DNA from: Syntrophorhabdaceae bacterium
GTDB lineage: Bacteria > Desulfobacterota > Syntrophorhabdia > Syntrophorhabdales > Syntrophorhabdaceae
Reading direction: 5' to 3'
Assembly: GCA_017992765.1 (NCBI GenBank)
Contig: JAGOOA010000005.1
Coordinates: forward strand, 1-55,625
DNA: 55,625 nucleotides
Positions 1-55,625 of the stretch are shown piece after piece (within the stretch, counting starts at the first letter, position 1; every line of letters starts with the position of its first letter). The position numbers were made by a program, and so were the translations under genes. Below the pieces are notes generated by a model that saw nothing but the letters and a program-made list of their open reading frames with translations, was not told where the DNA came from and searched no databases.

Positions 1-31
1 GGAACTCTCTAAGCCTGCTATTCTCATCCAT
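1..31 (-). CDS. 5' end of an unidentified gene, cut by the window edge
   Basis: Reading leftwards from position 31 there is an ATG followed by ten open codons (MDENSRLREF) that run off the window. A strong ribosome binding site, AGGAGG at 37-42 on the complementary strand, lies five bases upstream of this ATG, which is the main reason to call it. It would be the next gene downstream of the first TRAP transporter operon, about 205 bases after dctM. Nothing can be said about its product. The spacer 32-236 holds no other recognisable feature. Confidence 0.5.
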   Translation of the reverse strand, partial: MDENSRLREF

Positions 32-236
32 GGGGTCCTCCTTTGTAAGAGTTTGAGTTTGGTGGTGCTTACTCCTATCTCTTACTTAACAGGAGGTTCC
101 CCTTTTTAAAAGGAATATATAACGTAGATGACTATCTTGACTTATCACTATTTCCCCCACAGCCAATCCTCATTCTTCTTTTGCATACCAGTAATAGAAA
201 AGTTAGTCACGTTAGTCAACTACGTCCCCAATTGTT

Positions 237-1538
237 TTATTTCATCAAGAGATTCGGGAGCCATAGTGCCAGGCCCGGAAAAATAAAAAGCAATACTACA
301 GCCAGGAATAGTGATATCAGAAAGGGAAATGCCCCGCTATATATTACTCCCATGGGCACTTTTGTAATATTCTTTACGACGAAGACAGGCATGGCAACGG
401 GAGGAATTATGGATCCCACGCAGACCGTCATAGATACCATAATACAGGCCCAGATAGGGTCATAGCCTAACTTTGTGATGGCCGGGAAGAATATGGGTGT
501 GGCAAGAATCATAAATGCCACGTCATCGATAACAGACCCGCCGAAAAGATAGATGAGAAATATGACCATCATGACAATATGCCTGTGAAGAGGCAGGGTT
601 GTGACCCACTCGGCCACCTTCATCGATATGTCGGTAACAGTAATGAAATGCCCGAGGACCAAGGAAGCCGCAACCAGCATGAGCACCATACAGGCGGTCT
701 TCAGAGCTTCCTGAGTGGATTTTCTGAACAAACGAAAGTTTAAATCTTTTTTTACAAAGCAAAGAACGATAACGCAAAAGGTTCCTACGCTACCCGCTTC
801 TGTGGGTGTAAAGAAACCCGTCATCATCCCGCCAATCGTAATGACGAAAATTACCAACGGCCACATTACGGCAGGAAGAGAGGTCATCCGCTCTTTCCAG
901 GGAGATTTTTTCACTGCCGGGCCTATCTCGGGATTTATACGTGCCCAGACCAGGATGATCGCTGCGAAAAAGGCGGCGATCATTAAGCCTGGCACTACTC
1001 CGGCCAGAAAAAGTCTCCCGATAGATTGCTGCGTAATAATTCCAAGGAGGATGAGAATTACGCTGGGCGGGATAAGGACACCAAGAGTTCCCACGGTAGC
1101 AACAATACCTGTAGACAATTTTTTGGCATAACCAAACCTGTCCATTTCCGGTACGGCCACACTGGCAAAAGTGGCACTCGTAGCCACGATTGACCCGCAT
1201 ATCGCTTTGAAAATTGTCGCGCCCGCCACAGTTGCAAGAGCTAATCCGCCGGGGATATGGCCGAGAAACTTGTGTGCACAATCGTAAAGCCTTCTGGCAA
1301 CCCCGGCATTAAAGGCGACTTGGCCCATGAGCACAAAAAGGGGCACAACGGTAAACGAATACGATTCAAGAGAATCGAAGTAGTCATTTGCAAGGATCTG
1401 CATGGCTGCATGTGGTGTAACTACGATAGCATACCCCACGAAACCAACAATGGTCATAGCCACAGCCATCTCCATGCCCGTGAGAAACAGACCCATCAAG
1501 ATAATGATTCCTATAACACCTATAGCTATCTCATTCAT
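237..1538 (-). CDS. dctM: TRAP transporter large permease (DctM family)
   Basis: The 433-residue protein is very hydrophobic throughout, with about a dozen predicted membrane segments, and has the length and character of DctM. It carries the family's glycine- and proline-rich stretches such as GTLGVLIPPSVILI and FFTPTEAGSVGTF in the middle and VGSIIPPVAMPVFVVK near the C terminus. DctM is the sodium-coupled transmembrane channel of TRAP transporters and works with a periplasmic binding protein and DctQ. Its start overlaps the end of the small permease gene by eight bases, so the two are probably translationally coupled. The substrate cannot be read from the permease; TRAP systems usually carry organic acids. 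Confidence 0.95.
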   Translation of the reverse strand: MNEIAIGVIGIIILMGLFLTGMEMAVAMTIVGFVGYAIVVTPHAAMQILANDYFDSLESYSFTVVPLFVLMGQVAFNAGVARRLYDCAHKFLGHIPGGLALATVAGATIFKAICGSIVATSATFASVAVPEMDRFGYAKKLSTGIVATVGTLGVLIPPSVILILLGIITQQSIGRLFLAGVVPGLMIAAFFAAIILVWARINPEIGPAVKKSPWKERMTSLPAVMWPLVIFVITIGGMMTGFFTPTEAGSVGTFCVIVLCFVKKDLNFRLFRKSTQEALKTACMVLMLVAASLVLGHFITVTDISMKVAEWVTTLPLHRHIVMMVIFLIYLFGGSVIDDVAFMILATPIFFPAITKLGYDPIWACIMVSMTVCVGSIIPPVAMPVFVVKNITKVPMGVIYSGAFPFLISLFLAVVLLFIFPGLALWLPNLLMK

Positions 1539-2034
1539 GGTGGTTCTCCAATACCTGTTCTTTATTTTCGTTGATCCTTAATATGTCGCCCAGGAGAGAA
1601 AAACATTGTACAAAAAAACAGAAAGCCAGAGCAAAGGCTGCGGGGTAAAGAGGCAGTCGCAGTGTCATGGTCACTTCCTCCGATTTGTGAAAGAGCATCC
1701 CCTTTTTCACCAGGTTCCACGAAATCAGGGCGTATATTATAATGCCGAGTATTCGTGTGCAGATGAAAAACGCGTTCTTTACCGCCTCAGATCGATTTTC
1801 AATAAGCATGTCAACGTAAACATGGCCCCTGTCCCATGAGGTTTTGGCAATAGCGAATCCGACGACCATGGCACCCATCATTGCCACCAGTTCGTAAGTC
1901 CCCACGATGGGTGTACCGACAGATCTGAGCACCACATCGACTACAGTGATCATCATCATCAGAACCAGAACAACCTCTGCAACCGTGTTCATCCAGATCG
2001 TACTCTTTTTTATCATCAGAGTGAGCGTTTCCAT
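1531..2034 (-). CDS. dctQ: TRAP transporter small permease (DctQ family)
   Basis: This 167-residue protein has the four hydrophobic segments expected of DctQ (around residues 14-36, 47-65, 90-110 and 130-150) and the usual family length. DctQ pairs with DctM in the inner membrane. The ATG at 2034 is preceded by a strong AGGAGG on the minus strand. The gene lies between dctP (64 bases upstream) and dctM (8-base overlap), the standard TRAP order P-Q-M. Assignment rests on membrane topology, size and position, since DctQ sequences are poorly conserved. Confidence 0.93.
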   Translation of the reverse strand: METLTLMIKKSTIWMNTVAEVVLVLMMMITVVDVVLRSVGTPIVGTYELVAMMGAMVVGFAIAKTSWDRGHVYVDMLIENRSEAVKNAFFICTRILGIIIYALISWNLVKKGMLFHKSEEVTMTLRLPLYPAAFALAFCFFVQCFSLLGDILRINENKEQVLENHHE

Positions 2035-2097
2035 ATATCCTCCTAAAACAATGCCGGGGCACTATCCCCGGCATTGTCATTGTTATACCGCTTGTTT

Positions 2098-3126
2098 TTA
2101 CTTCCTATGTTTTTTGAGATAGTCCCTGGCAAACTTCAATACTTCATCCCCGGGCAGGCCCTTGGCTTTCATATTCTTGAGATATTCGTCAAACACCGGC
2201 GCGGCAAGTTTTTCCCATCGAGCACTTTCCTGTGGCGACAGCTTGGTAATCTGATTGCCTCTCTTCAGAATGAATTGCTTTCCGGACTCATCAATGTCAT
2301 CCCAGAGCTTGGCCTGTTTCTCTATCCATTCTTTATTGATCTGTTCGATGATTTTCTGATCATTGGGAGATATGCTGTTCCATTTGCCCTTGTTCATGAA
2401 GACTGCAAAACATGAGCCATAAGACAACATGGGTATTTCTGTCGTATATTTAACGACCTCTCCATGTTTCCAGCCTTCCAAAGCTTCATACGCCCACAAA
2501 CCGCCGTCGACAACCCCTTTGGAGATAGCATCGTATGCTTCGCCCTGTTGCATTGCAACCGGTGTGGCCCCGAGGAGTAACATCATCTTCGCGTTGGGAC
2601 CATAAGTACGTATCTTCATACCCTTCAGGTCTTCTAATTTCGCGACAGGCTTTGACCTGGTATGAAGATTACCCGGACCAACAGAGTGGAGGTACATAAT
2701 TTTCACTTCGTCCAGTTCTTTTGGCTTAAATTTTGCGTAGTATTCATTCATCATACGTGTTGCAACGGACCCGCTGGGAATACCAAGGGGATAATCAAGG
2801 ACCTCTGAAAGAGGAAATTTTCCCATCGTATATGCAAGAACGGTATTACCCACATCGGCAACACCACCTACAACGCTATCATACGTCTGCGGTGCCGGGG
2901 TAAGCGTCGCACCGGCATAATGCGTAACCTTCACTCTCCCGTTTGTCCTTTTTTCCACCTCTTTACACCACTCTCCCGTTATCTTGGAATTCGCATGGCT
3001 TGGAGGAAAGAAAGTTGAAAACCTGAGTTTTACTTCCTTGTCCTGCGTGTTCCCTGTGTTGGCGAACATAAGTGTTACAGCGAAAAATACTGCTGCCATC
3101 AAAACAACTATCCGTATGCCTTTCAT
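2098..3126 (-). CDS. dctP: TRAP transporter periplasmic substrate-binding protein (DctP family)
   Basis: The 342-residue protein starts with a signal peptide (residues 1 to about 27, hydrophobic core IVVLMAAVFFAVTLMF) and continues as a DctP-type binding protein: LRFSTFFPPSH near the N terminus, the central GMKIRTYGPNAK segment with the Arg that in characterised DctP proteins holds the substrate carboxylate, and QGEAYDAISKGVVDGG. It would capture a carboxylated substrate in the periplasm and hand it to DctQM. AGGAGG sits just before the start. It is the first gene of the TRAP operon, downstream of a 339-base spacer that separates it from a two-component system, whose sensor may report on the same or a related substrate (inference). 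Confidence 0.94.
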   Translation of the reverse strand: MKGIRIVVLMAAVFFAVTLMFANTGNTQDKEVKLRFSTFFPPSHANSKITGEWCKEVEKRTNGRVKVTHYAGATLTPAPQTYDSVVGGVADVGNTVLAYTMGKFPLSEVLDYPLGIPSGSVATRMMNEYYAKFKPKELDEVKIMYLHSVGPGNLHTRSKPVAKLEDLKGMKIRTYGPNAKMMLLLGATPVAMQQGEAYDAISKGVVDGGLWAYEALEGWKHGEVVKYTTEIPMLSYGSCFAVFMNKGKWNSISPNDQKIIEQINKEWIEKQAKLWDDIDESGKQFILKRGNQITKLSPQESARWEKLAAPVFDEYLKNMKAKGLPGDEVLKFARDYLKKHRK

Positions 3127-3465
3127 AATTCCTCCTTCGTTTGATTTGCATGCTCGACAAATTAATGATCTAAGCCTGCAGACAAGATTACTATTCTCTA
3201 CCCTGCCTTCATATCAGGGAAGCTTGATTTATTTGGAAAAAAGCTTGATAAATTAAGATGAGGCAGCGCCCGATCAATCAATTAACGGGGGCTTTGCCGG
3301 CAGAAGTGATCATCTCAGTAGAGAGAAGAAGACGGTGGACGGCACAGCAGAAACAGGCGATGGGAGAGGGAGCAGAGCTTCCGGGAAACAGCATATCATC
3401 GACAGCAGGGAAGAATTTAAGGATGTGAACCGATCAGGTGTGCCGAATTTTGAGGAAATGGAAAA
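3127..3465. promoter_or_regulatory. 339-base spacer upstream of dctP with a 21-bp-spaced direct repeat
   Basis: No gene is visible here. It must hold the promoter of the dctP operon and the end of the response regulator transcript. A nine-base direct repeat AAGCTTGAT occurs at 3220-3228 and 3241-3249, exactly 21 bases apart, that is two helical turns, about 100 bases upstream of the dctP start. Repeated sites on one helix face are typical of response-regulator binding, but no sigma-70 or sigma-54 promoter is clear enough to name. Function is inference. Confidence 0.35.
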
Positions 3466-4119
3466 CTATTCTACCGATGTGATTCCGTGTTGAATGGCAA
3501 ATTTTACGAGACCGGGGAGATCGCTGATGCCGAGCTTTTGCATGAGATGACTGCGATAGGTCTCAACTGTTTTTTGGGATAGGAAGAGAAGCTCGGCTAT
3601 CTTTGTGTTTGACTTTCCTTCCACGAGGAGCTGCAGGACCTCTTGCTCACGGGTGCTGAGACGAGAGAGTGGATCTTCCGTTGTTCCGGCTTCCCGTTTC
3701 TCTATATAATCGCCGACAACCACCCCCATGATCTCATCACAAAGGAATGTTTTGCCGCCATGCACCATTCGCACGGCCTTTATAACGTCATCACCTGCCG
3801 ACTCCTTGAGAATATAGCCTTTTGCTCCGGCTTTTAATGCCCGGAATATATGTTGCGTAGTCGAATACATGGACAGTACTATGATCTTTGCTGAAGAATG
3901 GGCTTCAATGATCTGCTTTGTTGCCTCTATACCGTTCAGTTCCGGCATGGCTATGTCCATCAATATGACATCGGGGATTAATTTAATTGCCTGACGAACG
4001 GCCTCCCGTCCATTGCCTGCCTCTCCTATTACCTTGATATCGGATTGTGTTTCCAGGAGAAGTCGGAAACCTTCCCGGACCATTCTGTGATCGTCAGCTA
4101 AAAATACCGTAATACTCAT
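3466..4119 (-). CDS. NarL/FixJ-family response regulator
   Basis: The 217-residue protein has an N-terminal receiver domain (residues 3 to about 120) with the acidic pair LADDH near residues 8-11, phosphoacceptor Asp55 in DVILMDIAMPELNG and the downstream Thr/Ser and Lys region (IIVLSMYS, GAKGYILKE). A LuxR-type helix-turn-helix follows (LSTREQEVLQLLVEGKSNTKIAE, written here as a region of about residues 148-205). An upstream in-frame start would add 35 residues unlike any receiver; the ATG at 4119 is preferred because it has GGAGGTGCC just upstream and overlaps the kinase stop codon as ATGA. The pair is therefore one transcriptional and translational unit, probably controlling the adjacent TRAP operon. 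Confidence 0.95.
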   Translation of the reverse strand: MSITVFLADDHRMVREGFRLLLETQSDIKVIGEAGNGREAVRQAIKLIPDVILMDIAMPELNGIEATKQIIEAHSSAKIIVLSMYSTTQHIFRALKAGAKGYILKESAGDDVIKAVRMVHGGKTFLCDEIMGVVVGDYIEKREAGTTEDPLSRLSTREQEVLQLLVEGKSNTKIAELLFLSQKTVETYRSHLMQKLGISDLPGLVKFAIQHGITSVE

Positions 4120-5963
4120 ATTGGCACCTCCACAATAATATGAGTTCCCATTCCCGGACGGGACTGTATACGACACGAACCTCCGACAGCACGAGCCCTT
4201 TCTTTCATGGTAATGAGCCCCCATCCCTGTTCTTTGTTTCTATTTGTAATTTGTGTCATATCGTATCCGATGCCGTTGTCTTCTATAGAAAGCAATAAAC
4301 GATCAGCGGATACACTTACGTTTATCACGACCTGTGTGGCCTGAGCATGTTTTACCACGTTTGTTAATGATTCCTGCACTATTCTGAATATCACGTTTTC
4401 AATATTTGGTGTAAAATGCGGATTCGCATCGGATACGCGGACCATAGTGTCGATTCCTGTTCGGGAAGAAAACTGCTTTCCGTAGAGGTCTATTGCTGCC
4501 ACAAGTCCATAATCATCAATCACGGGCGATCTGAGATTGTTCATCAGGCTTCTAACGCGTTCTGCTGTCTGTTTCACAAGAAGCAGCGAATCATTTATGC
4601 GGGAATGTACAAGCTCCGTTGTATTTTTCGGGACCAGAGATCGCAGGATATTGAGGTTGACGCCAAGGATGGTGAGATTTTGCCCGATCTGATCATGGAG
4701 CTCCCTTGATAGCGCTTTCCGTTGCGTCTCTTCGGTTTCGGCAAGACGCCACCCCAATGTGCGAAGCTGTTCTCGTGAGACTTTGAGTGCTTTCTCGGTT
4801 TTCTTACGTTTATTTATATTTATAAGCAAAACAGAAATAATTGACAAAAGCACAACAAGGACGATAATAATTCCGTCGACCCATTTCTTGTATTTGAAGT
4901 AGAATGTCTGCGGCAAATTGACTATCAGGCTATTCTTCGGTAGATGAGCCCGTGAAATGCCAAATCTTTTCATCTGCGCGTAGTCAAAAACGTTGCGTTT
5001 CGGACTCGTCATTATGACCGGTATGTCTTCAGGTTTTTCACCTTGCAGGATGCGCAACGTCATCTTCGCGGCTGCTTCTCCCTGGTCATAACCGTGAACG
5101 ACGAGACCGCCGACCACTCCCAGTCCGAGATTAAATTCGTTGGTAGTGTAAATAGGGATTTTACAATGGCTGGCAATGAGAGAGATGATCTCATCATAAT
5201 CAAAAAGTTTCCCTGATTTGTCCCGGCTGAAAGCCGTATACAGAACAAGGCTGCCCTCGGACAATGAGGCCAAATGGTCAAGAAGTTCTTCTATGTTCAC
5301 ATCCTCAAGAAGGGAGAACTGTACGACCCCCTGGAATTGAGGCATAATTTTCAAGAACGCTTTGTGGACACCCTGACCGGTGGTTGTCCATTCATTGATG
5401 AAAACAATTTGTTTTGTCTTGGGATGCAGTTTCAGCATCATTTCTATACATGCTTTCAAATCATTTTCTTCGTTAATGCCGGTAATGAATTTCTGACCTT
5501 TGATGTAAGACTCCTCGAAATAATTAACGCCACAGAAAACGACAGGGGCTCCTGGAAATAAATCATCACGGTATTTTCGTATGAAATCGAAAGCATTATT
5601 ATCGGTCACCATAATAGCGTCAAATTTAAAATTCCTGTACTTGAGTTTATATACCTCGTAGAGGCGCTGTGAATAAAGATCTCCAAATATTTTCTTTGTA
5701 TCCATGTATTCAATATAGAGGTTATTGTTTCCTATTGCGGATTTCAGGACAGATTCGATACCACGGTTCTCATCGTCTGTCCATTTATAACCCTGATAAT
5801 AAGAATGAAGTACGAGGACCCGTTTTCTTGGAGCCTTCTCTAAAGCCAGAACATGAGGAGAAAAACCTGCAATGAGGACAAGAAAGAAAAGGAGTATTGT
5901 CATCCACTTGTTGCGCTTTGCAGAGAAGCCTTTGTGTAGGAAATTTAAGGGTTTTTTTGCCAT
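4116..5963 (-). CDS. Sensor histidine kinase with periplasmic ABC-substrate-binding-like sensor domain
   Basis: The protein (615 residues from the ATG at 5963; a GTG nine bases further out is possible) has a first membrane segment at about 21-39, a large periplasmic region (about 45-350) resembling the ABC_sub_bind family, starting RVLVLHSYYQGYKW, a second membrane segment at about 363-383, a short coiled coil, and a HisKA_3 kinase with the phosphorylated His in LSRELHDQIGQNLT (about residue 423). The ATP-binding part shows the N box (ESLTNVVKHAQ), G1 (DNGIGYD) and G2 (GWGLITMKER). It senses a periplasmic ligand directly through a binding-protein fold and phosphorylates the response regulator that follows with a 4-base overlap. 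Ligand unknown. Confidence 0.93.
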   Translation of the reverse strand: MAKKPLNFLHKGFSAKRNKWMTILLFFLVLIAGFSPHVLALEKAPRKRVLVLHSYYQGYKWTDDENRGIESVLKSAIGNNNLYIEYMDTKKIFGDLYSQRLYEVYKLKYRNFKFDAIMVTDNNAFDFIRKYRDDLFPGAPVVFCGVNYFEESYIKGQKFITGINEENDLKACIEMMLKLHPKTKQIVFINEWTTTGQGVHKAFLKIMPQFQGVVQFSLLEDVNIEELLDHLASLSEGSLVLYTAFSRDKSGKLFDYDEIISLIASHCKIPIYTTNEFNLGLGVVGGLVVHGYDQGEAAAKMTLRILQGEKPEDIPVIMTSPKRNVFDYAQMKRFGISRAHLPKNSLIVNLPQTFYFKYKKWVDGIIIVLVVLLSIISVLLININKRKKTEKALKVSREQLRTLGWRLAETEETQRKALSRELHDQIGQNLTILGVNLNILRSLVPKNTTELVHSRINDSLLLVKQTAERVRSLMNNLRSPVIDDYGLVAAIDLYGKQFSSRTGIDTMVRVSDANPHFTPNIENVIFRIVQESLTNVVKHAQATQVVINVSVSADRLLLSIEDNGIGYDMTQITNRNKEQGWGLITMKERARAVGGSCRIQSRPGMGTHIIVEVPI

Positions 5964-6046
5964 GTCTTCCACGAATATAGTATAATAAAAACTTCGCGCA
6001 TGCCAGTAATATGTGACGGAAGGTTGGTGTTACGAAAACTCCGTGA

Positions 6047-6427
6047 GTGAGAAACCCAGTAATAGTAACGGATAGTGAGCATGTTGCCGCATTAACCCCA
6101 CCAAACAACCCCCCATATGTATTCTATGATCCGGCAACAGGCGAACCCTATAAAGGCATAAAAAAGGGATCCAATATGGCATGCAAAAGGGCAGGGATCA
6201 GGGATTTCAGGTTTCATGACCTCAGGCACACCTGTGCAAGCCACTTAGTAATGCAGGGAGCAGATCTTACAACGGTTTCTCGGCTGTTAGGCCATAAAGA
6301 CGTAACCATGACCCCGAGATATAGCCACCTGTCGCCAAAACACATGACTCAGGCCGTTGATGTACTGGATAACTTCCTGACCGGAAACACCAACTATACA
6401 AAAACTATACAATCTGGAAAAAGGTGA
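6047..6427 (+). pseudogene. C-terminal remnant of a tyrosine recombinase (phage-type integrase)
   Basis: The reading frame (126 codons at most, recognisable from about position 6110) contains the end of an integrase catalytic domain: the HDLRHTCASHLV box with the second catalytic Arg, LLGHKDVTMTPRYSHLS with the catalytic His and the nucleophilic Tyr. The N-terminal DNA-binding domains and the first catalytic Arg box are absent, and an in-frame stop lies immediately upstream of the frame (6044-6046), so this is a decayed fragment. It lies about 210 bases from the 3' end of a tRNA-Arg gene, the usual kind of target for such recombinases, and at the edge of the AT-richer TRAP/two-component region. 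Confidence 0.85.
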
Positions 6428-6454
6428 GAATGATCGAGTTACGTAATGTATTGA

Positions 6455-6470
6455 GACGCAAGCCCCATTA
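6455..6470 (+). repeat. 16-bp direct repeat, copy 1
   Basis: GACGCAAGCCCCATTA here is repeated exactly at 6612-6627, 157 bases away. The copies lie between the integrase remnant and the tRNA-Arg gene. They could be relics of an attachment or target duplication, but the sequence does not overlap the tRNA 3' end and may simply belong to a dispersed intergenic repeat. Confidence 0.6.
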
Positions 6471-6484
6471 GAAGAAAAGCAGCT

Positions 6485-6510
6485 GAGAGCGGAGAGCAAA
6501 GAGCTGAGAG
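6485..6510 (+). repeat. GAGAGC-type repeat, copy 1
   Basis: A 26-base run made of GAGAGC and GAGCTGAGAG units. It matches 24 of 26 bases with a copy at 55475-55500 on the same strand, and a related GCTCTCT-type run closes the window at about 55600-55625. Presumably a member of a dispersed intergenic repeat family. Confidence 0.7.
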
Positions 6511-6583
6511 CAAAATATAAGTCTTATATGACCTATTGGACCTATAGTATTTTATAGCGAGCACGGCTCGCGAGAGGGGGAGG

Positions 6584-6606
6584 CTCCGGCAGCTTTGCTG
6601 CTGGAG
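6584..6606. repeat. Strong inverted repeat downstream of tRNA-Arg
   Basis: CTCCGGCAGC at 6584-6593 pairs with GCTGCTGGAG at 6597-6606 (ten pairs with one G-T) around a TTT loop. Reading the minus strand it lies about 30 bases beyond the tRNA 3' end, so it could end the tRNA transcript, though no T-run follows. It may equally be part of a mobile-type palindromic repeat. Confidence 0.5.
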
Positions 6607-6611
6607 GGGGC

Positions 6612-6627
6612 GACGCAAGCCCCATTA
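6612..6627 (+). repeat. 16-bp direct repeat, copy 2
   Basis: Exact second copy of GACGCAAGCCCCATTA (first at 6455-6470), nine bases short of the tRNA-Arg 3' end. The bases around it, GGGGC-GACGCAA-GCCCC, also form a small hairpin. Confidence 0.6.
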
Positions 6628-6635
6628 ATAGCAAG

Positions 6636-6710
<75 letters not shown>

Positions 6711-6981
6711 GTGGATGTAAGTATAGCGGTTTTAGGGCCTCATTTCAAGACAATCGTCCGACAACAACGGCCCATAAGGTGAAAGGTAAAAAGCCTTTTC
6801 CGCTTTTCTCGTCCCTCGTCCAAGCGAAGCGGACGTCCCTCGTCCCTCGGTTTCTTCCCTCTTGCCGAACGCATTACGCCGAACGTTCCCTTAGGACCTC
6901 GATATACGAACGACGATATACGGTCTGTTATACCGCCGCTTTCTTGCTTACCTGCAAATAATCATGTAATATAAAGAGGTT
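6711..6981. other. Spacer with simple repeats, no gene seen
   Basis: Contains iterations of CGTCCCTCG (about 6809-6850) and ACGATATACG-type units (about 6900-6921) like those at 20495-20576. A possible hexamer pair TTGCTT-17-TAATAT ends only nine bases before the next start codon, too close to keep its AGAGG binding site in the transcript, so I do not call it a promoter. Confidence 0.5.
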
Positions 6982-7800
6982 ATGAAAAGATCAAGGCGCG
7001 TATTGCTTATTGCCCTCCTGCTTTTATGCATGATCATTGCCCCCAATTCCGGGATCGGCGCAGATTACCCTTCCTTTGGAATAATCGGGGACACAAAGAT
7101 CGGGGTCACCGAGGCGGTCTATAAAAGGTTCCTCAAGAAGATCGAGCAGGAAGGGGTTGACCTTATATTCATCACCGGCGACGTCATCGACCGTCCCGGC
7201 GCTGTCAAGGAATGGGAAAGGTTCCTTGAGTTGACCGGCACAGCAAGAACGTTCCACATAGCGCCGGGCAACCACGACATAAACAGCGCGAGATCGCTGA
7301 AGGCCTATGAAAGGATCATCAGAAAACCGCTCTATTACACTTTTGCCTTCAACGATATTCAGTTCATCATCCTCTGCACTGAAATCCCCGGCGAAACCAG
7401 CAAGGTTACGGGCAAGCAACTGGAGTGGCTCAAAAACACCCTGGAGGAGCCCTTCGCACAAAGGATCGTCTTCCTCCATAGGCCGCTCTTCCCAACCTCC
7501 TTCGGCAGGCGGTACGACCTCGACAGGTACCCCGCGGACAGGGATATGCTCCACGGCATGTTCGTCAAACACAACGTAAAACTGGTTTTCGCCGGCCATG
7601 AGCACCTGTACAACAGGAGCGAAAAGGACGGTATAACATACGTTATCGCGGGCGGCGGCGGGTCGCGGCTTCTCACATTTGATGAAGAACATGGCGGTTT
7701 CTTTCATTATATTGTTGCAAAAAGGGGCAAGGAAGGGTATATTTTCAACGTTTACGATATCAACAACGTGTTACGTGACACATTTTATTTGAAACAATGA
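6982..7800 (+). CDS. Exported calcineurin-like metallophosphoesterase
   Basis: The 272-residue protein begins with a signal peptide (hydrophobic core VLLIALLLLCMIIAP, likely cleavage after about residue 26). The rest has the metal-binding blocks of the calcineurin-like phosphoesterase superfamily: IIGDTKIG (block one, where the usual GDxH is altered to GDTK), FITGDVIDRP, APGNHDIN (the GNHD signature), FLHRPLFP and the terminal GHEHLYNR. It would hydrolyse phosphoesters in the periplasm or at the outer surface of the inner membrane; the substrate is not evident. AGAGGTT precedes the ATG. It is followed after nine bases by the small bS22-like gene. Confidence 0.9.
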   Translation: MKRSRRVLLIALLLLCMIIAPNSGIGADYPSFGIIGDTKIGVTEAVYKRFLKKIEQEGVDLIFITGDVIDRPGAVKEWERFLELTGTARTFHIAPGNHDINSARSLKAYERIIRKPLYYTFAFNDIQFIILCTEIPGETSKVTGKQLEWLKNTLEEPFAQRIVFLHRPLFPTSFGRRYDLDRYPADRDMLHGMFVKHNVKLVFAGHEHLYNRSEKDGITYVIAGGGGSRLLTFDEEHGGFFHYIVAKRGKEGYIFNVYDINNVLRDTFYLKQ

Positions 7801-7809
7801 GGTGAATTA

Positions 7810-7902
7810 ATGGGCAGCGTGATGAAATGGCGCAAGAAAAAGATGAGGAAGCATAAGTATAAAAAACTAAGAAGAAGAACGAGACATCAGAGGAGAAAGT
7901 AA
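7810..7902 (+). CDS. bS22/mS38-type small ribosomal protein (AURKAIP1/COX24 domain), 30 residues
   Basis: A 30-codon frame starts at the ATG at 7810 with GAGGTGA seven bases upstream. It begins MGSVMKWRKKKMRKHKYKKL and ends RRRTRHQRRK, more than half Lys/Arg. This pattern (MGSV, then a Lys/Arg run, MRKHK, R-R-T-R-x-QRRK) is that of the COX24_C/AURKAIP1 family, which in mycobacteria is the small-subunit ribosomal protein bS22 and in mitochondria the end of mS38. It would bind 16S rRNA in the small subunit. Its last 36 bases overlap the 3' end of nfo on the other strand. Too short for most gene callers; recognised by its composition and motif. Confidence 0.85.
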   Translation: MGSVMKWRKKKMRKHKYKKLRRRTRHQRRK

Positions 7903-8700
7903 CGAGCGCATAACCTTCATATTCCTGATATCCATTTTGCCCATCTTCGGCGTTTCCATGACGCCCGCGAGATGGGCAAATCTTTTGTCATTTAAGAGAA
8001 GCCTAAAAAATTCGATACCCAGCTCCCCTTTGCCGATATGCCAGTGCCTGTCGACCCTGCTCCCGGCAGCAGTTGAAGAATCGTTGAGATGGAAGAACAT
8101 GATCTTCCCCTTGCCGATACTGCCCTCAATGTCGCCTATCAATCCGTTCCATACCCTCTTCCGCCGGATGTCATATCCGGACTGGAAGAGGTGCGCCGTA
8201 TCGATACATAAAAAGACCTTGTCCTTTCTGGCAATCCCCCCGTATATCCCTGCAAGCTCATCGATATTCTTCCCGATGCTTGTTCCCTGGCCCGACGCAT
8301 TCTCAAGAAGAACCTGTATGTCGAACCTCGCCAGTACCTCGTTGACGGCCCGGGCCGCCATCGCGATCCCCTTCTCTTTCTCCTCCCTTGAGCCGCAGTG
8401 AACGACGATCGCGGGGATGCCAAGCCGGCAGCATAGCCCCGCTTCATGGGCAAAGCCCTTCATGTGCCGTTCGTCCTCATCGATCTTCGCAAGATTGGGC
8501 AAGTAGGAAAGGTGGGCAAATACAGGGATCTCGGACGACAACCTCTTAAAGGCCTCAACCTCTTCATCCCGCCACGCCTTCTGCACCCAGGAACGTGGAT
8601 TTTTGACGAATATCTGAACAACCTCGCAGCGCAGCCTCTTCGCCTCTCTGCGGGCTTCATCGAATCCGCCCGCAATGGATATATGAAAACCGATCTTCAT
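7867..8700 (-). CDS. nfo: Endonuclease IV (AP endonuclease, family 2)
   Basis: The 277-residue TIM-barrel protein starts KIGFHISIAGG and carries the zinc-binding landmarks of endonuclease IV: AHLSYLPNLA, IVVHCGS, LLENASGQGTSIG, FLCIDTAHLFQSGYD, FHLNDS, DRHWHIGKGELG and the closing METPKMGKMD. It cuts DNA at abasic sites in base-excision repair, using three zinc ions. The ATG at 8700 has GAGGTTGTG before it; a GTG one codon earlier is possible. Length agrees with the family (about 280). The 3' end overlaps the bS22-like gene on the opposite strand by 36 bases. The segment around 8766-8782 upstream is a GC-rich palindrome. Confidence 0.94.
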   Translation of the reverse strand: MKIGFHISIAGGFDEARREAKRLRCEVVQIFVKNPRSWVQKAWRDEEVEAFKRLSSEIPVFAHLSYLPNLAKIDEDERHMKGFAHEAGLCCRLGIPAIVVHCGSREEKEKGIAMAARAVNEVLARFDIQVLLENASGQGTSIGKNIDELAGIYGGIARKDKVFLCIDTAHLFQSGYDIRRKRVWNGLIGDIEGSIGKGKIMFFHLNDSSTAAGSRVDRHWHIGKGELGIEFFRLLLNDKRFAHLAGVMETPKMGKMDIRNMKVMRSLLSPLMSRSSS

Positions 8701-8800
8701 CACAACCTCTGCGTTTCATCATATCACGCAAACCGCATAAGGGTAAATACTAAGCAATTACCCATGCCGCGCTACGCGCGGCACCCTCGAAGAATAAAAA

Positions 8801-8861
8801 ATTTTGAATTTTGAACATTTGAATTTGTTTAGGATTTAGAAATTCGGATTTAGTATTTATT
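8801..8861 (+). repeat. GTTTAGGATTTAG-type repeat, left copy
   Basis: About 60 AT-rich bases (TTTTGAACATTTGAATTTG, then TTTAGGATTTAGAAATTC, then GGATTTAG). The reverse complement of 11536-11595 matches most of it, and 11612-11682 is a third copy in this orientation, so the phosphofructokinase/HD-GYP gene pair is bracketed by inverted copies. Confidence 0.75.
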
Positions 8862-8957
8862 CCCTAAAGAATATGCGCCCGGCAACCGAAAACAGAGATA
8901 CGAGACGGTATAGTTATACGCGGGTTATACAAAAAACTTGCAAATATTACGAGAAAA

Positions 8958-10232
8958 ATGCACAATAATTCCAATATGGAAAAAGAAAAAGACCTCATAG
9001 GCATCATAGTCGGCGGCGGTCCTGCGCCGGGCATCAACGGCGTTATCAGCGCGGCCACGATCGAAGCTATAAACCAAGGGAAGAAGGTCGTAGGGCTCAT
9101 CGGCGGGTTCAAGGGCCTTTTTGAGGGCCAGACGAATGTCATGCCCCTCACGATCGACGGCGTTTCGAGGATCCACGCTGCCGGAGGCTCTATCCTCCGC
9201 ACCTCCCGCGACGCCCCCGATAATGCTAAGGCAAAATTCAAAGTCCTCATGGCAACGCTGAAGAAGATCGGCATAAAGTACCTTATAACCATCGGCGGCG
9301 ACGGTACCCTCTATATGGCAAACTGGATCGAGAGAGAGGCAAGGGGCTCTGTCAGTGTCGTTCACACGCCGAAGACGATCGATAACGACATACCCTTGCC
9401 GGGCGGATTTTCAACGTTCGGCTTTCAGACGGCGAGGCACGTGGGCGTTTATATCGTCAACAACATCATGGAAGATGCCCGCACGATGGGGCGATGGTAT
9501 TTCATCACCACGATGGGAAGGCACGCTGGCCATCTGGCCCTGGGGATGGGAAAGGCCGCCGGCGCCACGATCTCCCTCATACCGGAAGAGTTCGGGAACG
9601 GCAAGCTCTCTTTTAAAAGGGTTGCAGATACCCTGACGGGATCGATCATCAAACGGCTGTCCATGGACAGGGACTTCGGCGTGGCCATACTGGCGGAAGG
9701 CATCTCCGAGATGTTCGACCCTGAGGAGCTGAGCCGCTACGAAGATGTGATAAAGAACGAAAAAGGGGAGCTGAAGCTTTCCGAGATCCAGCTCGGAAGG
9801 CTGCTCAGGAGCTTTGTCAATGAGACGTTGAGGTCAATGGGCATCAAGACCGACATCTTCGAGAAGAAGATCGGCTATGAGCTGAGGGCTGCCAACCCTG
9901 TTCCCTACGATGTCGAATATACGAGGAACCTCGGGTACGGCGCTGTCCGCTACCTCCTGAAAGGCGGCACGGGAGCCATGATCGTCTCTTATGAAGGGAA
10001 TTTAAAACCGGTGCCTTTTGTCGAGATGGTGGATTACTGCACCGGCAAGATAAAGATCAGGAAGGTGGATATCAACACAGAGACCTACGAGGTTGCGAGA
10101 AAATACATGATCAGGCTCGAGAAGGAGGACTTTCAGGGCGACCGCCTTAAGAACCTTGCCAGGGTCGCCAATATGGAACCGGCAGATTTTAAAGCGCGCT
10201 TCGAGTACTTAGTGTCCGGCAACCCTTACTGA
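8958..10232 (+). CDS. 6-phosphofructokinase family protein
   Basis: The 424-residue protein belongs to the PfkA family: GIIVGGGPAPGINGVI at the phosphate-binding N terminus, TIGGDGTLYMA, VHTPKTIDNDIP, TTMGRHAGHLALG (substrate-binding MGR box), LIPEE and AILAEGISE. It phosphorylates fructose 6-phosphate in glycolysis. The residue pair that separates donors is mixed: Gly in GGDGT points to ATP, Lys in PKTIDND is frequent in PPi-dependent enzymes; this combination is known from ATP-using PFKs of the long 'X' clade, so ATP is more likely. Longer than the E. coli enzyme (320). The GAF/HD-GYP gene follows after 53 bases on the same strand. Confidence 0.9.
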   Translation: MHNNSNMEKEKDLIGIIVGGGPAPGINGVISAATIEAINQGKKVVGLIGGFKGLFEGQTNVMPLTIDGVSRIHAAGGSILRTSRDAPDNAKAKFKVLMATLKKIGIKYLITIGGDGTLYMANWIEREARGSVSVVHTPKTIDNDIPLPGGFSTFGFQTARHVGVYIVNNIMEDARTMGRWYFITTMGRHAGHLALGMGKAAGATISLIPEEFGNGKLSFKRVADTLTGSIIKRLSMDRDFGVAILAEGISEMFDPEELSRYEDVIKNEKGELKLSEIQLGRLLRSFVNETLRSMGIKTDIFEKKIGYELRAANPVPYDVEYTRNLGYGAVRYLLKGGTGAMIVSYEGNLKPVPFVEMVDYCTGKIKIRKVDINTETYEVARKYMIRLEKEDFQGDRLKNLARVANMEPADFKARFEYLVSGNPY

Positions 10233-10285
10233 CATGACGCATTCCTCATGAGGCAGGGCATGTATCAGGCCATACGGGCTAAACA

Positions 10286-11527
10286 ATGATATACGACGAA
10301 AAACAAAAGCTCCGCGAAGTTCTCAATATCGGGCTCGATGTGACCCAGACAAAGGATATCGATATCCTTCTCGAAAGGATCCTCACCAAGGCGCGGTATT
10401 TGACAAACGCTGATGCGGGATCGATCTATATCAAGGAAGCCGACACCCTGAAATTCAAATACACACAGAACGATACGCAGCAGAAAAGGCTGCTGCCGGG
10501 CAAGAAGCTTATCTATTCAACCTTTTCGATCCCTGTGAATAATAAATCCCTATCGGGGTATGTTGCCAACACAGGTTCGATGCTGAACATAAAGGATGTA
10601 TATAATCTGGGCGGCGGCGTCCCCTACTCTTTTGACCAGTCATACGACCAATTGACCGGCTACAGGACACAATCGGTCCTCACCTTTCCGCTCAAAACGC
10701 ACAACGATGAGATCGTCGGCGTCCTTCAGCTGATCAACGCAAAAGACGGCGCAGGCAACATCATCCCCTTTTCAGGCGACGATGAGCCCTATATCATGCA
10801 TTTTGCCAACAACGCCGCAATCGCCATAGATCGGGCCATGATGACCAGGGATATTATCCTGCGGATGATAAAGATGGCCGAGCTGCGGGACCCTATGGAG
10901 ACGGGCGCCCATGTCAACCGCGTGGCGTCATACGCCGTGGAGATCTATGAGGCATGGGCGAGGGCAAAGGGGATTGACGAGGATATGATCGAAAAGAACA
11001 AAGACGTCCTGAGGATGTCGGCAATGCTCCACGACGTCGGCAAGGTAGCTATCACGGACCTGATCCTCAAGAAGCCCGCCCGCCTCGACAATGATGAGTA
11101 CGACGTGATGAAACAGCACACCTTCCTCGGCGCCCAGCTATTCTCCAACATGCGGTCAGACTTTGACGAAGCGGCATTCATCGTTGCCCTCAATCACCAT
11201 GAAAGATGGGACGGCCATGGATATCCCGGGCACATCGATCTGCATAGCGGCGAGCCGCTGCAAGGGCATACGGACCGATCAGGAAAGGCGGCGGGCAAGG
11301 TTGCCGACGAGATCCCCCTCTTCGGCCGGATCGTGGCCATCTCCGATGTATATGACGCACTCTCCTCCCGGAGGTCCTACAAGGAGACCTGGGAAGAATC
11401 AAGGGTCCTCGATACCCTTGTACAAGAGAGGGGGAAGCACTTCGATCCCGAGATAGTGGACACCTTCACCTCCATACTCGACGTCATACGCAACATCGCC
11501 CACCAGTACCCCGATAAGGGAGAATGA
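10286..11527 (+). CDS. GAF and HD-GYP domain protein (putative c-di-GMP phosphodiesterase)
   Basis: The 413-residue protein has an N-terminal GAF domain (about residues 15-180; ILTKARYLTNADAGSIYI, then GVLQLINAKDG) and a C-terminal HD-GYP domain (about 195-400) with the metal-binding HD in MLHDVGKVAI, HHERWDGHGYP carrying the GYP motif, and DVYDALSSRRSYKE. HD-GYP proteins hydrolyse cyclic di-GMP to GMP; the GAF domain would sense a small ligand. No membrane segment is seen, so it acts in the cytoplasm. An insert of about 25 residues between GYP and the next helix (HSGEPLQGHTDRSGKAAGK) is longer than usual. Probably cotranscribed with the phosphofructokinase. Confidence 0.93.
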   Translation: MIYDEKQKLREVLNIGLDVTQTKDIDILLERILTKARYLTNADAGSIYIKEADTLKFKYTQNDTQQKRLLPGKKLIYSTFSIPVNNKSLSGYVANTGSMLNIKDVYNLGGGVPYSFDQSYDQLTGYRTQSVLTFPLKTHNDEIVGVLQLINAKDGAGNIIPFSGDDEPYIMHFANNAAIAIDRAMMTRDIILRMIKMAELRDPMETGAHVNRVASYAVEIYEAWARAKGIDEDMIEKNKDVLRMSAMLHDVGKVAITDLILKKPARLDNDEYDVMKQHTFLGAQLFSNMRSDFDEAAFIVALNHHERWDGHGYPGHIDLHSGEPLQGHTDRSGKAAGKVADEIPLFGRIVAISDVYDALSSRRSYKETWEESRVLDTLVQERGKHFDPEIVDTFTSILDVIRNIAHQYPDKGE

Positions 11528-11535
11528 TTTAACTT

Positions 11536-11595
11536 TAATAAATCCTAAATCCGAATATCTAAATCCTAAACAAATCCAAATTTCAAAATTCAAAA
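11536..11595 (-). repeat. GTTTAGGATTTAG-type repeat, inverted copy
   Basis: The reverse complement reads TTTTGAAATTTGGATTTG, TTTAGGATTTAGATATTC, GGATTTAGGATTTATT, closely matching 8801-8861. Together with 11612-11682 it could form a long imperfect hairpin between the convergent HD-GYP and alr genes. Confidence 0.75.
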
Positions 11596-11611
11596 CACGC
11601 GTGACATTGCC

Positions 11612-11682
11612 TTTGTTTTGAACATTTGCTATTTGGATTTAGATATTGTTTAGGATTTGGTGCTTCGATATTAGGATTTATC
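11612..11682 (+). repeat. GTTTAGGATTTAG-type repeat, third copy
   Basis: Reads TTTGTTTTGAACATTTG, CTATTTGGATTTAG, TTTAGGATTTGG and TTAGGATTTATCC: same orientation as 8801-8861 and opposite to its neighbour at 11536-11595. Confidence 0.7.
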
Positions 11683-11704
11683 CCGGATATGTCAGCTTGA
11701 TCAT

Positions 11705-12811
11705 TCAGACGTAGACCCTCGCGACCCTCTTCGATATCTTGCACAGGATCTCATAGGGGATCGTTCCGGCGCACTCTGCGATCTCGTCAGCGGTGATCGT
11801 CGATGTCCCGTCATGTCCCAGGAGCACCGCCTCGTCCCCCGCCGCTGCGTTAGGAAGGTCTGTAATGTCGACGAGGAACCAGTCCATGCAGATCCTCCCG
11901 ACAATATTGCACCTCTTCTCTTTTATCAGCACCGATCCCCTGTTGGAAAGCGCCCTCGGGTAACCGTCCGCATATCCCACGGGTATATAGGCGATGCGTG
12001 TTCTGCCAGTGGTGGTAAAGGTCCTCCCGTAGCTGAGGGCACTTCCCGGCGGAAATTCCCTTATCAGGGCGACCTTCGAAACAAACCTCATAACCTGCCT
12101 GACAAGCAGCTTCGCGGCGAGCTCTCTCGCAGGATGCGAACCATAGAGGCTTATCCCGACGCGTATCATATCAAAATATCCCTCAGGATAGTTTGTAATG
12201 GCCCCACTGTTGGCCATGTGGGCTATTTTCGGGGCCGCGCCCTCTTCTCTCATCGCCCTCAGGGACTTTTCGAAGGTCCTTATCTGGTTAAGCCCGTATT
12301 CATCGCGCACCTCCGACGACGAAAAGTGGCTCATACAGCCCTCTATCTCAATATGAGGTATCTCCCCTATTGCCCTGACGACATGCGGCATCTCCTCAGG
12401 CCGAAAGCCAAGGCGCCCCATCCCCGTGTCCACCTTGATGTGGACCTTCATCGTCTTCCCGCTGCGGAAGCTTTTGCCTTTCAGCCTCTCCATCATGCCG
12501 GCATCATAGACGACCGGTTCAAGATCATATTCATAGAAAGGTTCTTCCATATCCCAGGGCAGTATCCCGCCCATAACGAGGATGGGGCTTCTGATGCCCG
12601 CCTTCCTGAGTTCCATCCCTTCCTCTATGTTGGCTACCCCCAGGTAGTCAACGCCGTTCTCTTCAAGCCTCCGGGATACCTGTACAGCGCCATGGCCGTA
12701 AGCGTCCGCCTTCACGACACAGAGCACCTTTACGTTGTGCGGAACCCCTGCCCTGATCGTCCTGTAATTTTCTTCGAGGATGCCGAGGTCTATATATGCG
12801 ACGGCCCTCAT
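11705..12811 (-). CDS. alr: Alanine racemase
   Basis: The 368-residue protein is a PLP-dependent alanine racemase. The PLP lysine is in VLCVVKADAYGHGA (about residue 34), the TIM-barrel domain contains VHIKVDTGMGRLGF and ANSGA, and the second catalytic residue, Tyr, is in ALSYGRTF. It interconverts L- and D-alanine for peptidoglycan. It begins inside the last bases of hemL (ATGA overlap at 12808-12811), so it is translated as part of the ahbB-like/hemL/alr operon. Length is normal for the family. Confidence 0.96.
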   Translation of the reverse strand: MRAVAYIDLGILEENYRTIRAGVPHNVKVLCVVKADAYGHGAVQVSRRLEENGVDYLGVANIEEGMELRKAGIRSPILVMGGILPWDMEEPFYEYDLEPVVYDAGMMERLKGKSFRSGKTMKVHIKVDTGMGRLGFRPEEMPHVVRAIGEIPHIEIEGCMSHFSSSEVRDEYGLNQIRTFEKSLRAMREEGAAPKIAHMANSGAITNYPEGYFDMIRVGISLYGSHPARELAAKLLVRQVMRFVSKVALIREFPPGSALSYGRTFTTTGRTRIAYIPVGYADGYPRALSNRGSVLIKEKRCNIVGRICMDWFLVDITDLPNAAAGDEAVLLGHDGTSTITADEIAECAGTIPYEILCKISKRVARVYV

Positions 12812-14097
12812 GACAAAAGCCCCTTAAAGACCCTTTCGCAGGCTTCCACCGTTTTTGTCATCTCTTTGTCTCCGTAAGAGAGGGTAATGAATGAGGCTTC
12901 GAAGGGGCTTGGCGCAAAAAATATCCCCTCCTCCAGCATTCCTTTGAAGAACCTCTCGTAGATCATCCGGTTTGCCGCACCCGCCGACTTGTCATCGCGG
13001 ACATCCTGTTCCGTAAAGAACCCCGTGAACATTCCGGTAATGCCGTTGATCCTATAGGGGACCTTGTGCCGTCTTGCGATCCCCAGCATAGCTTCCTTTA
13101 GCGCATCCACACGTTCACGCATCATCGCATACACTTCAGGGTGCTCCTTCAGGTACGTAAGCACGCAGATTCCTGCCCGGACAGCAACGGGGTTTCCGGA
13201 CAATGTGCCTGCCTGGTAGACCGCGCCAAGGGGCGCGAGACATTCCATGATCTCTTTCCTGCCGCCGAAGGCGCCGATAGGAAACCCGCCGCCGATGATC
13301 TTTCCGAGGCAGGTGATATCAGGCTTGATGCCGTATATATGCTGGGCGCCGCCGTAAGCAACACGGAACCCCGTTATCACCTCGTCAAAGATAAGCAGTA
13401 TCCCGCGTTCCCCGCATATCCTTTCCAGCCCTTTGAGAAAACCATTCTCAGGAAGAATCACCCCCATATTCCCCATAATAGGCTCAACAATAACGCAGGC
13501 AATATCCTGGTTTCCTTCCGCGATGGCCCGGACGCTCTCAATATTGTTGAATTCGGCTATGAACGTATGTTTTGCGAGGTCAGGGAGGATACCTTCGCTG
13601 TCGGGTATGCCGAACGTGGCAAGGCCCGAGCCTGCCTTTACGAGAAGGCTGTCGAGGTGGCCGTGGTAGCACCCTCTGAACTTGACAACGCCGCTCTTCC
13701 CTGTAAAGCCCCTCGCAAGGCGTATGGCGCTCATCGTTGCCTCTGTGCCTGAGCTGGTAAGCCTTACGAGCTCAATGGAAGGAAAGGCCGCGGTGATAAG
13801 CTTCGCCATCTCGATCTCGTAGGGATGACATGCGCCGTAGCTCGTCCCGTCCTCGATCGCCTGCTTCACCTCACCGTTGACACCGTCGTCGGCGTGGCCG
13901 AGGATGATCGCGCCCCATGAGGCCACGTAATCGAGATAGTCGTTCCCGTCGACATCGTAGAGGTATGCCCCTTTCCCCCTCTTTACGTAAAAAGGCTCGT
14001 CGTGGACGGACTGAAAGGCCCTTACCGGGCTGTTCACGCCACCCGGTATATACCGCACCGCCTGCCCGTATAGATCGTGGGATCTTTTTCTATTCAT
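12808..14097 (-). CDS. hemL: Glutamate-1-semialdehyde 2,1-aminomutase
   Basis: The 429-residue protein has all landmarks of HemL: YIPGGVNSPVRAF, DYVASWGAIILGH, RLTSSGTEATMSAIRLARG, FRGCYHGHLDSLLVKAGSG, LIFDEVITGFRVAYGG and TCLGKIIGGGFPIGAFGG with the PLP lysine. It converts glutamate-1-semialdehyde to 5-aminolevulinate, the C5 route to tetrapyrroles. It overlaps the siroheme-decarboxylase-like gene by eight bases at its start and alr by four at its end. The neighbourhood suggests haem or d1 haem synthesis through the siroheme route. Confidence 0.97.
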   Translation of the reverse strand: MNRKRSHDLYGQAVRYIPGGVNSPVRAFQSVHDEPFYVKRGKGAYLYDVDGNDYLDYVASWGAIILGHADDGVNGEVKQAIEDGTSYGACHPYEIEMAKLITAAFPSIELVRLTSSGTEATMSAIRLARGFTGKSGVVKFRGCYHGHLDSLLVKAGSGLATFGIPDSEGILPDLAKHTFIAEFNNIESVRAIAEGNQDIACVIVEPIMGNMGVILPENGFLKGLERICGERGILLIFDEVITGFRVAYGGAQHIYGIKPDITCLGKIIGGGFPIGAFGGRKEIMECLAPLGAVYQAGTLSGNPVAVRAGICVLTYLKEHPEVYAMMRERVDALKEAMLGIARRHKVPYRINGITGMFTGFFTEQDVRDDKSAGAANRMIYERFFKGMLEEGIFFAPSPFEASFITLSYGDKEMTKTVEACERVFKGLLS

Positions 14098-14545
14098 GGT
14101 GAACGCTGAAGGATATCTTTTTGAATTCCCGCTTGCTGAAGAAGATCTGAAAGTCTTTGATGCCGGTCCTCTCCGATATCTCCCTTACTGTATCCGTACA
14201 GTCCTGCGATCTTTTCCCGTGTATCATGGTAAAAAGGTTGTAATCCCAGTACCCGCCCCTGTCCCTTTCGTAGCAATGACTTACCTGGGGAAGGGAGGAC
14301 ATGATCCTGCCTGCCCTTTCGGTGTCGTCATCTGCGGCACGCCAGACCACCATCGCGTTATGCGTATAGGATGCCTTTCTGTGATAGAGGACTGCGGCAA
14401 CGCGCCTCACCGCGCCCTCGGTCTTAAAACGCTTCAATGTGTCGATGAGGTCTTTCCCGCTGATCCCCATATTCCTTGCCATTGCCTCGTAGGGCTTCTC
14501 TACTACAGGGAAATCGTGGGGTATCTTTTCCAGGACCTTATACAT
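14090..14545 (-). CDS. ahbB: Siroheme decarboxylase subunit (AhbA/AhbB family; Lrp/AsnC-like fold)
   Basis: The protein (151 residues from the ATG at 14545; a TTG at 14581 would add 12) has a short winged-helix segment (DFPVVEKPYEAMARNMGIS) followed by the family core: AVLYHRKASYTHNAMVVW, QVSHCYERDRGGYWDYNLFTMIHG with conserved His, Cys, Tyr and Trp. AhbA and AhbB form the enzyme that removes two acetate side chains of siroheme on the way to haem in sulfate reducers and archaea. Only one subunit is encoded here; the closer match is AhbB by motif, but the A/B choice is not firm. Coupled to hemL by an 8-base overlap. Neither start has a clear ribosome binding site. Confidence 0.85.
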   Translation of the reverse strand: MYKVLEKIPHDFPVVEKPYEAMARNMGISGKDLIDTLKRFKTEGAVRRVAAVLYHRKASYTHNAMVVWRAADDDTERAGRIMSSLPQVSHCYERDRGGYWDYNLFTMIHGKRSQDCTDTVREISERTGIKDFQIFFSKREFKKISFSVHHE

Positions 14546-14720
14546 TGTTCTATTGTGACATATCCATGAAAGCCTTTTCAAATAAAAAGCGCCGGCTCGC
14601 AGCAGATAACAAAAAAGTCTTTACTTTGATCATAAGAACATGTAATTTCATTATCTGGCCATTACACAATATTGACGTTGAAAGATGATCTTTAATGGCT
14701 AAAAACCCAGGAGCAATGAC

Positions 14721-15884
14721 ATGGTGAAGCCGGCATCAAGAATAGAAAAGATACCCCCTTACCTATTCGCGAGGATCGACAAGAAAAAGGAAGAGGCGAG
14801 GCAGAAAGGGGTCAACATCATAGATCTCGGCATCGGCGATCCCGATATCCCAACGCCGGTGAACATCATTCAGAAGATGCAGGAGGCCACTGAGGATTCT
14901 AAGAACCATCGGTATCCCAGCTATGAAGGTATGCTGTCATTCAGAAAAACGGTGGCAGACTGGTATCTGAGGAGGTTCGACGTCAGGCTCAATCCTGCCA
15001 ATGAGGTGGTCACCCTCATCGGCTCAAAGGAAGGTATTGCCCATATGCCCCTGGCATACGTGGAAAGCGGCGACGTAGTTCTTGTCCCTTCGCCGGGGTA
15101 TCCGGTATACAAGATCTCGACCCTTCTGTGCGGCGGCACCCCGTACATAATGCCGCTCAGGGAGGAGAACGGCTACCTGCCGCAATTTGAAGACATACCG
15201 GAAGAGGTCCTGCAGAAGGCTAAAATACTTTTTATCAATTATCCGAATAATCCGACCGGCGCCTGCGCTGACGATCTGTTCTATAAAAAGGCGCTCGACG
15301 TTGCAAAAGAACATGATATCCTTCTCTGCCATGATGCGGCATACAGCGAAATAGCCTATGACGGGTATCTGCCGAAAAGCATCCTGGAGTTCGACGCGGA
15401 GAAGAGATACTCCGTTGAGTTCCATTCCCTCTCCAAGACATACTGCATGACCGGCTGGAGGATCGGGTTTGCCGTGGGGAATGCCGAAGCGATATACAAC
15501 CTCGGCAAATTGAAGACCAACATAGACTCGGGCGTGTTCCAGGCGATCCAGTATGCCGGGATAGAGGCCATGGCAGGGGACCAGAGCTCCTTAGACGATC
15601 TAAAAAAGAGGTTCCGGCAAAGAAGGGACCTGGTCGTCGACGGTCTTCTTTCCATCGGGATCAAGGTCGCGAAACCCCGCGCCACGTTCTACATCTGGGC
15701 AAAGGTGCCGAAAGGGTACACGTCGGAGAGCTTCTGTGAAAAGCTCATCGAGAAGACGGGGGTCGTCGTCACCCCCGGCAACGGGTTCGGAGAAGAAGGC
15801 GAAGGGTACTTCAGGATATCGATAACGACCAGCGAAAAGAATATCCGCGAGGCCATCCGCCGCCTGAAGACGCTGAAGTTATAA
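14721..15884 (+). CDS. dapL: LL-diaminopimelate aminotransferase
   Basis: The 387-residue class I/II aminotransferase begins MVKPASRIEKIPPYLFARID and has the DapL features IIDLGIGDPDIPTP, HRYPSYEGMLSFR, LIGSKEGIAH, INYPNNPTGA and SLSKTYCMTGWRIGF with the PLP lysine, followed by the phosphate-binding Arg. DapL converts tetrahydrodipicolinate directly to LL-diaminopimelate, the short lysine and peptidoglycan route found in many anaerobes. CAGGAGC lies seven bases before the ATG. The gene is divergent from the ahbB-like operon. General aspartate/alanine aminotransferases share much of this sequence, but the N terminus favours DapL. Confidence 0.9.
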   Translation: MVKPASRIEKIPPYLFARIDKKKEEARQKGVNIIDLGIGDPDIPTPVNIIQKMQEATEDSKNHRYPSYEGMLSFRKTVADWYLRRFDVRLNPANEVVTLIGSKEGIAHMPLAYVESGDVVLVPSPGYPVYKISTLLCGGTPYIMPLREENGYLPQFEDIPEEVLQKAKILFINYPNNPTGACADDLFYKKALDVAKEHDILLCHDAAYSEIAYDGYLPKSILEFDAEKRYSVEFHSLSKTYCMTGWRIGFAVGNAEAIYNLGKLKTNIDSGVFQAIQYAGIEAMAGDQSSLDDLKKRFRQRRDLVVDGLLSIGIKVAKPRATFYIWAKVPKGYTSESFCEKLIEKTGVVVTPGNGFGEEGEGYFRISITTSEKNIREAIRRLKTLKL

Positions 15885-15971
15885 CCGCAAACAACAAACA
15901 TCAACCATGGACCAGTTATCGATGATCGATATTCGATAATCGTCGGCAGCAACTCAGAAATTCCCTGTTGG

Positions 15972-17348
15972 CTACTGCTCTTTTCCTCCCACAACGATCT
16001 CCGGGATGCGGAGCGTGGGCTGGGCGTCGGATACGGGCACGCCCTGGCCGTCCTTGCCGCAGGTGCCGATGCCGAAGCCGAGGTCGCTTCCTACCATATC
16101 TATCCCCTCAAGGACCTTCAGGCCGTTGCCCATCATCGTCGCGTTCTTTATCATGGGCCCGACCTTGCCCTTCTCGATGAGATAGCCCTCCGATATCTCG
16201 AAGACGAAGTCTCCCCTCACCGTATCGACCTGTCCGCCGCCCATCTTCACCACAAAGACGCCGTCGTCCACAGACGCAATTATTTCGGCGGGATTGTCTG
16301 TGCCGGGAAGGATGATCGTGTTGCTCATCCGGGGGATAGGCCTGAACCTGAAGGACTCGCGCCTTCCGTTCCCCGTTGATCTCATCCCGTACCGCATTGC
16401 GTGGAAACGGTCAAAAAGGTAATTCTTCAGGATGCCCTTCTCGACAAGCACGGTCCTTTCGGACGGCACCCCCTCATCGTCATAGGCATAGGTCCCCCTC
16501 ATATACGGCAGGGTCTTGTCATCGACCACGCTGACAAGGGTTGAGGCGATCTTTTTCCCGAGCATTTCCTTGTAGCAGGAGAGCCCCTCCATGGCAAGGT
16601 CCGCCTCAAGCCCGTGGCCGATCGCCTCGTGGATCATCGTGCCGCCTGCCTCTGATCCAAGGACGACCGTCTTCGTCCCCATCGGGGCCTCCACAGCTGC
16701 GAGAAGACCGCTCAGCCTTTTCGCCGTCTTCCGTGCCATCGTCTCGATGACCTCTTCGGTGAAGAACTCAAAGCCATAAAAACCGCCTATCGCCTCATAC
16801 GCGGTCTGCATCTCGCCATTTTCTTCACCGACAACGAAAAGGGTCAGAACGACCTGCCTGCGCCTGTCCTCGATCCCTGCCCCCTCGCTGGTAAAAAGCC
16901 TGATATCCTGGCTTGTATCCCGGTACATCACCCGCACCTGCCTGATCTTCGGCTCCATTTTCCTCACCATCGACTCCAAGCCCTTGACCATGGCGATCTT
17001 TTTCCCCATATCGACCGCCTCGGGGTCAACGGCAATTGCAAAGGAGTATTCTGCGCTGGCATTCCTGTCCCGCCTTACGGCCTTCCCTTCCCCTTCCCCC
17101 GAAAACCTCCTCAATTCCACGGCGAGCTCCAGGAGGCGTTTTTCCTCGAAGGAATTCGTCGTAGCATAGAACGTCTTCCAGGGATGGACAACGCGGATGC
17201 CGACCCCCTTGTCAACGCCCTTTTCCAACTTCTCTATCCTTTCCGACTCGAGCTGTATGTGGGTGTACCTCTTCTCCTCGGCAAATATATCGCCGTAGAG
17301 GCTGTCCCCTCCCATCAGGGCATTCAAGATATTTGTCTCATCGAACAT
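15972..17348 (-). CDS. tldD: TldD-type metalloprotease
   Basis: The 458-residue protein belongs to the TldD/PmbA family: N-terminal SVDDGxFV-like region lies late (IIASVDDGVFVVKMGGGQVDT), and the zinc-binding HExxxH is in MIHEAIGHGLEADLAMEG. Family members with TldE process modified peptides such as microcin B17 and degrade CcdA. The TldE partner is not in this window. Of three possible starts (TTG 17354, ATG 17351, ATG 17348) the last has GGGAGG at the right distance (six bases). It overlaps the end of the DUF4911 gene, so the two are coupled. Confidence 0.94.
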   Translation of the reverse strand: MFDETNILNALMGGDSLYGDIFAEEKRYTHIQLESERIEKLEKGVDKGVGIRVVHPWKTFYATTNSFEEKRLLELAVELRRFSGEGEGKAVRRDRNASAEYSFAIAVDPEAVDMGKKIAMVKGLESMVRKMEPKIRQVRVMYRDTSQDIRLFTSEGAGIEDRRRQVVLTLFVVGEENGEMQTAYEAIGGFYGFEFFTEEVIETMARKTAKRLSGLLAAVEAPMGTKTVVLGSEAGGTMIHEAIGHGLEADLAMEGLSCYKEMLGKKIASTLVSVVDDKTLPYMRGTYAYDDEGVPSERTVLVEKGILKNYLFDRFHAMRYGMRSTGNGRRESFRFRPIPRMSNTIILPGTDNPAEIIASVDDGVFVVKMGGGQVDTVRGDFVFEISEGYLIEKGKVGPMIKNATMMGNGLKVLEGIDMVGSDLGFGIGTCGKDGQGVPVSDAQPTLRIPEIVVGGKEQ

Positions 17349-17559
17349 CATCAACCTCCCGCAGCGTGATGCCGTAGTTCGCCATATCTGCTACGATCCC
17401 GATCGCAGCGTCTTCGAAACCCGAAGGATAGATCAGCTCTATTAGGCCCTTATCCCCGTCGAGGACAGAGAAGACCCCCACATCTTCGTAGGACTCAAGG
17501 ATCGCCTTGAAGAACCCTATCCCTTCCCTGTTTATTATATAGCGTCTTGTCTTCTCCAT
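17338..17559 (-). CDS. DUF4911 family protein, 73 residues
   Basis: A small acidic protein with a pattern like known DUF4911 members: RRYIINREGIGFFKAILESY, then VLDGDKGLIELIYPSGFED and IVADMANYGITLREV. The fold resembles a small alpha-beta domain; biochemical role unknown. It overlaps the following tldD by about 11 bases, and this DUF4911-TldD pairing suggests a shared job in peptide processing (inference). No strong ribosome binding site precedes the ATG. Confidence 0.75.
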   Translation of the reverse strand: MEKTRRYIINREGIGFFKAILESYEDVGVFSVLDGDKGLIELIYPSGFEDAAIGIVADMANYGITLREVDDVR

Positions 17560-17589
17560 GATTCTTTAGCTGTCAGCCCCAATAAACCC

Positions 17590-17658
17590 GTGAGGCGTGA
17601 ATCGTAAGTCGTAAGGGGTTTAATCGCCTAACGCCTAACGACTTACGCCTTACGGATG
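17590..17658. repeat. CGTAAGTCGTAAGG-type repeat with inverted arms
   Basis: CGTAAGTCGT at 17603-17612 pairs exactly with ACGACTTACG at 17638-17647, and related units (GGCGTGAATCG, CGCCTAACGCCTAACG) fill the stretch. A single-arm copy occurs at 52558-52580. A different run, CTATGCGCCATGCGCTTTGCG, follows at about 17663-17690. These fill the spacer between the HgdB-like gene and the DUF4911 gene. Confidence 0.7.
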
Positions 17659-17689
17659 TTTCGCTATGCGCCATGCGCTTTGCGCTATG

Positions 17690-18670
17690 CTACTTTTGTT
17701 GCAGCATCTCTACGAACGCCTCTACCCTGAGCTTCGTCCTCGTGTCGAGCGCCCGCGGCAGGTCGCCCTCGACCGTAAGGATCGGCACCCCGATGGTCTC
17801 CCTGAGGATCACGTCCTCTATTGCCCGGAAGCAGAACGCCTGCACATAGTGGATGATGCCCTTGACATCCCTCCTCCCGATCTCCTCCTTTATGTCCGCC
17901 AGCCTGGCAAAGACGCCGTAAGGATAGGTATAGGAGAGGTAGCGCTCCACAATATCATTCGCGGCAAAGGGAAGCGAGAACTGCCTCTGCGTCTCGTTAT
18001 ACACAACATGGCCCCCGACGCTGCCGATGAATTCGTACAGATCGAGCAGTATGGGCGGAACCCCGATGTACCCGATGCTGACCCCTTCAATGCCCTGCCG
18101 GGCCTCGGCCTCTTTCAAAAATTCCTCCGCCATACGGCGATATTCCCTGTAATCGCCGAGCATATCGGATGCCCTGACGAGCCACAGGTGGTTCTCGGCG
18201 CCCGTCACCCGTCTTTCCTTCCAGGTCATCCTGTCGATCAGGGCAAGGCTGGACCGCACGCCCTCTATCTCATCTTCGACGCGGGCAAGGGCCTCCCTCT
18301 CCACAACCAGCTCCCTCATGAGCTTTTCGACCTCCCTCGCGAGGGCCTCTTTATCCCTGTCGTACGGATATGAAAAAGGGATCGTTCTTATCCCCTTGTA
18401 CCGAAGTATCTCCGCCAGCGCCTGCGTGTTGCTGCAGTCGCCCTCCATGACGGTTATTACCGCATCGACAGCCTTTTCCATGACGACGCCGTAGATGCCC
18501 TTTATCCAGTTGCACATGCTCTTGGGGAATCCGTCCCGCTCAGCCCTTTCGATGTAGCGCATCGGTTCCGGGTCGGCAATAAAGATATTATTGAGGTCGC
18601 AGGGTGTATACCCTCCTGCGAATACCACTTCAACCGGTATGGTCGTTGTAAAGCCGATAGTCCTGCTCAC
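17690..18670 (-). CDS. 2-hydroxyacyl-CoA dehydratase D-component-like Fe-S protein (HgdB family)
   Basis: The start is the GTG at 18670, which overlaps the rsmA stop as GTGA; sequence upstream in this frame is only a shadow of rsmA. The 326-residue product starts SRTIGFTTTIPVEVVFAGGYTP... and has three cysteines in the places expected for the [4Fe-4S] cluster of HgdB-family proteins: Cys24 (GYTPCDL), Cys53 (PKSMCNWIKG) and Cys79 (MEGDCSNTQ). Known relatives are the catalytic subunits of 2-hydroxyacyl-CoA dehydratases and benzoyl-CoA reductases, which work as pairs with an ATP-driven activator. This one is shorter and alone, in an operon with tsaD and rsmA, so its substrate is unknown. Confidence 0.85.
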   Translation of the reverse strand: MSRTIGFTTTIPVEVVFAGGYTPCDLNNIFIADPEPMRYIERAERDGFPKSMCNWIKGIYGVVMEKAVDAVITVMEGDCSNTQALAEILRYKGIRTIPFSYPYDRDKEALAREVEKLMRELVVEREALARVEDEIEGVRSSLALIDRMTWKERRVTGAENHLWLVRASDMLGDYREYRRMAEEFLKEAEARQGIEGVSIGYIGVPPILLDLYEFIGSVGGHVVYNETQRQFSLPFAANDIVERYLSYTYPYGVFARLADIKEEIGRRDVKGIIHYVQAFCFRAIEDVILRETIGVPILTVEGDLPRALDTRTKLRVEAFVEMLQQK

Positions 18671-19455
18671 GGGCTGCCCTCTTCCATGGAATTCAGCAAT
18701 GCGTACATAGCCTTGAACTTCTCCGGTGCGATCTCTTCGGCCCGTACGGAAGGGAGGAAACCCATTGACGCGTAGAGAGAGGTCGTCTTTTCCTCGCCAT
18801 ACCGCCTGACGAGCGCCTGGCGCAGGTGCTTCCTCTTGTGCTCGAAGCATGTCTTGATGAAACCGGTCACGTCTCCATCCACATCGTTCCCGTCATCTCT
18901 GAAGATCATCGACACATAGGCGCTTTCTACCTTCGGAGGCGGTATAAAAAGACCTGGCTTAAGATACAGGAGGATCTTCGTCCCGGCAACAAGCTGGCAG
19001 ATAACCGACAATGCCCCGTAAGACCTGTTGAAAGGCTTGCTTGCCATGCGCTCTCCGATCTCCCGCTGCACGGTAAGGTGAGCGCTTTTGATCACCGGCC
19101 TCTCCCCGATCAGCTTGAACAGGATCGGCGCCGTGATCTTGTAAGGAATATTTGCCACAACTTTTATGCCTTTCCCGGCACTGAACTGGGTAAGGGGAAT
19201 GTCGAGAACGTTGCCGTATATGACCTTAAGGTTCTTATATTGATCCGCTAAGGGATCGAGATGGTTCCGAAGCGACGTATCGAGCTCAACGGCAAAGACC
19301 TGCCCCGCCTTCTCAACAAGGGCCTTCGTAAGGTCGCCGTGGCCTGCCCCTATCTCGACAACAACGTCATCTCTCCCCACCTGCGCGAGGCTCACCATCT
19401 TTTTCAGGATATTTTTGTCTTTGATAAGATGCTGTGAGAGGCTCTTTTTCAACAT
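18667..19455 (-). CDS. rsmA: 16S rRNA dimethyladenosine transferase
   Basis: The 262-residue protein is RsmA (KsgA): N-terminal SLSQHLIKDKNIL, SAM-binding VVEIGAGHGDLTKAL, the catalytic NIPYKITAPIL (NLPY-type motif) and RPVIKSAHLTVQREIGERM, with PFNRSYGALSV after it. It dimethylates two adjacent adenines in helix 45 of 16S rRNA. It begins within the last seven bases of tsaD and ends four bases into the HgdB-like gene, so the three genes form one translationally coupled unit. Confidence 0.96.
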   Translation of the reverse strand: MLKKSLSQHLIKDKNILKKMVSLAQVGRDDVVVEIGAGHGDLTKALVEKAGQVFAVELDTSLRNHLDPLADQYKNLKVIYGNVLDIPLTQFSAGKGIKVVANIPYKITAPILFKLIGERPVIKSAHLTVQREIGERMASKPFNRSYGALSVICQLVAGTKILLYLKPGLFIPPPKVESAYVSMIFRDDGNDVDGDVTGFIKTCFEHKRKHLRQALVRRYGEEKTTSLYASMGFLPSVRAEEIAPEKFKAMYALLNSMEEGSP

Positions 19456-20459
19456 TTTATAAAACCTGGAAGGGCCATCCTTGAAAATGCCTTCGCGTCC
19501 AGCGGTGAAACGATCCCCCTCCGAAGGTAGTAATGTCCGAGCAGGGCAACCATGGCGCCGTTGTCGGTACAGAACCCCGGCGAAGAGAACATGACAGCAA
19601 GGCCCCCTTCCTTGCCCCTTTCCCGGAACACTTCCCGCAGCCTTCCGTTGGACGCCACCCCACCGCCTACAACGACCCTCGGTATCCCGGTCTTTTTTAC
19701 CGCCCTTAATGTCTTCAGAAAAAGCACATCGATGACCGCTTCCTGAAAGGAAGCAAGAACGTCGGCGATATTCTCTTCGTCGATGCGGTGGCTCTTTGCG
19801 TAGTTGATGAAGGCGGTCTTTAGCCCGCTGAAGCTGAAATCGCAGGTATTGTCGTCCATCATGGGCCTCGGGAACATCACGTGGTCTTTTTTGCCCTTCC
19901 TGGAATACTCTTCGATGATCCTCCCGCCGGGATACCCGATAGCAAGGTATTTTGCGATCTTGTCAAAGGCCTCTCCTGCCGCGTCATCCTTCGTAGTGCC
20001 CAGGACGCTATACCTGCACGGCTCGTCTATTCGGAGGATCATGGTGTGCCCTCCCGATACGACAAGGGCGATGAAGGGGAGATCAACATCCCTCTCGAGA
20101 AAGATGCTCATCGCGTGGGCCTCGATATGGTTTACCCCGATCAGGGGCTTTTGCAGTGAGCAGGCCAGCCCTTTGGCAAAACAGAGCCCGATAAGTACGG
20201 AGCCGATAAGCCCCGGCCCTGCCGTTACGCTGATCCCATCGAGGTCGCGGTAATCAGCCTTCCCCTCCCTCAGCGCCTCCTTTGCGATAACGTCTATAAA
20301 TTCCAGATGCTTCCGCGAGGCGATCTCGGGAACCACACCCCCGAAGACAGCATGGAGGTCCACCTGGCTGGAAACAACGTTGGAAAGGATCTCTTTCTCA
20401 TCCCTGAGAAGCGCAACAGAGGTGTCGTCGCAGGAGGTATCTATGCCGAGAATTAACAC
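19449..20459 (-). CDS. tsaD: tRNA N6-adenosine threonylcarbamoyltransferase
   Basis: The 336-residue protein has the TsaD signature: LILGIDTSCDDTSVALL at the N terminus, VTAGPGLIGSVLIGLCFAKG, the metal-binding GVNHIEAHAMS (HxxxH), LVVSGGHTMI, FSFSGLKTAF and VVGGGVASNGRLRE. It makes the t6A modification at position 37 of ANN-reading tRNAs. The start is a GTG without a visible ribosome binding site; the spacer before it is filled with repeats. Two RNA-modifying enzymes, TsaD and RsmA, thus share one operon. Confidence 0.96.
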   Translation of the reverse strand: MLILGIDTSCDDTSVALLRDEKEILSNVVSSQVDLHAVFGGVVPEIASRKHLEFIDVIAKEALREGKADYRDLDGISVTAGPGLIGSVLIGLCFAKGLACSLQKPLIGVNHIEAHAMSIFLERDVDLPFIALVVSGGHTMILRIDEPCRYSVLGTTKDDAAGEAFDKIAKYLAIGYPGGRIIEEYSRKGKKDHVMFPRPMMDDNTCDFSFSGLKTAFINYAKSHRIDEENIADVLASFQEAVIDVLFLKTLRAVKKTGIPRVVVGGGVASNGRLREVFRERGKEGGLAVMFSSPGFCTDNGAMVALLGHYYLRRGIVSPLDAKAFSRMALPGFIKC

Positions 20460-20463
20460 AGCA

Positions 20464-20490
20464 GTTCAGCCTTCAGCTATCAGCTCACAG
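20464..20490. repeat. AGCTATCAGC-type repeat
   Basis: TTCAGCCTTCAGCTATCAGC followed by TCACAGC; same family as 41967-41997 and 53907-53991. It lies directly upstream of tsaD. Confidence 0.55.
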
Positions 20491-20494
20491 CAAA

Positions 20495-20576
20495 TCGTAT
20501 ATAGTATTTCGTATATTGTATATCGAAGCGACACACAAATTGAATGACACGATATGCTATATACGATATACGACAT
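20495..20576. repeat. CGTATATAG/ATACGATATACG imperfect inverted repeat
   Basis: CGTATATAGTATTTCGTATA with TTGTATATCG (20495-20524) and, after about 25 bases, CGATATGCTATATACGATATACG (20550-20572) are approximate reverse complements. A shorter relative sits at about 6900-6921. Confidence 0.65.
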
Positions 20577-20608
20577 ACTGTTTTATTTAGCCGCTGATGG
20601 CTGTCCTT

Positions 20609-21997
20609 TCATATCTCCTGCCAGCTTATCTTGATCTTTCCTTTCGCCCGCATCTCTGTCAGGAACGACGCAAAGAACTCCTCCCGGTTTTTTGCCGTGA
20701 AGTACCGCGCGTAGCTCTCCTTTTCCTTCTGCCATTCCTTTGTGTCAGGGAGCCTTTCATCTTTAAAGGAAAAAACATAGAACCTCCCTGCGATCTCGAC
20801 GGGCCGTTCATAGAGAGGCTTTTGCTTCGAGAGGGTCAGCAGATCCGCGTTTTCTTTCGGCACATCGCCGATGCCCCTGATGCTGCGCGTATTGCGCGTT
20901 ATGAAGCCGGTCTCTTTCCCGCCGCTTATGGATTTTCGCCCGATGGCATCTTCGGCGGCCAGCCTTGCCAGGTTCTTCGACCTCTCCTCAATGATCCTTT
21001 CCTTTATCGTCGCCAGAACAACGCCCTTGTCGAGGGGCTTTCCCTCCTGCACATCGATCAACTGAAATATGTATGATGTGCCGCCTTCCCGCACCGGCAG
21101 CGTTATGTCACCTTTTTTCAGCCCCCTGAGCCAGTCGCCGATTTTCAAATTCTTCAGTCGCTTCATAGCCTCGCTTTCCTTCATCATGCCGAGGTCAACG
21201 ACATTTAATCCTTTTTGTTTCCCGTACCGGTCGATCTCCTTTTCCTTCAGGAGGTCCATATAGGCCGCATCGTCCTTTACGGGGCTTTTTTCGTCAATCA
21301 CAAGATATTTCAGGTGGTAGGCGCTTTCGCTCCTGTGGCTTCCCTTTTCCTTTTCGTAAAGGTCGAGGAGCTCCTTCTCGCCGACCTCAACCTTGCCCCT
21401 GAACGTCGACGGATCGAAGATGCCGTAAGAAAGGTTGACCATTCCTTTCTCTTTTACATAGCCTGCCCATATATCGGCTTCGCTGAAAAATGTTCCGTTG
21501 TCCCTGATAACATTCGCAGCCTTTTGAATAAGCATGTTATTCCTTTCGGCCGCTTCGAACTTTTTCGGGTCTATGTTGCTCCTCTGGAGAACGGCAAGGT
21601 ACAATTTTTCATCGAACTTTCCCTCCCGCTTAAAGGCATCGATCCCCTGGATATGTTCGAGGAACTCCTCATCGGTGACCGACAGGCCGAGCTCGTCCGC
21701 CGTGATCAGCAGCACGTACCTGTTAACGATCTCGTCCTTCACCTTTTCCTTCAGCTTGAGCTCCTTCAACAGGTTCTCGTCAAGCTTTTCCCTGTATATC
21801 ATCCTGTAGAACTCCAGCGTCTTGTTGTAGGCCTCATGGTATTCTGTCGCATCGACCTTATAAGGGCCTATTTCTGCCACTATCCGTTCTCTGTCGCGGA
21901 ACGAACCCACACCCCAGAAGATGAATACCACGATGATCAATCCGAACATCGCCTTGACCAGATAGCCCGTCGCGTGCTTTCTCATGAATTTCAGCAT
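20609..21997 (-). CDS. ppiD: PpiD/SurA-like periplasmic folding factor
   Basis: The 462-residue protein has one membrane segment at about 14-30 (YLVKAMFGLIIVVFIFWGVG) and then a SurA_N-type chaperone domain starting IVAEIGPYKVDATEYHEAYN, as in PpiD. Its parvulin region is hard to see: only the later half is recognisable (VVDLGMM..., GDITLPVREGGTSYIFQLIDV) and the usual GGDLG core is changed, so isomerase activity is doubtful. PpiD is anchored in the inner membrane and helps newly exported outer-membrane and periplasmic proteins. AAGGAG stands before the ATG. Divergent from mreB. Residues 340-460 repeat a second weaker copy of this pattern (KENADLLTLSKQKPLYERPV...). Confidence 0.88.
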   Translation of the reverse strand: MLKFMRKHATGYLVKAMFGLIIVVFIFWGVGSFRDRERIVAEIGPYKVDATEYHEAYNKTLEFYRMIYREKLDENLLKELKLKEKVKDEIVNRYVLLITADELGLSVTDEEFLEHIQGIDAFKREGKFDEKLYLAVLQRSNIDPKKFEAAERNNMLIQKAANVIRDNGTFFSEADIWAGYVKEKGMVNLSYGIFDPSTFRGKVEVGEKELLDLYEKEKGSHRSESAYHLKYLVIDEKSPVKDDAAYMDLLKEKEIDRYGKQKGLNVVDLGMMKESEAMKRLKNLKIGDWLRGLKKGDITLPVREGGTSYIFQLIDVQEGKPLDKGVVLATIKERIIEERSKNLARLAAEDAIGRKSISGGKETGFITRNTRSIRGIGDVPKENADLLTLSKQKPLYERPVEIAGRFYVFSFKDERLPDTKEWQKEKESYARYFTAKNREEFFASFLTEMRAKGKIKISWQEI

Positions 21998-22054
21998 TAA
22001 AGCTCCTTAGAATCTATTTACAATCTATTGATTTCAACTAATTAAAATAGTATA

Positions 22055-22083
22055 TTGAAACTGTTTTTTCAATATCTTATATT
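22055..22083 (+). promoter_or_regulatory. Sigma-70-type promoter of the mreB operon
   Basis: TTGAAA at 22055-22060 and TATATT at 22078-22083 with a 17-base spacer, about 20 bases before the start codon of mreB; transcription would begin near 22090, leaving a short leader. The leftover GAAGGGA acts as the ribosome binding site. The -35 box is part of a small inverted repeat, TTGAAA/TTTCAA. Confidence 0.65.
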
Positions 22084-22103
22084 TTTCAAAGAAGGGACAA
22101 TAA

Positions 22104-23144
<1,041 letters not shown>

Positions 23145-23156
23145 TAAAGTAGGGAA

Positions 23157-23960
23157 TTGAGAAACTCTATTGCCATAATCGTTGCCATACTTATCCTGAT
23201 CATATCATTCCTCGCCTTTACGAATACCCCCGTCGTTGTAAGAGGATATTCCGCGCTCAAAAGCGGCTTCAGCGAAACGATCGGGCCGATGTTAAAGCTC
23301 ATGTCCAAACCGACGGAGCTGGCCGGCTATATATTCAACTCCTATGTCAACCTCGTCGGCGCAAAAAAGGAAAATGCCGAATTAAAAAAGAAGCTCGACC
23401 TGCTGCTGCTGGAAAACCAGAAGGTTTCCGACCTTGAACGAGAGAACAGACGTTTGAGGACCCTCCTCAATTTCGTGGAAAAAAATCCCAGATCGGTGAT
23501 CGCCGCAAGGGTGGTAGGCGAAGACCTGAAGAACTGGTACAAATGCATCATCATCGATAAGGGGAGCGCCAGCAACGTAAAGGAAAAGATGCCCGTCATT
23601 ACCCCGCGGGGCATTGTCGGACAGGCGGTAGAGGTTGACAGGTGGCACACCAAGGTTATGGTCATCAACGACACCAATTCCTCCGTGGACGTCAGCGCCG
23701 AAGGGAAGAACACAAGGGGGCTCCTGGAAGGCACCGGGATGACGGTGCTCAAATTAAAATATGTACTGAAAAATGACGATATCGAGATCGGCGACAAGCT
23801 TTTTACATCAGGGAAGGACGGGATCTATCCAAAGGGGCTGCCGGTAGGCATCGTTATCACCGTCAACAGGAACAAGCCGGGTATCTTCGCCGATATAGAT
23901 ATAATGCCCTTCAGCAATTTCAAACACCTCGAAGAGGTCCTGGTCATAAAGAAACAATGA
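23157..23960 (+). CDS. mreC: Rod-shape determining protein MreC
   Basis: The 267-residue protein has an N-terminal membrane anchor (residues 3-22, IAIIVAILILIISFLAF), a coiled coil (about 60-100, ENAELKKKLDLLLLENQKVS) and the beta-rich periplasmic domain with VIAARVVGEDLKNWYKCIIIDKG and VSAEGKNTRGLLEG. MreC links MreB and MreD to PBP2. The start is a TTG preceded by TAGGGAA; no better in-frame start matches the family N terminus. It follows mreB by 12 bases and overlaps mreD by four. Confidence 0.95.
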   Translation: MRNSIAIIVAILILIISFLAFTNTPVVVRGYSALKSGFSETIGPMLKLMSKPTELAGYIFNSYVNLVGAKKENAELKKKLDLLLLENQKVSDLERENRRLRTLLNFVEKNPRSVIAARVVGEDLKNWYKCIIIDKGSASNVKEKMPVITPRGIVGQAVEVDRWHTKVMVINDTNSSVDVSAEGKNTRGLLEGTGMTVLKLKYVLKNDDIEIGDKLFTSGKDGIYPKGLPVGIVITVNRNKPGIFADIDIMPFSNFKHLEEVLVIKKQ

Positions 23961-24448
23961 AGACCGCCATATACACATTCATGGGGCTCCTCCTTCTCCT
24001 CGCAGAATCGTCCCTCCTGTCCTTTGTTCCCGTGGAGATATTCAAGCCGGACCTCGGCATACCGTTCATCATCTATACAACCCTTTTCCTCGGCCCTCAG
24101 GCAGGGGCAATAGCGACGCTTTTTATCGGGTTTATGCAGGAAGGCCTGTCTGCAGCCCCTCACGGCTCGATACTTTTCGTCAAGATCGCCATATTTCTCG
24201 TCACCACTTTTTTAAAGAAGAAGCTCTACATCGATTCAAGATACAGCTTTGCCTTTGTCTGCAGCGGATTTGTCGTCCTTGAATCGTTCCTCTATATCAC
24301 GCTTTCCCTGCTTGCGAGAGGAGAGGTGCGCAATGCCCTGAACATCCTCTTTTACACCATACCAAACGCGGTGTTTACAGGTTTTATTGGCATTTTCATC
24401 TTTTCCTTTATAGACTATATTAACGTCAGGTACCTGGATAGGGAATGA
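23957..24448 (+). CDS. mreD: Rod-shape determining protein MreD
   Basis: A 163-residue integral membrane protein with five to six hydrophobic segments (MGLLLLLAESSLLSF, IYTTLFLGPQAGAIATLF, FAFVCSGFVVLES and others), correct size and position for MreD. Sequence conservation of this family is low, so the call leans on topology and on the mreC-mreD-mrdA order with four-base overlaps at both ends. Confidence 0.9.
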   Translation: MKTAIYTFMGLLLLLAESSLLSFVPVEIFKPDLGIPFIIYTTLFLGPQAGAIATLFIGFMQEGLSAAPHGSILFVKIAIFLVTTFLKKKLYIDSRYSFAFVCSGFVVLESFLYITLSLLARGEVRNALNILFYTIPNAVFTGFIGIFIFSFIDYINVRYLDRE

Positions 24449-26247
24449 AAGAAGAAACGCCTACCAGCAAATTCAAGTGGTGCAACCTCATCCTGATAAT
24501 AACCATGACGGTTCTCCTCATACGGCTCTGGGATCTTCAGATCATGAGGGGATCGGAAATGAGGAAACTATCGGAACAGAACAGGATACGGGTCAAAAAG
24601 GTCATCGCGCCCCGGGGGATCATATATGACAGGTCAGGGAGGGTCCTTGCCGATACCAGGCCGTCGTTCAACGTATACATCACCCCCGAAGATATCAAGG
24701 ACTTCAGCCAGACAGTGGACGGCCTTGCGAAGCTTCTGGATGTTGACCGGGATGATGTCATCGATAAGCTCAAGGCAGCGAGCAGGATGCCGCCGTCATT
24801 TCCCGTAAAGATCAAGTCCGATATACCCATGGATGAGGTCGCAAAGATAGAGGCAAACAGGGTTTATATTCCAGGGGCCAGCATCCAGATAGAGCCGAAA
24901 AGGAACTATCCTTACGGGAAGATGCTCGCCCACACGCTGGGCTACGTATCGGAGATCAACGACGAAGAGTTGAAGACGAAAGAATACAAGGACTATTCCC
25001 CTGGAGACTATATCGGAAAATACGGGCTCGAGAAAAACTACGAAAACTATCTCAGGGGAGCTGACGGAGAGAAAAGGGTGGAGGTCGATGCCAGGGGGCG
25101 GGAGGTAAGAACCCTTGATATCATTGAGCCAACGGCGGGCAACAGCCTGCACCTCAATATCGATATGGATCTCCAGGAGGTTGTAGAAAATTCCATGGAA
25201 AATAAAAAGGGGGGCTGCGTCGCGATCGACCCGAAGACGGGGGGCGTGCTCGTCCTCGCAAGCAGGCCGGCCTTTGACCCGAATAAATTTGCATCAGGCA
25301 TTACAAAAGAGGATTGGAAGGCGATCGCCCTGGATAAAACACACCCACTCCAGAACAGGGTCACCCAGGGAAGGTACCCGCCGGGATCGACATTTAAAAT
25401 AGCACTCGCATTGAAGGCCCTGGAGCTGGGCATCATCAACGAAAGGACGACCTTTCTCTGCCGCGGCGGATTTCCTTTCGGCAACAGGGTTTTCAGGTGC
25501 TGGAAGAAAGGCGGGCACGGAAACGTTGCGGTACACAGGGCTATCGTCGAATCCTGCGACGTCTTCTTTTATAACGTCGGACTGAAGCTCGGGATAGACA
25601 GGATCCATGAGGTGGCTTCTTCGATCGGCCTCGGAAAGCTGACCGGCATCGACCTGCCCGGTGAGAAGCAGGGCCTTGTCCCTTCTGCTGAATGGAAAAA
25701 GAAGACCTACGGACAACCCTGGTTTGACGGAGAGACCGTCTCCGTCGCCATCGGCCAGGGCGCTGTCTGGCTGACACCGATACAGCTCGCCCAGCTTGCG
25801 TCATTCGTCGCCAACGACGGGGTAACGTTCAGGCCGCAGCTCGTCAACAAGGTCGTATCGCCTGAGGGCAAGGTCCTCAAGGTCTTTGAGCATGTCATGA
25901 ACTCCAATATAAAATTGAAAAAAGAAACCCTGAAGCTGGTCAAGGACGGGATGAGAGGCGTCGTCAATGAGCCGGGAGGCACCGCATACGGCTCCCGCCT
26001 CCAAAACGTCGCAATGTGCGGGAAGACAGGCACAGCCCAGACCGCTTCGCTGGACAAGGGGGGGCACGATCACGCGTGGTTCATCGCCTACGCGCCGTCT
26101 GAAGAGCCTGCCATCGCGATCACTGCGCTCGTGGAACACGGGGGGCACGGGTCTTCTGCTGCGGCCCCGATAGCAAAGGCCATCACCGAGAACCTTTTCC
26201 GGGTAAAAACAGAGATAAAGGAAGCAAAGGCGCATGAGAATAGATAA
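24445..26247 (+). CDS. mrdA: Penicillin-binding protein 2 (elongasome transpeptidase)
   Basis: The 600-residue protein has one N-terminal membrane segment (about 13-28), a PBP dimerisation domain (ILRVKKVIAPRGIIYDRSGRVL region, about 45-215) and a transpeptidase domain with all active-site motifs: SxxK in PPGSTFKIAL with the catalytic Ser, SxN-equivalent SCDVFFYNVG, and KTG in MCGKTGTAQT. It cross-links peptidoglycan during elongation in partnership with RodA. Position in the mre operon identifies it as PBP2 rather than FtsI. Overlaps mreD by four and rodA by 14 bases. Confidence 0.97.
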   Translation: MKEETPTSKFKWCNLILIITMTVLLIRLWDLQIMRGSEMRKLSEQNRIRVKKVIAPRGIIYDRSGRVLADTRPSFNVYITPEDIKDFSQTVDGLAKLLDVDRDDVIDKLKAASRMPPSFPVKIKSDIPMDEVAKIEANRVYIPGASIQIEPKRNYPYGKMLAHTLGYVSEINDEELKTKEYKDYSPGDYIGKYGLEKNYENYLRGADGEKRVEVDARGREVRTLDIIEPTAGNSLHLNIDMDLQEVVENSMENKKGGCVAIDPKTGGVLVLASRPAFDPNKFASGITKEDWKAIALDKTHPLQNRVTQGRYPPGSTFKIALALKALELGIINERTTFLCRGGFPFGNRVFRCWKKGGHGNVAVHRAIVESCDVFFYNVGLKLGIDRIHEVASSIGLGKLTGIDLPGEKQGLVPSAEWKKKTYGQPWFDGETVSVAIGQGAVWLTPIQLAQLASFVANDGVTFRPQLVNKVVSPEGKVLKVFEHVMNSNIKLKKETLKLVKDGMRGVVNEPGGTAYGSRLQNVAMCGKTGTAQTASLDKGGHDHAWFIAYAPSEEPAIAITALVEHGGHGSSAAAPIAKAITENLFRVKTEIKEAKAHENR

Positions 26248-27340
26248 GCGCAGATTATACCACCTCGATTGGTACCTGATCTTCAACGGCCTTGCCCTGT
26301 TCGGCATAGGCATTATGAACCTCATCAGCGCCACGAGCTCCTTCTACAGCGGCTCCTATAACTACATCATTAAACAGCTCATCGCCTTTGCCCTGGGCTT
26401 GATCCTTATTGTTATCATCACCCATTATGATTACCGCCTCATCGCGCATAATTCCAAGTGGTTCTATCTGGGCGGGCTCTTCTTCGTCGTCCTTGTCCTT
26501 GTTATCGGAATGGTCGCAGGAGGCGCCAGGCGGTGGATCAGCATCCTCGGGATCAGCTTCCAGCCGTCAGAGTTCATGAAGCCTATCATGGTGATGGTCC
26601 TGGCAAATATGCTCTATGAAAAAAAACGGGAGAATATCCCGCTCAGCCTGAGGGATATAATCAAGCCGGTGGTCTGGACCTTTGTCCCCTTTATCCTTAT
26701 CGTCAAGCAGCCGGACCTCGGGACCGGCGTTATCATAGTCCTCACCAGCCTCGCGATCCTGTGGTTCGTAGGGCTGAAGAAATCTACCTACGCCGTTCTG
26801 ATCAGCTTCGGCCTGTTAACGCCCTTCATTGCGTGGAACTATCTCATGAAGCCTTACCAGAAGATGCGGGTGCTCAGTTTTATCAACATTGACGCCGACC
26901 CTGCCGGTTTCGGCTACCATGCAAAACAGGCCCTCATCGCCGTCGGTTCGGGAAAATTCCTCGGCAAAGGCTTCATGTCAGGGACGCAGCACAAGCTTCA
27001 GTTCATTCCGGAGCACCACACAGACTTTATCTTCACGGTCTTCGGGGAAGAATGGGGTTTTGTCGGCTCTGTCGTCCTCTTTTCCCTCTTCATCTCTTTC
27101 ATACACCGGTGCCTTAAGGTCGCCCTCGATGCGCACGACGAGCTCGGCTCGATCATAGCCTTCGGGGTCACATCGATCATCTATCTCCAGTTTACCATCA
27201 ACGTCCTTATGGCGATACATCTCGCCCCTGTCGTCGGCATCCCGCTTCCGCTCATAAGCTACGGCGGGTCATCCCTCCTCTCCACCCTCATATCAATAGG
27301 GCTCCTCCTGAACATCAGCACGCGGCGGTATATGTTCTGA
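26234..27340 (+). CDS. mrdB: Rod-shape determining protein RodA (SEDS glycosyltransferase)
   Basis: The 368-residue polytopic membrane protein has about ten hydrophobic segments and SEDS landmarks: GARRWISILGISFQPSEFMK, KQPDLGTGVII, GSGKFLGKGFMSGTQHKLQFIPEHHTDFIFTVFGEEWGF (region around residues 236-275) and IPLPLISYGGSSLLSTL. RodA polymerises lipid II into glycan strands for cell elongation. It is the last gene of the mre/mrd operon and is followed by a GC-rich hairpin at 27341-27363. Confidence 0.97.
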   Translation: MRIDKRRLYHLDWYLIFNGLALFGIGIMNLISATSSFYSGSYNYIIKQLIAFALGLILIVIITHYDYRLIAHNSKWFYLGGLFFVVLVLVIGMVAGGARRWISILGISFQPSEFMKPIMVMVLANMLYEKKRENIPLSLRDIIKPVVWTFVPFILIVKQPDLGTGVIIVLTSLAILWFVGLKKSTYAVLISFGLLTPFIAWNYLMKPYQKMRVLSFINIDADPAGFGYHAKQALIAVGSGKFLGKGFMSGTQHKLQFIPEHHTDFIFTVFGEEWGFVGSVVLFSLFISFIHRCLKVALDAHDELGSIIAFGVTSIIYLQFTINVLMAIHLAPVVGIPLPLISYGGSSLLSTLISIGLLLNISTRRYMF

Positions 27341-27363
27341 TTCGCCCGAATATTTCGGGCGAA
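27341..27363 (+). terminator. Perfect 10-bp hairpin after rodA
   Basis: TTCGCCCGAA at 27341-27350 and TTCGGGCGAA at 27354-27363 around a TAT loop, starting right after the rodA stop codon. No T-run follows on either strand, so it may be a Rho-assisted or mRNA-protecting structure between the converging rodA and QueG-like genes rather than a classical terminator. Confidence 0.5.
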
Positions 27364-27420
27364 AACTCATATAGGCCAGGCAATGTTCTTATTGGGGCTG
27401 CTAATTTTTAGAAGCGTTCG

Positions 27421-28290
27421 CTATTTCCTGACACTGACCGGTATTCCTGATTCGCACGGCACCTTTGTCTGGCACAGGCCGCAGCCATATGCCTCAATGC
27501 CGTATGCATCCCTCGCGTAGCGGACGATAGGCCCCTCTAGGTAATCGCGGCATTTTTTCTTGTCGTGCCCTTTTTTGCTCACCGCCCCTACCGGGCAGCG
27601 CTTAATGCATGCGCCGCAGCTCCCTTCGCTATAGAAGAGGCAGTAGGCGTGATGGTCCGCATAAGGTCTCGTCGTAGGGGGAATGGAAATACGGGCCACA
27701 ACCGACCCGCATCGCACGGCTTTACCGACCGGCGTGATAAGTCCATCGCAGAGCCCAAAGGTGCCAAGCCCTGAAACGTGCGCAACGTGCCGCTCAGACC
27801 AGGTCGATGCCATCCCATAGGCTTGCGACATTTTGATGGTGAATAAGGGAGAGTTTTGAGGCGCAACCGCCTGGTACCCGGCATTTTGCAATAGCCGCAC
27901 CACTTCTGTGCGGAGGGCGACGTTAAACTCCTCCCCGAATTTTCTCGATCGCACCCAGCGTTCAGACCCGAACGTCTCCTGTTTGCGGTTGTCCTCCTTT
28001 GTAGCCTCTGTCTGTGGCAAAACCCAGGAGATAACCGAAAGCTCTTCCGGCCTGACGTCTGTTTGAGGAAAAGTAATGTTGAATATCTCTTCCGGCAACA
28101 AGTGGAAATCGCCTATCATCGATTTGATCTGTGCATAAAGCGTATCGTCACCCCGTGAAAAGCCTATAAGAGGTTCGCCCCACGCGATTTCACCATTCTC
28201 GGTCCGGAGAGAGTTTTGGGGCGATCCCAAAAATTCCCTGATACTTCTCTCAATCCACTCTCCTATGGCCTTCCTGCTCTTTCTCCTCAT
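27421..28290 (-). CDS. Epoxyqueuosine-reductase-like 4Fe-4S protein
   Basis: The 289-residue protein starts at the ATG at 28290, with AGAGGGG upstream; a TTG six codons earlier is less likely. Its C-terminal part has a ferredoxin-like pair of clusters, CGACIKRCPVGAV with a later Cys (KKCRDYL), and CGLCQTKVPCESGIP. The middle resembles QueG-family proteins (RHVAHVSGLGTFGLCDGLITPVGKAVRCGSVV region, residues about 185-215). QueG reduces epoxyqueuosine in tRNA with cobalamin, but the cobalamin residues cannot be confirmed by eye, and many anaerobes encode paralogues of unknown role. Electron-transfer enzyme of uncertain substrate. Confidence 0.75.
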   Translation of the reverse strand: MRRKSRKAIGEWIERSIREFLGSPQNSLRTENGEIAWGEPLIGFSRGDDTLYAQIKSMIGDFHLLPEEIFNITFPQTDVRPEELSVISWVLPQTEATKEDNRKQETFGSERWVRSRKFGEEFNVALRTEVVRLLQNAGYQAVAPQNSPLFTIKMSQAYGMASTWSERHVAHVSGLGTFGLCDGLITPVGKAVRCGSVVARISIPPTTRPYADHHAYCLFYSEGSCGACIKRCPVGAVSKKGHDKKKCRDYLEGPIVRYARDAYGIEAYGCGLCQTKVPCESGIPVSVRK

Positions 28291-28597
28291 GTTTACCCCT
28301 CTGGTCAATGGCTCTGTTCATTTCATTACCACTTGAAATCAGGTTATGCAACCAAAAAGAATGGCGCGAAGCATACGGGAAGCGACAATCACTCGTAACG
28401 ATTCTGCAAGGAATGTATTGAACACGTGCATAAGCTGTAATGCCTCGCCTTCGTAATACGGCAGAGAAACAAAGAGGCCTGCAGCGGGAAATGCTATAGA
28501 CTTAAGGACTTTTTACACACAGGAACAAGGTGTGGCGATGGAGTCTAATGTATAGTATAATAAGTCGGTTTCAATGATCAAAATAAAGGGGCGGGTA
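28291..28597. other. 307-base spacer, no gene seen
   Basis: Between the divergent QueG-like and nitroreductase genes. It holds a TATAAT at 28556-28561 facing the nitroreductase, but no matching -35 box at the right distance. Small palindromes only; I see no RNA gene or open frame worth calling. Confidence 0.5.
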
Positions 28598-29206
28598 ATG
28601 AAGAACGGAAAATGTTTTATCGGCGTGTTGGTGGTTTTGGTCTTCATGTTCAATGCGGCGGAGTGTTTTGCGCAGAAGAGTGCGAACATACCTGACGCCT
28701 TGACCGTGATCCACAGCCGCAAGAGCGTGCGGAACTTTACGGGCCAGGCAGTAAGCAGGGAGGCTCTCGATACGATCCTCCGGGCGGGAATGGCGGCCCC
28801 GACGGCGGTAGGAAGGCAGCCGTGGGCATTTGTTGTTGTAACTGACAGAAAGACCCTCGACACGTTGAGAGACGGGTTGCCCTATGCAAAAATGCTCGGC
28901 AAGGCGGGCGCCGCGATCATCGTATGCGCTATGCCTGAAAAGGCGTACGATAAAAAGATCGAGTTTGCCCTCATTGACAGCGCCTGCGCCGGCGAGAACA
29001 TCCTGCTTGCCGCGGAAGCCATCGGCCTGGGTGCGGTCTGGACTGCGGCCTATCCTTACAAGGACAGGATGGATGTTGTACGAAAGACCCTGCGCATCCC
29101 TGATGATGTCATCCCGTTGAATGTTATCCCTGTGGGACATCCTATGGGCATTGATAAACCCAAGAACAAATATAATCCTGAAAACATCCGCTGGGAAAAA
29201 TGGTAG
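28598..29206 (+). CDS. Nitroreductase-family protein with an export signal
   Basis: From the ATG at 28598 (GGGGCGGGTA before it) the 202-residue product has a typical signal peptide (KNGKCFIGVLVVLVFMFNAAECFA, cleavage after CFA about residue 24) followed by a complete short nitroreductase domain: VIHSRKSVRNFTGQAV with the FMN-binding RKSVR, GMAAPTAVGRQPWAFVVV, and AEAIGLGAVWTAAYP. Relatives are cytoplasmic FMN oxidoreductases; an exported version is unusual because FMN must be loaded before or after export. An ATG 24 bases upstream lacks a binding site. Substrate unknown. Confidence 0.88.
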   Translation: MKNGKCFIGVLVVLVFMFNAAECFAQKSANIPDALTVIHSRKSVRNFTGQAVSREALDTILRAGMAAPTAVGRQPWAFVVVTDRKTLDTLRDGLPYAKMLGKAGAAIIVCAMPEKAYDKKIEFALIDSACAGENILLAAEAIGLGAVWTAAYPYKDRMDVVRKTLRIPDDVIPLNVIPVGHPMGIDKPKNKYNPENIRWEKW

Positions 29207-29219
29207 AGGCTAAGCCGGT

Positions 29220-29447
29220 CTAAAAATCTTCGTTGATGCCGTCTCTTATGATATCGGCCCCTTTTTCTTCGAGATAATCGAGAAATATCATCCTGTCTCC
29301 ATAGGAAGGAAGGTAGAATTCGATGGTAAAGCTCTCCCAGTCAACCTTCGCCGGTTCACCGCCCATCTCGTTCGTCAGGAAGCCGATGAATTCTTCCAGG
29401 TCTGCTTTTGTCGCCAATTTTGCCTCGATAATCGCCTCAGTGCTCAC
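29220..29447 (-). CDS. Hypothetical protein, 75 residues
   Basis: I do not recognise this acidic small protein. It begins STEAIIEAKLATKADLEEFIGFL and ends IRDGINEDF, with an alternating pattern (FTIEFYLPSYGDRMIFLDYLEE) that suggests a small alpha-beta fold. The start is a GTG with an excellent GAGGAGG five bases away, which supports it being a real gene. It converges on the nitroreductase gene with 13 bases between their ends. Confidence 0.7.
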   Translation of the reverse strand: MSTEAIIEAKLATKADLEEFIGFLTNEMGGEPAKVDWESFTIEFYLPSYGDRMIFLDYLEEKGADIIRDGINEDF

Positions 29448-29613
29448 GTATACCTCCTCATAACTGTTTTCTGAATCATGACGCCTTAAGCAAGCTCTTT
29501 ATTTATCGCAATTGAAAAAAATATGCAACTGATTTTACTTCCAGATATAATCCCGAATATGTCCTTTAGGGCCCGAGAGCGTGCTCTGGGCGGCACTCAG
29601 GAATAATTTTACG

Positions 29614-30828
29614 CTATCTCGTCATGCCGCTCAGAACGTCAAGAAGGGCGCGGGCGAATTCCGGGTCGTTGATATGGCAGGGCAGAAGATGCAACTGCAC
29701 CTGCGGTGTGAGCTCGCCCTGTATGGTTTTGACAAAGACATCCACCGCGCCGGCGTCATAAAAGGGCCCGCCTTCTTTGTCCCAGGCGGAGAACCCTTTC
29801 ATGGGCACGACGACGGATACCGGGCCTTTTGCTTCGGCAAAATATTCTGTTAATCTTTTCGCGATGGACCTCACTTCATTTTTTTTGGTTCGTACCGTGG
29901 TAATGGCAGCATTATGAATGTGGTGCGGCCTTCCGGGAAAACGTTTCTTTGCAGCATTCAACGGGCCTGTAACGAGGAAATCGGTATTCCCCGGCACAAG
30001 GATCGTGGGCACCCCCTTCTTTAATGCAGCTAAGCCGCGGTCGGCGCCCGCATCGTAATCTCCCCCAAAGTAATGGTCCGCGAGCTCGTGCAGGGAGAGG
30101 TCGATCAACGCCTCCACATCTTCATCCCGGACGAACTCCTCCATTGCCTCGCCTCCCGACCCCACCGTATGGAAGACGATCACCTCCTTCCCGCTGTTCT
30201 CCAGCTCCTTCTTCACAATCTGGGCGCACGTTTCGGTGGTCCCAAGGGTTGAGAGGACCACAGGGGGGTCCGCATGGACGGGGAAGCTGACAGCCCCTTT
30301 CACCATGCCCGCCATGGCAAGGACGCCATTCCGGATGATCTTTTCGGTAATGCGGTTGATCCCGGAAAGATCACAAATCGAGTGGAGCATCAGGATGTCC
30401 TTTGTCCCCACAAACGAACGGGTGTTGCGGGATGCCATGGTCGTAAGCATGACCTTGGGGAAACCAACAGGGAACGCCCTCATGACCCCTGTGCCGAGGG
30501 TGGTTCCCATAGACCCCCCGATGCCTATGATCCCCTTGATCTTCCCTTGCCGGTACAAATCCTTTGCGCAGCGGGTCGCCCCTGCAGTCATCACTGCGAG
30601 CGATTCCCCTTCGCTTCCGAGGCCCTGCACTTCTGTCAACGTCATGCCTCCTGCCATCGCGACCTCTTCCCTTTCTACGGTCGCCGGCAAAGGAGATGTT
30701 CCCATAATGCCTGCGTCCAGCGAGAGAAAAGGGACGCCGCATTCCCTGAAGCACTCTTCGAGATAGAGGACCTCCCTGCCCTTGGTATCCATCGTCGCGA
30801 CTATCAGGACCGCACCCGCGTCTTCCAT
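29614..30828 (-). CDS. Tm-1-like ATP-binding domain protein (UPF0261 family)
   Basis: The 404-residue protein has the two-domain architecture of the Tm-1/UPF0261 family: N-terminal VLIVATMDTKGREVLYLEE with Rossmann-like features, GIIGIGGSMGTTLGTGVMRAFPVG, LMLHSICDLSGIN, then a C-terminal half with VFHTVGSGGEAMEEFV, LSLHELADHYFGGDYDAG and LVPGNTDFLV. Plant Tm-1 binds ATP and blocks viral replicase; bacterial members have no settled role. The ATG at 30828 with AAGGGGG upstream is preferred over a start 22 codons earlier. It is divergent from the thioesterase gene, with 180 bases between them. Confidence 0.9.
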   Translation of the reverse strand: MEDAGAVLIVATMDTKGREVLYLEECFRECGVPFLSLDAGIMGTSPLPATVEREEVAMAGGMTLTEVQGLGSEGESLAVMTAGATRCAKDLYRQGKIKGIIGIGGSMGTTLGTGVMRAFPVGFPKVMLTTMASRNTRSFVGTKDILMLHSICDLSGINRITEKIIRNGVLAMAGMVKGAVSFPVHADPPVVLSTLGTTETCAQIVKKELENSGKEVIVFHTVGSGGEAMEEFVRDEDVEALIDLSLHELADHYFGGDYDAGADRGLAALKKGVPTILVPGNTDFLVTGPLNAAKKRFPGRPHHIHNAAITTVRTKKNEVRSIAKRLTEYFAEAKGPVSVVVPMKGFSAWDKEGGPFYDAGAVDVFVKTIQGELTPQVQLHLLPCHINDPEFARALLDVLSGMTR

Positions 30829-30935
30829 ATAACCCCCTTGATGCTTTTTAAGGAACAATATCCCTGAACAGGACGTTGTTTGAATGATTATCATAAGAAA
30901 AAAATATTTGCAAGAGAGGCGGCTTATTCTTCCGC

Positions 30936-30964
30936 TTGACTTAAAAAAGAAACAATACTATAAA
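30936..30964 (+). promoter_or_regulatory. Sigma-70-type promoter of the FcoT-like gene
   Basis: TTGACT at 30936-30941 and TATAAA at 30959-30964 with exactly 17 bases between; 44 bases separate the -10 box from the start at 31009, and GGAGGG provides the ribosome binding site. Confidence 0.75.
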
Positions 30965-31008
30965 TGGTTCTATGCCTGTGAAGGCAAAACTAACAGCGGA
31001 GGGTTCCT

Positions 31009-31632
31009 ATGATAAGGGTCGACACGCCTCTTGAATCGTTGCCGCATATCGCAGCAAAAGAGCTTATGGGGGATATCTGGTTTTACCGCGAAGAATGCCG
31101 CTACCTTCAGGACGCGTGGCTCGAATATCCGAAAATATTCAAACCTGAGCTGCTGATCGACAACGAAGACCCCGGGATATTCTTCAGGTCACATGGAAAC
31201 TTTTCCATACCCGCCTCGTTCTACCTGCGCCCGCCGGACGACCAGCAGGAACGGGAGAAGGACTACAGCCCTTTCCGCCACTTTAACGCCGTCGACTCCA
31301 ACGTCTGCTTTAACCAGCTCTGCTTTGTCCTTTTCCTGGAAGGGTGCGACCGCGACCTGATCCCCCTTTCGCACTTCGGATTCGACACCCATCAGGTGAG
31401 AAGGAGGCGCGTCACCGTCAATATACTGATCGCGAAGCTCGACACTACCTTTATAAGGCGGATCGACCCGGTGAAGTTCAGCGGCTGGATCGCCCTGAGA
31501 AAGGTATACAAAAAAGATACCTTTACGCAATACAGCCTGCCCTTTATGGAGCTCGATTTTCAGTTCGAGGATGAGAACGGCGGCCTCGCAGTAGGTGACT
31601 GCAGGCTGGTGATCTTCATCCAGAATATCTGA
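31009..31632 (+). CDS. FcoT-family acyl-CoA thioesterase-like protein
   Basis: The 207-residue protein resembles mycobacterial FcoT (Rv0098), a hot-dog-fold long-chain fatty acyl-CoA thioesterase. Matching pieces recalled from that family are GNFSIPASFYLR, HFNAVDSNVCFNQLCFVLF, PVKFSGWIALRKVYKK, YSLPFMELDFQFEDENGG and AVGDCRLVIF. An acidic N-terminal extension of about 25 residues is present. It would hydrolyse acyl-CoA in the cytoplasm; chain length is unknown. It ends two bases before the end of the convergent MFS pump gene. Confidence 0.8.
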   Translation: MIRVDTPLESLPHIAAKELMGDIWFYREECRYLQDAWLEYPKIFKPELLIDNEDPGIFFRSHGNFSIPASFYLRPPDDQQEREKDYSPFRHFNAVDSNVCFNQLCFVLFLEGCDRDLIPLSHFGFDTHQVRRRRVTVNILIAKLDTTFIRRIDPVKFSGWIALRKVYKKDTFTQYSLPFMELDFQFEDENGGLAVGDCRLVIFIQNI

Positions 31633-31633
31633 T

Positions 31634-33088
31634 TCATACTTTATTCTTTCTGCCGGCGATAAGCAGCGCGAAGGAAAAGGCCATCGAGAGCAGGCACACA
31701 AAACCCGCAAAAATGTAGACGCCCCTGAAGCCTTTGAACAAAAGGGCTGCCTCGTGCCCCCCGCCTGAACCCGTTAAAATTACCTTGCCTTCAGGGATGA
31801 TCTGAGAGAACACCGCCTCGAAAGCGAGGACGCCGAGCATCTGGCCCAAGGTGTTGATCATGTTAAAAAGGCCCGACGCAACGCCCTGCAGTTCGGGAGG
31901 GGCACACTGCATCGCCTGGCTGCTGTTCGGCGAGGCGAAGAGGCTCATAGAGAAGGCCATCCACGCCATAAAGACCGTGGCGCTCACGATGCCGGGGGCC
32001 TGCAGCGTCAAAGCAAAAACAAGGCAGCACAGGGTTCCGGAGAACATCGCCGCCGTGCATAAAAGGCCCGGGTTTACCCGGTCCGACAGCCATCCTGCAA
32101 AAGGCGCCGCAACAAACACCACAAAGGCATACATCATGAAGAGATAGCCTACCGTCGATGTGCCTATGCCTTTTGCAAGCTCAAGGTAAAAAGGCAGAAG
32201 GAAAAAGTTGCCGCCAAGGAGGAAGAACCCGAAGAACATGGCGATAGCGGCCAGCATAAACCGTTTGTTTCGGAATATCCGCAGGTCCAGCATGGGGGCC
32301 TTATGGTGCTTCTCGCGCCAGACAAAAAGGGCGAGGAGCACGATCGAAACAATGAGGAGGGCAACAAGGAGCGGGGACCCCCATCCGTAGCTCTGCGCGT
32401 TATTGACGGCGTAGACAAAGAGGCTCAGGCCCAGCATGCTCAAAAGGACACCCGTCCAGTCGAACCCGGCCTTTTCCGCCTGGGTATTCACCTGTGTATC
32501 TTTGCTCCCCCCCATCGCCTTTTTCGTGACGAGGATCGCGGCGATCCCGAAGGGGATGTTGATCAGGAAGATCCATTGCCAGGAAAGATGGCTCAGGATC
32601 AGCGCCCCCACCGGGGCGCCTATGGCAAGCCCCAGGGCCAGGGAGGTCGACATGAGCCCGAATGCCGAACCGATCTTTTTCTTGGGCACAAACAGGGGGA
32701 TGATCGCATAGGCAGAGGTGACAAGCATGGCGCAGCCCGTTCCCTGGACAAAACGGAAGAACACCAGCGAATGGATGTCCCAGGATACCCCGCACAGAAG
32801 CGACGACCAGGTAAATATAATGTAGCCCCAGAGGAATACCCTCCTGTGCCCGATCCTGTCGCCCAGCCTGCCGAAAAACAGCAGGGTTGTTGTGCTCGCA
32901 AGCAGATAGGCGAGGATTATCCTCGATACGACGGCGGTGCTCGTATGGAAATACCCGGTGATCGTGGGCAGGGAGATATTGACGATCGTGCTGTCCAGCT
33001 TCCACATAAAGGACGCAAAGACAACACTGGAAAGGATCAGAACATGACCGGACCTTTTATTGTCCTGAAGCGGCTGGTTTACATTCAT
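31634..33088 (-). CDS. MFS multidrug efflux transporter (DHA2, EmrB/QacA type, 14 segments)
   Basis: The 484-residue protein has about 14 membrane segments. The first contains ASFMWKLDSTIVNISLPTI, where DHA2 pumps usually have LDxTIVNVALP; then come LFFGRLGDRIGHRRVF (motif A), RFVQGTGCAMLV and GLAIGAPVGALILSHLSWQWIFLINIPFG (motif C region). Such transporters expel drugs or organic acids in exchange for protons. The Trp-Lys before the LDxT motif is not usual. ATG at 33088 is chosen over a GTG four codons earlier. No membrane-fusion partner (EmrA) is encoded beside it. Confidence 0.93.
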   Translation of the reverse strand: MNVNQPLQDNKRSGHVLILSSVVFASFMWKLDSTIVNISLPTITGYFHTSTAVVSRIILAYLLASTTTLLFFGRLGDRIGHRRVFLWGYIIFTWSSLLCGVSWDIHSLVFFRFVQGTGCAMLVTSAYAIIPLFVPKKKIGSAFGLMSTSLALGLAIGAPVGALILSHLSWQWIFLINIPFGIAAILVTKKAMGGSKDTQVNTQAEKAGFDWTGVLLSMLGLSLFVYAVNNAQSYGWGSPLLVALLIVSIVLLALFVWREKHHKAPMLDLRIFRNKRFMLAAIAMFFGFFLLGGNFFLLPFYLELAKGIGTSTVGYLFMMYAFVVFVAAPFAGWLSDRVNPGLLCTAAMFSGTLCCLVFALTLQAPGIVSATVFMAWMAFSMSLFASPNSSQAMQCAPPELQGVASGLFNMINTLGQMLGVLAFEAVFSQIIPEGKVILTGSGGGHEAALLFKGFRGVYIFAGFVCLLSMAFSFALLIAGRKNKV

Positions 33089-33175
33089 ATTCGACCACAC
33101 GACAAAAATCGAAGCTGGGAATACAGTGCCGCAATAGTTCTGCTATGTCAATGAAAATATAGCCTGCCCCCTCAC

Positions 33176-33290
33176 CCTATTCCCTCTCCCGCGTGGGGAG
33201 AGGGAATAGGCCCTCATCGGCCATTTTACCTACCCATTATTCCCTTTCTCGCGGGGGGGGAATAATCTCACCCCGCAGCACGCTGCGGGG
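33176..33290. terminator. Three consecutive hairpins after the TRAP/PrpF/LeuCD operon
   Basis: (1) 33176-33190 pairs perfectly over 15 bases with 33196-33210 (CCTATTCCCTCTCCC with GGGAGAGGGAATAGG). (2) ATTATTCCC at 33236-33244 pairs with GGGAATAAT at 33258-33266. (3) CCCCGCAG at 33271-33278 pairs with CTGCGGGG at 33283-33290. They lie beyond the end of the minus-strand catabolic operon (last stop 33324) and before the MFS gene on the same strand, so they probably end or attenuate transcription between them. The first two share ATTCCCT-type arms and may be copies of a repeat. Confidence 0.6.
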
Positions 33291-33323
33291 CGTCGTCCGG
33301 ATTCAAAGGAGATAACGGGGGCC

Positions 33324-34199
33324 TTATCTCTTCAGGCCCTCGTAGAAAGAGCTCTCTTTTTTCCTCAGGTTGTTCAGGTCCATGAGCTCGTTGAATTCAT
33401 GGAAGTGGATCATCCTATCCATGAAACCGGCGGTGGTCCCTTTGGCCATCAGTTCATCCATGGCCTGCTTCACAGCCCAGGCAGCCGCATACAGGGCGGA
33501 GATGGGGTACACGACCACGTTGTAACCGATCTCTTCGAGCTCTTTCACGGTCATCATGGGGGTCTTCCCGCCTTCAAGCTGTATTACCTTGGTCGGCGCA
33601 TTCACCTCACGGTTGATACGCAGCATCTGCTCCTTTGTGGTCGGCGCTTCGACGAAGATCAGGTCCGCCCCTGCCTCGCGATACCTGTTGGCCCTTTCTA
33701 TCGCATCGTCTATTCCATTGACCCCGAGCGCATCCGTGCGGGCCATTATGACAAAGTCCTGGTCCATTCTCGCATCTACGGCGGCCTTGAGCTTCGCCAC
33801 CATATCGTCGGCCTCGATCACCTGCTTTCCTTCCATGTGGCCGCAGCGCTTCGGAAAGAGCTGATCCTCTATGAACATCCCCGCGGCGCCGGCCTTTTCA
33901 AATTCACGCACCGTTCTCATAACGTTGAGGGTGTTGCCGTGGCCGGTGTCTCCATCGGTGAAAACGGGTATATCAACTGCTTCTACGATATTCCGCGTGT
34001 GAGCGACCATCTCCGGCAATGTAACCAGGGAGAGGTCGGGCCTGCCGAGAAGGCATGCCGAGGTTGGATACCCTCCGAGCGTAAGCGTTTTAAAACCTGC
34101 TTTCTCTATGATTCTTGCCGAGGTTCCGTCGTATGCCCCCGGCATAACGAGAATCTCCTTATCCAGGATCAGTTTTTTAAGCAACGTCGTTTTTCTCAT
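33324..34199 (-). CDS. Isocitrate-lyase-superfamily C-C lyase (methylisocitrate / 2,3-dimethylmalate lyase type)
   Basis: The 291-residue protein starts at the ATG at 34199 with GGAGG five bases upstream. It has the PEP mutase/ICL barrel: ILVMPGAYDGTSARIIEKAG, PVFTDGDTGHGN with metal-binding Asp, the catalytic-loop motif KRCGHMEGK (as in methylisocitrate lyase), MARTDALGVNGIDDAIERA and FVEAPTTKEQ. Members with KRCGH cleave 2-methylisocitrate to pyruvate and succinate, or 2,3-dimethylmalate to pyruvate and propionate. It is the last gene of the operon. Its neighbours (LeuCD-type hydratase, PrpF-type isomerase, TRAP uptake) favour an imported branched acid as the source. Confidence 0.88.
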   Translation of the reverse strand: MRKTTLLKKLILDKEILVMPGAYDGTSARIIEKAGFKTLTLGGYPTSACLLGRPDLSLVTLPEMVAHTRNIVEAVDIPVFTDGDTGHGNTLNVMRTVREFEKAGAAGMFIEDQLFPKRCGHMEGKQVIEADDMVAKLKAAVDARMDQDFVIMARTDALGVNGIDDAIERANRYREAGADLIFVEAPTTKEQMLRINREVNAPTKVIQLEGGKTPMMTVKELEEIGYNVVVYPISALYAAAWAVKQAMDELMAKGTTAGFMDRMIHFHEFNELMDLNNLRKKESSFYEGLKR

Positions 34200-34300
34200 G
34201 TCGTCCTCCAATAAAAATTCTTTTGTGCAGTCAGCCGCACTTCTCCGAATATACAGAAAGTCCTCGCGATCACATCGAAAGGGCTAAATTCATCAGTTCA

Positions 34301-34810
34301 TCAACCGGAGCTTTTATCTCCCCTGTTCATCTTTTTCATAACAGATTCAACAAGGCCCCCCGCCGTGATCAGCTCTGTGACAAATTCAGGGTAAGGAACG
34401 GCCGAGAAGACAAGATCTTTTGTCGTATTTCGAACCGTGCCCGTCGAGAGATCGATCTCAAGGGCATCTCCCGGATCGCTTGCATCAACTGCTTCCGCAC
34501 ACTCAAGCAAGGGCAGACCGGTATTGATGGCATTCCGGAAAAATATCCTTGCAAAACTTTTGGCCACCACAGCCGCAACTCCTGCGCCTTTTATTGTAAC
34601 GGGAGCTATCTCACGGGAAGAACCGCACCCGAAGTTGGTCGTCGCCACAATGATGTCCCCTTTTTCCACCCTTTTTCCGAAATCGGGGTCTATATTTTCC
34701 ATACAGTGTTTGCCCAACTCCATCGGATCGGTAATATTCGCATATTTAGCAGCGATAATGGCATCGGTATCGATATTCTTGCCGAACTTATGAACTTTTC
34801 CACGGATCAT
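34301..34810 (-). CDS. LeuD-type small subunit of an aconitase-family hydro-lyase
   Basis: The 169-residue protein is a swivel-domain subunit: GKVHKFGKNIDTDAIIAAKY at the N terminus, FGCGSSREIAPVTIKGAGV and SFARIFFRNAINTGLPLLEC. It pairs with the LeuC-type protein, whose gene it overlaps by four bases (ATGA). The loop after IIAAKY, which contributes to substrate choice in isopropylmalate isomerases and homoaconitases, reads YANI at residues 23-26 instead of the patterns known for those enzymes. Dimethylmaleate hydratase, isopropylmalate isomerase and homoaconitase are all candidates; the PrpF and lyase neighbours favour the first or a relative. Confidence 0.9.
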   Translation of the reverse strand: MIRGKVHKFGKNIDTDAIIAAKYANITDPMELGKHCMENIDPDFGKRVEKGDIIVATTNFGCGSSREIAPVTIKGAGVAAVVAKSFARIFFRNAINTGLPLLECAEAVDASDPGDALEIDLSTGTVRNTTKDLVFSAVPYPEFVTELITAGGLVESVMKKMNRGDKSSG

Positions 34811-36066
34811 CGGTCAACCACCTCCTTGGGGTCTGTGAGCCTGCCGGTAACGGCGCTCGCTGCCGCCACCGCCGGATTGACAAGATATATCTCCGAGCGG
34901 GGGCTTCCCATCCGGCCTATAAAGTTCCGGTTTGTTGTTGAGGCGCATCTTTCCCCTGCTGCCAGGATGCCCATATGGCCTCCCACACAGGGACCGCATG
35001 TAGGGGGCCCCACAACGGCGCCCGCCCTGACAAAGACCTCTATGAGACCTGCCCGAAGCGCTGCCAGATAGACCTCCTGCGAACCAGGTATAACGATGCA
35101 CCGCACGTCAGAGTGTACCCTTTTATCACGGAGCACGCGGGCGGCATATTCAAAATCTTCCAGGCGGCCATTTGTGCAACTCCCGATCACAACCTGATCT
35201 ACCTTTATGTCGCTCACCTCGCTTACGCTGCGGACATTGTCGGGGCTGTGAGGTACGGCGACCTGAGGCTCAAGCTTTGAAACGTCATAATCGACTATGT
35301 CTGTATAGTCATCCTCGCTGTCGGTTGCATAGACCTTGTACGGCCTTGTTGACCTTCCGGCCACATATGTCCTGGTTTTCTCGTCTACAGCAAAAATCCC
35401 CGTTTTTGCGCCCGCCTCTATGGCCATATTCGCCATCGTGAACCTGCTGTCCATCGACAGCTCCTCGATCGCCTCTCCGGTGAATTCCATGGCCGCATAC
35501 AGCGCACCGTCAACGGTAATGCGGCCGATGGTGTAAAGGATCAGGTCCTTTCCGGTAACCCAGGGAGGAAGCTTTCCCCGGTAATTAAATTTAATGGTCG
35601 GCGGGACCTTCATCCAGATCTCCCCGGTAACCATCGCCACGGCAATGTCGGTAGAGCCCATGCCCGTGGCAAAGGCCCCGAGCGCTCCGTACGTACAGGT
35701 GTGCGAATCTGCGCCCACCACAACATCGCCGGGCAATACCAGCCCTTTTTCCGGCAGATAGACGTGCTCTATCCCGCCGTCAACCGCTTCTACAAATAGC
35801 AGGCCGTGTTTTTTTGAAAATTCCCTCAGCCGCTTGATCTGCTCCGCAGCGGCCACATCTTTATTGGGAAAAAAGTGATCCATGACAAAAACGACCTTTT
35901 TGGGATCAAAGGGTCTTTTTGCGCCCATCCTTTCAAACTGATCCGCTGCTATATGGGCCGTAAGGTCGCTTGCCATGACCATGTCTACCTTTACATTGAC
36001 AAACTCGCCGACCTTAACCGATTCTTTCCCGGCATGGGCCGACAGTATCTTTTCCGCCAAAGTCAT
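34807..36066 (-). CDS. LeuC-type large subunit of an aconitase-family hydro-lyase
   Basis: The 419-residue protein is an aconitase-superfamily large subunit: FVMDHFFPNKDVAAAEQIK, VVGADSHTCTYGALGAFATGMGSTD, and the three [4Fe-4S] ligands Cys297 (IGSCTNGR), Cys357 and Cys360 (GPPTCGPCVGGH). Such enzymes move or add water across a C=C bond of a di- or tricarboxylate. It is the 3-isopropylmalate dehydratase/homoaconitase length class. Biosynthetic leucine genes (leuA, leuB) are absent here, whereas a TRAP transporter, a PrpF-type isomerase and a C-C lyase surround it, so a catabolic role is more likely. Confidence 0.92.
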   Translation of the reverse strand: MTLAEKILSAHAGKESVKVGEFVNVKVDMVMASDLTAHIAADQFERMGAKRPFDPKKVVFVMDHFFPNKDVAAAEQIKRLREFSKKHGLLFVEAVDGGIEHVYLPEKGLVLPGDVVVGADSHTCTYGALGAFATGMGSTDIAVAMVTGEIWMKVPPTIKFNYRGKLPPWVTGKDLILYTIGRITVDGALYAAMEFTGEAIEELSMDSRFTMANMAIEAGAKTGIFAVDEKTRTYVAGRSTRPYKVYATDSEDDYTDIVDYDVSKLEPQVAVPHSPDNVRSVSEVSDIKVDQVVIGSCTNGRLEDFEYAARVLRDKRVHSDVRCIVIPGSQEVYLAALRAGLIEVFVRAGAVVGPPTCGPCVGGHMGILAAGERCASTTNRNFIGRMGSPRSEIYLVNPAVAAASAVTGRLTDPKEVVDR

Positions 36067-36123
36067 TTAATCCTCCTCATAGGGTTTTGCCTGTATGCTG
36101 CAGGATCATTCACATTCGGCCCG

Positions 36124-37236
36124 TCATACATACACACAGCCTTCCATGATCCTTCTCGCGGTCCGGTACATCACCGCCTTCTCCAGCTCGAATGCCCCGC
36201 CTTCATCACGGCAGCGCACATCCACGTTGATAAGGCCCGAGAAGTGGCCGATTATCACAGTCTCCCTGTTCTTATCCGCAGGGGAAATAAACTCGTCTAC
36301 GATCGATCCCTTCAATTTTGCAGCCACCCCCGTAGTAACGCAGCCCGTTCCGGGATAGGCCTTGTGCATCATTCCGGCAGCGTATATCTTCGACATAATG
36401 GTGACGCCTTCCGTTTTCATGGGCGCTCCGGTAATGAAGTTCGTCCACGGCACAGGCTCCTGGACCAATGCAAGCATCGGCATGAAGATGCTTTTCCCTT
36501 CCAGCTTTGCCAGGCGCGCCGCTTCGAGGCGTATCTGTTCCAGGGATTCGATCAACTTCCTGTCCGCGTCCATATCCCTTGCCGCTTCTGTCCCTTTGAG
36601 GCCAAGATCCCTGGCCCTCACGAAGGCTACCGGCGTTGAGACATCGATGATCGTGGCCTCGATCTTGCCCACGCCTTTGACATCGAGCACATCCTTCCGG
36701 TTTCCCGTCGGCAAGAGGCTTCCCGTCAGGATCCCCGCAGTGCCTGAATAGTCCAGGGATATCTTCGAACTCGTGCCCGGCACACCGTCGATTGCGTAGC
36801 TGCCCTCGTAGACCGCTTTGCCGGCGCCTGTCTCGAACTCAAGACCGAGGTACTTGTCTACATTCCTGCAAAAGACCCTCACGGTCGTTCGCGGCCCCTG
36901 AGCCCTTACCAGCCCCTCGTCAACGGCAAAGGGACCAACCGCTGCGGACAGGTTGCCGCAGATCGTACCCCAGTCAATGACCGGCTCGGTGACGCTGACC
37001 TGTCCGAATACATAATCCACGTCTGCGTCCTTCCTGCTGGGCGGCCCTACAATGGCCACCTTGCTTGTCAGCAGATCGGCGCCGCCAAGGCCGTCTATCT
37101 GTCTCTTGTCGGGGCTCCCCAGGACCCTGAGGACCGTTTTCGTTCTTTCCTCGATGTTTTCGGGCAGTTCATTGTCATGGAAGAAGACTCCCTTGCTCGT
37201 GCCGCCTCTCATGATCACACATTTAAGTTTTGCCAT
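36124..37236 (-). CDS. PrpF-family cis-trans / double-bond isomerase (methylitaconate or methylaconitate isomerase type)
   Basis: The 370-residue protein has the PrpF family fold: CVIMRGGTSKGVFFH at the N terminus, DGLGGADLLTSKVAIVG with Lys59, and WGTICGNLSAAVGPFA with Cys93; the 34-residue Lys-Cys spacing is that of PrpF's catalytic pair as I recall it. Known members are 2-methylaconitate isomerase (PrpF), 3-methylitaconate delta-isomerase (Mii) and 4-oxalomesaconate tautomerase (GalD). It would rearrange the double bond of the imported acid before hydration by the LeuCD-type enzyme encoded 57 bases downstream. No methylcitrate synthase is present, arguing against a plain methylcitrate cycle. 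Confidence 0.9.
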   Translation of the reverse strand: MAKLKCVIMRGGTSKGVFFHDNELPENIEERTKTVLRVLGSPDKRQIDGLGGADLLTSKVAIVGPPSRKDADVDYVFGQVSVTEPVIDWGTICGNLSAAVGPFAVDEGLVRAQGPRTTVRVFCRNVDKYLGLEFETGAGKAVYEGSYAIDGVPGTSSKISLDYSGTAGILTGSLLPTGNRKDVLDVKGVGKIEATIIDVSTPVAFVRARDLGLKGTEAARDMDADRKLIESLEQIRLEAARLAKLEGKSIFMPMLALVQEPVPWTNFITGAPMKTEGVTIMSKIYAAGMMHKAYPGTGCVTTGVAAKLKGSIVDEFISPADKNRETVIIGHFSGLINVDVRCRDEGGAFELEKAVMYRTARRIMEGCVYV

Positions 37237-37303
37237 TTTTCCTTACCTCCATTTTTGTCCAAAATCCACTAACGTGTCTTACGCCTCATGCTCCCCTTTC
37301 AGG

Positions 37304-38620
37304 CTAAGAGCCGAATACAAGGTTGGGCAGCCACAGGCTCAATTCAGGAAATACTATGAGGATGGTCAGCACGCACAGGTCACATGCCAAAAAGGGCATA
37401 ATCCCCTTGAAGGCATCCTCAAGCGATACCTGCCCTTCAGCGGCGGCGACCGCAACATACACGTTCATCCCGACGGGCGGCGTGATCTGGCCTATTTCAC
37501 ACATCTTAATGAGGAATATCCCGAACCAGATGGGATCGAATCCAAGCTGCATGACAACCGGGAAGACAACCGGAATAGTGATACACAAGATCGCTACTGA
37601 ATCGAGAAGCATGCCGAGCACAAAGTAGAGCAAGGCAAGACTGAACAGGAACGCTGCGCGTGATATGTGGGCATCACTGAGAAAAGAGGCCACATTGACC
37701 GGCAACTGGGTCACGCTCAGAAACCGTCCGAATATTATCGCCCCTATGATAACAAGAAAGATCATTCCCGTGGCCTTCATGCAGTCGACCAGTGCAGTGG
37801 GTATCTGGGTTTGCCGGATACCTTTCTTTACCACGGCGAAAAGAAGGGTGCCGAAAGCGCCCACGGCGGCTCCCTCTGTGGCCGTGAACCAGCCGGCAAA
37901 AATGCCGCCCAGAACAAGGGCTGCAAAAAATATTATAGGCCATATCGAGACGAGCGCCCTCACCTTCTCGCTCAGCCTGTAACCCTCCTTGACAAGAGGC
38001 GCCAGCGATGGTTTTCTTCGAACCCTTATATAGATCAGAGCTGAAAAGGCAAATGCCGATATGAAACCGGGCACGAACCCCGCCATGAACATCCTGCCAA
38101 TCGACTGTTCGGTCAGTATGCAGTAAATGATCATCAAGCCGCTTGGCGGGATCAGGGTGGCAAAGGTGCCGGCTGAGCTGATCGTGCCGATTGAAAGCTT
38201 TTTGTCCATTCCACGCTTCAGCATTTCCGGTAATGCTATCTTTGTAAAGATACCTGCCGTGGCAAGGGAGGAGCCGCAGATCATTCCGAAGAATGCGGAG
38301 GCAAAGGTGGTAGCAATGGCAAGGCCGCCGTGCAGCCTCCCCAGGAGCTTGCTCATCGCCTCATACACCATCGCCCCTATGCCTCCGTTCAGGGCAAAGG
38401 ACCCCATAAGAAGAAAAAGCGGCAAGGGACTGAGATCATAGGAGGCTGCCACCGCAAAAGGGCTCGATCCAATTATGTCGAGGCCGCCCCTTGCCCCCAT
38501 CAAAAGGCACATGCCGGCCCCTCCGATAAGGCTCAATGCCAACCCTATGTGGAGGCCTGAGAAGATGAGCATAAGAAGAGCGGCTACGCCTGCGGTTCCT
38601 ACCAGTGTCGGGTCCATCAT
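37304..38620 (-). CDS. dctM: TRAP transporter large permease (second system)
   Basis: The 438-residue integral membrane protein belongs to the DctM family: GGAGMCLLMGARGGLDIIG, GTFATLIPPSGLMIIYCILTEQ, FAGWFTATEGAAVGAFGTL and MCEIGQITPPVGMNVYV. It is distinct in sequence from the first DctM (237-1538). Start follows dctQ by four bases with GAGGAGATGAGG upstream. Being cotranscribed with the isomerase, hydratase and lyase genes, it probably imports the substrate of that pathway by sodium symport. Confidence 0.95.
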   Translation of the reverse strand: MMDPTLVGTAGVAALLMLIFSGLHIGLALSLIGGAGMCLLMGARGGLDIIGSSPFAVAASYDLSPLPLFLLMGSFALNGGIGAMVYEAMSKLLGRLHGGLAIATTFASAFFGMICGSSLATAGIFTKIALPEMLKRGMDKKLSIGTISSAGTFATLIPPSGLMIIYCILTEQSIGRMFMAGFVPGFISAFAFSALIYIRVRRKPSLAPLVKEGYRLSEKVRALVSIWPIIFFAALVLGGIFAGWFTATEGAAVGAFGTLLFAVVKKGIRQTQIPTALVDCMKATGMIFLVIIGAIIFGRFLSVTQLPVNVASFLSDAHISRAAFLFSLALLYFVLGMLLDSVAILCITIPVVFPVVMQLGFDPIWFGIFLIKMCEIGQITPPVGMNVYVAVAAAEGQVSLEDAFKGIMPFLACDLCVLTILIVFPELSLWLPNLVFGS

Positions 38621-38624
38621 CGCC

Positions 38625-39113
38625 TCATCTCCTCTCGTCGGTTATTGTCTTTGATTTCCCCTCGGGGCGCAGCAGGCTGATGATCAACTGAACCAGGAAC
38701 AGAACGAACCCTACAAAAACCCCGCCTTTTGCCCAGTACACAGGCATTTGAAAGCTTGCGCCGGGCAGGGCTTCCCGAATACTGTATGAATCGAAAAAGT
38801 TAAGTGCGGTCTGCCAGCTCATTACGGCCACGGTGATAACCGCCAGGACATAAACACATATTTTGACGATACGGGCCGCCCTGGCCGGTAAACGCTGTAC
38901 TACCAGTTGTGCGGAGACATGCTGCTTCGCCTCTTCGCACGGGGAAAATCCGGCAAACACGGAGAGGGCAAGGAAGATGCCTACAATCTCGATGACGCCC
39001 TCGATAGAGGCGCCGAAGACAAACCGGCTCACCACCTCGACCACCAGGAGGATCATGATGAGAAATATGAGCATACTGCCGATAGTCGCCGATATTCTGT
39101 TACGGATCGTCAT
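38625..39113 (-). CDS. dctQ: TRAP transporter small permease (second system)
   Basis: A 162-residue protein with four hydrophobic segments (SMLIFLIMILLVVEVVSRFVFG, VGIFLALSVFAGF, VYVLAVITVAVMSW and VFVGFVLFLVQLIISLL), the DctQ layout. It lies between dctP and dctM in standard order. The 66-base gap after dctP contains nothing notable. Confidence 0.92.
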   Translation of the reverse strand: MTIRNRISATIGSMLIFLIMILLVVEVVSRFVFGASIEGVIEIVGIFLALSVFAGFSPCEEAKQHVSAQLVVQRLPARAARIVKICVYVLAVITVAVMSWQTALNFFDSYSIREALPGASFQMPVYWAKGGVFVGFVLFLVQLIISLLRPEGKSKTITDERR

Positions 39114-39179
39114 TTCTCACCTCGCTATTCACATGAGCCATTGATGCTTTTCAAGGCTCTGATATGTACCGGGGGGCCG

Positions 39180-40265
39180 CTATTTTGAATATTTCTCGAC
39201 CAGCTTCTTCGCCCGATCCATCAGAACCTTTCCCGGCTGTTTTTGTTCCTCGGCCTTCTTGACCCATTTTTCCAGGGACTCCTTTTCGCTCGCGGCAGCC
39301 CACGCGTTTACCTCTGAAACCGGGAGATCGACAACGGTGGCTCCCGCGGTCTTCATCTTGCTCTTGATGTCAACTTCCAGCGTCTTGATCTCGGACGCGA
39401 TCTTTTTTCCATATTCCTTGCCTACGTCGGTTATCACCTTCTGCACATCGGGGCTCAAGCCGTCCCACACCTTCTGGTTGATCGTAATAAGGGCGACAGA
39501 ACCGGTGAATTGAGGAACGACGAGGACCGTGTGCTGTTTGCCGATCTCAAAAAGTCTGTATTTGAAGTAGGAGATAAAGGCCGTGTAGTTGGCCTGAACA
39601 GCTCCCTTCTCCATTGCCGAGTAGATCTCCGTTCCAGGCAGGAAGACCACCTTGGCGCCCAACGCGGTCATATGCTCTGCGTCATAGCCTCCCGCACAGC
39701 GGATCCTCAGACCCTTCAGGTCGCTCAGCGATTTGAGGGGCCGCGGTCCGCCGGCGGCCATCTGACCGAAGTAATGAATAGCGACAAGCTTCTGGTTGTA
39801 TGCCTTCAGGGCGGTCTGGAGCTCCGGGGATTGGTCGTATAGCTCGGAAAAGAATTCAGCCTTTTTCGCAGGGTCCACAGGGCCGCGGATAAAGGGCTCG
39901 CCAATGCTCCACAGCGTCAGCTCCCGGGGAAAGTACGGGACGAAAATATACCCCATATCTGCCGCTCCCGACTGAACGCCCCGGAGCGTCTCTCTCTCCT
40001 TCAATAACGATCCTGCAAAATAATTCTGAAACTTCACTGCCCCTTTTGTCCTCTTTTCGATCTCTTCCGTGAGCCATGTCATGGCTTCGCCTTCGAGCCC
40101 CCTCTGGGGAGTATAGATTGCAAAGCGAATCGTCTTGGTTTCTCCGTAGGATGGAGTTGTTCCGGCAAAGAATAGCGCCAGGACGAGCGCACACAATATC
40201 AGACAGCTCCCCAACCCTGCAATCAATCCTGAATCACCATACCTTAAGGCCCTTGATCTTTTCAT
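39180..40265 (-). CDS. dctP: TRAP transporter periplasmic binding protein (second system)
   Basis: From the ATG at 40265 (AGGAGG seven bases upstream; an ATG two codons earlier is too close to it) the 361-residue protein has a long signal peptide (hydrophobic core LGSCLILCALVLALFFAG) and a DctP domain: IRFAIYTPQRGLEGEAMTWL, GAVKFQNYFAGSL, LSDLKGLRIRCAGGYDAEHM with the carboxylate-binding Arg, and EIYSAMEKGAVQANYT. It binds the organic acid handled by the operon's enzymes. The first DctP in the window differs strongly, so the two systems import different substrates. Confidence 0.94.
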   Translation of the reverse strand: MKRSRALRYGDSGLIAGLGSCLILCALVLALFFAGTTPSYGETKTIRFAIYTPQRGLEGEAMTWLTEEIEKRTKGAVKFQNYFAGSLLKERETLRGVQSGAADMGYIFVPYFPRELTLWSIGEPFIRGPVDPAKKAEFFSELYDQSPELQTALKAYNQKLVAIHYFGQMAAGGPRPLKSLSDLKGLRIRCAGGYDAEHMTALGAKVVFLPGTEIYSAMEKGAVQANYTAFISYFKYRLFEIGKQHTVLVVPQFTGSVALITINQKVWDGLSPDVQKVITDVGKEYGKKIASEIKTLEVDIKSKMKTAGATVVDLPVSEVNAWAAASEKESLEKWVKKAEEQKQPGKVLMDRAKKLVEKYSK

Positions 40266-40313
40266 TGGCATTCCTCCTTTTGATATGACCGGGCGTCCGG
40301 AAAACGCCCCTGA

Positions 40314-40907
40314 TCATTTTTTTGTGGTAAACACCACCAGGAACCTGGCAGGTTTATCCCCTATGCTCCTTGAGTAATGAGGCTTGTTGGAATCAAAGAT
40401 ATAACAGTCGCCCTCTTCCATAATATAGCTTTTGCCGTCATAGACGAATTCCTGCTTGCCCTCCAGCATGAGGGTCAGCTCCTCTCCTTCATGTATCAAC
40501 GGTTCCTTTGGGAATTCAAAAGCGGCGGTCAGCATAAAGGCATCCATCAGCCTGTTCACCTTTTTGTACGTCAGGGATTCATACCGGTACTCAGGTCTCC
40601 CGTTCGGCCTGACGACCGTTCGACGTTCCGCAGGCTTGATGATTGAAAGGTGTTCCTCGTTTTCCCTCGGGATCTCGCCTGTCAGCAGAAAAACGACATC
40701 GACATTGAGTACGTATGCTATTTTTGTCAGGGTGCTTATCGGCGGCTCCCTCTTCATATTTTCTATCTGAGAAAGATAGCTTTTGGCAAACCCTGTCTTT
40801 TTTGCCAACTCTTCTAAAGTAATACCCTTATTTCTTCTTAACATATTGATTCTATTAGCTATAGATTCCTGCATCTCTTTTGTTTTCTGTTCGGCAGCCC
40901 TCATCAT
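40314..40907 (-). CDS. XRE-family regulator with C-terminal cupin domain
   Basis: The 197-residue protein has an N-terminal helix-turn-helix (about residues 15-75, IANRINMLRRNKGITLEELA, TGFAKSYLSQIENMKREPP) and a C-terminal cupin_2 barrel (about 110-195, HEGEELTLMLEGKQEFVYDG, GDCYIFDSNKPHYSRSIG). Such HTH-cupin proteins sense a small molecule in the cupin pocket and control adjacent transport and catabolic genes. It is the first gene of the eight-gene operon and its promoter overlaps an inverted repeat TTAGCAAA/TTTGCTAA, a likely operator. If the predicted promoter is right, the mRNA would start at or within a base or two of the first ATG; Met12 is an alternative start. Confidence 0.92.
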   Translation of the reverse strand: MMRAAEQKTKEMQESIANRINMLRRNKGITLEELAKKTGFAKSYLSQIENMKREPPISTLTKIAYVLNVDVVFLLTGEIPRENEEHLSIIKPAERRTVVRPNGRPEYRYESLTYKKVNRLMDAFMLTAAFEFPKEPLIHEGEELTLMLEGKQEFVYDGKSYIMEEGDCYIFDSNKPHYSRSIGDKPARFLVVFTTKK

Positions 40908-40914
40908 AGTTTTA

Positions 40915-40942
40915 TAATTACACTATTAGCAAACTTTGTCAA
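40915..40942 (-). promoter_or_regulatory. Promoter of the XRE-cupin/TRAP operon
   Basis: On the minus strand TTGACA (40942-40937) is followed after 16 bases by TAATTA (40920-40915). The -10 box ends eight bases before the ATG at 40907, predicting a leaderless or nearly leaderless transcript. Confidence 0.6.
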
Positions 40943-40968
40943 GAATAAATGCGATTATTTTTTGCTAA
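40926..40968. promoter_or_regulatory. TTAGCAAA/TTTGCTAA inverted repeat, putative operator
   Basis: TTAGCAAA at 40926-40933 and its exact reverse complement TTTGCTAA at 40961-40968 flank the -35 box of the XRE-cupin promoter, one half lying in the spacer between -35 and -10. Half-sites are 35 bases apart, centre to centre. This placement suits autoregulation by the XRE protein. A related arrangement occurs at the trkA promoter (44662-44711). Confidence 0.5.
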
Positions 40969-41044
40969 AAGAAGACATTAAGGATCTTGAGCTGTTAAAT
41001 GTGGAATAACCGAGGCTGAACGAAAAGGGCGGCCTCTTGGCGCC

Positions 41045-41857
41045 TCAGGCCAGGCATGTTACCGACCGGCCATCCTGCTCGTCTTCCCGGTCCCTATGCC
41101 TCATTATAAAATCCAGGACAGTGCGGGCGTAGTCCTCGGGCCGCTGTTCATAGGTGTTGTGGCCGCATTTCGGGAAGACGGCCAGCTCCCCCCTTGGGAG
41201 GTGGCGGTAGAGGGTCACCCCCTGCTCCACGCGAAAGATCGAACTGCGGTCCGGATAAAGCACCAGGGCAGGACAGGAAACCAGAGGCAAAACCGGGCGG
41301 AGGTTGAAATACTCCACGCCGTACGCACCGCCGTATTTGACAAACTGGTTGTAGTTGGCCTCTGCCTTTTCTCCGTGCCACTCAACCATCCTCGCCTTAA
41401 GCGCCGGCTCCAGGTCGGTAAATCGTGGCGCAAATTTCATAGCGTTGAGCTCGATCATGGTCACCTCGCCGTAGCATTGGGTGCTGCCAACGGTCAGGGT
41501 CCTGACCTCTCCCGGGTACTTGGCGGCGTAGTCAACGCCGACAACGCCGCCTTCACATTGCCCCACCAGGTGGCACTCCTTTATGCCGAGGACCTCTTTC
41601 AATGTCCTTAGCTCCTCCACGCTCTCCGGCCTGTAGCGGTCGGTCTCATAAAAGTCCGGAAAATCATCCCCCCGTTCCGACCTGCCGTAGCCGCGGCGGT
41701 CGTAGGCAACTACCTTGTAGCCTTGTGCCGTAAGGCGGGGATAGACGTCCTTCCATATCTTTGTGCAGCCGAAACCGTGGTGCATAAGGATGATAGCCTC
41801 GCCTTCGCCGTGGACCTCATAGTAGACCTTAAGGTTATTGATCTTTTCAAAGGGCAT
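41045..41857 (-). CDS. Alpha/beta hydrolase with a Cys in the nucleophile elbow
   Basis: The 270-residue protein has the alpha/beta hydrolase layout: IILMHHGFGCTKIWKDVYP (HG oxyanion region), VVAYDRRGYGRSERG, the nucleophile elbow CHLVGQCEGGVVGVDYA, LVLYPDRSSIF with the probable acid, and FPKCGHNTYEQRPEDYA with the catalytic His. The elbow reads G-Q-C-E-G, so Cys replaces the usual Ser. Dienelactone hydrolase is a known Cys-using relative. Substrate unknown. AAGGAG precedes the ATG, and a GTTCAACG repeat fills the leader. It is upstream of the TRAP/PrpF operon on the same strand, but 137 bases and the operon's own promoter separate them. Confidence 0.9.
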   Translation of the reverse strand: MPFEKINNLKVYYEVHGEGEAIILMHHGFGCTKIWKDVYPRLTAQGYKVVAYDRRGYGRSERGDDFPDFYETDRYRPESVEELRTLKEVLGIKECHLVGQCEGGVVGVDYAAKYPGEVRTLTVGSTQCYGEVTMIELNAMKFAPRFTDLEPALKARMVEWHGEKAEANYNQFVKYGGAYGVEYFNLRPVLPLVSCPALVLYPDRSSIFRVEQGVTLYRHLPRGELAVFPKCGHNTYEQRPEDYARTVLDFIMRHRDREDEQDGRSVTCLA

Positions 41858-41870
41858 GCAGTTCTCCTTT

Positions 41871-41908
41871 GTTCAATGTTCTATGTTCAACGTTCAACGT
41901 TCAACGTT
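41871..41908. repeat. GTTCAACGTTCAACG-type repeat
   Basis: About 38 bases of GTTCAATGTTCTATGTTCAA and CGTTCAACGTTCAACGTT units directly upstream of the alpha/beta hydrolase gene. Confidence 0.7.
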
Positions 41909-41966
41909 AAGACAAAGCAGATAAACTATAACGGACAAACTCAAAAAACTCAATAAAGGGTTTGTT

Positions 41967-41997
41967 GCTGAAAGCTGACGGCTGAAAGCTGGTAGCT
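41967..41997. repeat. GCTGAAAGCTG-type repeat
   Basis: GCTGAAAGCTGACGGCTGAA followed by AGCTGGTAGCT. Same family as 53907-53991 and 20464-20490; it lies at the 3' end of the first GNAT gene. Confidence 0.65.
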
Positions 41998-42000
41998 CTC

Positions 42001-42444
42001 TTAGATCTTCATCTCCAGGTTGATCATGTCCCCCCGCTGGAACTGCATCTTTTCAAAGAATTTCATCAGGTCCCATTTCTTCCACTCGACAAAGACATAG
42101 ATAGTATCAACCCCCACCTTCTTGAACATGGAATACATCTCCTCAAAGAGCAGCTGGGATACCCCCTTCCCCTGCCATTCCCTTACAACGCCGAGGGTAT
42201 CGATCCACCCTACGTTCTCGGGTATACCGTATTCCCAGCCGCTGGCCTTCCCCAGGATAAAGCCGATCATCTTCCCGTCAAGCTCTGCCGCCAGCGACGG
42301 CACGCTCGACGTCTCAGCGCTTTCGAGCTTATATTCCCAATACTCCCTCCTGTCCCTGCCGAGGAGCGAAACGTCGATCGCCGTGACCGCCTCGAGGTCT
42401 TTTATCGTTAGCGGCCGTAAGTTTATCTTTCCCGTTGGATCCAC
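42001..42444 (-). CDS. GNAT-family acetyltransferase (downstream copy of a tandem pair)
   Basis: The 147-residue protein is a single GNAT domain: INLRPLTIKDLEAVTAID at the N terminus, GKMIGFILGKASGWEYGIPENVGWIDTLGVVREWQGKGVSQLLFEE with the acetyl-CoA-binding turn (Q-x-K-G-V-S) and FFEKMQFQRGDMINLEMKI at the end. It aligns along its whole length, without gaps in the core, with the next gene, so the two are tandem duplicates. The acceptor is unknown. The start is a GTG with AGGGGG upstream. Confidence 0.88.
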   Translation of the reverse strand: MDPTGKINLRPLTIKDLEAVTAIDVSLLGRDRREYWEYKLESAETSSVPSLAAELDGKMIGFILGKASGWEYGIPENVGWIDTLGVVREWQGKGVSQLLFEEMYSMFKKVGVDTIYVFVEWKKWDLMKFFEKMQFQRGDMINLEMKI

Positions 42445-42496
42445 ACCGCATACCCCCTTGTCGTGTTATGTGGCTGCCGGAACATATCTTTTTAGG

Positions 42497-42940
42497 TTAG
42501 ATATTCAGCTGAAAGTTGATCATGTCGCCGCGCTTGAAACCCATCTTGTCGAAGAACTGGAGAAGGTCCCAGTCCTTCCAGTTAACGAATACGTAGATCG
42601 TTTCAACGCCGACCTTTTTGAACATCGAGTGAAGCTCTTTAAAAAGAAGCCGCGCAATGCCTTTCTTCTGGTACTCTTTCACAACGCCTATAGTGTCGAT
42701 CCACCCTACGCTCTCCGGTATCCCGAATTCCCACCCGCTGGCGCTGCCGAGAATAAAGCCGATAACCTTTCCATCTACCTCTGCGGCCAGAGAGGGGACA
42801 CCGGACGTCTCCGCGCGTTCGAGCCTTGTCTCCCAGTAACCCCTCCTTTTTTTACCCAGGAGAGAATAATCGATATCGACTACCGCGTCGAGGTCCTTGA
42901 TCGTTAAAATCCTTAATTTGACAGGTTCCATCAAACCCAT
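42497..42940 (-). CDS. GNAT-family acetyltransferase (upstream copy of a tandem pair)
   Basis: A 147-residue GNAT domain: VKLRILTIKDLDAVVDIDYSLLG, GKVIGFILGSASGWEFGIPESVGWIDT, GVVKEYQKKGIARLLFKELHSMFKKVGVETIYVFVNWKDWDLLQFFD (core region, residues about 85-130). Roughly two thirds of residues match the downstream copy by eye. GGAGGAAAGGG stands before the start. Duplication with both frames intact suggests that both are used, perhaps on different proteins or small molecules. Confidence 0.88.
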   Translation of the reverse strand: MGLMEPVKLRILTIKDLDAVVDIDYSLLGKKRRGYWETRLERAETSGVPSLAAEVDGKVIGFILGSASGWEFGIPESVGWIDTIGVVKEYQKKGIARLLFKELHSMFKKVGVETIYVFVNWKDWDLLQFFDKMGFKRGDMINFQLNI

Positions 42941-43068
42941 TAACCCTTTCCTCCGTTGTGTTTTGCGTGTATTTTACTTGCTTTATATACCATGAAGTAT
43001 AGCAGTGGAAATGGACTTGTCAAGAAATTGGAAATGATTTTAGCCATATGAATGAAGGCAGTTCCGTA

Positions 43069-44586
43069 TCAGGCAATGAAAAGGTTTTTGGTAGAAAAAT
43101 TAGGATCGCTCGTCAGGTTCACCCCCAGGCGCCTTAAGCCTGCCTCATCCCCGGGCGTGGGGATGTGCGTCATATGCATCTCACAGTCGCGAAGCTCCTT
43201 TAACGCCTCAATGGCCAGTTGAGCTGCCGGATTGGTCATCGCGCTGATGCTCAGGGCTATGAGCGCCTCCTCCAGGTCGAGGCTCATCGTTTTCTCGTTC
43301 AGGATCTCCGTTTTGAGCTTGCGCACCGATTCGGTGATGTAGTCCGGCAAAAGCTGCAGCTTTTCCGGGATGCCTGCCAGATGCTTGATCGCGTGGATAA
43401 CAAGGCTCGTCGCCGCATGCATGAGGGTCGAATTGTTCCCGGTAATGATAACGCTGTCCCTTAATTCTATCGCGGCCCCGCAATAGATCCCTTCATTCCC
43501 CCTCTGTTCGTTCTGCCCCGCCAGCGCCGCCTCGCGGGCGGAGCCGACGACCTTGCGGTACTCCGGCTCCAGGTTGCATTCCTTGATCAAAAGATCGACC
43601 CTCTGCACCGTCTCCCTGTCGGCAAACCCCATCGCGTACTCGCAGCGGTAGCGGAAATACCGCCTGATTATCTCCTGCATTGCAGCCTCTTTCGTTGCCT
43701 CGTCATCGGTTATGGCGAAACCGGCCCGGTTTACGCCCATATCTGTCGGCGATTTATAGAATGATTCGCCTCCCGTTATCTTTTCCAGTATCCTTTTCAA
43801 AACCGGGAACACCTCCACGTCCCGGTTATAATTGACCGCTATTTCGCCATGAGCCTCCAGGTGAAAGGGGTCGATCAGGTTAAAGTCCTTGATGTCCGCC
43901 GTTGCCGCTTCGTAAGCCACGTTAACGGGGTGCTTGAGCGGCAGGTTCCAGATGGGGAAGGTCTCGAACTTGGCATACCCCGATCGTATCCCTCTGCGGG
44001 AGTCGTGATAGAGCTGGGAAAGACAGGTTGCCAGCTTGCCGCTGCCCGGTCCCGGACCCGTAACGACGACCAAGGGTTTCCCTGTCTCGATATATTCGTT
44101 GGCTCCATATCCTTCGTCGCTGACGATCAGCTCCACATCGGTAGGATATCCCCTCGTATATTTGTGGGTATAGACCTTTATCCCGCGCCTCTCAAGCTTA
44201 TTCTTGAAAAGCACGGCTGCCGGCTGATTCTCAAAACGGGTAATATTTACTCCCAGCACATCGATCCCCCAGTTGCGCAGGTCATCGATGAGCTTCAGTG
44301 CGTCGGAGTCGTAGGTAATGCCGAAATCGGCCCGTATCTTCTTTCTCTCAATGTCCCCCGCGTAGATGCAGAGGATAATGTCCGCCTTGTCTTTCAGCTC
44401 CGCCAGAAGCCTCATCTTGATATTCGGATCATAGCCGGGCAGAACCCGCGCGGCGTGGTAATCATACAGGAGCTTGCCGCCAAACTCGAGGTACAGCTTA
44501 TTGTCAAACATCTTTGCCCTTTGGATTATCTCCAATGTCTGCTCATTCAGGTATTTTTCGTTGTCGAAACCGCTTTTTCTGATCAT
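43069..44586 (-). CDS. DUF1846 (UPF0371) family protein
   Basis: The 505-residue protein begins MIRKSGFDNEKYLNEQTLEI and follows the DUF1846 family from end to end: FDNKLYLEFGGKLLYDYHAARVLPGYDPN, TRGYPTDVELIVSDEGYGANEYIET, VVTGPGPGSGKLATCLSQLYHD (a glycine-rich, phosphate-loop-like turn) and YRCEYAMGFADRETVQRVDLL. The family is widespread in Firmicutes and some anaerobes; its role is not known to me, although the glycine-rich loop suggests nucleotide binding. Normal length (about 500). Confidence 0.93.
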   Translation of the reverse strand: MIRKSGFDNEKYLNEQTLEIIQRAKMFDNKLYLEFGGKLLYDYHAARVLPGYDPNIKMRLLAELKDKADIILCIYAGDIERKKIRADFGITYDSDALKLIDDLRNWGIDVLGVNITRFENQPAAVLFKNKLERRGIKVYTHKYTRGYPTDVELIVSDEGYGANEYIETGKPLVVVTGPGPGSGKLATCLSQLYHDSRRGIRSGYAKFETFPIWNLPLKHPVNVAYEAATADIKDFNLIDPFHLEAHGEIAVNYNRDVEVFPVLKRILEKITGGESFYKSPTDMGVNRAGFAITDDEATKEAAMQEIIRRYFRYRCEYAMGFADRETVQRVDLLIKECNLEPEYRKVVGSAREAALAGQNEQRGNEGIYCGAAIELRDSVIITGNNSTLMHAATSLVIHAIKHLAGIPEKLQLLPDYITESVRKLKTEILNEKTMSLDLEEALIALSISAMTNPAAQLAIEALKELRDCEMHMTHIPTPGDEAGLRRLGVNLTSDPNFSTKNLFIA

Positions 44587-44661
44587 TTTATCTTCCTGGG
44601 TTCTTTCTATTTTTTTCTTTAAACAAACATATTAATATTAATTCATTCCAAAAAAATTACA

Positions 44662-44711
44662 TAGCAAAAAACAAAATTTTGTCGTTTGACAACATGAATC
44701 GTTTTTTGCTA
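44662..44711. promoter_or_regulatory. 11-bp inverted repeat overlapping the trkA promoter
   Basis: TAGCAAAAAAC at 44662-44672 and its exact reverse complement GTTTTTTGCTA at 44701-44711 flank the -35 box and run into the -10 box. Shares the TAGCAAA/TTTGCTA core with the operator-like repeat at the XRE-cupin promoter (40926-40968). Confidence 0.5.
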
Positions 44712-44715
44712 ATGT
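44686..44715 (+). promoter_or_regulatory. Sigma-70-type promoter of trkA-trkH
   Basis: TTGACA at 44686-44691 and TAATGT at 44710-44715, 18 bases apart. The start codon of trkA (GTG at 44750) is about 28 bases after the expected transcription start, with AGGAG at 44736-44740. Confidence 0.7.
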
Positions 44716-44749
44716 GTTTCTACTCTTTTCGTTGCAGGAGAATGTACCG

Positions 44750-46093
44750 GTGAAAATAATCATCGTTGGCGCAGGCGAAGTAGGGTTCCATCTGGCGAAA
44801 AAGCTTTCTTTCGAAAAGCACGACCTGGTGATCATCGAAGAAAACCCTGAACAATGCAAAAAAATAGAAGAGACGCTCGACATCTCGGTCGTATACGGCA
44901 GCGGCTCCGACCAGAAGGTCCTGAAAGATGCCGGCATCGATGATGCGGACATGCTTATCGCGGCCTCCGGAGTAGATGAGGTCAACATCATCGCATCCAT
45001 GATCGCCTGGAAATCAGGCGTAAGACTTAAGGTCGCACGGGTGCGCAATCGTGACTATTACAGCCCCGATTCGATCCTGAAGCAGAAAGACCTCGGCATT
45101 GACCTTTTTATCCACCCGGAGGATGAGGTAAAGGAAGAGATCGTCAGCCTCCTCATGCGGGCAACCGCTTCAGAGATCGTCTCCTTTGAGAACGGAAAAA
45201 TACTCTTTGTAGGGCTGAAGCTGGACGAGCAGTGCCCTTTCCTCAACCTTCAGCTCAAGGATATGACATCAGAAGAGATGAGGAGAAAATTCCGTGTCGT
45301 AGCGATCCAGAAAGCAGACAGGACGATCATCCCCACAGGAGATGACTATATCAACAAAAACGACCAGATATTTGTCGTAACACGTGAAGAGAACCTCACC
45401 GATCTCCTCGCCATGACAGGCAAATCCAACGCGAAGCTCGAAAAGATCATGATCCTCGGAGGCGGCAAGATCGGCAGCGCGGTCGCTGCAAACCTTGAGG
45501 ATAAAGGTCTTGACGTAACGGTTGTCGAGTCCGACAAGGAAAAATCCCAGAGGCTGGCGGAAGAGCTCAAAAGGGCCACGGTAGTTCAGGCAGACGGGGC
45601 AGAGATAGACATGCTCGTAAGGGAGGGCTTGCGCGATGCCGACGGGTTTGTCGCCGTTACCTCCGATGACGAGACAAACATCATCGCATGCCTTCTTGCC
45701 AAGCATCTTGGGATCAGAAAAGTGATAGCCCTTGTCAGCAGGTCCGACTATATACCTCTTATGAGCGTTATCGGGATAGATTCCACGGTAAATATTCGCC
45801 TTGCCACAGCAAAGGCGATCCTGCGGTTCATCAGGAGGGGCGACATCCTCTCCGTCGCTCTCTTTCACGGCATAGAGGCGGAAGCCATAGAGTTCGAGGT
45901 AAAAAAAGGGAACCGGCTTGCAGGAAAGCCCCTGAAAAAGCTCAGCCTGCCCGATGGAAGCCTGGTTGCGGCGATCGTTCGCGGCGAAGACGCCTTCGTC
46001 CCTCACGGCGAAAACATCATTGAACAGGGCGACAAGGTGATCTTTTTTGCCTTGCCTCAGGCGATCCGCCATCTCGAAGGCAAATTTTCCTGA
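44750..46093 (+). CDS. trkA: Trk potassium-uptake regulatory subunit TrkA
   Basis: From the GTG at 44750 (AGGAG nine bases upstream) the 447-residue product has two tandem RCK units: the first NAD-binding domain VKIIIVGAGEVGFHLAKKL, a TrkA-C domain with LFVGLKLDEQCPFLNL, the second nucleotide-binding domain EKIMILGGGKIGSAVAANL, and a closing TrkA-C domain (VKKGNRLAGKPLKKLSLPDGSLV). It binds NAD(H) or ATP and gates the TrkH channel at the cytoplasmic face. The longer frame from 44714 runs through the promoter, so the GTG is preferred. Confidence 0.95.
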   Translation: MKIIIVGAGEVGFHLAKKLSFEKHDLVIIEENPEQCKKIEETLDISVVYGSGSDQKVLKDAGIDDADMLIAASGVDEVNIIASMIAWKSGVRLKVARVRNRDYYSPDSILKQKDLGIDLFIHPEDEVKEEIVSLLMRATASEIVSFENGKILFVGLKLDEQCPFLNLQLKDMTSEEMRRKFRVVAIQKADRTIIPTGDDYINKNDQIFVVTREENLTDLLAMTGKSNAKLEKIMILGGGKIGSAVAANLEDKGLDVTVVESDKEKSQRLAEELKRATVVQADGAEIDMLVREGLRDADGFVAVTSDDETNIIACLLAKHLGIRKVIALVSRSDYIPLMSVIGIDSTVNIRLATAKAILRFIRRGDILSVALFHGIEAEAIEFEVKKGNRLAGKPLKKLSLPDGSLVAAIVRGEDAFVPHGENIIEQGDKVIFFALPQAIRHLEGKFS

Positions 46094-46108
46094 GATGAAA
46101 AATATATC

Positions 46109-47545
46109 ATGAGACTATCAAATATCTTCTACGTCATTGCCCGCCTTTGTCTTCTGCTGGGCTGTGCCTTGCTTGTCCCCCTTGCCTTCTCCATCTATTA
46201 CAACGACGGTATGATCCTGGTCTTTTCCACGCTTGCCGCAGCTCTGATCCTGTTGAGCTTTACAACAAAATTCTACCGCGAGACGCCTTCCGAACTGACC
46301 ACCCGGGAAGGGTTTCTGATCGTCACATTGTCCTGGCTTGCCCTTGCCTTCCTCGGTTCCATCCCCTTTATGGCATCAGGACATGTAAGCGGATTTATCG
46401 ACGCCCTGTTCGAGACCATTTCAGGATTCACCACAACGGGCGCCACCATACTGGCCGATATAGAACGTCTGCCCAGAAGCCTGCTTGTCTGGAGGAATAT
46501 GACCCAGTGGCTCGGGGGGATGGGCGTCATTGCCCTGGCCGTAGCGATCTTTCCTTTTCTCGGCGTCGGCGCCATCCAGCTCTTCAAGGCCGAGGTCCCG
46601 GGGCCGACAAAAGACAAGATCTCCCCCCGTATCAGCGAGACGGCAAAGATCCTCTGGTGGGTCTACATTGCGTTCACCGCGGCAGAAACATGTCTTCTGA
46701 TGGCAGGAGGCCTTAATTTTTTTGAGTCCCTTTGTGTGACCTTCGGCACTATGGCCACCGGCGGTTTTGCCCCGCTCAATGCGAGCATAGCAGGGTATTC
46801 CCCCTATATCCAGTACACAGTGGCCTTCTTCATGCTCATGGCAGGCATCAATTTCAATCTCCACTACTGGGCATTCAAAGGAAAGCCCTCATACTACATC
46901 AAAAATTCGGAATTCCGGTTCTTCCTTTCCGTTATCGCCGTCTCTTTCGCGTTTGTGGTCGTTATGCGTCTTATATCAGGCTCGGGCCTCTCGGAAGGAT
47001 TGCTCCGCAGCTCTATTTTCCAGGTCGTCTCCATCATTACGACAACCGGTTTCATTACCGATGATTATGAATTGTGGCCTTTTGTGACCCAGTTCGTCCT
47101 TTTGCTGCTGATGGTCGTCGGCGGTTCCTCAACCTCAACGGGCGGCGGCGTTAAAAACATCAGGGTCCTGATACTTTTTAAACAGATCGGCTCGGAATTC
47201 AAGAAAAGCATCCGTCCACGGGGGGTGTTCCCGATAAAAGTAGGCGATAAGCCCATCCCTGAAGGAGTGGTATCCAACACGGTGGTCTTTATCGTTCTCT
47301 ACGGCATGATCTCCCTTGGCGGAGTCGTAATAATGACGATGCTGGGGCTCGATATTGACAGCGCGATCGGCTCTGTTGCCGCGACGATCGGGAATGTAGG
47401 GCCCGGCATAGGCTCTGTTGGTCCCATAAAAAATTATTCCCACATACCTGACGCAGGCAAATTGACATTAAGCTTTCTCATGCTTGTCGGCCGCCTCGAG
47501 ATCTATACGGTACTCCTGATCTTCTTTCCACGCTTCTGGAAGTAA
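46109..47545 (+). CDS. trkH: Trk potassium-uptake channel subunit TrkH
   Basis: The 478-residue polytopic membrane protein follows trkA by 15 bases. It has the four membrane-pore-membrane repeats of TrkH, with selectivity-filter segments such as TISGFTTTGATIL, FGTMATGGFAP, SIITTTGFITDD and TIGNVGPGIGSVGP, and SSTSTGGGVKNIRV before the third-fourth boundary. It moves potassium into the cell with TrkA as regulator. Confidence 0.97.
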   Translation: MRLSNIFYVIARLCLLLGCALLVPLAFSIYYNDGMILVFSTLAAALILLSFTTKFYRETPSELTTREGFLIVTLSWLALAFLGSIPFMASGHVSGFIDALFETISGFTTTGATILADIERLPRSLLVWRNMTQWLGGMGVIALAVAIFPFLGVGAIQLFKAEVPGPTKDKISPRISETAKILWWVYIAFTAAETCLLMAGGLNFFESLCVTFGTMATGGFAPLNASIAGYSPYIQYTVAFFMLMAGINFNLHYWAFKGKPSYYIKNSEFRFFLSVIAVSFAFVVVMRLISGSGLSEGLLRSSIFQVVSIITTTGFITDDYELWPFVTQFVLLLLMVVGGSSTSTGGGVKNIRVLILFKQIGSEFKKSIRPRGVFPIKVGDKPIPEGVVSNTVVFIVLYGMISLGGVVIMTMLGLDIDSAIGSVAATIGNVGPGIGSVGPIKNYSHIPDAGKLTLSFLMLVGRLEIYTVLLIFFPRFWK

Positions 47546-47549
47546 AGGG

Positions 47550-48461
47550 CTACCTGCTCCCCTTTTCGGCAAGGGCCTTTCCAAACAGCGCTGCGCCGAT
47601 CGCGCCTGCGATCTGCGTATCAAAGGGGAACCCTTTATCTGCATAGTACCGATTGTGCCACTTGGCCTCACAGGCCTCGAAGCCGAGCTCTTGCGTGAGC
47701 CTTTTCACGACGCCCTGGTTCTTTGCGATCCCGCCGGTTATGGCAAATTCTCTTTCCACGTTTACCTTTTCGAGGAGCGATAGGACCCTGTGCGCCATTG
47801 CGGAACAGTATGCTGCGAGGACTTTCTCTTTAGGCCATCCTGCGCGGAGCAGTGTCCCTGCCTCCGATTTTGCGAAAATAACGCATGTCGAGTTCACTGG
47901 AGGAGGTTCTTCGGCAACGCTCAAGGACATGTCGCCAACATCTTCAATGGGAACGCCGAGGAGGTCCGCGAAAACCTCCATGCCCCGGCCTGTGCCTGCC
48001 GCGCACTTGTCATTCATCAGAAAGGCAACGACCTTGCCTTTATCGTCGATCTTGATGGCCTTGCAGTCCTGGCCGCCCATATCGAGGACGGTCCGCACCG
48101 CGGGGCCATACATCCAGTTCGCGCCCTTTGCATGGCACGCGATCTCTGTTATTGCCCTGTTGCCGAAAGGCACATTGACGCGGCCGTAGCCTGTGCCAAC
48201 GGTAAAATGAATATCTCTCAACGCCAGGCCGGTTCCTTCTGTTGCCTTGTTGAAAGCGTTGATCGCGCTGTCCGGGCTGCTGGAGCCGGTCCTCATATTG
48301 CCGTAGCAGTAAAGCTCGCCGTCTACCATGATAACGCCTTGCGTGCTGACGGAACCGACGTCAACGCCTGCCGTGATAAGTTTGCCCTTCTTCCAATCGA
48401 TCTCAGGGTTTGCCCATCGAGATTCCGGCCATCTCCAGAATTCCTTCTTTCCGTCTGCCAT
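47550..48461 (-). CDS. bzdQ: BcrA/BadF/BzdQ-type ATPase subunit (benzoyl-CoA reductase type)
   Basis: The 303-residue protein is an ASKHA-fold ATPase with phosphate loop ITAGVDVGSVSTQGVIM, adenosine loop TVLDMGGQDCKAIKI, and the two cysteines that share a [4Fe-4S] cluster between subunits, NDKCAAGTGRGMEVF and STCVIFAKSEAG. A 30-residue N-terminal extension rich in Trp (EFWRWPESRWANPEIDWKKGK) is, as I recall, typical of BzdQ. Such subunits couple ATP hydrolysis to electron transfer into benzoyl-CoA reductase. It is followed in the operon by nothing and preceded by the BzdP-like gene; the reductase subunits are absent from the window. Confidence 0.85.
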   Translation of the reverse strand: MADGKKEFWRWPESRWANPEIDWKKGKLITAGVDVGSVSTQGVIMVDGELYCYGNMRTGSSSPDSAINAFNKATEGTGLALRDIHFTVGTGYGRVNVPFGNRAITEIACHAKGANWMYGPAVRTVLDMGGQDCKAIKIDDKGKVVAFLMNDKCAAGTGRGMEVFADLLGVPIEDVGDMSLSVAEEPPPVNSTCVIFAKSEAGTLLRAGWPKEKVLAAYCSAMAHRVLSLLEKVNVEREFAITGGIAKNQGVVKRLTQELGFEACEAKWHNRYYADKGFPFDTQIAGAIGAALFGKALAEKGSR

Positions 48462-48465
48462 AGCG

Positions 48466-49245
48466 TTATACCTCCATCCTTTGCTCTGCTGCTGCGATGG
48501 CGGCGCCTATTGCGCCGACGTACTGGGGATCCGCGGGAACTCCTATTTTGATGTTCAGCTCTCCCTCTATGGCTTTGATAAATCCCCCGTTGAGGGCCAT
48601 GCCGCCGATCGCGGCTACGTCTTTCTCAACGCCGACCCTTCTCATCATGGACACGATCCTGTCCCCGATCGCATTGAGCACTGCCCGTGCGATATCCGCC
48701 TTTGCGGTCTGCGAGTGGATAAGGGACACAAGCTCTGACTCGGCAAAGACCGCGCATTGGGCGTTCATGTCGATCTCTTTTGTGGACCTGTCGTAGAGAT
48801 CACCCATTTTTTCGACCTCTGTCTCAAGGGCCCTCGCCATTGCTTCTACAAATGTTCCAGCCCCTGCCGCACATTTTTCATTTATTGCAAAATCAACGAC
48901 GTCGCCGTGCTGGCTTATCCTGACCGCCCTTCCCTCCTCGGCTCCCACATCGATGACTGTGCGGACATCGGGCATAACGAACCTGATCCCCCTTGCGTCA
49001 GCGTCCGCCTCTGTTACCTCACCCTGTGCACAATCACAGCTCTTCCTTCCCACGCCGGTAGCAAGGACCTTGCGGACATCTTTTTTTTCGGCGCCGGCCG
49101 CCTTTAGCGCCTCATTATATACATTTTCAGCGGTTGTCTTCGTATCAAGGCCTGCAGGCGCCATTGCCTTTCCGACAACCCTGCCGTCCTTCATGATCAC
49201 CGCCTTCACGTTCTTTGCACCGCTGTCTATACCTGCCGTTATCAT
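48466..49245 (-). CDS. bzdP: BcrD/BadG/BzdP-type ATPase subunit (benzoyl-CoA reductase type)
   Basis: From the ATG at 49245 (AAGGAGG six bases upstream; the longer frame has an unrelated 46-residue start) the 259-residue protein has ITAGIDSGAKNVKAVIM, the second loop TVIDVGAEEGRAVRI (the BcrD/BzdP variant of DxGGQD), and cluster cysteines in NEKCAAGAGTFVE and NAQCAVFAESEL. It would form a heterodimer with the BzdQ-like protein encoded four bases downstream. ATP-driven electron activation of an aromatic acyl-CoA or of a 2-hydroxyacyl-CoA dehydratase is the known family role; the partner enzyme is not visible here. Confidence 0.85.
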   Translation of the reverse strand: MITAGIDSGAKNVKAVIMKDGRVVGKAMAPAGLDTKTTAENVYNEALKAAGAEKKDVRKVLATGVGRKSCDCAQGEVTEADADARGIRFVMPDVRTVIDVGAEEGRAVRISQHGDVVDFAINEKCAAGAGTFVEAMARALETEVEKMGDLYDRSTKEIDMNAQCAVFAESELVSLIHSQTAKADIARAVLNAIGDRIVSMMRRVGVEKDVAAIGGMALNGGFIKAIEGELNIKIGVPADPQYVGAIGAAIAAAEQRMEV

Positions 49246-49505
49246 CCCGTACCTCCTTGCGACGGTTTTTGCATTCCTGACGTTTCCACGGGGGCATCGT
49301 TCCGTGCCGCTATCATTCAATGCCAACCTTGTGCTTAAATTAACAAAATCAAACGATGTTATCAACACATAAAGGGGGGACATTTGTTCGGCGTGCGCCT
49401 AAACTCAATAAACGCTGTCAACGGGTTTCATTGCTGACCCCTTATGGCTGCAAAAATAGCTCATACCAGTGGCCGGCAAGCTGGCAAGAATAGTGGCTTT
49501 TGTGC

Positions 49506-49533
49506 TTGAATATTCAGGAAAAATTGCTATAAT
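49506..49533 (+). promoter_or_regulatory. Sigma-70-type promoter of ruvX, predicting a leaderless transcript
   Basis: TTGAAT at 49506-49511 and a perfect TATAAT at 49528-49533, 16 bases apart. The ATG of ruvX is at 49540, seven bases after the -10 box, exactly where transcription should begin. Confidence 0.7.
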
Positions 49534-49539
49534 TACGGG

Positions 49540-49956
49540 ATGCGAATACTCTGTCTCGACGTGGGGGACAAGAAGATCGGGGTTTCCCTGTCCGACCCTA
49601 CTCACAGCATTGCCCAGGCGCTCAAGGTATACAGAAGGAATTCTCTCAAGGAAGATCTGAAAGAGTTCAAGGACCTTATATCGGAACATGACGTCGAAAG
49701 GATAGTCGTAGGCCTCCCGAAAGACTTGAGCGGGATGATCGGAAAAAAGGCAAAAGAGGTGCTGGAGTTCGCAGAGGTCCTGGAGAAATATGCAGGCGTG
49801 CCTATTGTGCTCTGGGACGAACGGTTCACCACCAACGAGGCCCACAGGGTCTTCGAAATGGCAAGCATCAGCCATAAAAAGCGGAGACCATACTTAGACA
49901 TGATGGCATCGCAGCTAATATTACAAGGGTACCTGGATGCGAACAGGACGCGATAA
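49540..49956 (+). CDS. ruvX: Putative pre-16S rRNA nuclease / Holliday junction resolvase-like YqgF
   Basis: The 138-residue protein starts MRILCLDVGDKKIGVSLSDP, the conserved N terminus of the YqgF family, which fixes the start codon. Other landmarks are RIVVGLPKDLSG, GVPIVLWDERFTTNEA and RPYLDMMASQLILQGYL with the final Asp. YqgF trims the 5' end of 16S rRNA in E. coli; an older name is RuvX. No ribosome binding site precedes the ATG, and a promoter sits immediately upstream. It overlaps mltG by 20 bases. Confidence 0.95.
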   Translation: MRILCLDVGDKKIGVSLSDPTHSIAQALKVYRRNSLKEDLKEFKDLISEHDVERIVVGLPKDLSGMIGKKAKEVLEFAEVLEKYAGVPIVLWDERFTTNEAHRVFEMASISHKKRRPYLDMMASQLILQGYLDANRTR

Positions 49957-50938
49957 AAAGATCATTGTAGCTGCCCTTATTATCCTCCTGGCCACCCAGA
50001 CCATTATCTTTGCAAGCATACCGAGGGATGCGGACGATACGATCGTTAATATCGTTGTGAAAAACGGAACAAGTTTGTATAGTATTGCCAACAGGCTTAA
50101 AGGTAAGGACCTGATCTATTCGTCGAACCTTTTTGTCCTCTGCTCGCTGTTCTACAGGGGAAAATTGATGGCGGGCGAATACGCTCTGAAAAAGGACATG
50201 TCGACGATAGAGATCGTCAGGAAGATGGCGCGCGGCGAGCGGAATATCTACACCCTTAAAATAGTGGAAGGCTACAATATGTTCAATGTCGCCGATGCGG
50301 TCGACAGGTCTCACATTATGGAAAACGACGCGTTCTTGGCCCTGGCCAAAGGTCAGGGATACCTGAGGAAGATAGGCATCATGTCGGATTCCATTGAAGG
50401 CTACCTCGCGCCGGATACTTATTATTACAGTAAAGAGATCGAGGTTGAAGATTTTATAGAAAAGATCGTTCGACGAAGCTTTAAATTTTTCGCAAAAGAA
50501 GATATAAAAAAGCGGATGGAAGAAATGGGCTTCGACATACACAAGACGCTTACCCTGGCATCGATGATCGAAAAAGAGGCGAGATTAAAAGAGGAGAAGC
50601 CGTTGATCTCCGCCGTTTTTCATAACAGGTTAAACAAGGGGATGCCCCTCGACTGCGACCCAACGGTCATCTATGGAACAGGCATGTTTGACAGTCCCAT
50701 AAGCCGTTCCAACCTTAATGCCTATACCCCTTACAATACGTATACGTTCAAGGGATTACCCAAGGGGCCTATCTGCAACCCCGATAAAAACTCCATCACG
50801 GCCGCCCTCTACCCTGCCCAGGTTGATTACCTCTACTTTGTCTCAAAAAATGACGGTACCCATGTCTTCTCGAAAGATATGAAAGAACATAACCGGTTCG
50901 TAACAATGTATCAAAGAGGAAAAAACACAAAAAAATGA
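49937..50938 (+). CDS. mltG: Endolytic murein transglycosylase MltG
   Basis: The 333-residue protein has one N-terminal membrane segment (KIIVAALIILLATQTIIFA), a LysM-like region (VNIVVKNGTSLYSIANRL) and the YceG domain with the catalytic Glu in TLASMIEKEARLKEEKP and the later DPTVIYGTG, SPYNTYTFKGLPKGPICNP-like (here TPYNTYTFKGLPKGPICNP). It cuts new glycan strands and sets their length. Overlap with ruvX is 20 bases; the yqgF-mltG pairing is common. Confidence 0.96.
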   Translation: MRTGRDKKIIVAALIILLATQTIIFASIPRDADDTIVNIVVKNGTSLYSIANRLKGKDLIYSSNLFVLCSLFYRGKLMAGEYALKKDMSTIEIVRKMARGERNIYTLKIVEGYNMFNVADAVDRSHIMENDAFLALAKGQGYLRKIGIMSDSIEGYLAPDTYYYSKEIEVEDFIEKIVRRSFKFFAKEDIKKRMEEMGFDIHKTLTLASMIEKEARLKEEKPLISAVFHNRLNKGMPLDCDPTVIYGTGMFDSPISRSNLNAYTPYNTYTFKGLPKGPICNPDKNSITAALYPAQVDYLYFVSKNDGTHVFSKDMKEHNRFVTMYQRGKNTKK

Positions 50939-50953
50939 GTGAAGGAGGAGTGT

Positions 50954-52135
50954 ATGGCAAAAGATGTAGCAGTAATCGGTGTGGGCCAGAGTTCGTTCGT
51001 AAGAGGCTATGAAGGCTCCATCAGGGAACTCGCCTTTGAAGCATTCAGGGAGGCCATGCAGGATGCGGGCATCACGCAAAAGGATGTTGATGCTTCTATC
51101 TTCTGTTCAGCCCCTGAATATGACAAGCAGCGGTCGCCTGCCGGTGTCCTTGCTGAGTACATGGGGTTGATCCCCCAGCCGACCTTCTATATTGAGACCG
51201 TCTGCTCATCGAGCAGCTCCGGCGTGAAGGTAGCATATAGCATGATCAAGGCAGGCCTCCATGACGTCGTCGTGGTGCTCGGATTCCAGAAGATGTCGGA
51301 GATCACATCCGCCGAGTCCCAGGAGAGGATGGGGCGTGGCGCAGATATCCAGTGGGAGGCTCCTTTCGGCACAATGATGCCCGCCTACTATGCGCTGTAC
51401 GCACAGGCCTACATGGCGAAGAACGGGCTGACGCACGACGACATGATGAATATAAGGATAAAGTCAGGCACATACGGTCAGACAAACGAGAGGGCGGTCT
51501 ACCGGAAGGGCGTGAAGGCGTCAGATTTCGATACGAGCAACCCCGATGCGAGGATGGCCGGTGCAGTCGCATGGCCGATCAGGGTAGGCGATGCCTGTGC
51601 CAATGCAGACGGCAGTTCCTGCGTCATCCTGGCGAACGCGGAAAAGGCAAAGGCATTCTCGAAAAAACCTGTGTGGATACTCGGTATAGGCGCCGCCTCC
51701 GAAGCCGTTAACATGGCGGCAAGGCCTGATTTCGCGAAAGGATTAAGCGTCGGTTACGGGGCAGCGAATGAGGCATACAAGATGGCGGGCATAACGGCAA
51801 AGGACGTGAAGGTAGCCGAAGTACACGACTGCTTTACCATTGCCGAGATCATGGCCTATGAAGGCCTTGGGTTCGCGCCGATGGGCGAAGGCAAGCAGCT
51901 CATCCGCGAAAAGGCAACGTACAAGGAAGGAAGGATCCCGGTCAATGTCGACGGCGGCCTTCTCTCCAAAGGGCATCCGATCGGTGCGACCGGCGGCTCA
52001 CAGATACGGACGATCGTCCTGCAGCTCCGCGACGAGGCAGGCCAGATGCAGGTGCCCGGCAGCCCGGACATCGGCCTCGTTCATAACGTCGGTGGCGTTG
52101 GCCTCTACGGCAACGTGACAATCTTTGGGAGGTGA
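50954..52135 (+). CDS. SCP2-type thiolase family protein
   Basis: From the ATG at 50954 (AAGGAGGAG four bases upstream) the 393-residue protein has thiolase features: VAVIGVGQSSFVRG, the active-site Cys in ETVCSSSSSGVKVAYSM, EVHDCFTIAEIMAYEGLG and GGLLSKGHPIGATGGSQ with the catalytic His. The second Cys of classical thiolases (CxG near the end) is replaced (NVGGVGLYGNVT), as in SCP-x/archaeal-type thiolases. It would join or cleave acyl-CoA units together with the OB-fold protein encoded four bases downstream. Confidence 0.92.
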   Translation: MAKDVAVIGVGQSSFVRGYEGSIRELAFEAFREAMQDAGITQKDVDASIFCSAPEYDKQRSPAGVLAEYMGLIPQPTFYIETVCSSSSSGVKVAYSMIKAGLHDVVVVLGFQKMSEITSAESQERMGRGADIQWEAPFGTMMPAYYALYAQAYMAKNGLTHDDMMNIRIKSGTYGQTNERAVYRKGVKASDFDTSNPDARMAGAVAWPIRVGDACANADGSSCVILANAEKAKAFSKKPVWILGIGAASEAVNMAARPDFAKGLSVGYGAANEAYKMAGITAKDVKVAEVHDCFTIAEIMAYEGLGFAPMGEGKQLIREKATYKEGRIPVNVDGGLLSKGHPIGATGGSQIRTIVLQLRDEAGQMQVPGSPDIGLVHNVGGVGLYGNVTIFGR

Positions 52136-52139
52136 TATA

Positions 52140-52550
52140 ATGGGATTCGAAAAATTTGGAAGAAAAAGCTTTACCGGCATAACAAAAACGTCGAAGTTCG
52201 TTGACTTGCTTGCAGAAGGAAAGATCGAAGGGACAGTATGCAAAAAATGCGGCGCCAAATTCTTCCCGCCAAGGGCGGATTGCGCAAGCTGTCTCTCAAA
52301 AGATATGGACTGGTTCGAGATGCCGAAAACAGGCAAGCTCGAGACCTTTACTGTTGCCTCTTATGCACCGTTCGGCTTTGAGAAGGATTGTCCCTATACT
52401 ATGGGCGTAGTCGATTTCGGCGATCTCAAGCTCTTCGCAAGGCTTGCAAAAGATCTCAAGACCGAGGATGTAAAGGTCGGCATGGATGTTACCGTCAAGA
52501 CCCTGCAGTATGAAGACGGCCAGATGTCCTTTGAGATAGCAAAGGCGTGA
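52140..52550 (+). CDS. DUF35 Zn-ribbon/OB-fold protein, thiolase partner
   Basis: The 136-residue protein has an N-terminal helix (FVDLLAEGKIEGTV), a zinc ribbon CKKCGAKFFPPRADCASC and a C-terminal OB-fold (LETFTVASYAPFGFEKDCPYTMGVVDFG). DUF35 proteins bind SCP2-type thiolases and, in the archaeal thiolase/HMG-CoA synthase complex, hold a shared CoA tunnel. GGGAGGTGAT stands before the ATG, and the stop of the thiolase is four bases away, so the two are almost certainly one complex. Confidence 0.92.
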   Translation: MGFEKFGRKSFTGITKTSKFVDLLAEGKIEGTVCKKCGAKFFPPRADCASCLSKDMDWFEMPKTGKLETFTVASYAPFGFEKDCPYTMGVVDFGDLKLFARLAKDLKTEDVKVGMDVTVKTLQYEDGQMSFEIAKA

Positions 52551-52557
52551 TAAGTAC

Positions 52558-52580
52558 CGTTAGGCGTAAGTCGTAAGGCG
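52558..52580. repeat. CGTAAGTCGTAAGG-type repeat
   Basis: CGTTAGGCGTAAGTCGTAAG, matching units at 17590-17658. Confidence 0.55.
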
Positions 52581-52590
52581 AAAAACAAAA

Positions 52591-52619
52591 AAAGGCTGCC
52601 AGCAAAGGCAGCCTTTTTT
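52591..52619 (+). terminator. Rho-independent terminator after the DUF35 gene
   Basis: GGCTGCC at 52594-52600 and GGCAGCC at 52607-52613 form a perfect stem around AGCAAA, flanked by AAA upstream and a run of six T downstream (52614-52619). It closes the ruvX-mltG-thiolase-DUF35 stretch. Confidence 0.9.
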
Positions 52620-52690
52620 ATTCCAGATACGTGATTAGGGCATGGTGGAAAATTCCGATTTATTTCATTTCAATAACAGTATCTGCGGTA

Positions 52691-52696
52691 TATAAT
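52691..52696 (+). promoter_or_regulatory. -10 box (TATAAT) upstream of the HD-domain gene
   Basis: Perfect TATAAT ending 18 bases before the ATG at 52715, with only a weak -35 (TTTCAA at 52668-52673, 17-base spacer). The short leader has no ribosome binding site. Confidence 0.45.
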
Positions 52697-52714
52697 GGTT
52701 AAACGATTTATACG

Positions 52715-53905
52715 ATGATCACGAAAGAATTTATCCTCAAGATATTTAGCGCCGCCGGCATGAGGCGGTGGAACGACAAGATCAGGCCGGTAGAGCTCAT
52801 GGAGCTCGACAAGCAGGCGCACAAGATGACCATCGCCTATTTCCTCGGGAAATTCGAGGAGGACAGGAAAGACCTCAACTGGCAGGAGATCATCGAGGGC
52901 GCCTTGTTCGAATTCCTTGAGCGGCTTGTCATCACCGACCTGAAGCCACAGATATTCAACAGGATCAAAGAGGACCCGGGGCAATACAAGCGGTTGAGCG
53001 AATGGGTCTTTAAAAAACTTGCGCCGATCATCGCGCCGCTGGGCGATGCTTTTGCAAAACGGTTCAGGGGATACTTCGCCAACACAGACGACACCATCGG
53101 CAAGAGGATCTTAAGCGCTGCACATTTCTATGCGACCCGGTGGGAATTTGACATCATAGAGCGCGCAAACCCTCATGGCTATGAGATACCGGAGATCAAA
53201 TCTTTCCTCCAGGAAAGACAGGAGAAGTACTACGACCTGAAAGGCATCCAGCAGCTCGCGCTTTACGCAAAATACAGGAACTTTCTCGATCTCTGCGGGC
53301 AGCTCAGGTTCCAGCTCCGCTGGAGCCACATCAACATGGTGCCCAGGACGTCGGTCCTGGGACATATGCTCATCGTTGCTATCCTGTCCTACCTCGTCTC
53401 CCTTGAGATGAACGGATGTTCCAGGCGTTGTTTCAATAATTACTTCACCGGCCTCTTCCACGACCTGCCCGAAGTCCTCACCCGCGATATCATCTCTCCG
53501 GTCAAAAGATCGATCGCAGGTCTCGACAAGCTTATAAAGAGCTACGAGAAGGAGCAGATGGAAAAAGAGGTCTTCAGCCTCATACCCGGCGGGTGGGAGG
53601 CTGAGGTGAGGATGTTCACGGAGGACGAATTCAGCAGCGTCATCGTCAGGGACGGAAAAACAGTAAAGACAACTTCTGAAGACATCTCGGCGTCCTTCAA
53701 CATGGACGGATATAATCCCCGCGACGGCGAGATGATCAAGGTCGTAGACGACCTCGCTGCGCACGTAGAGGCATACTGCGCCCTTGAGAACGGCGTCAAA
53801 TCAAATGATCTCCAGGATGCCCGGAGCTCCATAGGCGAAAAATACAAAGAGAAAGTGATCGACGGCATCAATTTCGGGGAGATCTTCAGGGAATTTTCAC
53901 AATAA
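52715..53905 (+). CDS. HD-domain phosphohydrolase (YfbR-like)
   Basis: The 396-residue protein carries an HD domain in its second half: TSVLGHMLIVAILSYLVSLEMN with the first His, YFTGLFHDLPEVLTRDIISPVKRSI with the HD pair and the ExxxxDxxxPVK pattern of YfbR-type 5'-deoxynucleotidases, and VDDLAAHVEAYCALENG with the last Asp. The first 190 residues are helical and also look HD-like without metal residues. YfbR hydrolyses deoxynucleoside monophosphates; this protein is twice as long, so its substrate may differ. It follows a terminator and has its own -10 box. Confidence 0.85.
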   Translation: MITKEFILKIFSAAGMRRWNDKIRPVELMELDKQAHKMTIAYFLGKFEEDRKDLNWQEIIEGALFEFLERLVITDLKPQIFNRIKEDPGQYKRLSEWVFKKLAPIIAPLGDAFAKRFRGYFANTDDTIGKRILSAAHFYATRWEFDIIERANPHGYEIPEIKSFLQERQEKYYDLKGIQQLALYAKYRNFLDLCGQLRFQLRWSHINMVPRTSVLGHMLIVAILSYLVSLEMNGCSRRCFNNYFTGLFHDLPEVLTRDIISPVKRSIAGLDKLIKSYEKEQMEKEVFSLIPGGWEAEVRMFTEDEFSSVIVRDGKTVKTTSEDISASFNMDGYNPRDGEMIKVVDDLAAHVEAYCALENGVKSNDLQDARSSIGEKYKEKVIDGINFGEIFREFSQ

Positions 53906-53906
53906 A

Positions 53907-53991
53907 GCTATCAGCAGTCAGCACACAGCTTTCAGCGGAAACAAAAAAAGGCTTTTGGCTGATGGCTGAAGGCTGACAGCTGAGGGCTGTC
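53907..53991. repeat. GCTGAAGGCTGACAGCTGA-type repeat block
   Basis: Contains AGCTATCAGCAGTCAGCACA, CAGCTTTCAGC, GGCTGATGGCTGAAGGCTGA and CAGCTGAGGGCTG around a CAAAAAAAGGCTTTT core; halves are roughly reverse complementary. It lies between the convergent HD and TPM genes and could fold into a hairpin that ends both. Confidence 0.65.
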
Positions 53992-53999
53992 TGCTTGCC

Positions 54000-54662
54000 T
54001 TACGTGTCGCATTCGCCGCCGGGTTCGCAGATGACCTCGTTGGCCAGCTCGTCAACGTCCCCCGGCGTCACGGGATAATGCATTTTCAGTAATTCGCCTG
54101 CCTCCTTGATGGCTTCGCACAGGACATCACAGGCGCGCCCTTCGCGGATGCCTTTCGAGACCATATCGGCGAACCTGTTCAGCGCCTGCTGTCTGATCTT
54201 CTCGTGGATGCCTTTGTCGGCGAGCACCCACACCTTCCTCTCGAGCAAGGAGATGAAGAAGAGTACCCCCGTATTCTCCCTGGTCTTGTATAAGCCATTG
54301 TCATAAAAGGCCTTGACCGCCCGCTGTCTGACTGCTAACTCCTCCCTCTCTCTGCCCATAAAAACCTTTTTCAGTTGCGGTGCTCGCTGGAAGACAAAAC
54401 GGGCAGGGAAAAATAACAGGAACGACATCGGGACATAGAACCAGAGCGAGGCATGAAAAAAGACCGCTGATGCAATAAGGGCGATAAGGCTTCCTGAAAA
54501 TATGCCGCCAAGCACCTCAGCCTCTCTGTAGTGGCTGCTTTGATCCACAACCACAACGGCTATCTCGCCTATCGTTCTCAGCTCTACCTCTTTGGTAGCA
54601 TTTTTGATCTTTTCCTGCTCATCTTTGGTAAAAAAATGTTCTGCCTTTCCGTGATATCTCAT
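54000..54662 (-). CDS. TPM-domain membrane protein
   Basis: The 220-residue protein has an N-terminal TPM-type start (FFTKDEQEKIKNATKEVELRTIGEIAVVVVDQSSHY), two close membrane segments at about residues 52-90 (SGSLIALIASAVFFHASLWFYVPMSFLLFF, region), and the TPM remainder (NTGVLFFISLLERKVWVLADKGIHEKI). Proteins of this family often sit beside a YgcG-type TPM protein, as here (one-base TAATG overlap). Role in membrane or cell-envelope maintenance is suspected for the family but unproven. The C terminus ends with CEPGGEC, two Cys. Confidence 0.85.
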   Translation of the reverse strand: MRYHGKAEHFFTKDEQEKIKNATKEVELRTIGEIAVVVVDQSSHYREAEVLGGIFSGSLIALIASAVFFHASLWFYVPMSFLLFFPARFVFQRAPQLKKVFMGREREELAVRQRAVKAFYDNGLYKTRENTGVLFFISLLERKVWVLADKGIHEKIRQQALNRFADMVSKGIREGRACDVLCEAIKEAGELLKMHYPVTPGDVDELANEVICEPGGECDT

Positions 54663-55570
54663 TACCAGTTCCCCGAGGCTCCGCCGCCGCCGAAGCCGCC
54701 TCCTCCACCGCTAAAACCGCCGCCGGAACTAATCCCTCCGCCGATTCCACCGGAACCCCACGAGCCGCCGGAATAAAAGGAGCCCCCACTGTGCCTGCCG
54801 GCAAAGATGGTCGGCAGCAAGATCCCCAGCAACAACCCGAGAATGCCCAACAGGATGACCGTTACTACGGGAAGACCCAATACGAAGTAAGCGATAAAGG
54901 GCAATCCCAAGGCACCCACAACGCCTCCCAGGGCCCGCGAGAACCTGCCAAGGACATTGAGGGCAATGGCACTGAAGATCAATATTGCCGGAAGGGGAGA
55001 CCCCTGCTTCTTTCTCACCGGTGCGCGCCTTTCTTCAGCCTTGAATTCCCCCCGTGCAGCATCCACCAAGGCATGGACACCGGCGGTAAAGCCGCCATTG
55101 TAATCATTGCGCCTGAACCGCGGCTTGACGACAAGGTCGATGACCCTCCCGGCGGTGAGGTCTGTGAGCCTTCCCTCCAGCCCGCGGCCTACCTCGATGC
55201 GAATCTTCCTTTCCCGGCTTGCGACAAGAAAGATGATCCCGTTGTCCTTCCCCTTCTGCCCTATCTTCCAGGCCTCCGCCACTTTCATGGAGAACTCCTC
55301 GAGCACCTCACCCTGGAGCGAAGGGATGGTGAGGACGACGAGCTGCGTTGAATCAGACCCCTCAAAGGACTTCAGCTCTCCTTCAAGCTTCGCCCTTGTC
55401 TGACTTGACATCATGTTTGCATAATCATTCACATAGCCTCGCAGGGGAGGGACATCGAGGGCATAAGCGGAGCGGAGAGCGGAGAGCGAAGAGCCGAGAG
55501 TTAAAAACAAACAAATTAAAATGAATATTAAATCCGATCTATGAGAGATATTTAGTTTACAATATTTCAT
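54662..55570 (-). CDS. YgcG-type TPM-domain protein with signal peptide and Gly/Ser-rich tail
   Basis: The 302-residue protein has a signal peptide (LIFILICLFLTLGSSLSALRSAYA, residues about 14-38, cleavage after AYA), an exported TPM domain (PPLRGYVNDYANMMSSQTRAKLEG, GSDSTQLVVLTIPSLQG, KDNGIIFLVASRERKIRIEVGRGLEG, region 41-165), two membrane segments (about 195-240) and a tail rich in Gly and Ser. It is the companion of the TPM gene downstream. A LemA gene often precedes this pair, but the window ends first. Part of the signal-peptide codons (55475-55500) is a GAGAGC-type repeat. Confidence 0.88.
   Translation of the reverse strand: MKYCKLNISHRSDLIFILICLFLTLGSSLSALRSAYALDVPPLRGYVNDYANMMSSQTRAKLEGELKSFEGSDSTQLVVLTIPSLQGEVLEEFSMKVAEAWKIGQKGKDNGIIFLVASRERKIRIEVGRGLEGRLTDLTAGRVIDLVVKPRFRRNDYNGGFTAGVHALVDAARGEFKAEERRAPVRKKQGSPLPAILIFSAIALNVLGRFSRALGGVVGALGLPFIAYFVLGLPVVTVILLGILGLLLGILLPTIFAGRHSGGSFYSGGSWGSGGIGGGISSGGGFSGGGGGFGGGGASGNW
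55475..55500 (+). repeat. GAGAGC-type repeat, copy 2, inside a coding region
   Basis: 24 of 26 bases identical to 6485-6510. Read on the minus strand it encodes part of the signal peptide (LGSSLSAL) of the YgcG-type protein. Confidence 0.7.
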
Positions 55571-55599
55571 CTATTAACTCTAAGTAGTTTTCCAAGGGT

Positions 55600-55625
55600 C
55601 TTTCTCTGCTCTCTGCTCTCTGCTC
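55600..55625. repeat. CTCTCTGCTCTCTGCTC repeat at the window edge
   Basis: TCTCTGCTCTCTGCTCTCTG at the right end, reverse-complement relative of the GAGAGC family; truncated by the window. Confidence 0.6.

Follow-up and report, generated by a model that had tools for sequence, protein, structure and literature searches.

A HgdB-type Fe-S protein of Syntrophorhabdaceae as the reductase half of a putative ATP-driven preQ0 reductase

The hgdB-type gene that overlaps rsmA in a Syntrophorhabdaceae bacterium (contig JAGOOA010000005.1; the 55,625 nucleotides analyzed are here referred to as the window) quite likely encodes the reductase half of a putative ATP-driven, two-component Fe-S enzyme that converts preQ0 to preQ1 and replaces QueF. 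In other bacteria, this step, from 7-cyano-7-deazaguanine (preQ0) to 7-aminomethyl-7-deazaguanine (preQ1), is carried out by QueF, an unrelated NADPH enzyme. It also appears probable that the HgdB/activase pair, with a site-differentiated [4Fe-4S] cluster, forms a second class of biological nitrile reductase, one that replaces QueF in many anaerobic bacteria and serves queuosine synthesis in at least one archaeon with queA near the gene. The preQ0 reductase reading rests on protein family, fold, invariant cysteines, pairing with an activase, some queuosine (Q) gene neighbors, near exclusion with QueF, and decay of the gene in a QueF-bearing family.

The gene and its genomic neighborhood

The features of the window that bear on this reading are as follows.

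15972..17354, minus strand: tldD, downstream neighbor (PmbA_TldD domains)
17338..17559, minus strand: short DUF4911-type ORF of 73 aa, downstream neighbor (from its translation and locus clustering)
17690..18670, minus strand: hgdB-type gene, HgdB/HGD-D Fe-S protein of 326 aa (PF06050)
18667..19455, minus strand: rsmA, 16S rRNA dimethyltransferase (TIGR00755, 225.9 bits; cutoff, 171)
19449..20459, minus strand: tsaD, t6A transferase subunit (TIGR03723, 408.5 bits; cutoff, 296.1)
47550..48461, minus strand: BadF/BcrA-type activase (bzdQ type), candidate shared activase (TIGR03192, 395.1 bits; cutoff, 380.2)
48466..49383, minus strand: second BadF-type activase, candidate shared activase (TIGR00241, 214.1 bits; cutoff, 125.4)

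A sequence-only reading had proposed a 326-residue HgdB-type protein whose GTG start overlaps the rsmA stop, and both the coordinates and the PF06050 match agree with it. The GTG (18670-18668) and the rsmA TGA (18669-18667) share the motif GTGA, and the frame holds 326 residues plus a stop; rsmA and tsaD also overlap one another. An alternative frame of 386 aa begins with an ATG at 18850. Because this ATG falls within rsmA and orthologs (for example, in locus L049) begin close to the GTG position, we consider the GTG the better start. The DUF4911-type ORF has an ortholog in locus L066 that matches PF16256 at 50.5 bits (cutoff, 29.3).

Of 395 genomes in the phylum, 117 carry a member of the hgdB-type clade, which also occurs in several other phyla and in archaea, mostly with one gene copy per genome. 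Within the order, orthologs were found in 42 of 44 genomes, including the present one, and one of them is a fragment only. The DUF4911-type ORF and tldD lie downstream in all 20 Syntrophorhabdia loci, and 12 of them have rsmA and tsaD upstream, so the present genome is not alone in this coupling. The suggestion that this short HgdB type always follows rsmA did not hold, however, since neither rsmA nor tsaD was found near the gene in any of 151 loci outside the order (tblastn with window proteins, E value of 1e-8); one of these loci, L095, is titled Syntrophorhabdaceae and groups elsewhere in the tree, and some of the 151 loci, like some of the 173 rows used below, are a single genome under two names. 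We therefore dropped the coupling as a functional clue. No viral relatives were confirmed and no phage records were found; among plasmid records, only that of Ilyobacter carries the gene, and its neighborhood proved decisive.

Family, fold, and cysteines

The protein is an HGD-D family member that matches PF06050 over profile positions 2 to 342 of 342 (E value of 4e-34; 119.1 bits; cutoff, 28.4). A Pfam search of P0001 gave this single HGD-D domain and no other, with no QueF signature (PF14489). The three conserved-looking cysteines of the sequence-only reading were borne out by alignment: exactly three of the four cysteines in the protein are invariant across all 53 aligned family members (C54, C80, and C281 in P0001 numbering, which runs one higher than that of the 326-aa protein), and the alignment has no further invariant cysteine column. 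The three cysteines align with cysteines of all seven HGD-D paralogs in the same genome. Locus L111 (internal stop) was omitted from the alignment and tree, and loci L090 and L123 (doubtful frames) were also omitted from the alignment (A3). On wider inspection, 170 of 173 rows checked retain all three cluster cysteines, and the three rows without them form one family, both tested genomes of which carry QueF. Apparent fusion proteins in G130 and G279 were rejected, as by eye their long open frames seem to arise from read-through of GC-rich sequence preceding the gene.

An AlphaFold model of the protein (pLDDT, 92.4) matches BzdN, DCCP, and HadC with Z scores of 30.9 to 32.4, and in VIA-align it matches ten BCR/HAD/DCCP entries, which share a three-domain alpha/beta fold, at Z scores of 27 to 32, with the next row at 7.2. 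A single-sequence PDB search gave no match at 0.001, and a profile was needed. By sequence profile, the closest known system is DCCP/DCCP-R (NF040772; 6eno, 7yyl, and 7yzm; E value of 1.5e-14), and DCCP is also tied as the closest by fold (Z score of 32.3). DCCP/DCCP-R is a two-component, ATP-driven system with a BadF-type activase. The HgdB-type protein nonetheless scores 38.4 bits against an NF040772 cutoff of 350, its alignment begins at DCCP residue 62, and its family conserves three cysteines where DCCP has six, for an [8Fe-9S] cluster. The protein probably holds one [4Fe-4S] cluster on its three invariant cysteines, similar to the three-cysteine [4Fe-4S] site with an open iron in BzdO and HadB.

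Activases, queuosine genes, and exclusion with QueF

Outside Syntrophorhabdia, the hgdB-type gene is often followed by a dedicated BadF-type activase. Such an activase occurs in 17 of 50 genomes with the hgdB-type gene (hgdB+) and in none of 30 without it (hgdB-), and by coordinates it adjoins the gene on the same strand in 17 of 17 cases. None was found in 44 genomes of the order; the present genome has other activases that do not belong to the dedicated clade.

In Ilyobacter polytropus, where the HgdB-type protein is annotated "2-hydroxyacyl-CoA dehydratase," the gene opens an operon, hgdB-activase-queD-queE-folE-queC, with gaps of less than 20 bp. Outside Syntrophorhabdia, 11 of the 151 loci, from six lineages, have Q genes within ~6 kb; four of these 11 loci supplied query sequences, and excluding them leaves 7 of 147. 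For comparison, 3,003 five-gene control sets averaged 1.9 such loci and never exceeded 5, with the reservation that these sets are window proteins and may be harder to find in distant genomes than the Q queries. The neighbors include queA-tgt (G044 and G118), queC-queD-queE (L133), queD/queE (L112), queC in five genomes of family f18, and queA in an archaeal bin (L130). No Q gene was found nearby in the other 140 loci or in the Syntrophorhabdia loci, and a scan for preQ1 riboswitches at the gathering threshold found none in 25 loci. These blanks, together with the 33 of 50 hgdB+ genomes that lack a dedicated activase, count against a preQ0 reductase. In the present genome, queH, queC, and queE lie together and queA is also present, while QueF was not found.

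We scored the pathway genome-wide, leaving queD, folE, and tgt aside, in 80 hand-picked genomes: 6 from Syntrophorhabdia, 44 other hgdB+ genomes chosen mainly by completeness, and 30 hgdB- genomes absent from the matches at 1e-50 (the activase count used these same 44 and 30 genomes). QueF, counted at 60 bits or more, is present in 3 of 50 hgdB+ genomes versus 20 of 30 hgdB- genomes (P = 9e-9, for genomes that are not independent of one another); the latter count fell from 21 on exclusion of G061, whose match scores 27.5 bits against a cutoff of 27.3 and covers positions 1 to 59 only. Among genomes that also carry queC, the numbers are 3 of 46 versus 13 of 17 (P = 1e-7; by family, P = 6e-5), leaving the QueF slot empty in 43 of the 46. 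QueC was counted at a best E value of about 1e-40 or better, because the tally of 75 of 80 genomes over the cutoff takes in weak partial matches; the weakest match counted (G414, 2.1e-40) has a stop, and the best one not counted (G063) is at 1.9e-6. The pattern of exclusion is also seen when families of a single phylum are compared. A further set consisted of 50 hgdB+ genomes taken via named loci, many of them from other phyla; here QueF exceeded the cutoff in two, clearly in one (90.7 bits) and marginally in the other (27.7 bits). QueF was scored there without queC and queA; the set comprises 50 of 60 loci after 10 close relatives were dropped, and at least two of its genomes repeat the 80, with the same contig coordinates (G428 = G261 and G457 = G216).

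In two of the three genomes with both genes (G260 and G300), the hgdB-type copy has lost all three cysteines, and a dedicated activase is absent. An intact gene does occur together with QueF in G021 and the L118 genome, and four queC-bearing genomes (G047, G057, G060, and G083) have neither gene. Both observations count against a preQ0 reductase, and the latter indicates that a further route may exist. QueA was found in 77 of 80 genomes and in 49 of the 50 that are hgdB+, from which we conclude that preQ1 is needed. Since queC is kept in 46 of these 50, preQ0 is apparently still made; the four without a clear queC require preQ0 salvage or assembly gaps.

Proposed reaction, alternatives, and implications

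The reductase would act as a putative homodimer in which three cysteines of each subunit bind one [4Fe-4S] cluster and, as in HadB and BzdO, leave one of its irons open. Many lineages have a dedicated BadF-type activase encoded next to the gene, whereas Syntrophorhabdia presumably use a shared one; in either case, the activase would use ATP to deliver low-potential electrons singly to this cluster. A conserved polar pocket would hold the nitrile, which would be reduced to an imine and then to an amine with four electrons and four protons, and the preQ1 product would pass to Tgt, QueA, and QueH. An ATP cost is odd here, since NADPH is able to drive the same reduction. The protein would be at most an analog of QueF, with which it shares the proposed reaction and pathway slot; QueF has a tunneling fold, uses NADPH, and contains no Fe-S cluster. 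Non-orthologous replacement has a precedent in the same pathway, where QueH stands in place of QueG (Zallot et al. 2017, as cited in the available portion of PMC5372724), although QueH acts at another step, belongs to another family, and occurs alongside the hgdB-type gene.

The neighborhood and exclusion data indicate the step rather than the exact substrate, and this leaves some room for a different role in 7-deazapurine metabolism, such as making preQ1 from CDG or the amide, acting on preQ0 in tRNA, or supplying electrons to another reductase. We regard such a role as unlikely, given the retention of queC and given that in the known characterized two-component systems (DCCP, BCR, and HAD) it is the HGD-D protein that converts the substrate.

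There is a slim chance that the protein is an unrelated anaerobic housekeeping reductase (of membrane, murein, or lipid; PlsA/Ger-like or linked to murI) and that the QueF pattern is a by-product of ancestry. A murI gene and a one-helix protein of ~100 aa recur alongside it in Desulfuromonadales and others, with murI near the gene in 36 of 80 loci; these neighbors, like rph, ttcA, rtcA, tgt, Mrp, ligases, and thiolase, were named by eye from translations. In the available text of PMC12838417 and PMC13274423, PlsA/PlsR and Ger are HGD-D/activase enzymes with a non-CoA substrate, phospholipid esters, showing that lipids can be substrates for the superfamily, but their activase and reductase domains are fused, unlike the single domain of P0001. 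Against this alternative, the QueF exclusion extends between families in one phylum and to other phyla, cysteine loss coincides with QueF in one family, and the invariant residues are largely polar.

A conventional role as an acyl-CoA dehydratase or benzoyl-CoA reductase subunit is very improbable. The fold is that of BzdNO (class I benzoyl-CoA reductase) and HadBC (2-hydroxyisocaproyl-CoA dehydratase), the same genome encodes eight HGD-D proteins, including related BCR/HAD-like ones, and genes of acyl-CoA type (ligases and a thiolase) were recognized by eye near the gene in a few loci (L041, L042, L116, L193, L196, L204, and L207). However, acyl-CoA genes are not conserved neighbors in the locus clusters, the single gene typical of each genome has no conserved or adjoining second subunit, and the clade forms a deep branch apart from the paralogs in a quick-search tree with very long paralog branches. 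No BcrB/C, BzdN/O, or HadB/C models were listed for the protein at an E value of 0.01. The BzdNO helix 15-32 is reported to contact CoA, and model residue 1 aligns with BzdO 36, HadC 24, and BzdN 25, so by this alignment the N-terminal CoA-contacting region may be lacking. RNA-modification and Q gene neighbors (queA-tgt, queE, and queC) had pointed to a third type of epoxyqueuosine reductase in place of QueG and QueH. This is ruled out, as hgdB+ genomes have no gap at that step: 44 of 50 carry QueH, 5 of the remaining 6 carry a QueG with a full score, and only the fragmented G123 has neither.

The preQ0 reductase reading retains part of the original suggestion. A housekeeping role in Fe-S-dependent RNA or cofactor chemistry, rather than in catabolism, is supported by the Q gene neighbors elsewhere and by the near exclusion with QueF, but the coupling to rsmA and tsaD that had prompted it is the habit of one order.

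If correct, this assignment would fill the queuosine gap in anaerobes that have queC and queA but lack queF. It would change which organisms score as Q makers or preQ1 salvagers, for which two published schemes use QueF (going by the available portions of PMC6593275 and PMC11130926). Nitrile reduction would join the chemistry of ATP-driven Fe-S clusters, and a wide clade would gain a function, such that annotation as "2-hydroxyacyl-CoA dehydratase" need not mean catabolism.

hgdB, its neighborhood and its family

The gene under study, hgdB, encodes the HgdB-type (HGD-D) protein P0001 and is flanked as follows.

19449-20459 (-): tsaD, over the NCBIfam cut-off
18667-19455 (-): rsmA, over the NCBIfam cut-off
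17690-18670 (-): hgdB, HGD-D protein of 326 aa, matching PF06050 end to end (E 4e-34)
17338-17559 (-): DUF4911-type ORF, 3' of hgdB, from translation and the profile of an orthologue
15972-17354 (-): tldD, 3' of hgdB, from a domain match

On the minus strand, tsaD runs a few bases into rsmA and rsmA likewise into hgdB, with GTGA common to the rsmA stop and the GTG start of hgdB. Coordinates and profile matches confirm the sequence-only reading of an HgdB-type frame that begins over the rsmA stop, with tsaD adjoining. That reading had also asked whether a short HgdB always follows rsmA, and whether the coupling is unique to one genome. It is neither universal nor unique: among the loci of the best 80 of 574 candidates, rsmA and tsaD lie 5' of hgdB in 12 of 20 loci of the class Syntrophorhabdia. 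Other loci of the class have a longer insert in this position, or genes that by eye belong to thiamine synthesis. Neither gene was found near hgdB in 151 loci searched outside the order Syntrophorhabdales, and the coupling is therefore not a functional clue. In one Syntrophorhabdus group (L068-L071, L074, L076 and L081), rsmA is replaced by upstream thiS/thiG/thiE-like genes (by eye). At 11 other loci (L089, L091, L122, L126, L190-L192, L197, L198, L201 and L203), from several Desulfobacterota-type lineages, a protein of ~100 aa with one hydrophobic stretch is encoded closely 5' of hgdB, with murI divergent beyond it in most (all by eye). At L084 and L209, the upstream gene, which follows a ~460-aa gene and which by eye we take to resemble COG3580/3581 activase-associated proteins, overlaps the start of the hgdB-family frame by about 33 bases.

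P0001 passes no NCBIfam cut-off (double-cubane model, 38 bits versus 350 required). Its genome encodes eight HGD-D proteins; the other seven, one DCCP (426.6 bits, over the cut-off) and six BCR/HAD/DCCP-like proteins below cut-offs, are 15-20% identical to it. A branch with 100% support separates its clade from the five paralogues included in a tree built by a quick method, in which the paralogue branches are very long. Orthologues occur in 42 of 44 genomes of the order, its own included, although one of them, at the end of a contig, is only a fragment. Across the phylum Desulfobacterota, 117 of 395 genomes have a match, a single one each except in one genome (a few are fragments). Outside the order, the best 80 of 574 candidates include relatives with 48-55% identity in Bacillota (Pelosinus, Sporomusa, Ammonifex, Syntrophomonas), Nitrospirota, Planctomycetota (Loosdrechtia), Acidobacteriota, Armatimonadota, Geobacter and its relatives, and two archaeal bins; the homologue in the fusobacterium Ilyobacter is 45.5% identical.

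An AlphaFold2 model of P0001 (pLDDT 92.4) matches BzdN, DCCP and HadC with Z scores of 30.9-32.4 across 312-315 residues (best unrelated row, 7.2). Structure and family are of a known kind. Across 53 members, 48 columns are invariant, mostly polar or aromatic, and exactly three of them are Cys, in agreement with the three conserved-looking Cys first remarked on from the sequence. These align with Cys of the DCCP chain and would hold the predicted cluster. In BzdO, the catalytic [4Fe-4S] cluster is described as held by three Cys, its open iron bearing water, and in BzdNO an N-terminal helix is described as contacting CoA (PMC11971306). Because residue 1 of the model aligns to BzdO residue 36 and DCCP residue 62, P0001, unlike BzdNO, seems to lack such a helix.

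Queuosine genes and the distribution of QueF

Queuosine genes lie near hgdB in several lineages. Ilyobacter polytropus has hgdB-activase-queD-queE-folE-queC in a row with gaps of <20 bp (gene names checked, except folE, named as annotated). In genomes G044 and G118, queA lies directly 3' of hgdB and is followed by tgt (tgt and the G044 queA identified by eye and homology). At L133 an activase is followed by queC, queD and queE, at L112 queD and queE lie upstream of hgdB, and in five genomes of family f18 queC is 1.4-2.1 kb away. A queuosine gene lies within about 6 kb of hgdB at 11 of 151 loci, 4 of which were the source of query sequences, versus a mean of 1.9 and a maximum of 5 for control five-gene sets. 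A search of Syntrophorhabdia loci L043-L083 found none near hgdB. The beginning of a queA gene lies 5.6 kb from hgdB in a genome bin assigned to Thermoplasmata (L130 12584-12961); since archaea are not expected to synthesize queuosine, contamination or transfer is possible.

A role in epoxyqueuosine reduction, tested first, left no gap to fill. QueH is present in 44 of 50 genomes with hgdB, and QueG exceeds its cut-off in five of the six that lack QueH (G111, G171, G221, G244 and G414), only G123 (610 contigs) having neither; with one or the other in 49 of 50, this step is excluded. QueA occurs in 77 of 80 genomes. The window also encodes a protein of 295 aa that carries a 4Fe-4S motif (27421-28308, minus strand) and by score is not QueG (35 bits, cut-off 200) and falls slightly below the Fer4_16 cut-off.

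QueF was detected in 3 of 50 genomes with hgdB versus 20 of 30 without (Fisher p 9e-9). The exclusion holds among genomes with clear queC (3/46 versus 13/17, p 1e-7) and when these are counted by family (1/16 versus 13/17, p 6e-5). Of 63 queC-containing genomes, 59 have QueF and/or hgdB, and 56 exactly one. In 50 hgdB-containing genomes, many of them from other phyla, that were taken from the loci of the best 80 of 574 candidates (at least two repeated from the 80) and searched for QueF only, QueF exceeded the cut-off in two, clearly in the L118 genome and marginally in the other (27.7 bits, partial). Fourteen control genomes yielded QueA in 9 and QueF over the cut-off in 7. The genome of P0001 itself has a queH-queC-queE row on contig C34, queA on C37 and no match to QueF; among the steps searched, preQ0 reduction alone lacks a known enzyme, and hgdB is the candidate for it.

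Exceptions and decay beside QueF

Among the three genomes with both hgdB and QueF, G260 and G300 (family f84) encode copies in which all three Cys and many invariant residues are lost (28 of 62 near-invariant columns altered in G300), and both lack the dedicated activase, the BadF-type clade paired with hgdB. The Cys are gone from G338 of the same family too; they are kept in 170 of 173 rows (107 from the tree plus 66 additional loci, some being one genome under two names). Takeover by QueF, followed by decay of the older enzyme, would predict such loss of the Cys beside QueF. The decayed f84 copies (L203, L271 and L272, with none of the three Cys) are possibly repurposed or dying genes; that at L203 is still beside murI and the small membrane protein (by eye).

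QueF accompanies intact hgdB in G021 and in the L118 genome. Four queC-containing genomes have neither: G047 (560 contigs), G083 (650 contigs), G057 and G060. The last two are near-complete and carry queC, queH and queA, and may reduce preQ0 with yet another enzyme or put preQ0 to a different use.

Activase partner and proposed reaction

A BadF-type activase lies immediately 3' of hgdB (gap ≤387 bases) in 40 of 60 loci outside Syntrophorhabdia among the best 80 of 574 candidates, versus 0 of 20 within it; L120 has a different activase elsewhere. The adjoining activases form a separate group (mean identity 55% among members, ≤38% to those of the P0001 genome). In the 80-genome sample, this dedicated activase occurs in 17 of 50 genomes with hgdB, in all 17 beside it on the same strand by coordinates, and in 0 of 30 without. 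At 1e-60, G049 alone among 60 relatives has it. A different activase would be needed in Syntrophorhabdia, if any is used. PF01869 matches above the cut-off number nine in the P0001 genome, two of them within one frame. Two adjacent BadF-type activases lie in the window (47550-48461 and 48466-49383, minus strand), the first above the bzdQ cut-off; the remaining HGD-D proteins of the genome, several of them BCR/HAD-like, are on other contigs. A 504-aa frame at the end of contig C38 (L186 1-1512) has two activase stretches in a layout like PlsA/Ger.

To our knowledge, QueF is the sole nitrile reductase known. In DCCP, an activase uses ATP to pass single low-potential electrons to the cluster. By analogy with DCCP and BCR, the activase would bind ATP and deliver low-potential electrons one by one to the cluster of the hgdB product, and substrate near the open iron would be reduced stepwise, four electrons being required for the nitrile. 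Residues D26, N28, N29, H162, E227, Q229, R230, Q231, H275 and Q278, all invariant or nearly so, may recognize the deazaguanine. BCR offers a model for cluster chemistry at an open iron (PMC11971306), and QueF is described as reducing the same nitrile using NADPH (PMC5372742).

Within the open-licence literature, we found no publication among those listed that links queuosine with the HGD-D family and, judging by the titles listed, no alternative preQ0 reductase was evident; a search of this scope does not establish novelty. Organisms without QueF are treated as preQ1 salvagers in two publications. The operons, the mutual exclusion with QueF and the decay beside QueF, all read from genome sequence, make it quite probable that the hgdB product reduces preQ0 to preQ1, a proposed new function in which it would replace QueF in queuosine synthesis.

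Follow-up and report, generated by a model that had tools for sequence, protein, structure and literature searches.

A putative CoA-independent operon for uptake and cleavage of a branched unsaturated dicarboxylate in a Syntrophorhabdaceae bacterium

The lower part of the nicotinate fermentation route of Eubacterium barkeri, carried by Mgm, Mii, DmdAB and Dml, leads through 3-methylitaconate, dimethylmaleate and 2,3-dimethylmalate to propionate and pyruvate, and is among the described systems closest to the locus presented here. The known bacterial pathway for itaconate is CoA-dependent and proceeds through Ict, Ich and Ccl (PMC12290011), and in P. aeruginosa itaconate is taken up by the TRAP transporter IctPQM (PMC12599236). 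Mii is itself also active on itaconate (PMC4720413). A literature search found no paper on the gene set described below, which lies in a stretch of 55,625 nucleotides (the window) from a Syntrophorhabdaceae bacterium whose genome is 95% complete.

Eight intact, co-directional genes occupy the minus strand, with family assignments that Pfam and NCBIfam profiles confirm. The first encodes a regulator that joins an XRE-family helix-turn-helix to a cupin domain (40314..40907; HTH_3, Cupin_2), followed by genes for all three TRAP subunit families: the solute-binding protein DctP (39180..40271; PF03480, E 2e-35), the small membrane subunit DctQ (38625..39113; PF04290) and the large membrane subunit DctM (37304..38620; PF06808, TIGR00786). 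Next come a PrpF-family, Mii-like delta-isomerase (36124..37236), the large and small subunits of an Fe-S hydro-lyase (LeuC-type, 34807..36066, PF00330, TIGR02083; LeuD-type, 34301..34810, PF00694) and a C-C lyase of the ICL/PEP-mutase superfamily that resembles petal death protein and Dml (33324..34199; PF13714; best PDB match 1zlp). The gaps from the first gene to the LeuC/LeuD junction are 42, 66, 4, 67, 57 and -4 bases, and the last is 101 bases if the lyase starts at the ATG at 34199, which is preceded by GGAG, or 89 if it starts at the alternative TTG at 34211. Gene calls and families agree with the sequence-only reading of this DNA, which had described eight minus-strand genes with gaps of -4 to 89 bases and a transporter and a sensor attached to the enzymes.

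The operon is present in all seven genomes of the genus that were examined; its order is kept in related metagenome-assembled genomes (MAGs) at 81-99% protein identity, and dN/dS of its genes is about 0.04-0.15. Conserved order together with low dN/dS indicates that the arrangement is not due to chance. The same four enzyme genes are clustered in Bacillota (Desulfosporosinus, Desulfotomaculum) and in Desulfonema, where no TRAP genes occur within about 10 kb (Bacillota and D. magnum), so that linkage of these genes is conserved in two phyla whether or not a transporter accompanies them. The description of the module as TRAP-linked therefore holds for the operon of this genus but not for the wider family. 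Gut clostridia carry an independent TRAP-PrpF-lyase-LeuCD operon whose TRAP genes are unrelated to those of the window, and a tblastn search of plasmids returned only relatives below 60% identity.

The XRE-cupin gene comes first in the operon of six related MAGs and at locus L029, and in D. magnum a homologue (49%) precedes the enzyme genes. Ahead of it lies the best promoter-like match in the region, a sigma-70-like TTGACA-17-AATTAT with an extended TG (40914..40942, minus strand), which is kept in 7/7 aligned upstream regions while the flanks diverge. A candidate operator, the inverted repeat CTWTTAGCAAA / TTTGCTAAWAG (40923..40971, with arms at 40923-40933 and 40961-40971), overlaps this promoter and its footprint is likewise conserved. 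In five species the palindrome occurs at one site per whole genome and nowhere else, the reversed-pattern control giving zero sites; beyond the genus group, no site was found in D. magnum or in the genome that carries locus L021.

Gene set, gene order and phylogenetic placement fit best with a locally regulated, CoA-independent operon dedicated to the uptake and cleavage of an itaconate/maleate-type dicarboxylate that is branched and unsaturated. We regard this reading as fairly likely, and it keeps the earlier suggestion of an uptake-and-cleavage module for such an acid. For the order of the reactions we infer that DctPQM would take up the diacid, the PrpF-family enzyme would move the double bond and so convert a substituted itaconate to a substituted maleate, LeuCD would hydrate the latter to a substituted malate, and the lyase would cleave this, releasing a 2-oxoacid together with a carboxylic acid. 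The substrate or an intermediate may be sensed by the XRE-cupin regulator, which would act through the palindrome that overlaps its promoter. The reaction classes of isomerase, hydratase and C-C lyase, already proposed earlier, are well supported by the kinship of the isomerase with Mii and by motifs that the lyase shares with Dml and petal death protein. Two methylmalonyl-CoA-mutase-type genes are present in the genome, and their products could take up propionate, if propionate is a product.

The same three reaction classes would also serve exact lower nicotinate chemistry on imported 3-methylitaconate or dimethylmaleate, ending in propionate and pyruvate, which we consider unlikely. In its favor, placement among PrpF, Mii and GalD puts the isomerase nearest Mii (best PDB match 3g7k, 47% identity) and far from PrpF and GalD, the lyase shares the EGG[K/R]TP motif with the Dml of E. 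aggregans (46% identity), and a Moorella nicotinate cluster (Mgm-Mii-GlmL-Dml-DmdA-DmdB) contains a DmdA that shares 64% identity with the window LeuC. Against it, the genome is without the mutase, as had been noted for the operon: searches with Mgm, the 2-methyleneglutarate mutase, across this genome and the genus returned only isolated matches to the B12-binding domain, and the same search gave full-length matches in genomes with real nicotinate clusters. The isomerase, the only PrpF-family gene product of the genome, falls in its own 14-member clade (support 100) beside Mii, and all Mgm-linked Mii are placed elsewhere in the tree. LeuC likewise belongs to a clade confined to such modules (support 100/96) and separate from the genome's own LeuC. 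A tree that unites the window LeuC with the DmdA of nicotinate clusters is rejected (p-AU 7e-13; 0.004 for Moorella alone), with E. aggregans, whose Mii is 96.7% identical, standing in for E. barkeri in this comparison. These placements rule out direct orthology of LeuC and PrpF with their nicotinate-cluster counterparts. The nicotinate-cluster DmdA are separate recruitments from LeuC, one of them sister to the LeuC of the same organism. Grouping of LeuCD with biosynthetic isopropylmalate isomerases had been set beforehand as a refuting test. It cannot separate the readings, since the DmdA of nicotinate clusters also falls with LeuC.

Changes within the proteins point the same way, since residues invariant in the substrate regions of Mii, Dml and DmdB are altered. 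The isomerase retains catalytic Lys59 and Cys93 (K73 and C107 of SoPrpF) and carries the clade-specific residues C123, Y285, A287 and F332. In LeuD, the substrate-recognition loop and the GSSREH motif, whose role follows PMC7308503, read YANI instead of YLxx (A24 in 10/10 against L in 18/18) and GSSREI instead of GSSREH (I68 in 9/10 against H in 18/18). Because isomerase, LeuD and lyase differ from the nicotinate enzymes at near-invariant positions, 3-methylitaconate is probably not what the module handles, and a related acid that is bulkier or substituted in another way is favored. We know of no extracellular source of methylitaconate. The earlier view that the enzymes are, in order, the set of the nicotinate route is not upheld, and on phylogenetic and residue evidence the module is best regarded as something other than a transplanted lower nicotinate route.

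C5 malates are substrates of LeuCD-type enzymes and of petal death protein. A CoA-free route from itaconate through citraconate to citramalate (or 3-methylmalate), with acetate plus pyruvate (or propionate plus glyoxylate) as end products, would fit this breadth, as it would the action of Mii on itaconate (PMC4720413) and TRAP import of itaconate in P. aeruginosa (PMC12599236). It nevertheless seems quite unlikely, given that the known bacterial pathway is CoA-dependent (PMC12290011), that the change from L to A in the LeuD loop argues against a smaller substrate, and that DctP groups neither with IctP nor with C4-dicarboxylate binders. DctP retains the conserved ligand-binding arginine, Arg191, which lies in the stretch KGLRIRCAGGYD and is invariant in its orthologues. 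Its best PDB matches are 4mco, 4n6d and 4pgn; the C4-dicarboxylate/IctP structures 9HT3, 9DTL and 9DSY are missing among its best 60 matches and do turn up for the DctP of the gut clostridia. Its AlphaFold model reaches a pLDDT of 58.7. By sequence comparison DctP thus appears closer to solute-binding proteins outside the C4-dicarboxylate/IctP subfamily, and the transported compound may be something other than a simple dicarboxylate.

The lyase bears on a third alternative, a TRAP-fed tail of the methylcitrate cycle that would convert aconitate or methylaconitate through isocitrate or methylisocitrate to succinate and glyoxylate or pyruvate. Family annotation of the PrpF, PrpB and aconitase-type genes speaks for it; however, Si-type citrate/methylcitrate synthase (PF00285) is absent from the whole genome, the isomerase is far from PrpF, and the lyase carries KRCGH and, in place of the TEFGATP/GGG of methylisocitrate lyase, the EGGKTP/GY typical of petal death protein and Dml. 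KRCGH and the metal-binding D82 and D84 are invariant in the alignment. The Thr and Asn active-site positions are altered: Gly42 and Ile206 stand where E. coli PrpB has Ser45 and Asn210, the latter belonging to the methylisocitrate lyase signature, so that even the cleavage reaction could be changed. The lyase forms its own nine-member clade, the deep branching of which is not settled, and its AlphaFold model (pLDDT 83.5) has the superfamily fold, with matches at superfamily level only and no activity preferred. Tree and motif table, following the proposed placement among PrpB and Dml, support its kinship with Dml and petal death protein rather than with methylisocitrate lyase, direct orthology with nicotinate-cluster Dml being one possible placement. 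The methylcitrate cycle, judged the weaker reading from the start, is rejected, and any tricarboxylate route is very improbable. That the window LeuCD is a second leucine-biosynthesis isomerase lying by chance beside unrelated catabolic genes is scarcely credible, and a duplicate of this kind is rejected: the window LeuC has 58% identity with the second LeuC of this genome and exceeds the curated 3-isopropylmalate dehydratase cut-off (TIGR02083), yet a full leuA-leuC-leuD block lies elsewhere in the genome, a joint clade with biosynthetic LeuC of its genus is rejected, if borderline (p-AU 0.048), and the module clade and the loop and motif changes are specific to PrpF-lyase neighborhoods.

The uptake-and-cleavage reading can be carried further, more tentatively and with some doubt, to an undescribed CoA-independent catabolic pathway of anaerobes that acts on a bulky, 2,3-disubstituted butenedioate, namely an itaconate or maleate bearing an alkyl or aryl group. 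Such a pathway would have recruited its LeuCD, Mii-like isomerase and petal-death-protein-like lyase separately, would have moved between Bacillota and Desulfobacterota-type bacteria, and would be controlled by an XRE-cupin sensor of its own. If the uptake-and-cleavage reading is correct, anaerobic syntrophs would gain a further way of degrading branched diacids, as free acids rather than CoA esters, and its transporter, sensor and three enzymes would form a single unit open to experiment. The Fe-S isomerase of the leucine pathway would then have been converted to a catabolic role repeatedly: by two nicotinate clusters, by the present module and by the gut TRAP operon. Automatic annotation would name these genes isopropylmalate dehydratase and methylisocitrate lyase, and so assign them wrongly to the pathways of leucine and propionate.

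Compared with LeuCD of leucine synthesis, the window pair is alike in fold and overall sequence and differs in clade, genome context, recognition loop and GSSREH motif. The AcnD/PrpF methylcitrate cycle likewise has PrpF-family and PEP-mutase/ICL-family genes, whereas the window is without methylcitrate synthase and AcnD and its lyase is of another type. The Ict-Ich-Ccl pathway of P. aeruginosa with IctPQM similarly couples TRAP uptake to degradation of a diacid that is branched and unsaturated, but works through CoA esters, with unrelated enzymes and a solute-binding protein of another subfamily. The lower nicotinate route of E. barkeri shares the classes of isomerase, Fe-S hydratase and ICL-superfamily lyase; relative to it, the window operon is without mutase and upstream genes, its isomerase and hydratase stand in separate clades with changed substrate-region residues, and TRAP genes and an XRE-cupin regulator have been added.

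The eight minus-strand genes at window positions 33324-40907 are present with the families named in the sequence-only reading (XRE-cupin regulator, DctP, DctQ, DctM, PrpF-family isomerase, LeuC, LeuD and ICL-superfamily lyase), separated by short gaps of -4 to 67 and a final one of 89 or 101, set by the lyase start. Enzyme and transporter genes have 53-54% G+C against 52% in the surroundings, the regulator gene alone 45%, and dN/dS of 0.04-0.15 against orthologues indicates strong purifying selection on the operon genes tested. The operon occurs in 7/7 genus genomes examined, in one genome from another genus of the family (L016, with IS-like ORFs upstream), and in no other genome of the 46-genome class sample, one distant (33%) PrpF homologue being left out of the count; it is thus a genus-core unit, patchy and probably horizontally distributed beyond. 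A sigma-70-like promoter (TTGACA-17-AATTAT) directly ahead of the XRE-cupin gene is overlapped by an inverted repeat (arms 40923-40933 and 40961-40971), and promoter and both arms are kept in seven genomes despite diverged flanking DNA. Since the genomes of five species each contain a single copy of this exact palindrome, the regulator looks dedicated to the operon; a sensing role we infer from its cupin domain. A UPF0261 (Tm-1-like) protein of a function-unknown family lies nearby (29614-30894), as it does at comparison locus L013. Elsewhere in the window, judged by eye, two tandem ORFs (47550-49383) resemble BadF/BadG-type ATPases, possibly tied to aromatic ring reduction or 2-hydroxyacyl-CoA dehydratase, and a thiolase-like gene with a small OB-fold/DUF35-like gene behind it (50939-52550) recalls the arrangement in benzylsuccinate-type pathways.

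The operon probably serves the import, isomerisation, hydration and cleavage of a free branched diacid, which would enter through the TRAP system, undergo allylic isomerisation and then hydration, and be split by a retro-aldol-type reaction, yielding a carboxylic acid plus a 2-oxoacid. DctP clearly belongs among the TRAP binding proteins but is not close to C4-dicarboxylate proteins; the ligands of its nearest solved relatives (4mco, 4n6d, 4pgn/4nap) are reported to be malonate or indole-type acids. The proposed linkage of the enzymes to TRAP genes held in several Deltaproteobacteria-labelled MAGs (L012-L016, L029, L065, L020, L021) but not in Desulfosporosinus sp. Tol-M, Desulfotomaculum UBA7919 and Desulfonema magnum, where TRAP genes are absent within about 10 kb. 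An independent TRAP-PrpF-lyase-LeuCD operon in gut clostridia has a C4-type DctP, and this recurrence of the pairing supports import of the substrate. The clostridial operon (L078 4744-14853, L072, L085) is adjoined in L078 by TRAP, MmgE/PrpD and 2-hydroxyacid dehydrogenase genes, and its substrate may be a tricarboxylate, given the methylisocitrate lyase-like EFGKTP motif in the L072 and L078 lyases. The source organism has several TRAP systems, including a separate minus-strand DctM-DctQ-DctP-like set (window 237-3126) and a second TRAP-linked aconitase-type locus (L092, contig C17, 3426-13728), in which a LeuCD pair amid three MmgE/PrpD-family genes diverges from DctP-DctQ-DctM.

The isomerase retains catalytic Lys59 and Cys93 (SoPrpF K73, C107). 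It shares 47% identity with 3-methylitaconate isomerase 3g7k (311 bits; PrpF 226, GalD 201), and the tree places it in its own 14-row clade (support 100), which lies inside the Mii-like group and away from PrpF and GalD. The lyase has KRCGH and, among solved structures, is closest to petal death protein. With that protein and Dml it shares EGGKTP and GY, where methylisocitrate lyase has TEFGATP and GGG. Cleavage of dimethylmalate would give pyruvate and propionate, and propionate use would be possible with the two methylmalonyl-CoA-mutase-type genes of the genome. Module proteins are altered at positions otherwise nearly fixed in nicotinate-cluster and biosynthetic enzymes. In the isomerase Phe332 falls in the otherwise invariant GHP motif, and Cys123, Tyr285 and Ala287 are further replacements; in the lyase, Gly42 occupies a position that is mostly Ser or Thr in relatives (E. 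coli PrpB Ser45 by numbering), and Ile206-Gln207 stands against Asn-Met/Ile/Leu in relatives (Ile206 being PrpB Asn210 by numbering), except that D. magnum retains the Asn and L020 has a different lyase. LeuD has Ala24 in the YLxx loop in 10/10 module proteins versus Leu in 18/18 comparison proteins, and after GSSRE Ile68 in 9/10 (Gln68 in D. magnum) versus His in 18/18. In isopropylmalate isomerase these regions are the substrate-recognition loop and substrate-binding motif, and in the Arabidopsis enzyme the loop sets substrate preference (PMC7308503). With three of the four enzyme proteins altered in this way, the evidence speaks for a substrate different from methylitaconate, and the Leu-to-Ala change suggests a larger substituent; a bulkier substituted diacid is our tentative candidate. 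Methylitaconate/dimethylmaleate is unlikely in view of these altered substrate regions. Itaconate/citraconate is slightly less likely again, and DctP is not close to the itaconate protein IctP; other compounds take the remaining probability.

The reaction classes and families are already known; what sets the operon apart is how they are combined, that this combination was assembled independently, and that the pockets are altered. A search for this gene set in the literature library used found no paper. LeuC branches among the bacterial LeuC proteins, inside an 11-row clade (100/96) that contains only LeuC proteins from PrpF-linked modules. The same genome has a separate leuA-leuC-leuD-asd block and a separate aconitase-like LeuCD adjoining isocitrate dehydrogenase; a Si-type (methyl)citrate synthase is absent from it. 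Its locus L093 (contig C12, 5093-9817), where a 609-aa HMGL-like synthase accompanies a LeuCD-type aconitase and isocitrate dehydrogenase, is likely a Re-citrate synthase block, the synthase ending in a Cache-like C-terminal part that forms an unusual, sensor-like tail.

Complete nicotinate-type clusters served for comparison: that of E. aggregans (L086), whose Mii shares 96.7% identity with the E. barkeri structure, and that of Moorella (L028; Mgm-Mii-GlmL-Dml-DmdA-DmdB). No mutase was found in the genomes carrying the present module. Constraining the two DmdA proteins to group with the clade of the window LeuC lowers the log-likelihood by 244 units (p-AU 7e-13). With the changed substrate regions, these results speak against equating the operon enzymes with those of the nicotinate route. 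In the tree the E. aggregans DmdA (L086 14942-16711) pairs as sister with the biosynthetic LeuC of that organism (L140; 100/99), which marks the recent recruitment of a leucine enzyme into nicotinate fermentation; together with the rejected joint clade, it follows that dimethylmaleate-hydratase-type enzymes arose from LeuC more than once. Grouping with biosynthetic LeuC, which the sequence-only reading had held would count against it, is non-discriminating given such repeated recruitment. In most other nicotinate clusters (L030-L043 and similar, about 6.3-8.1 kb) the LeuCD genes ahead of the mutase are of a second and older type (~40% identity), so that the same route is served by two different hydratase lineages.
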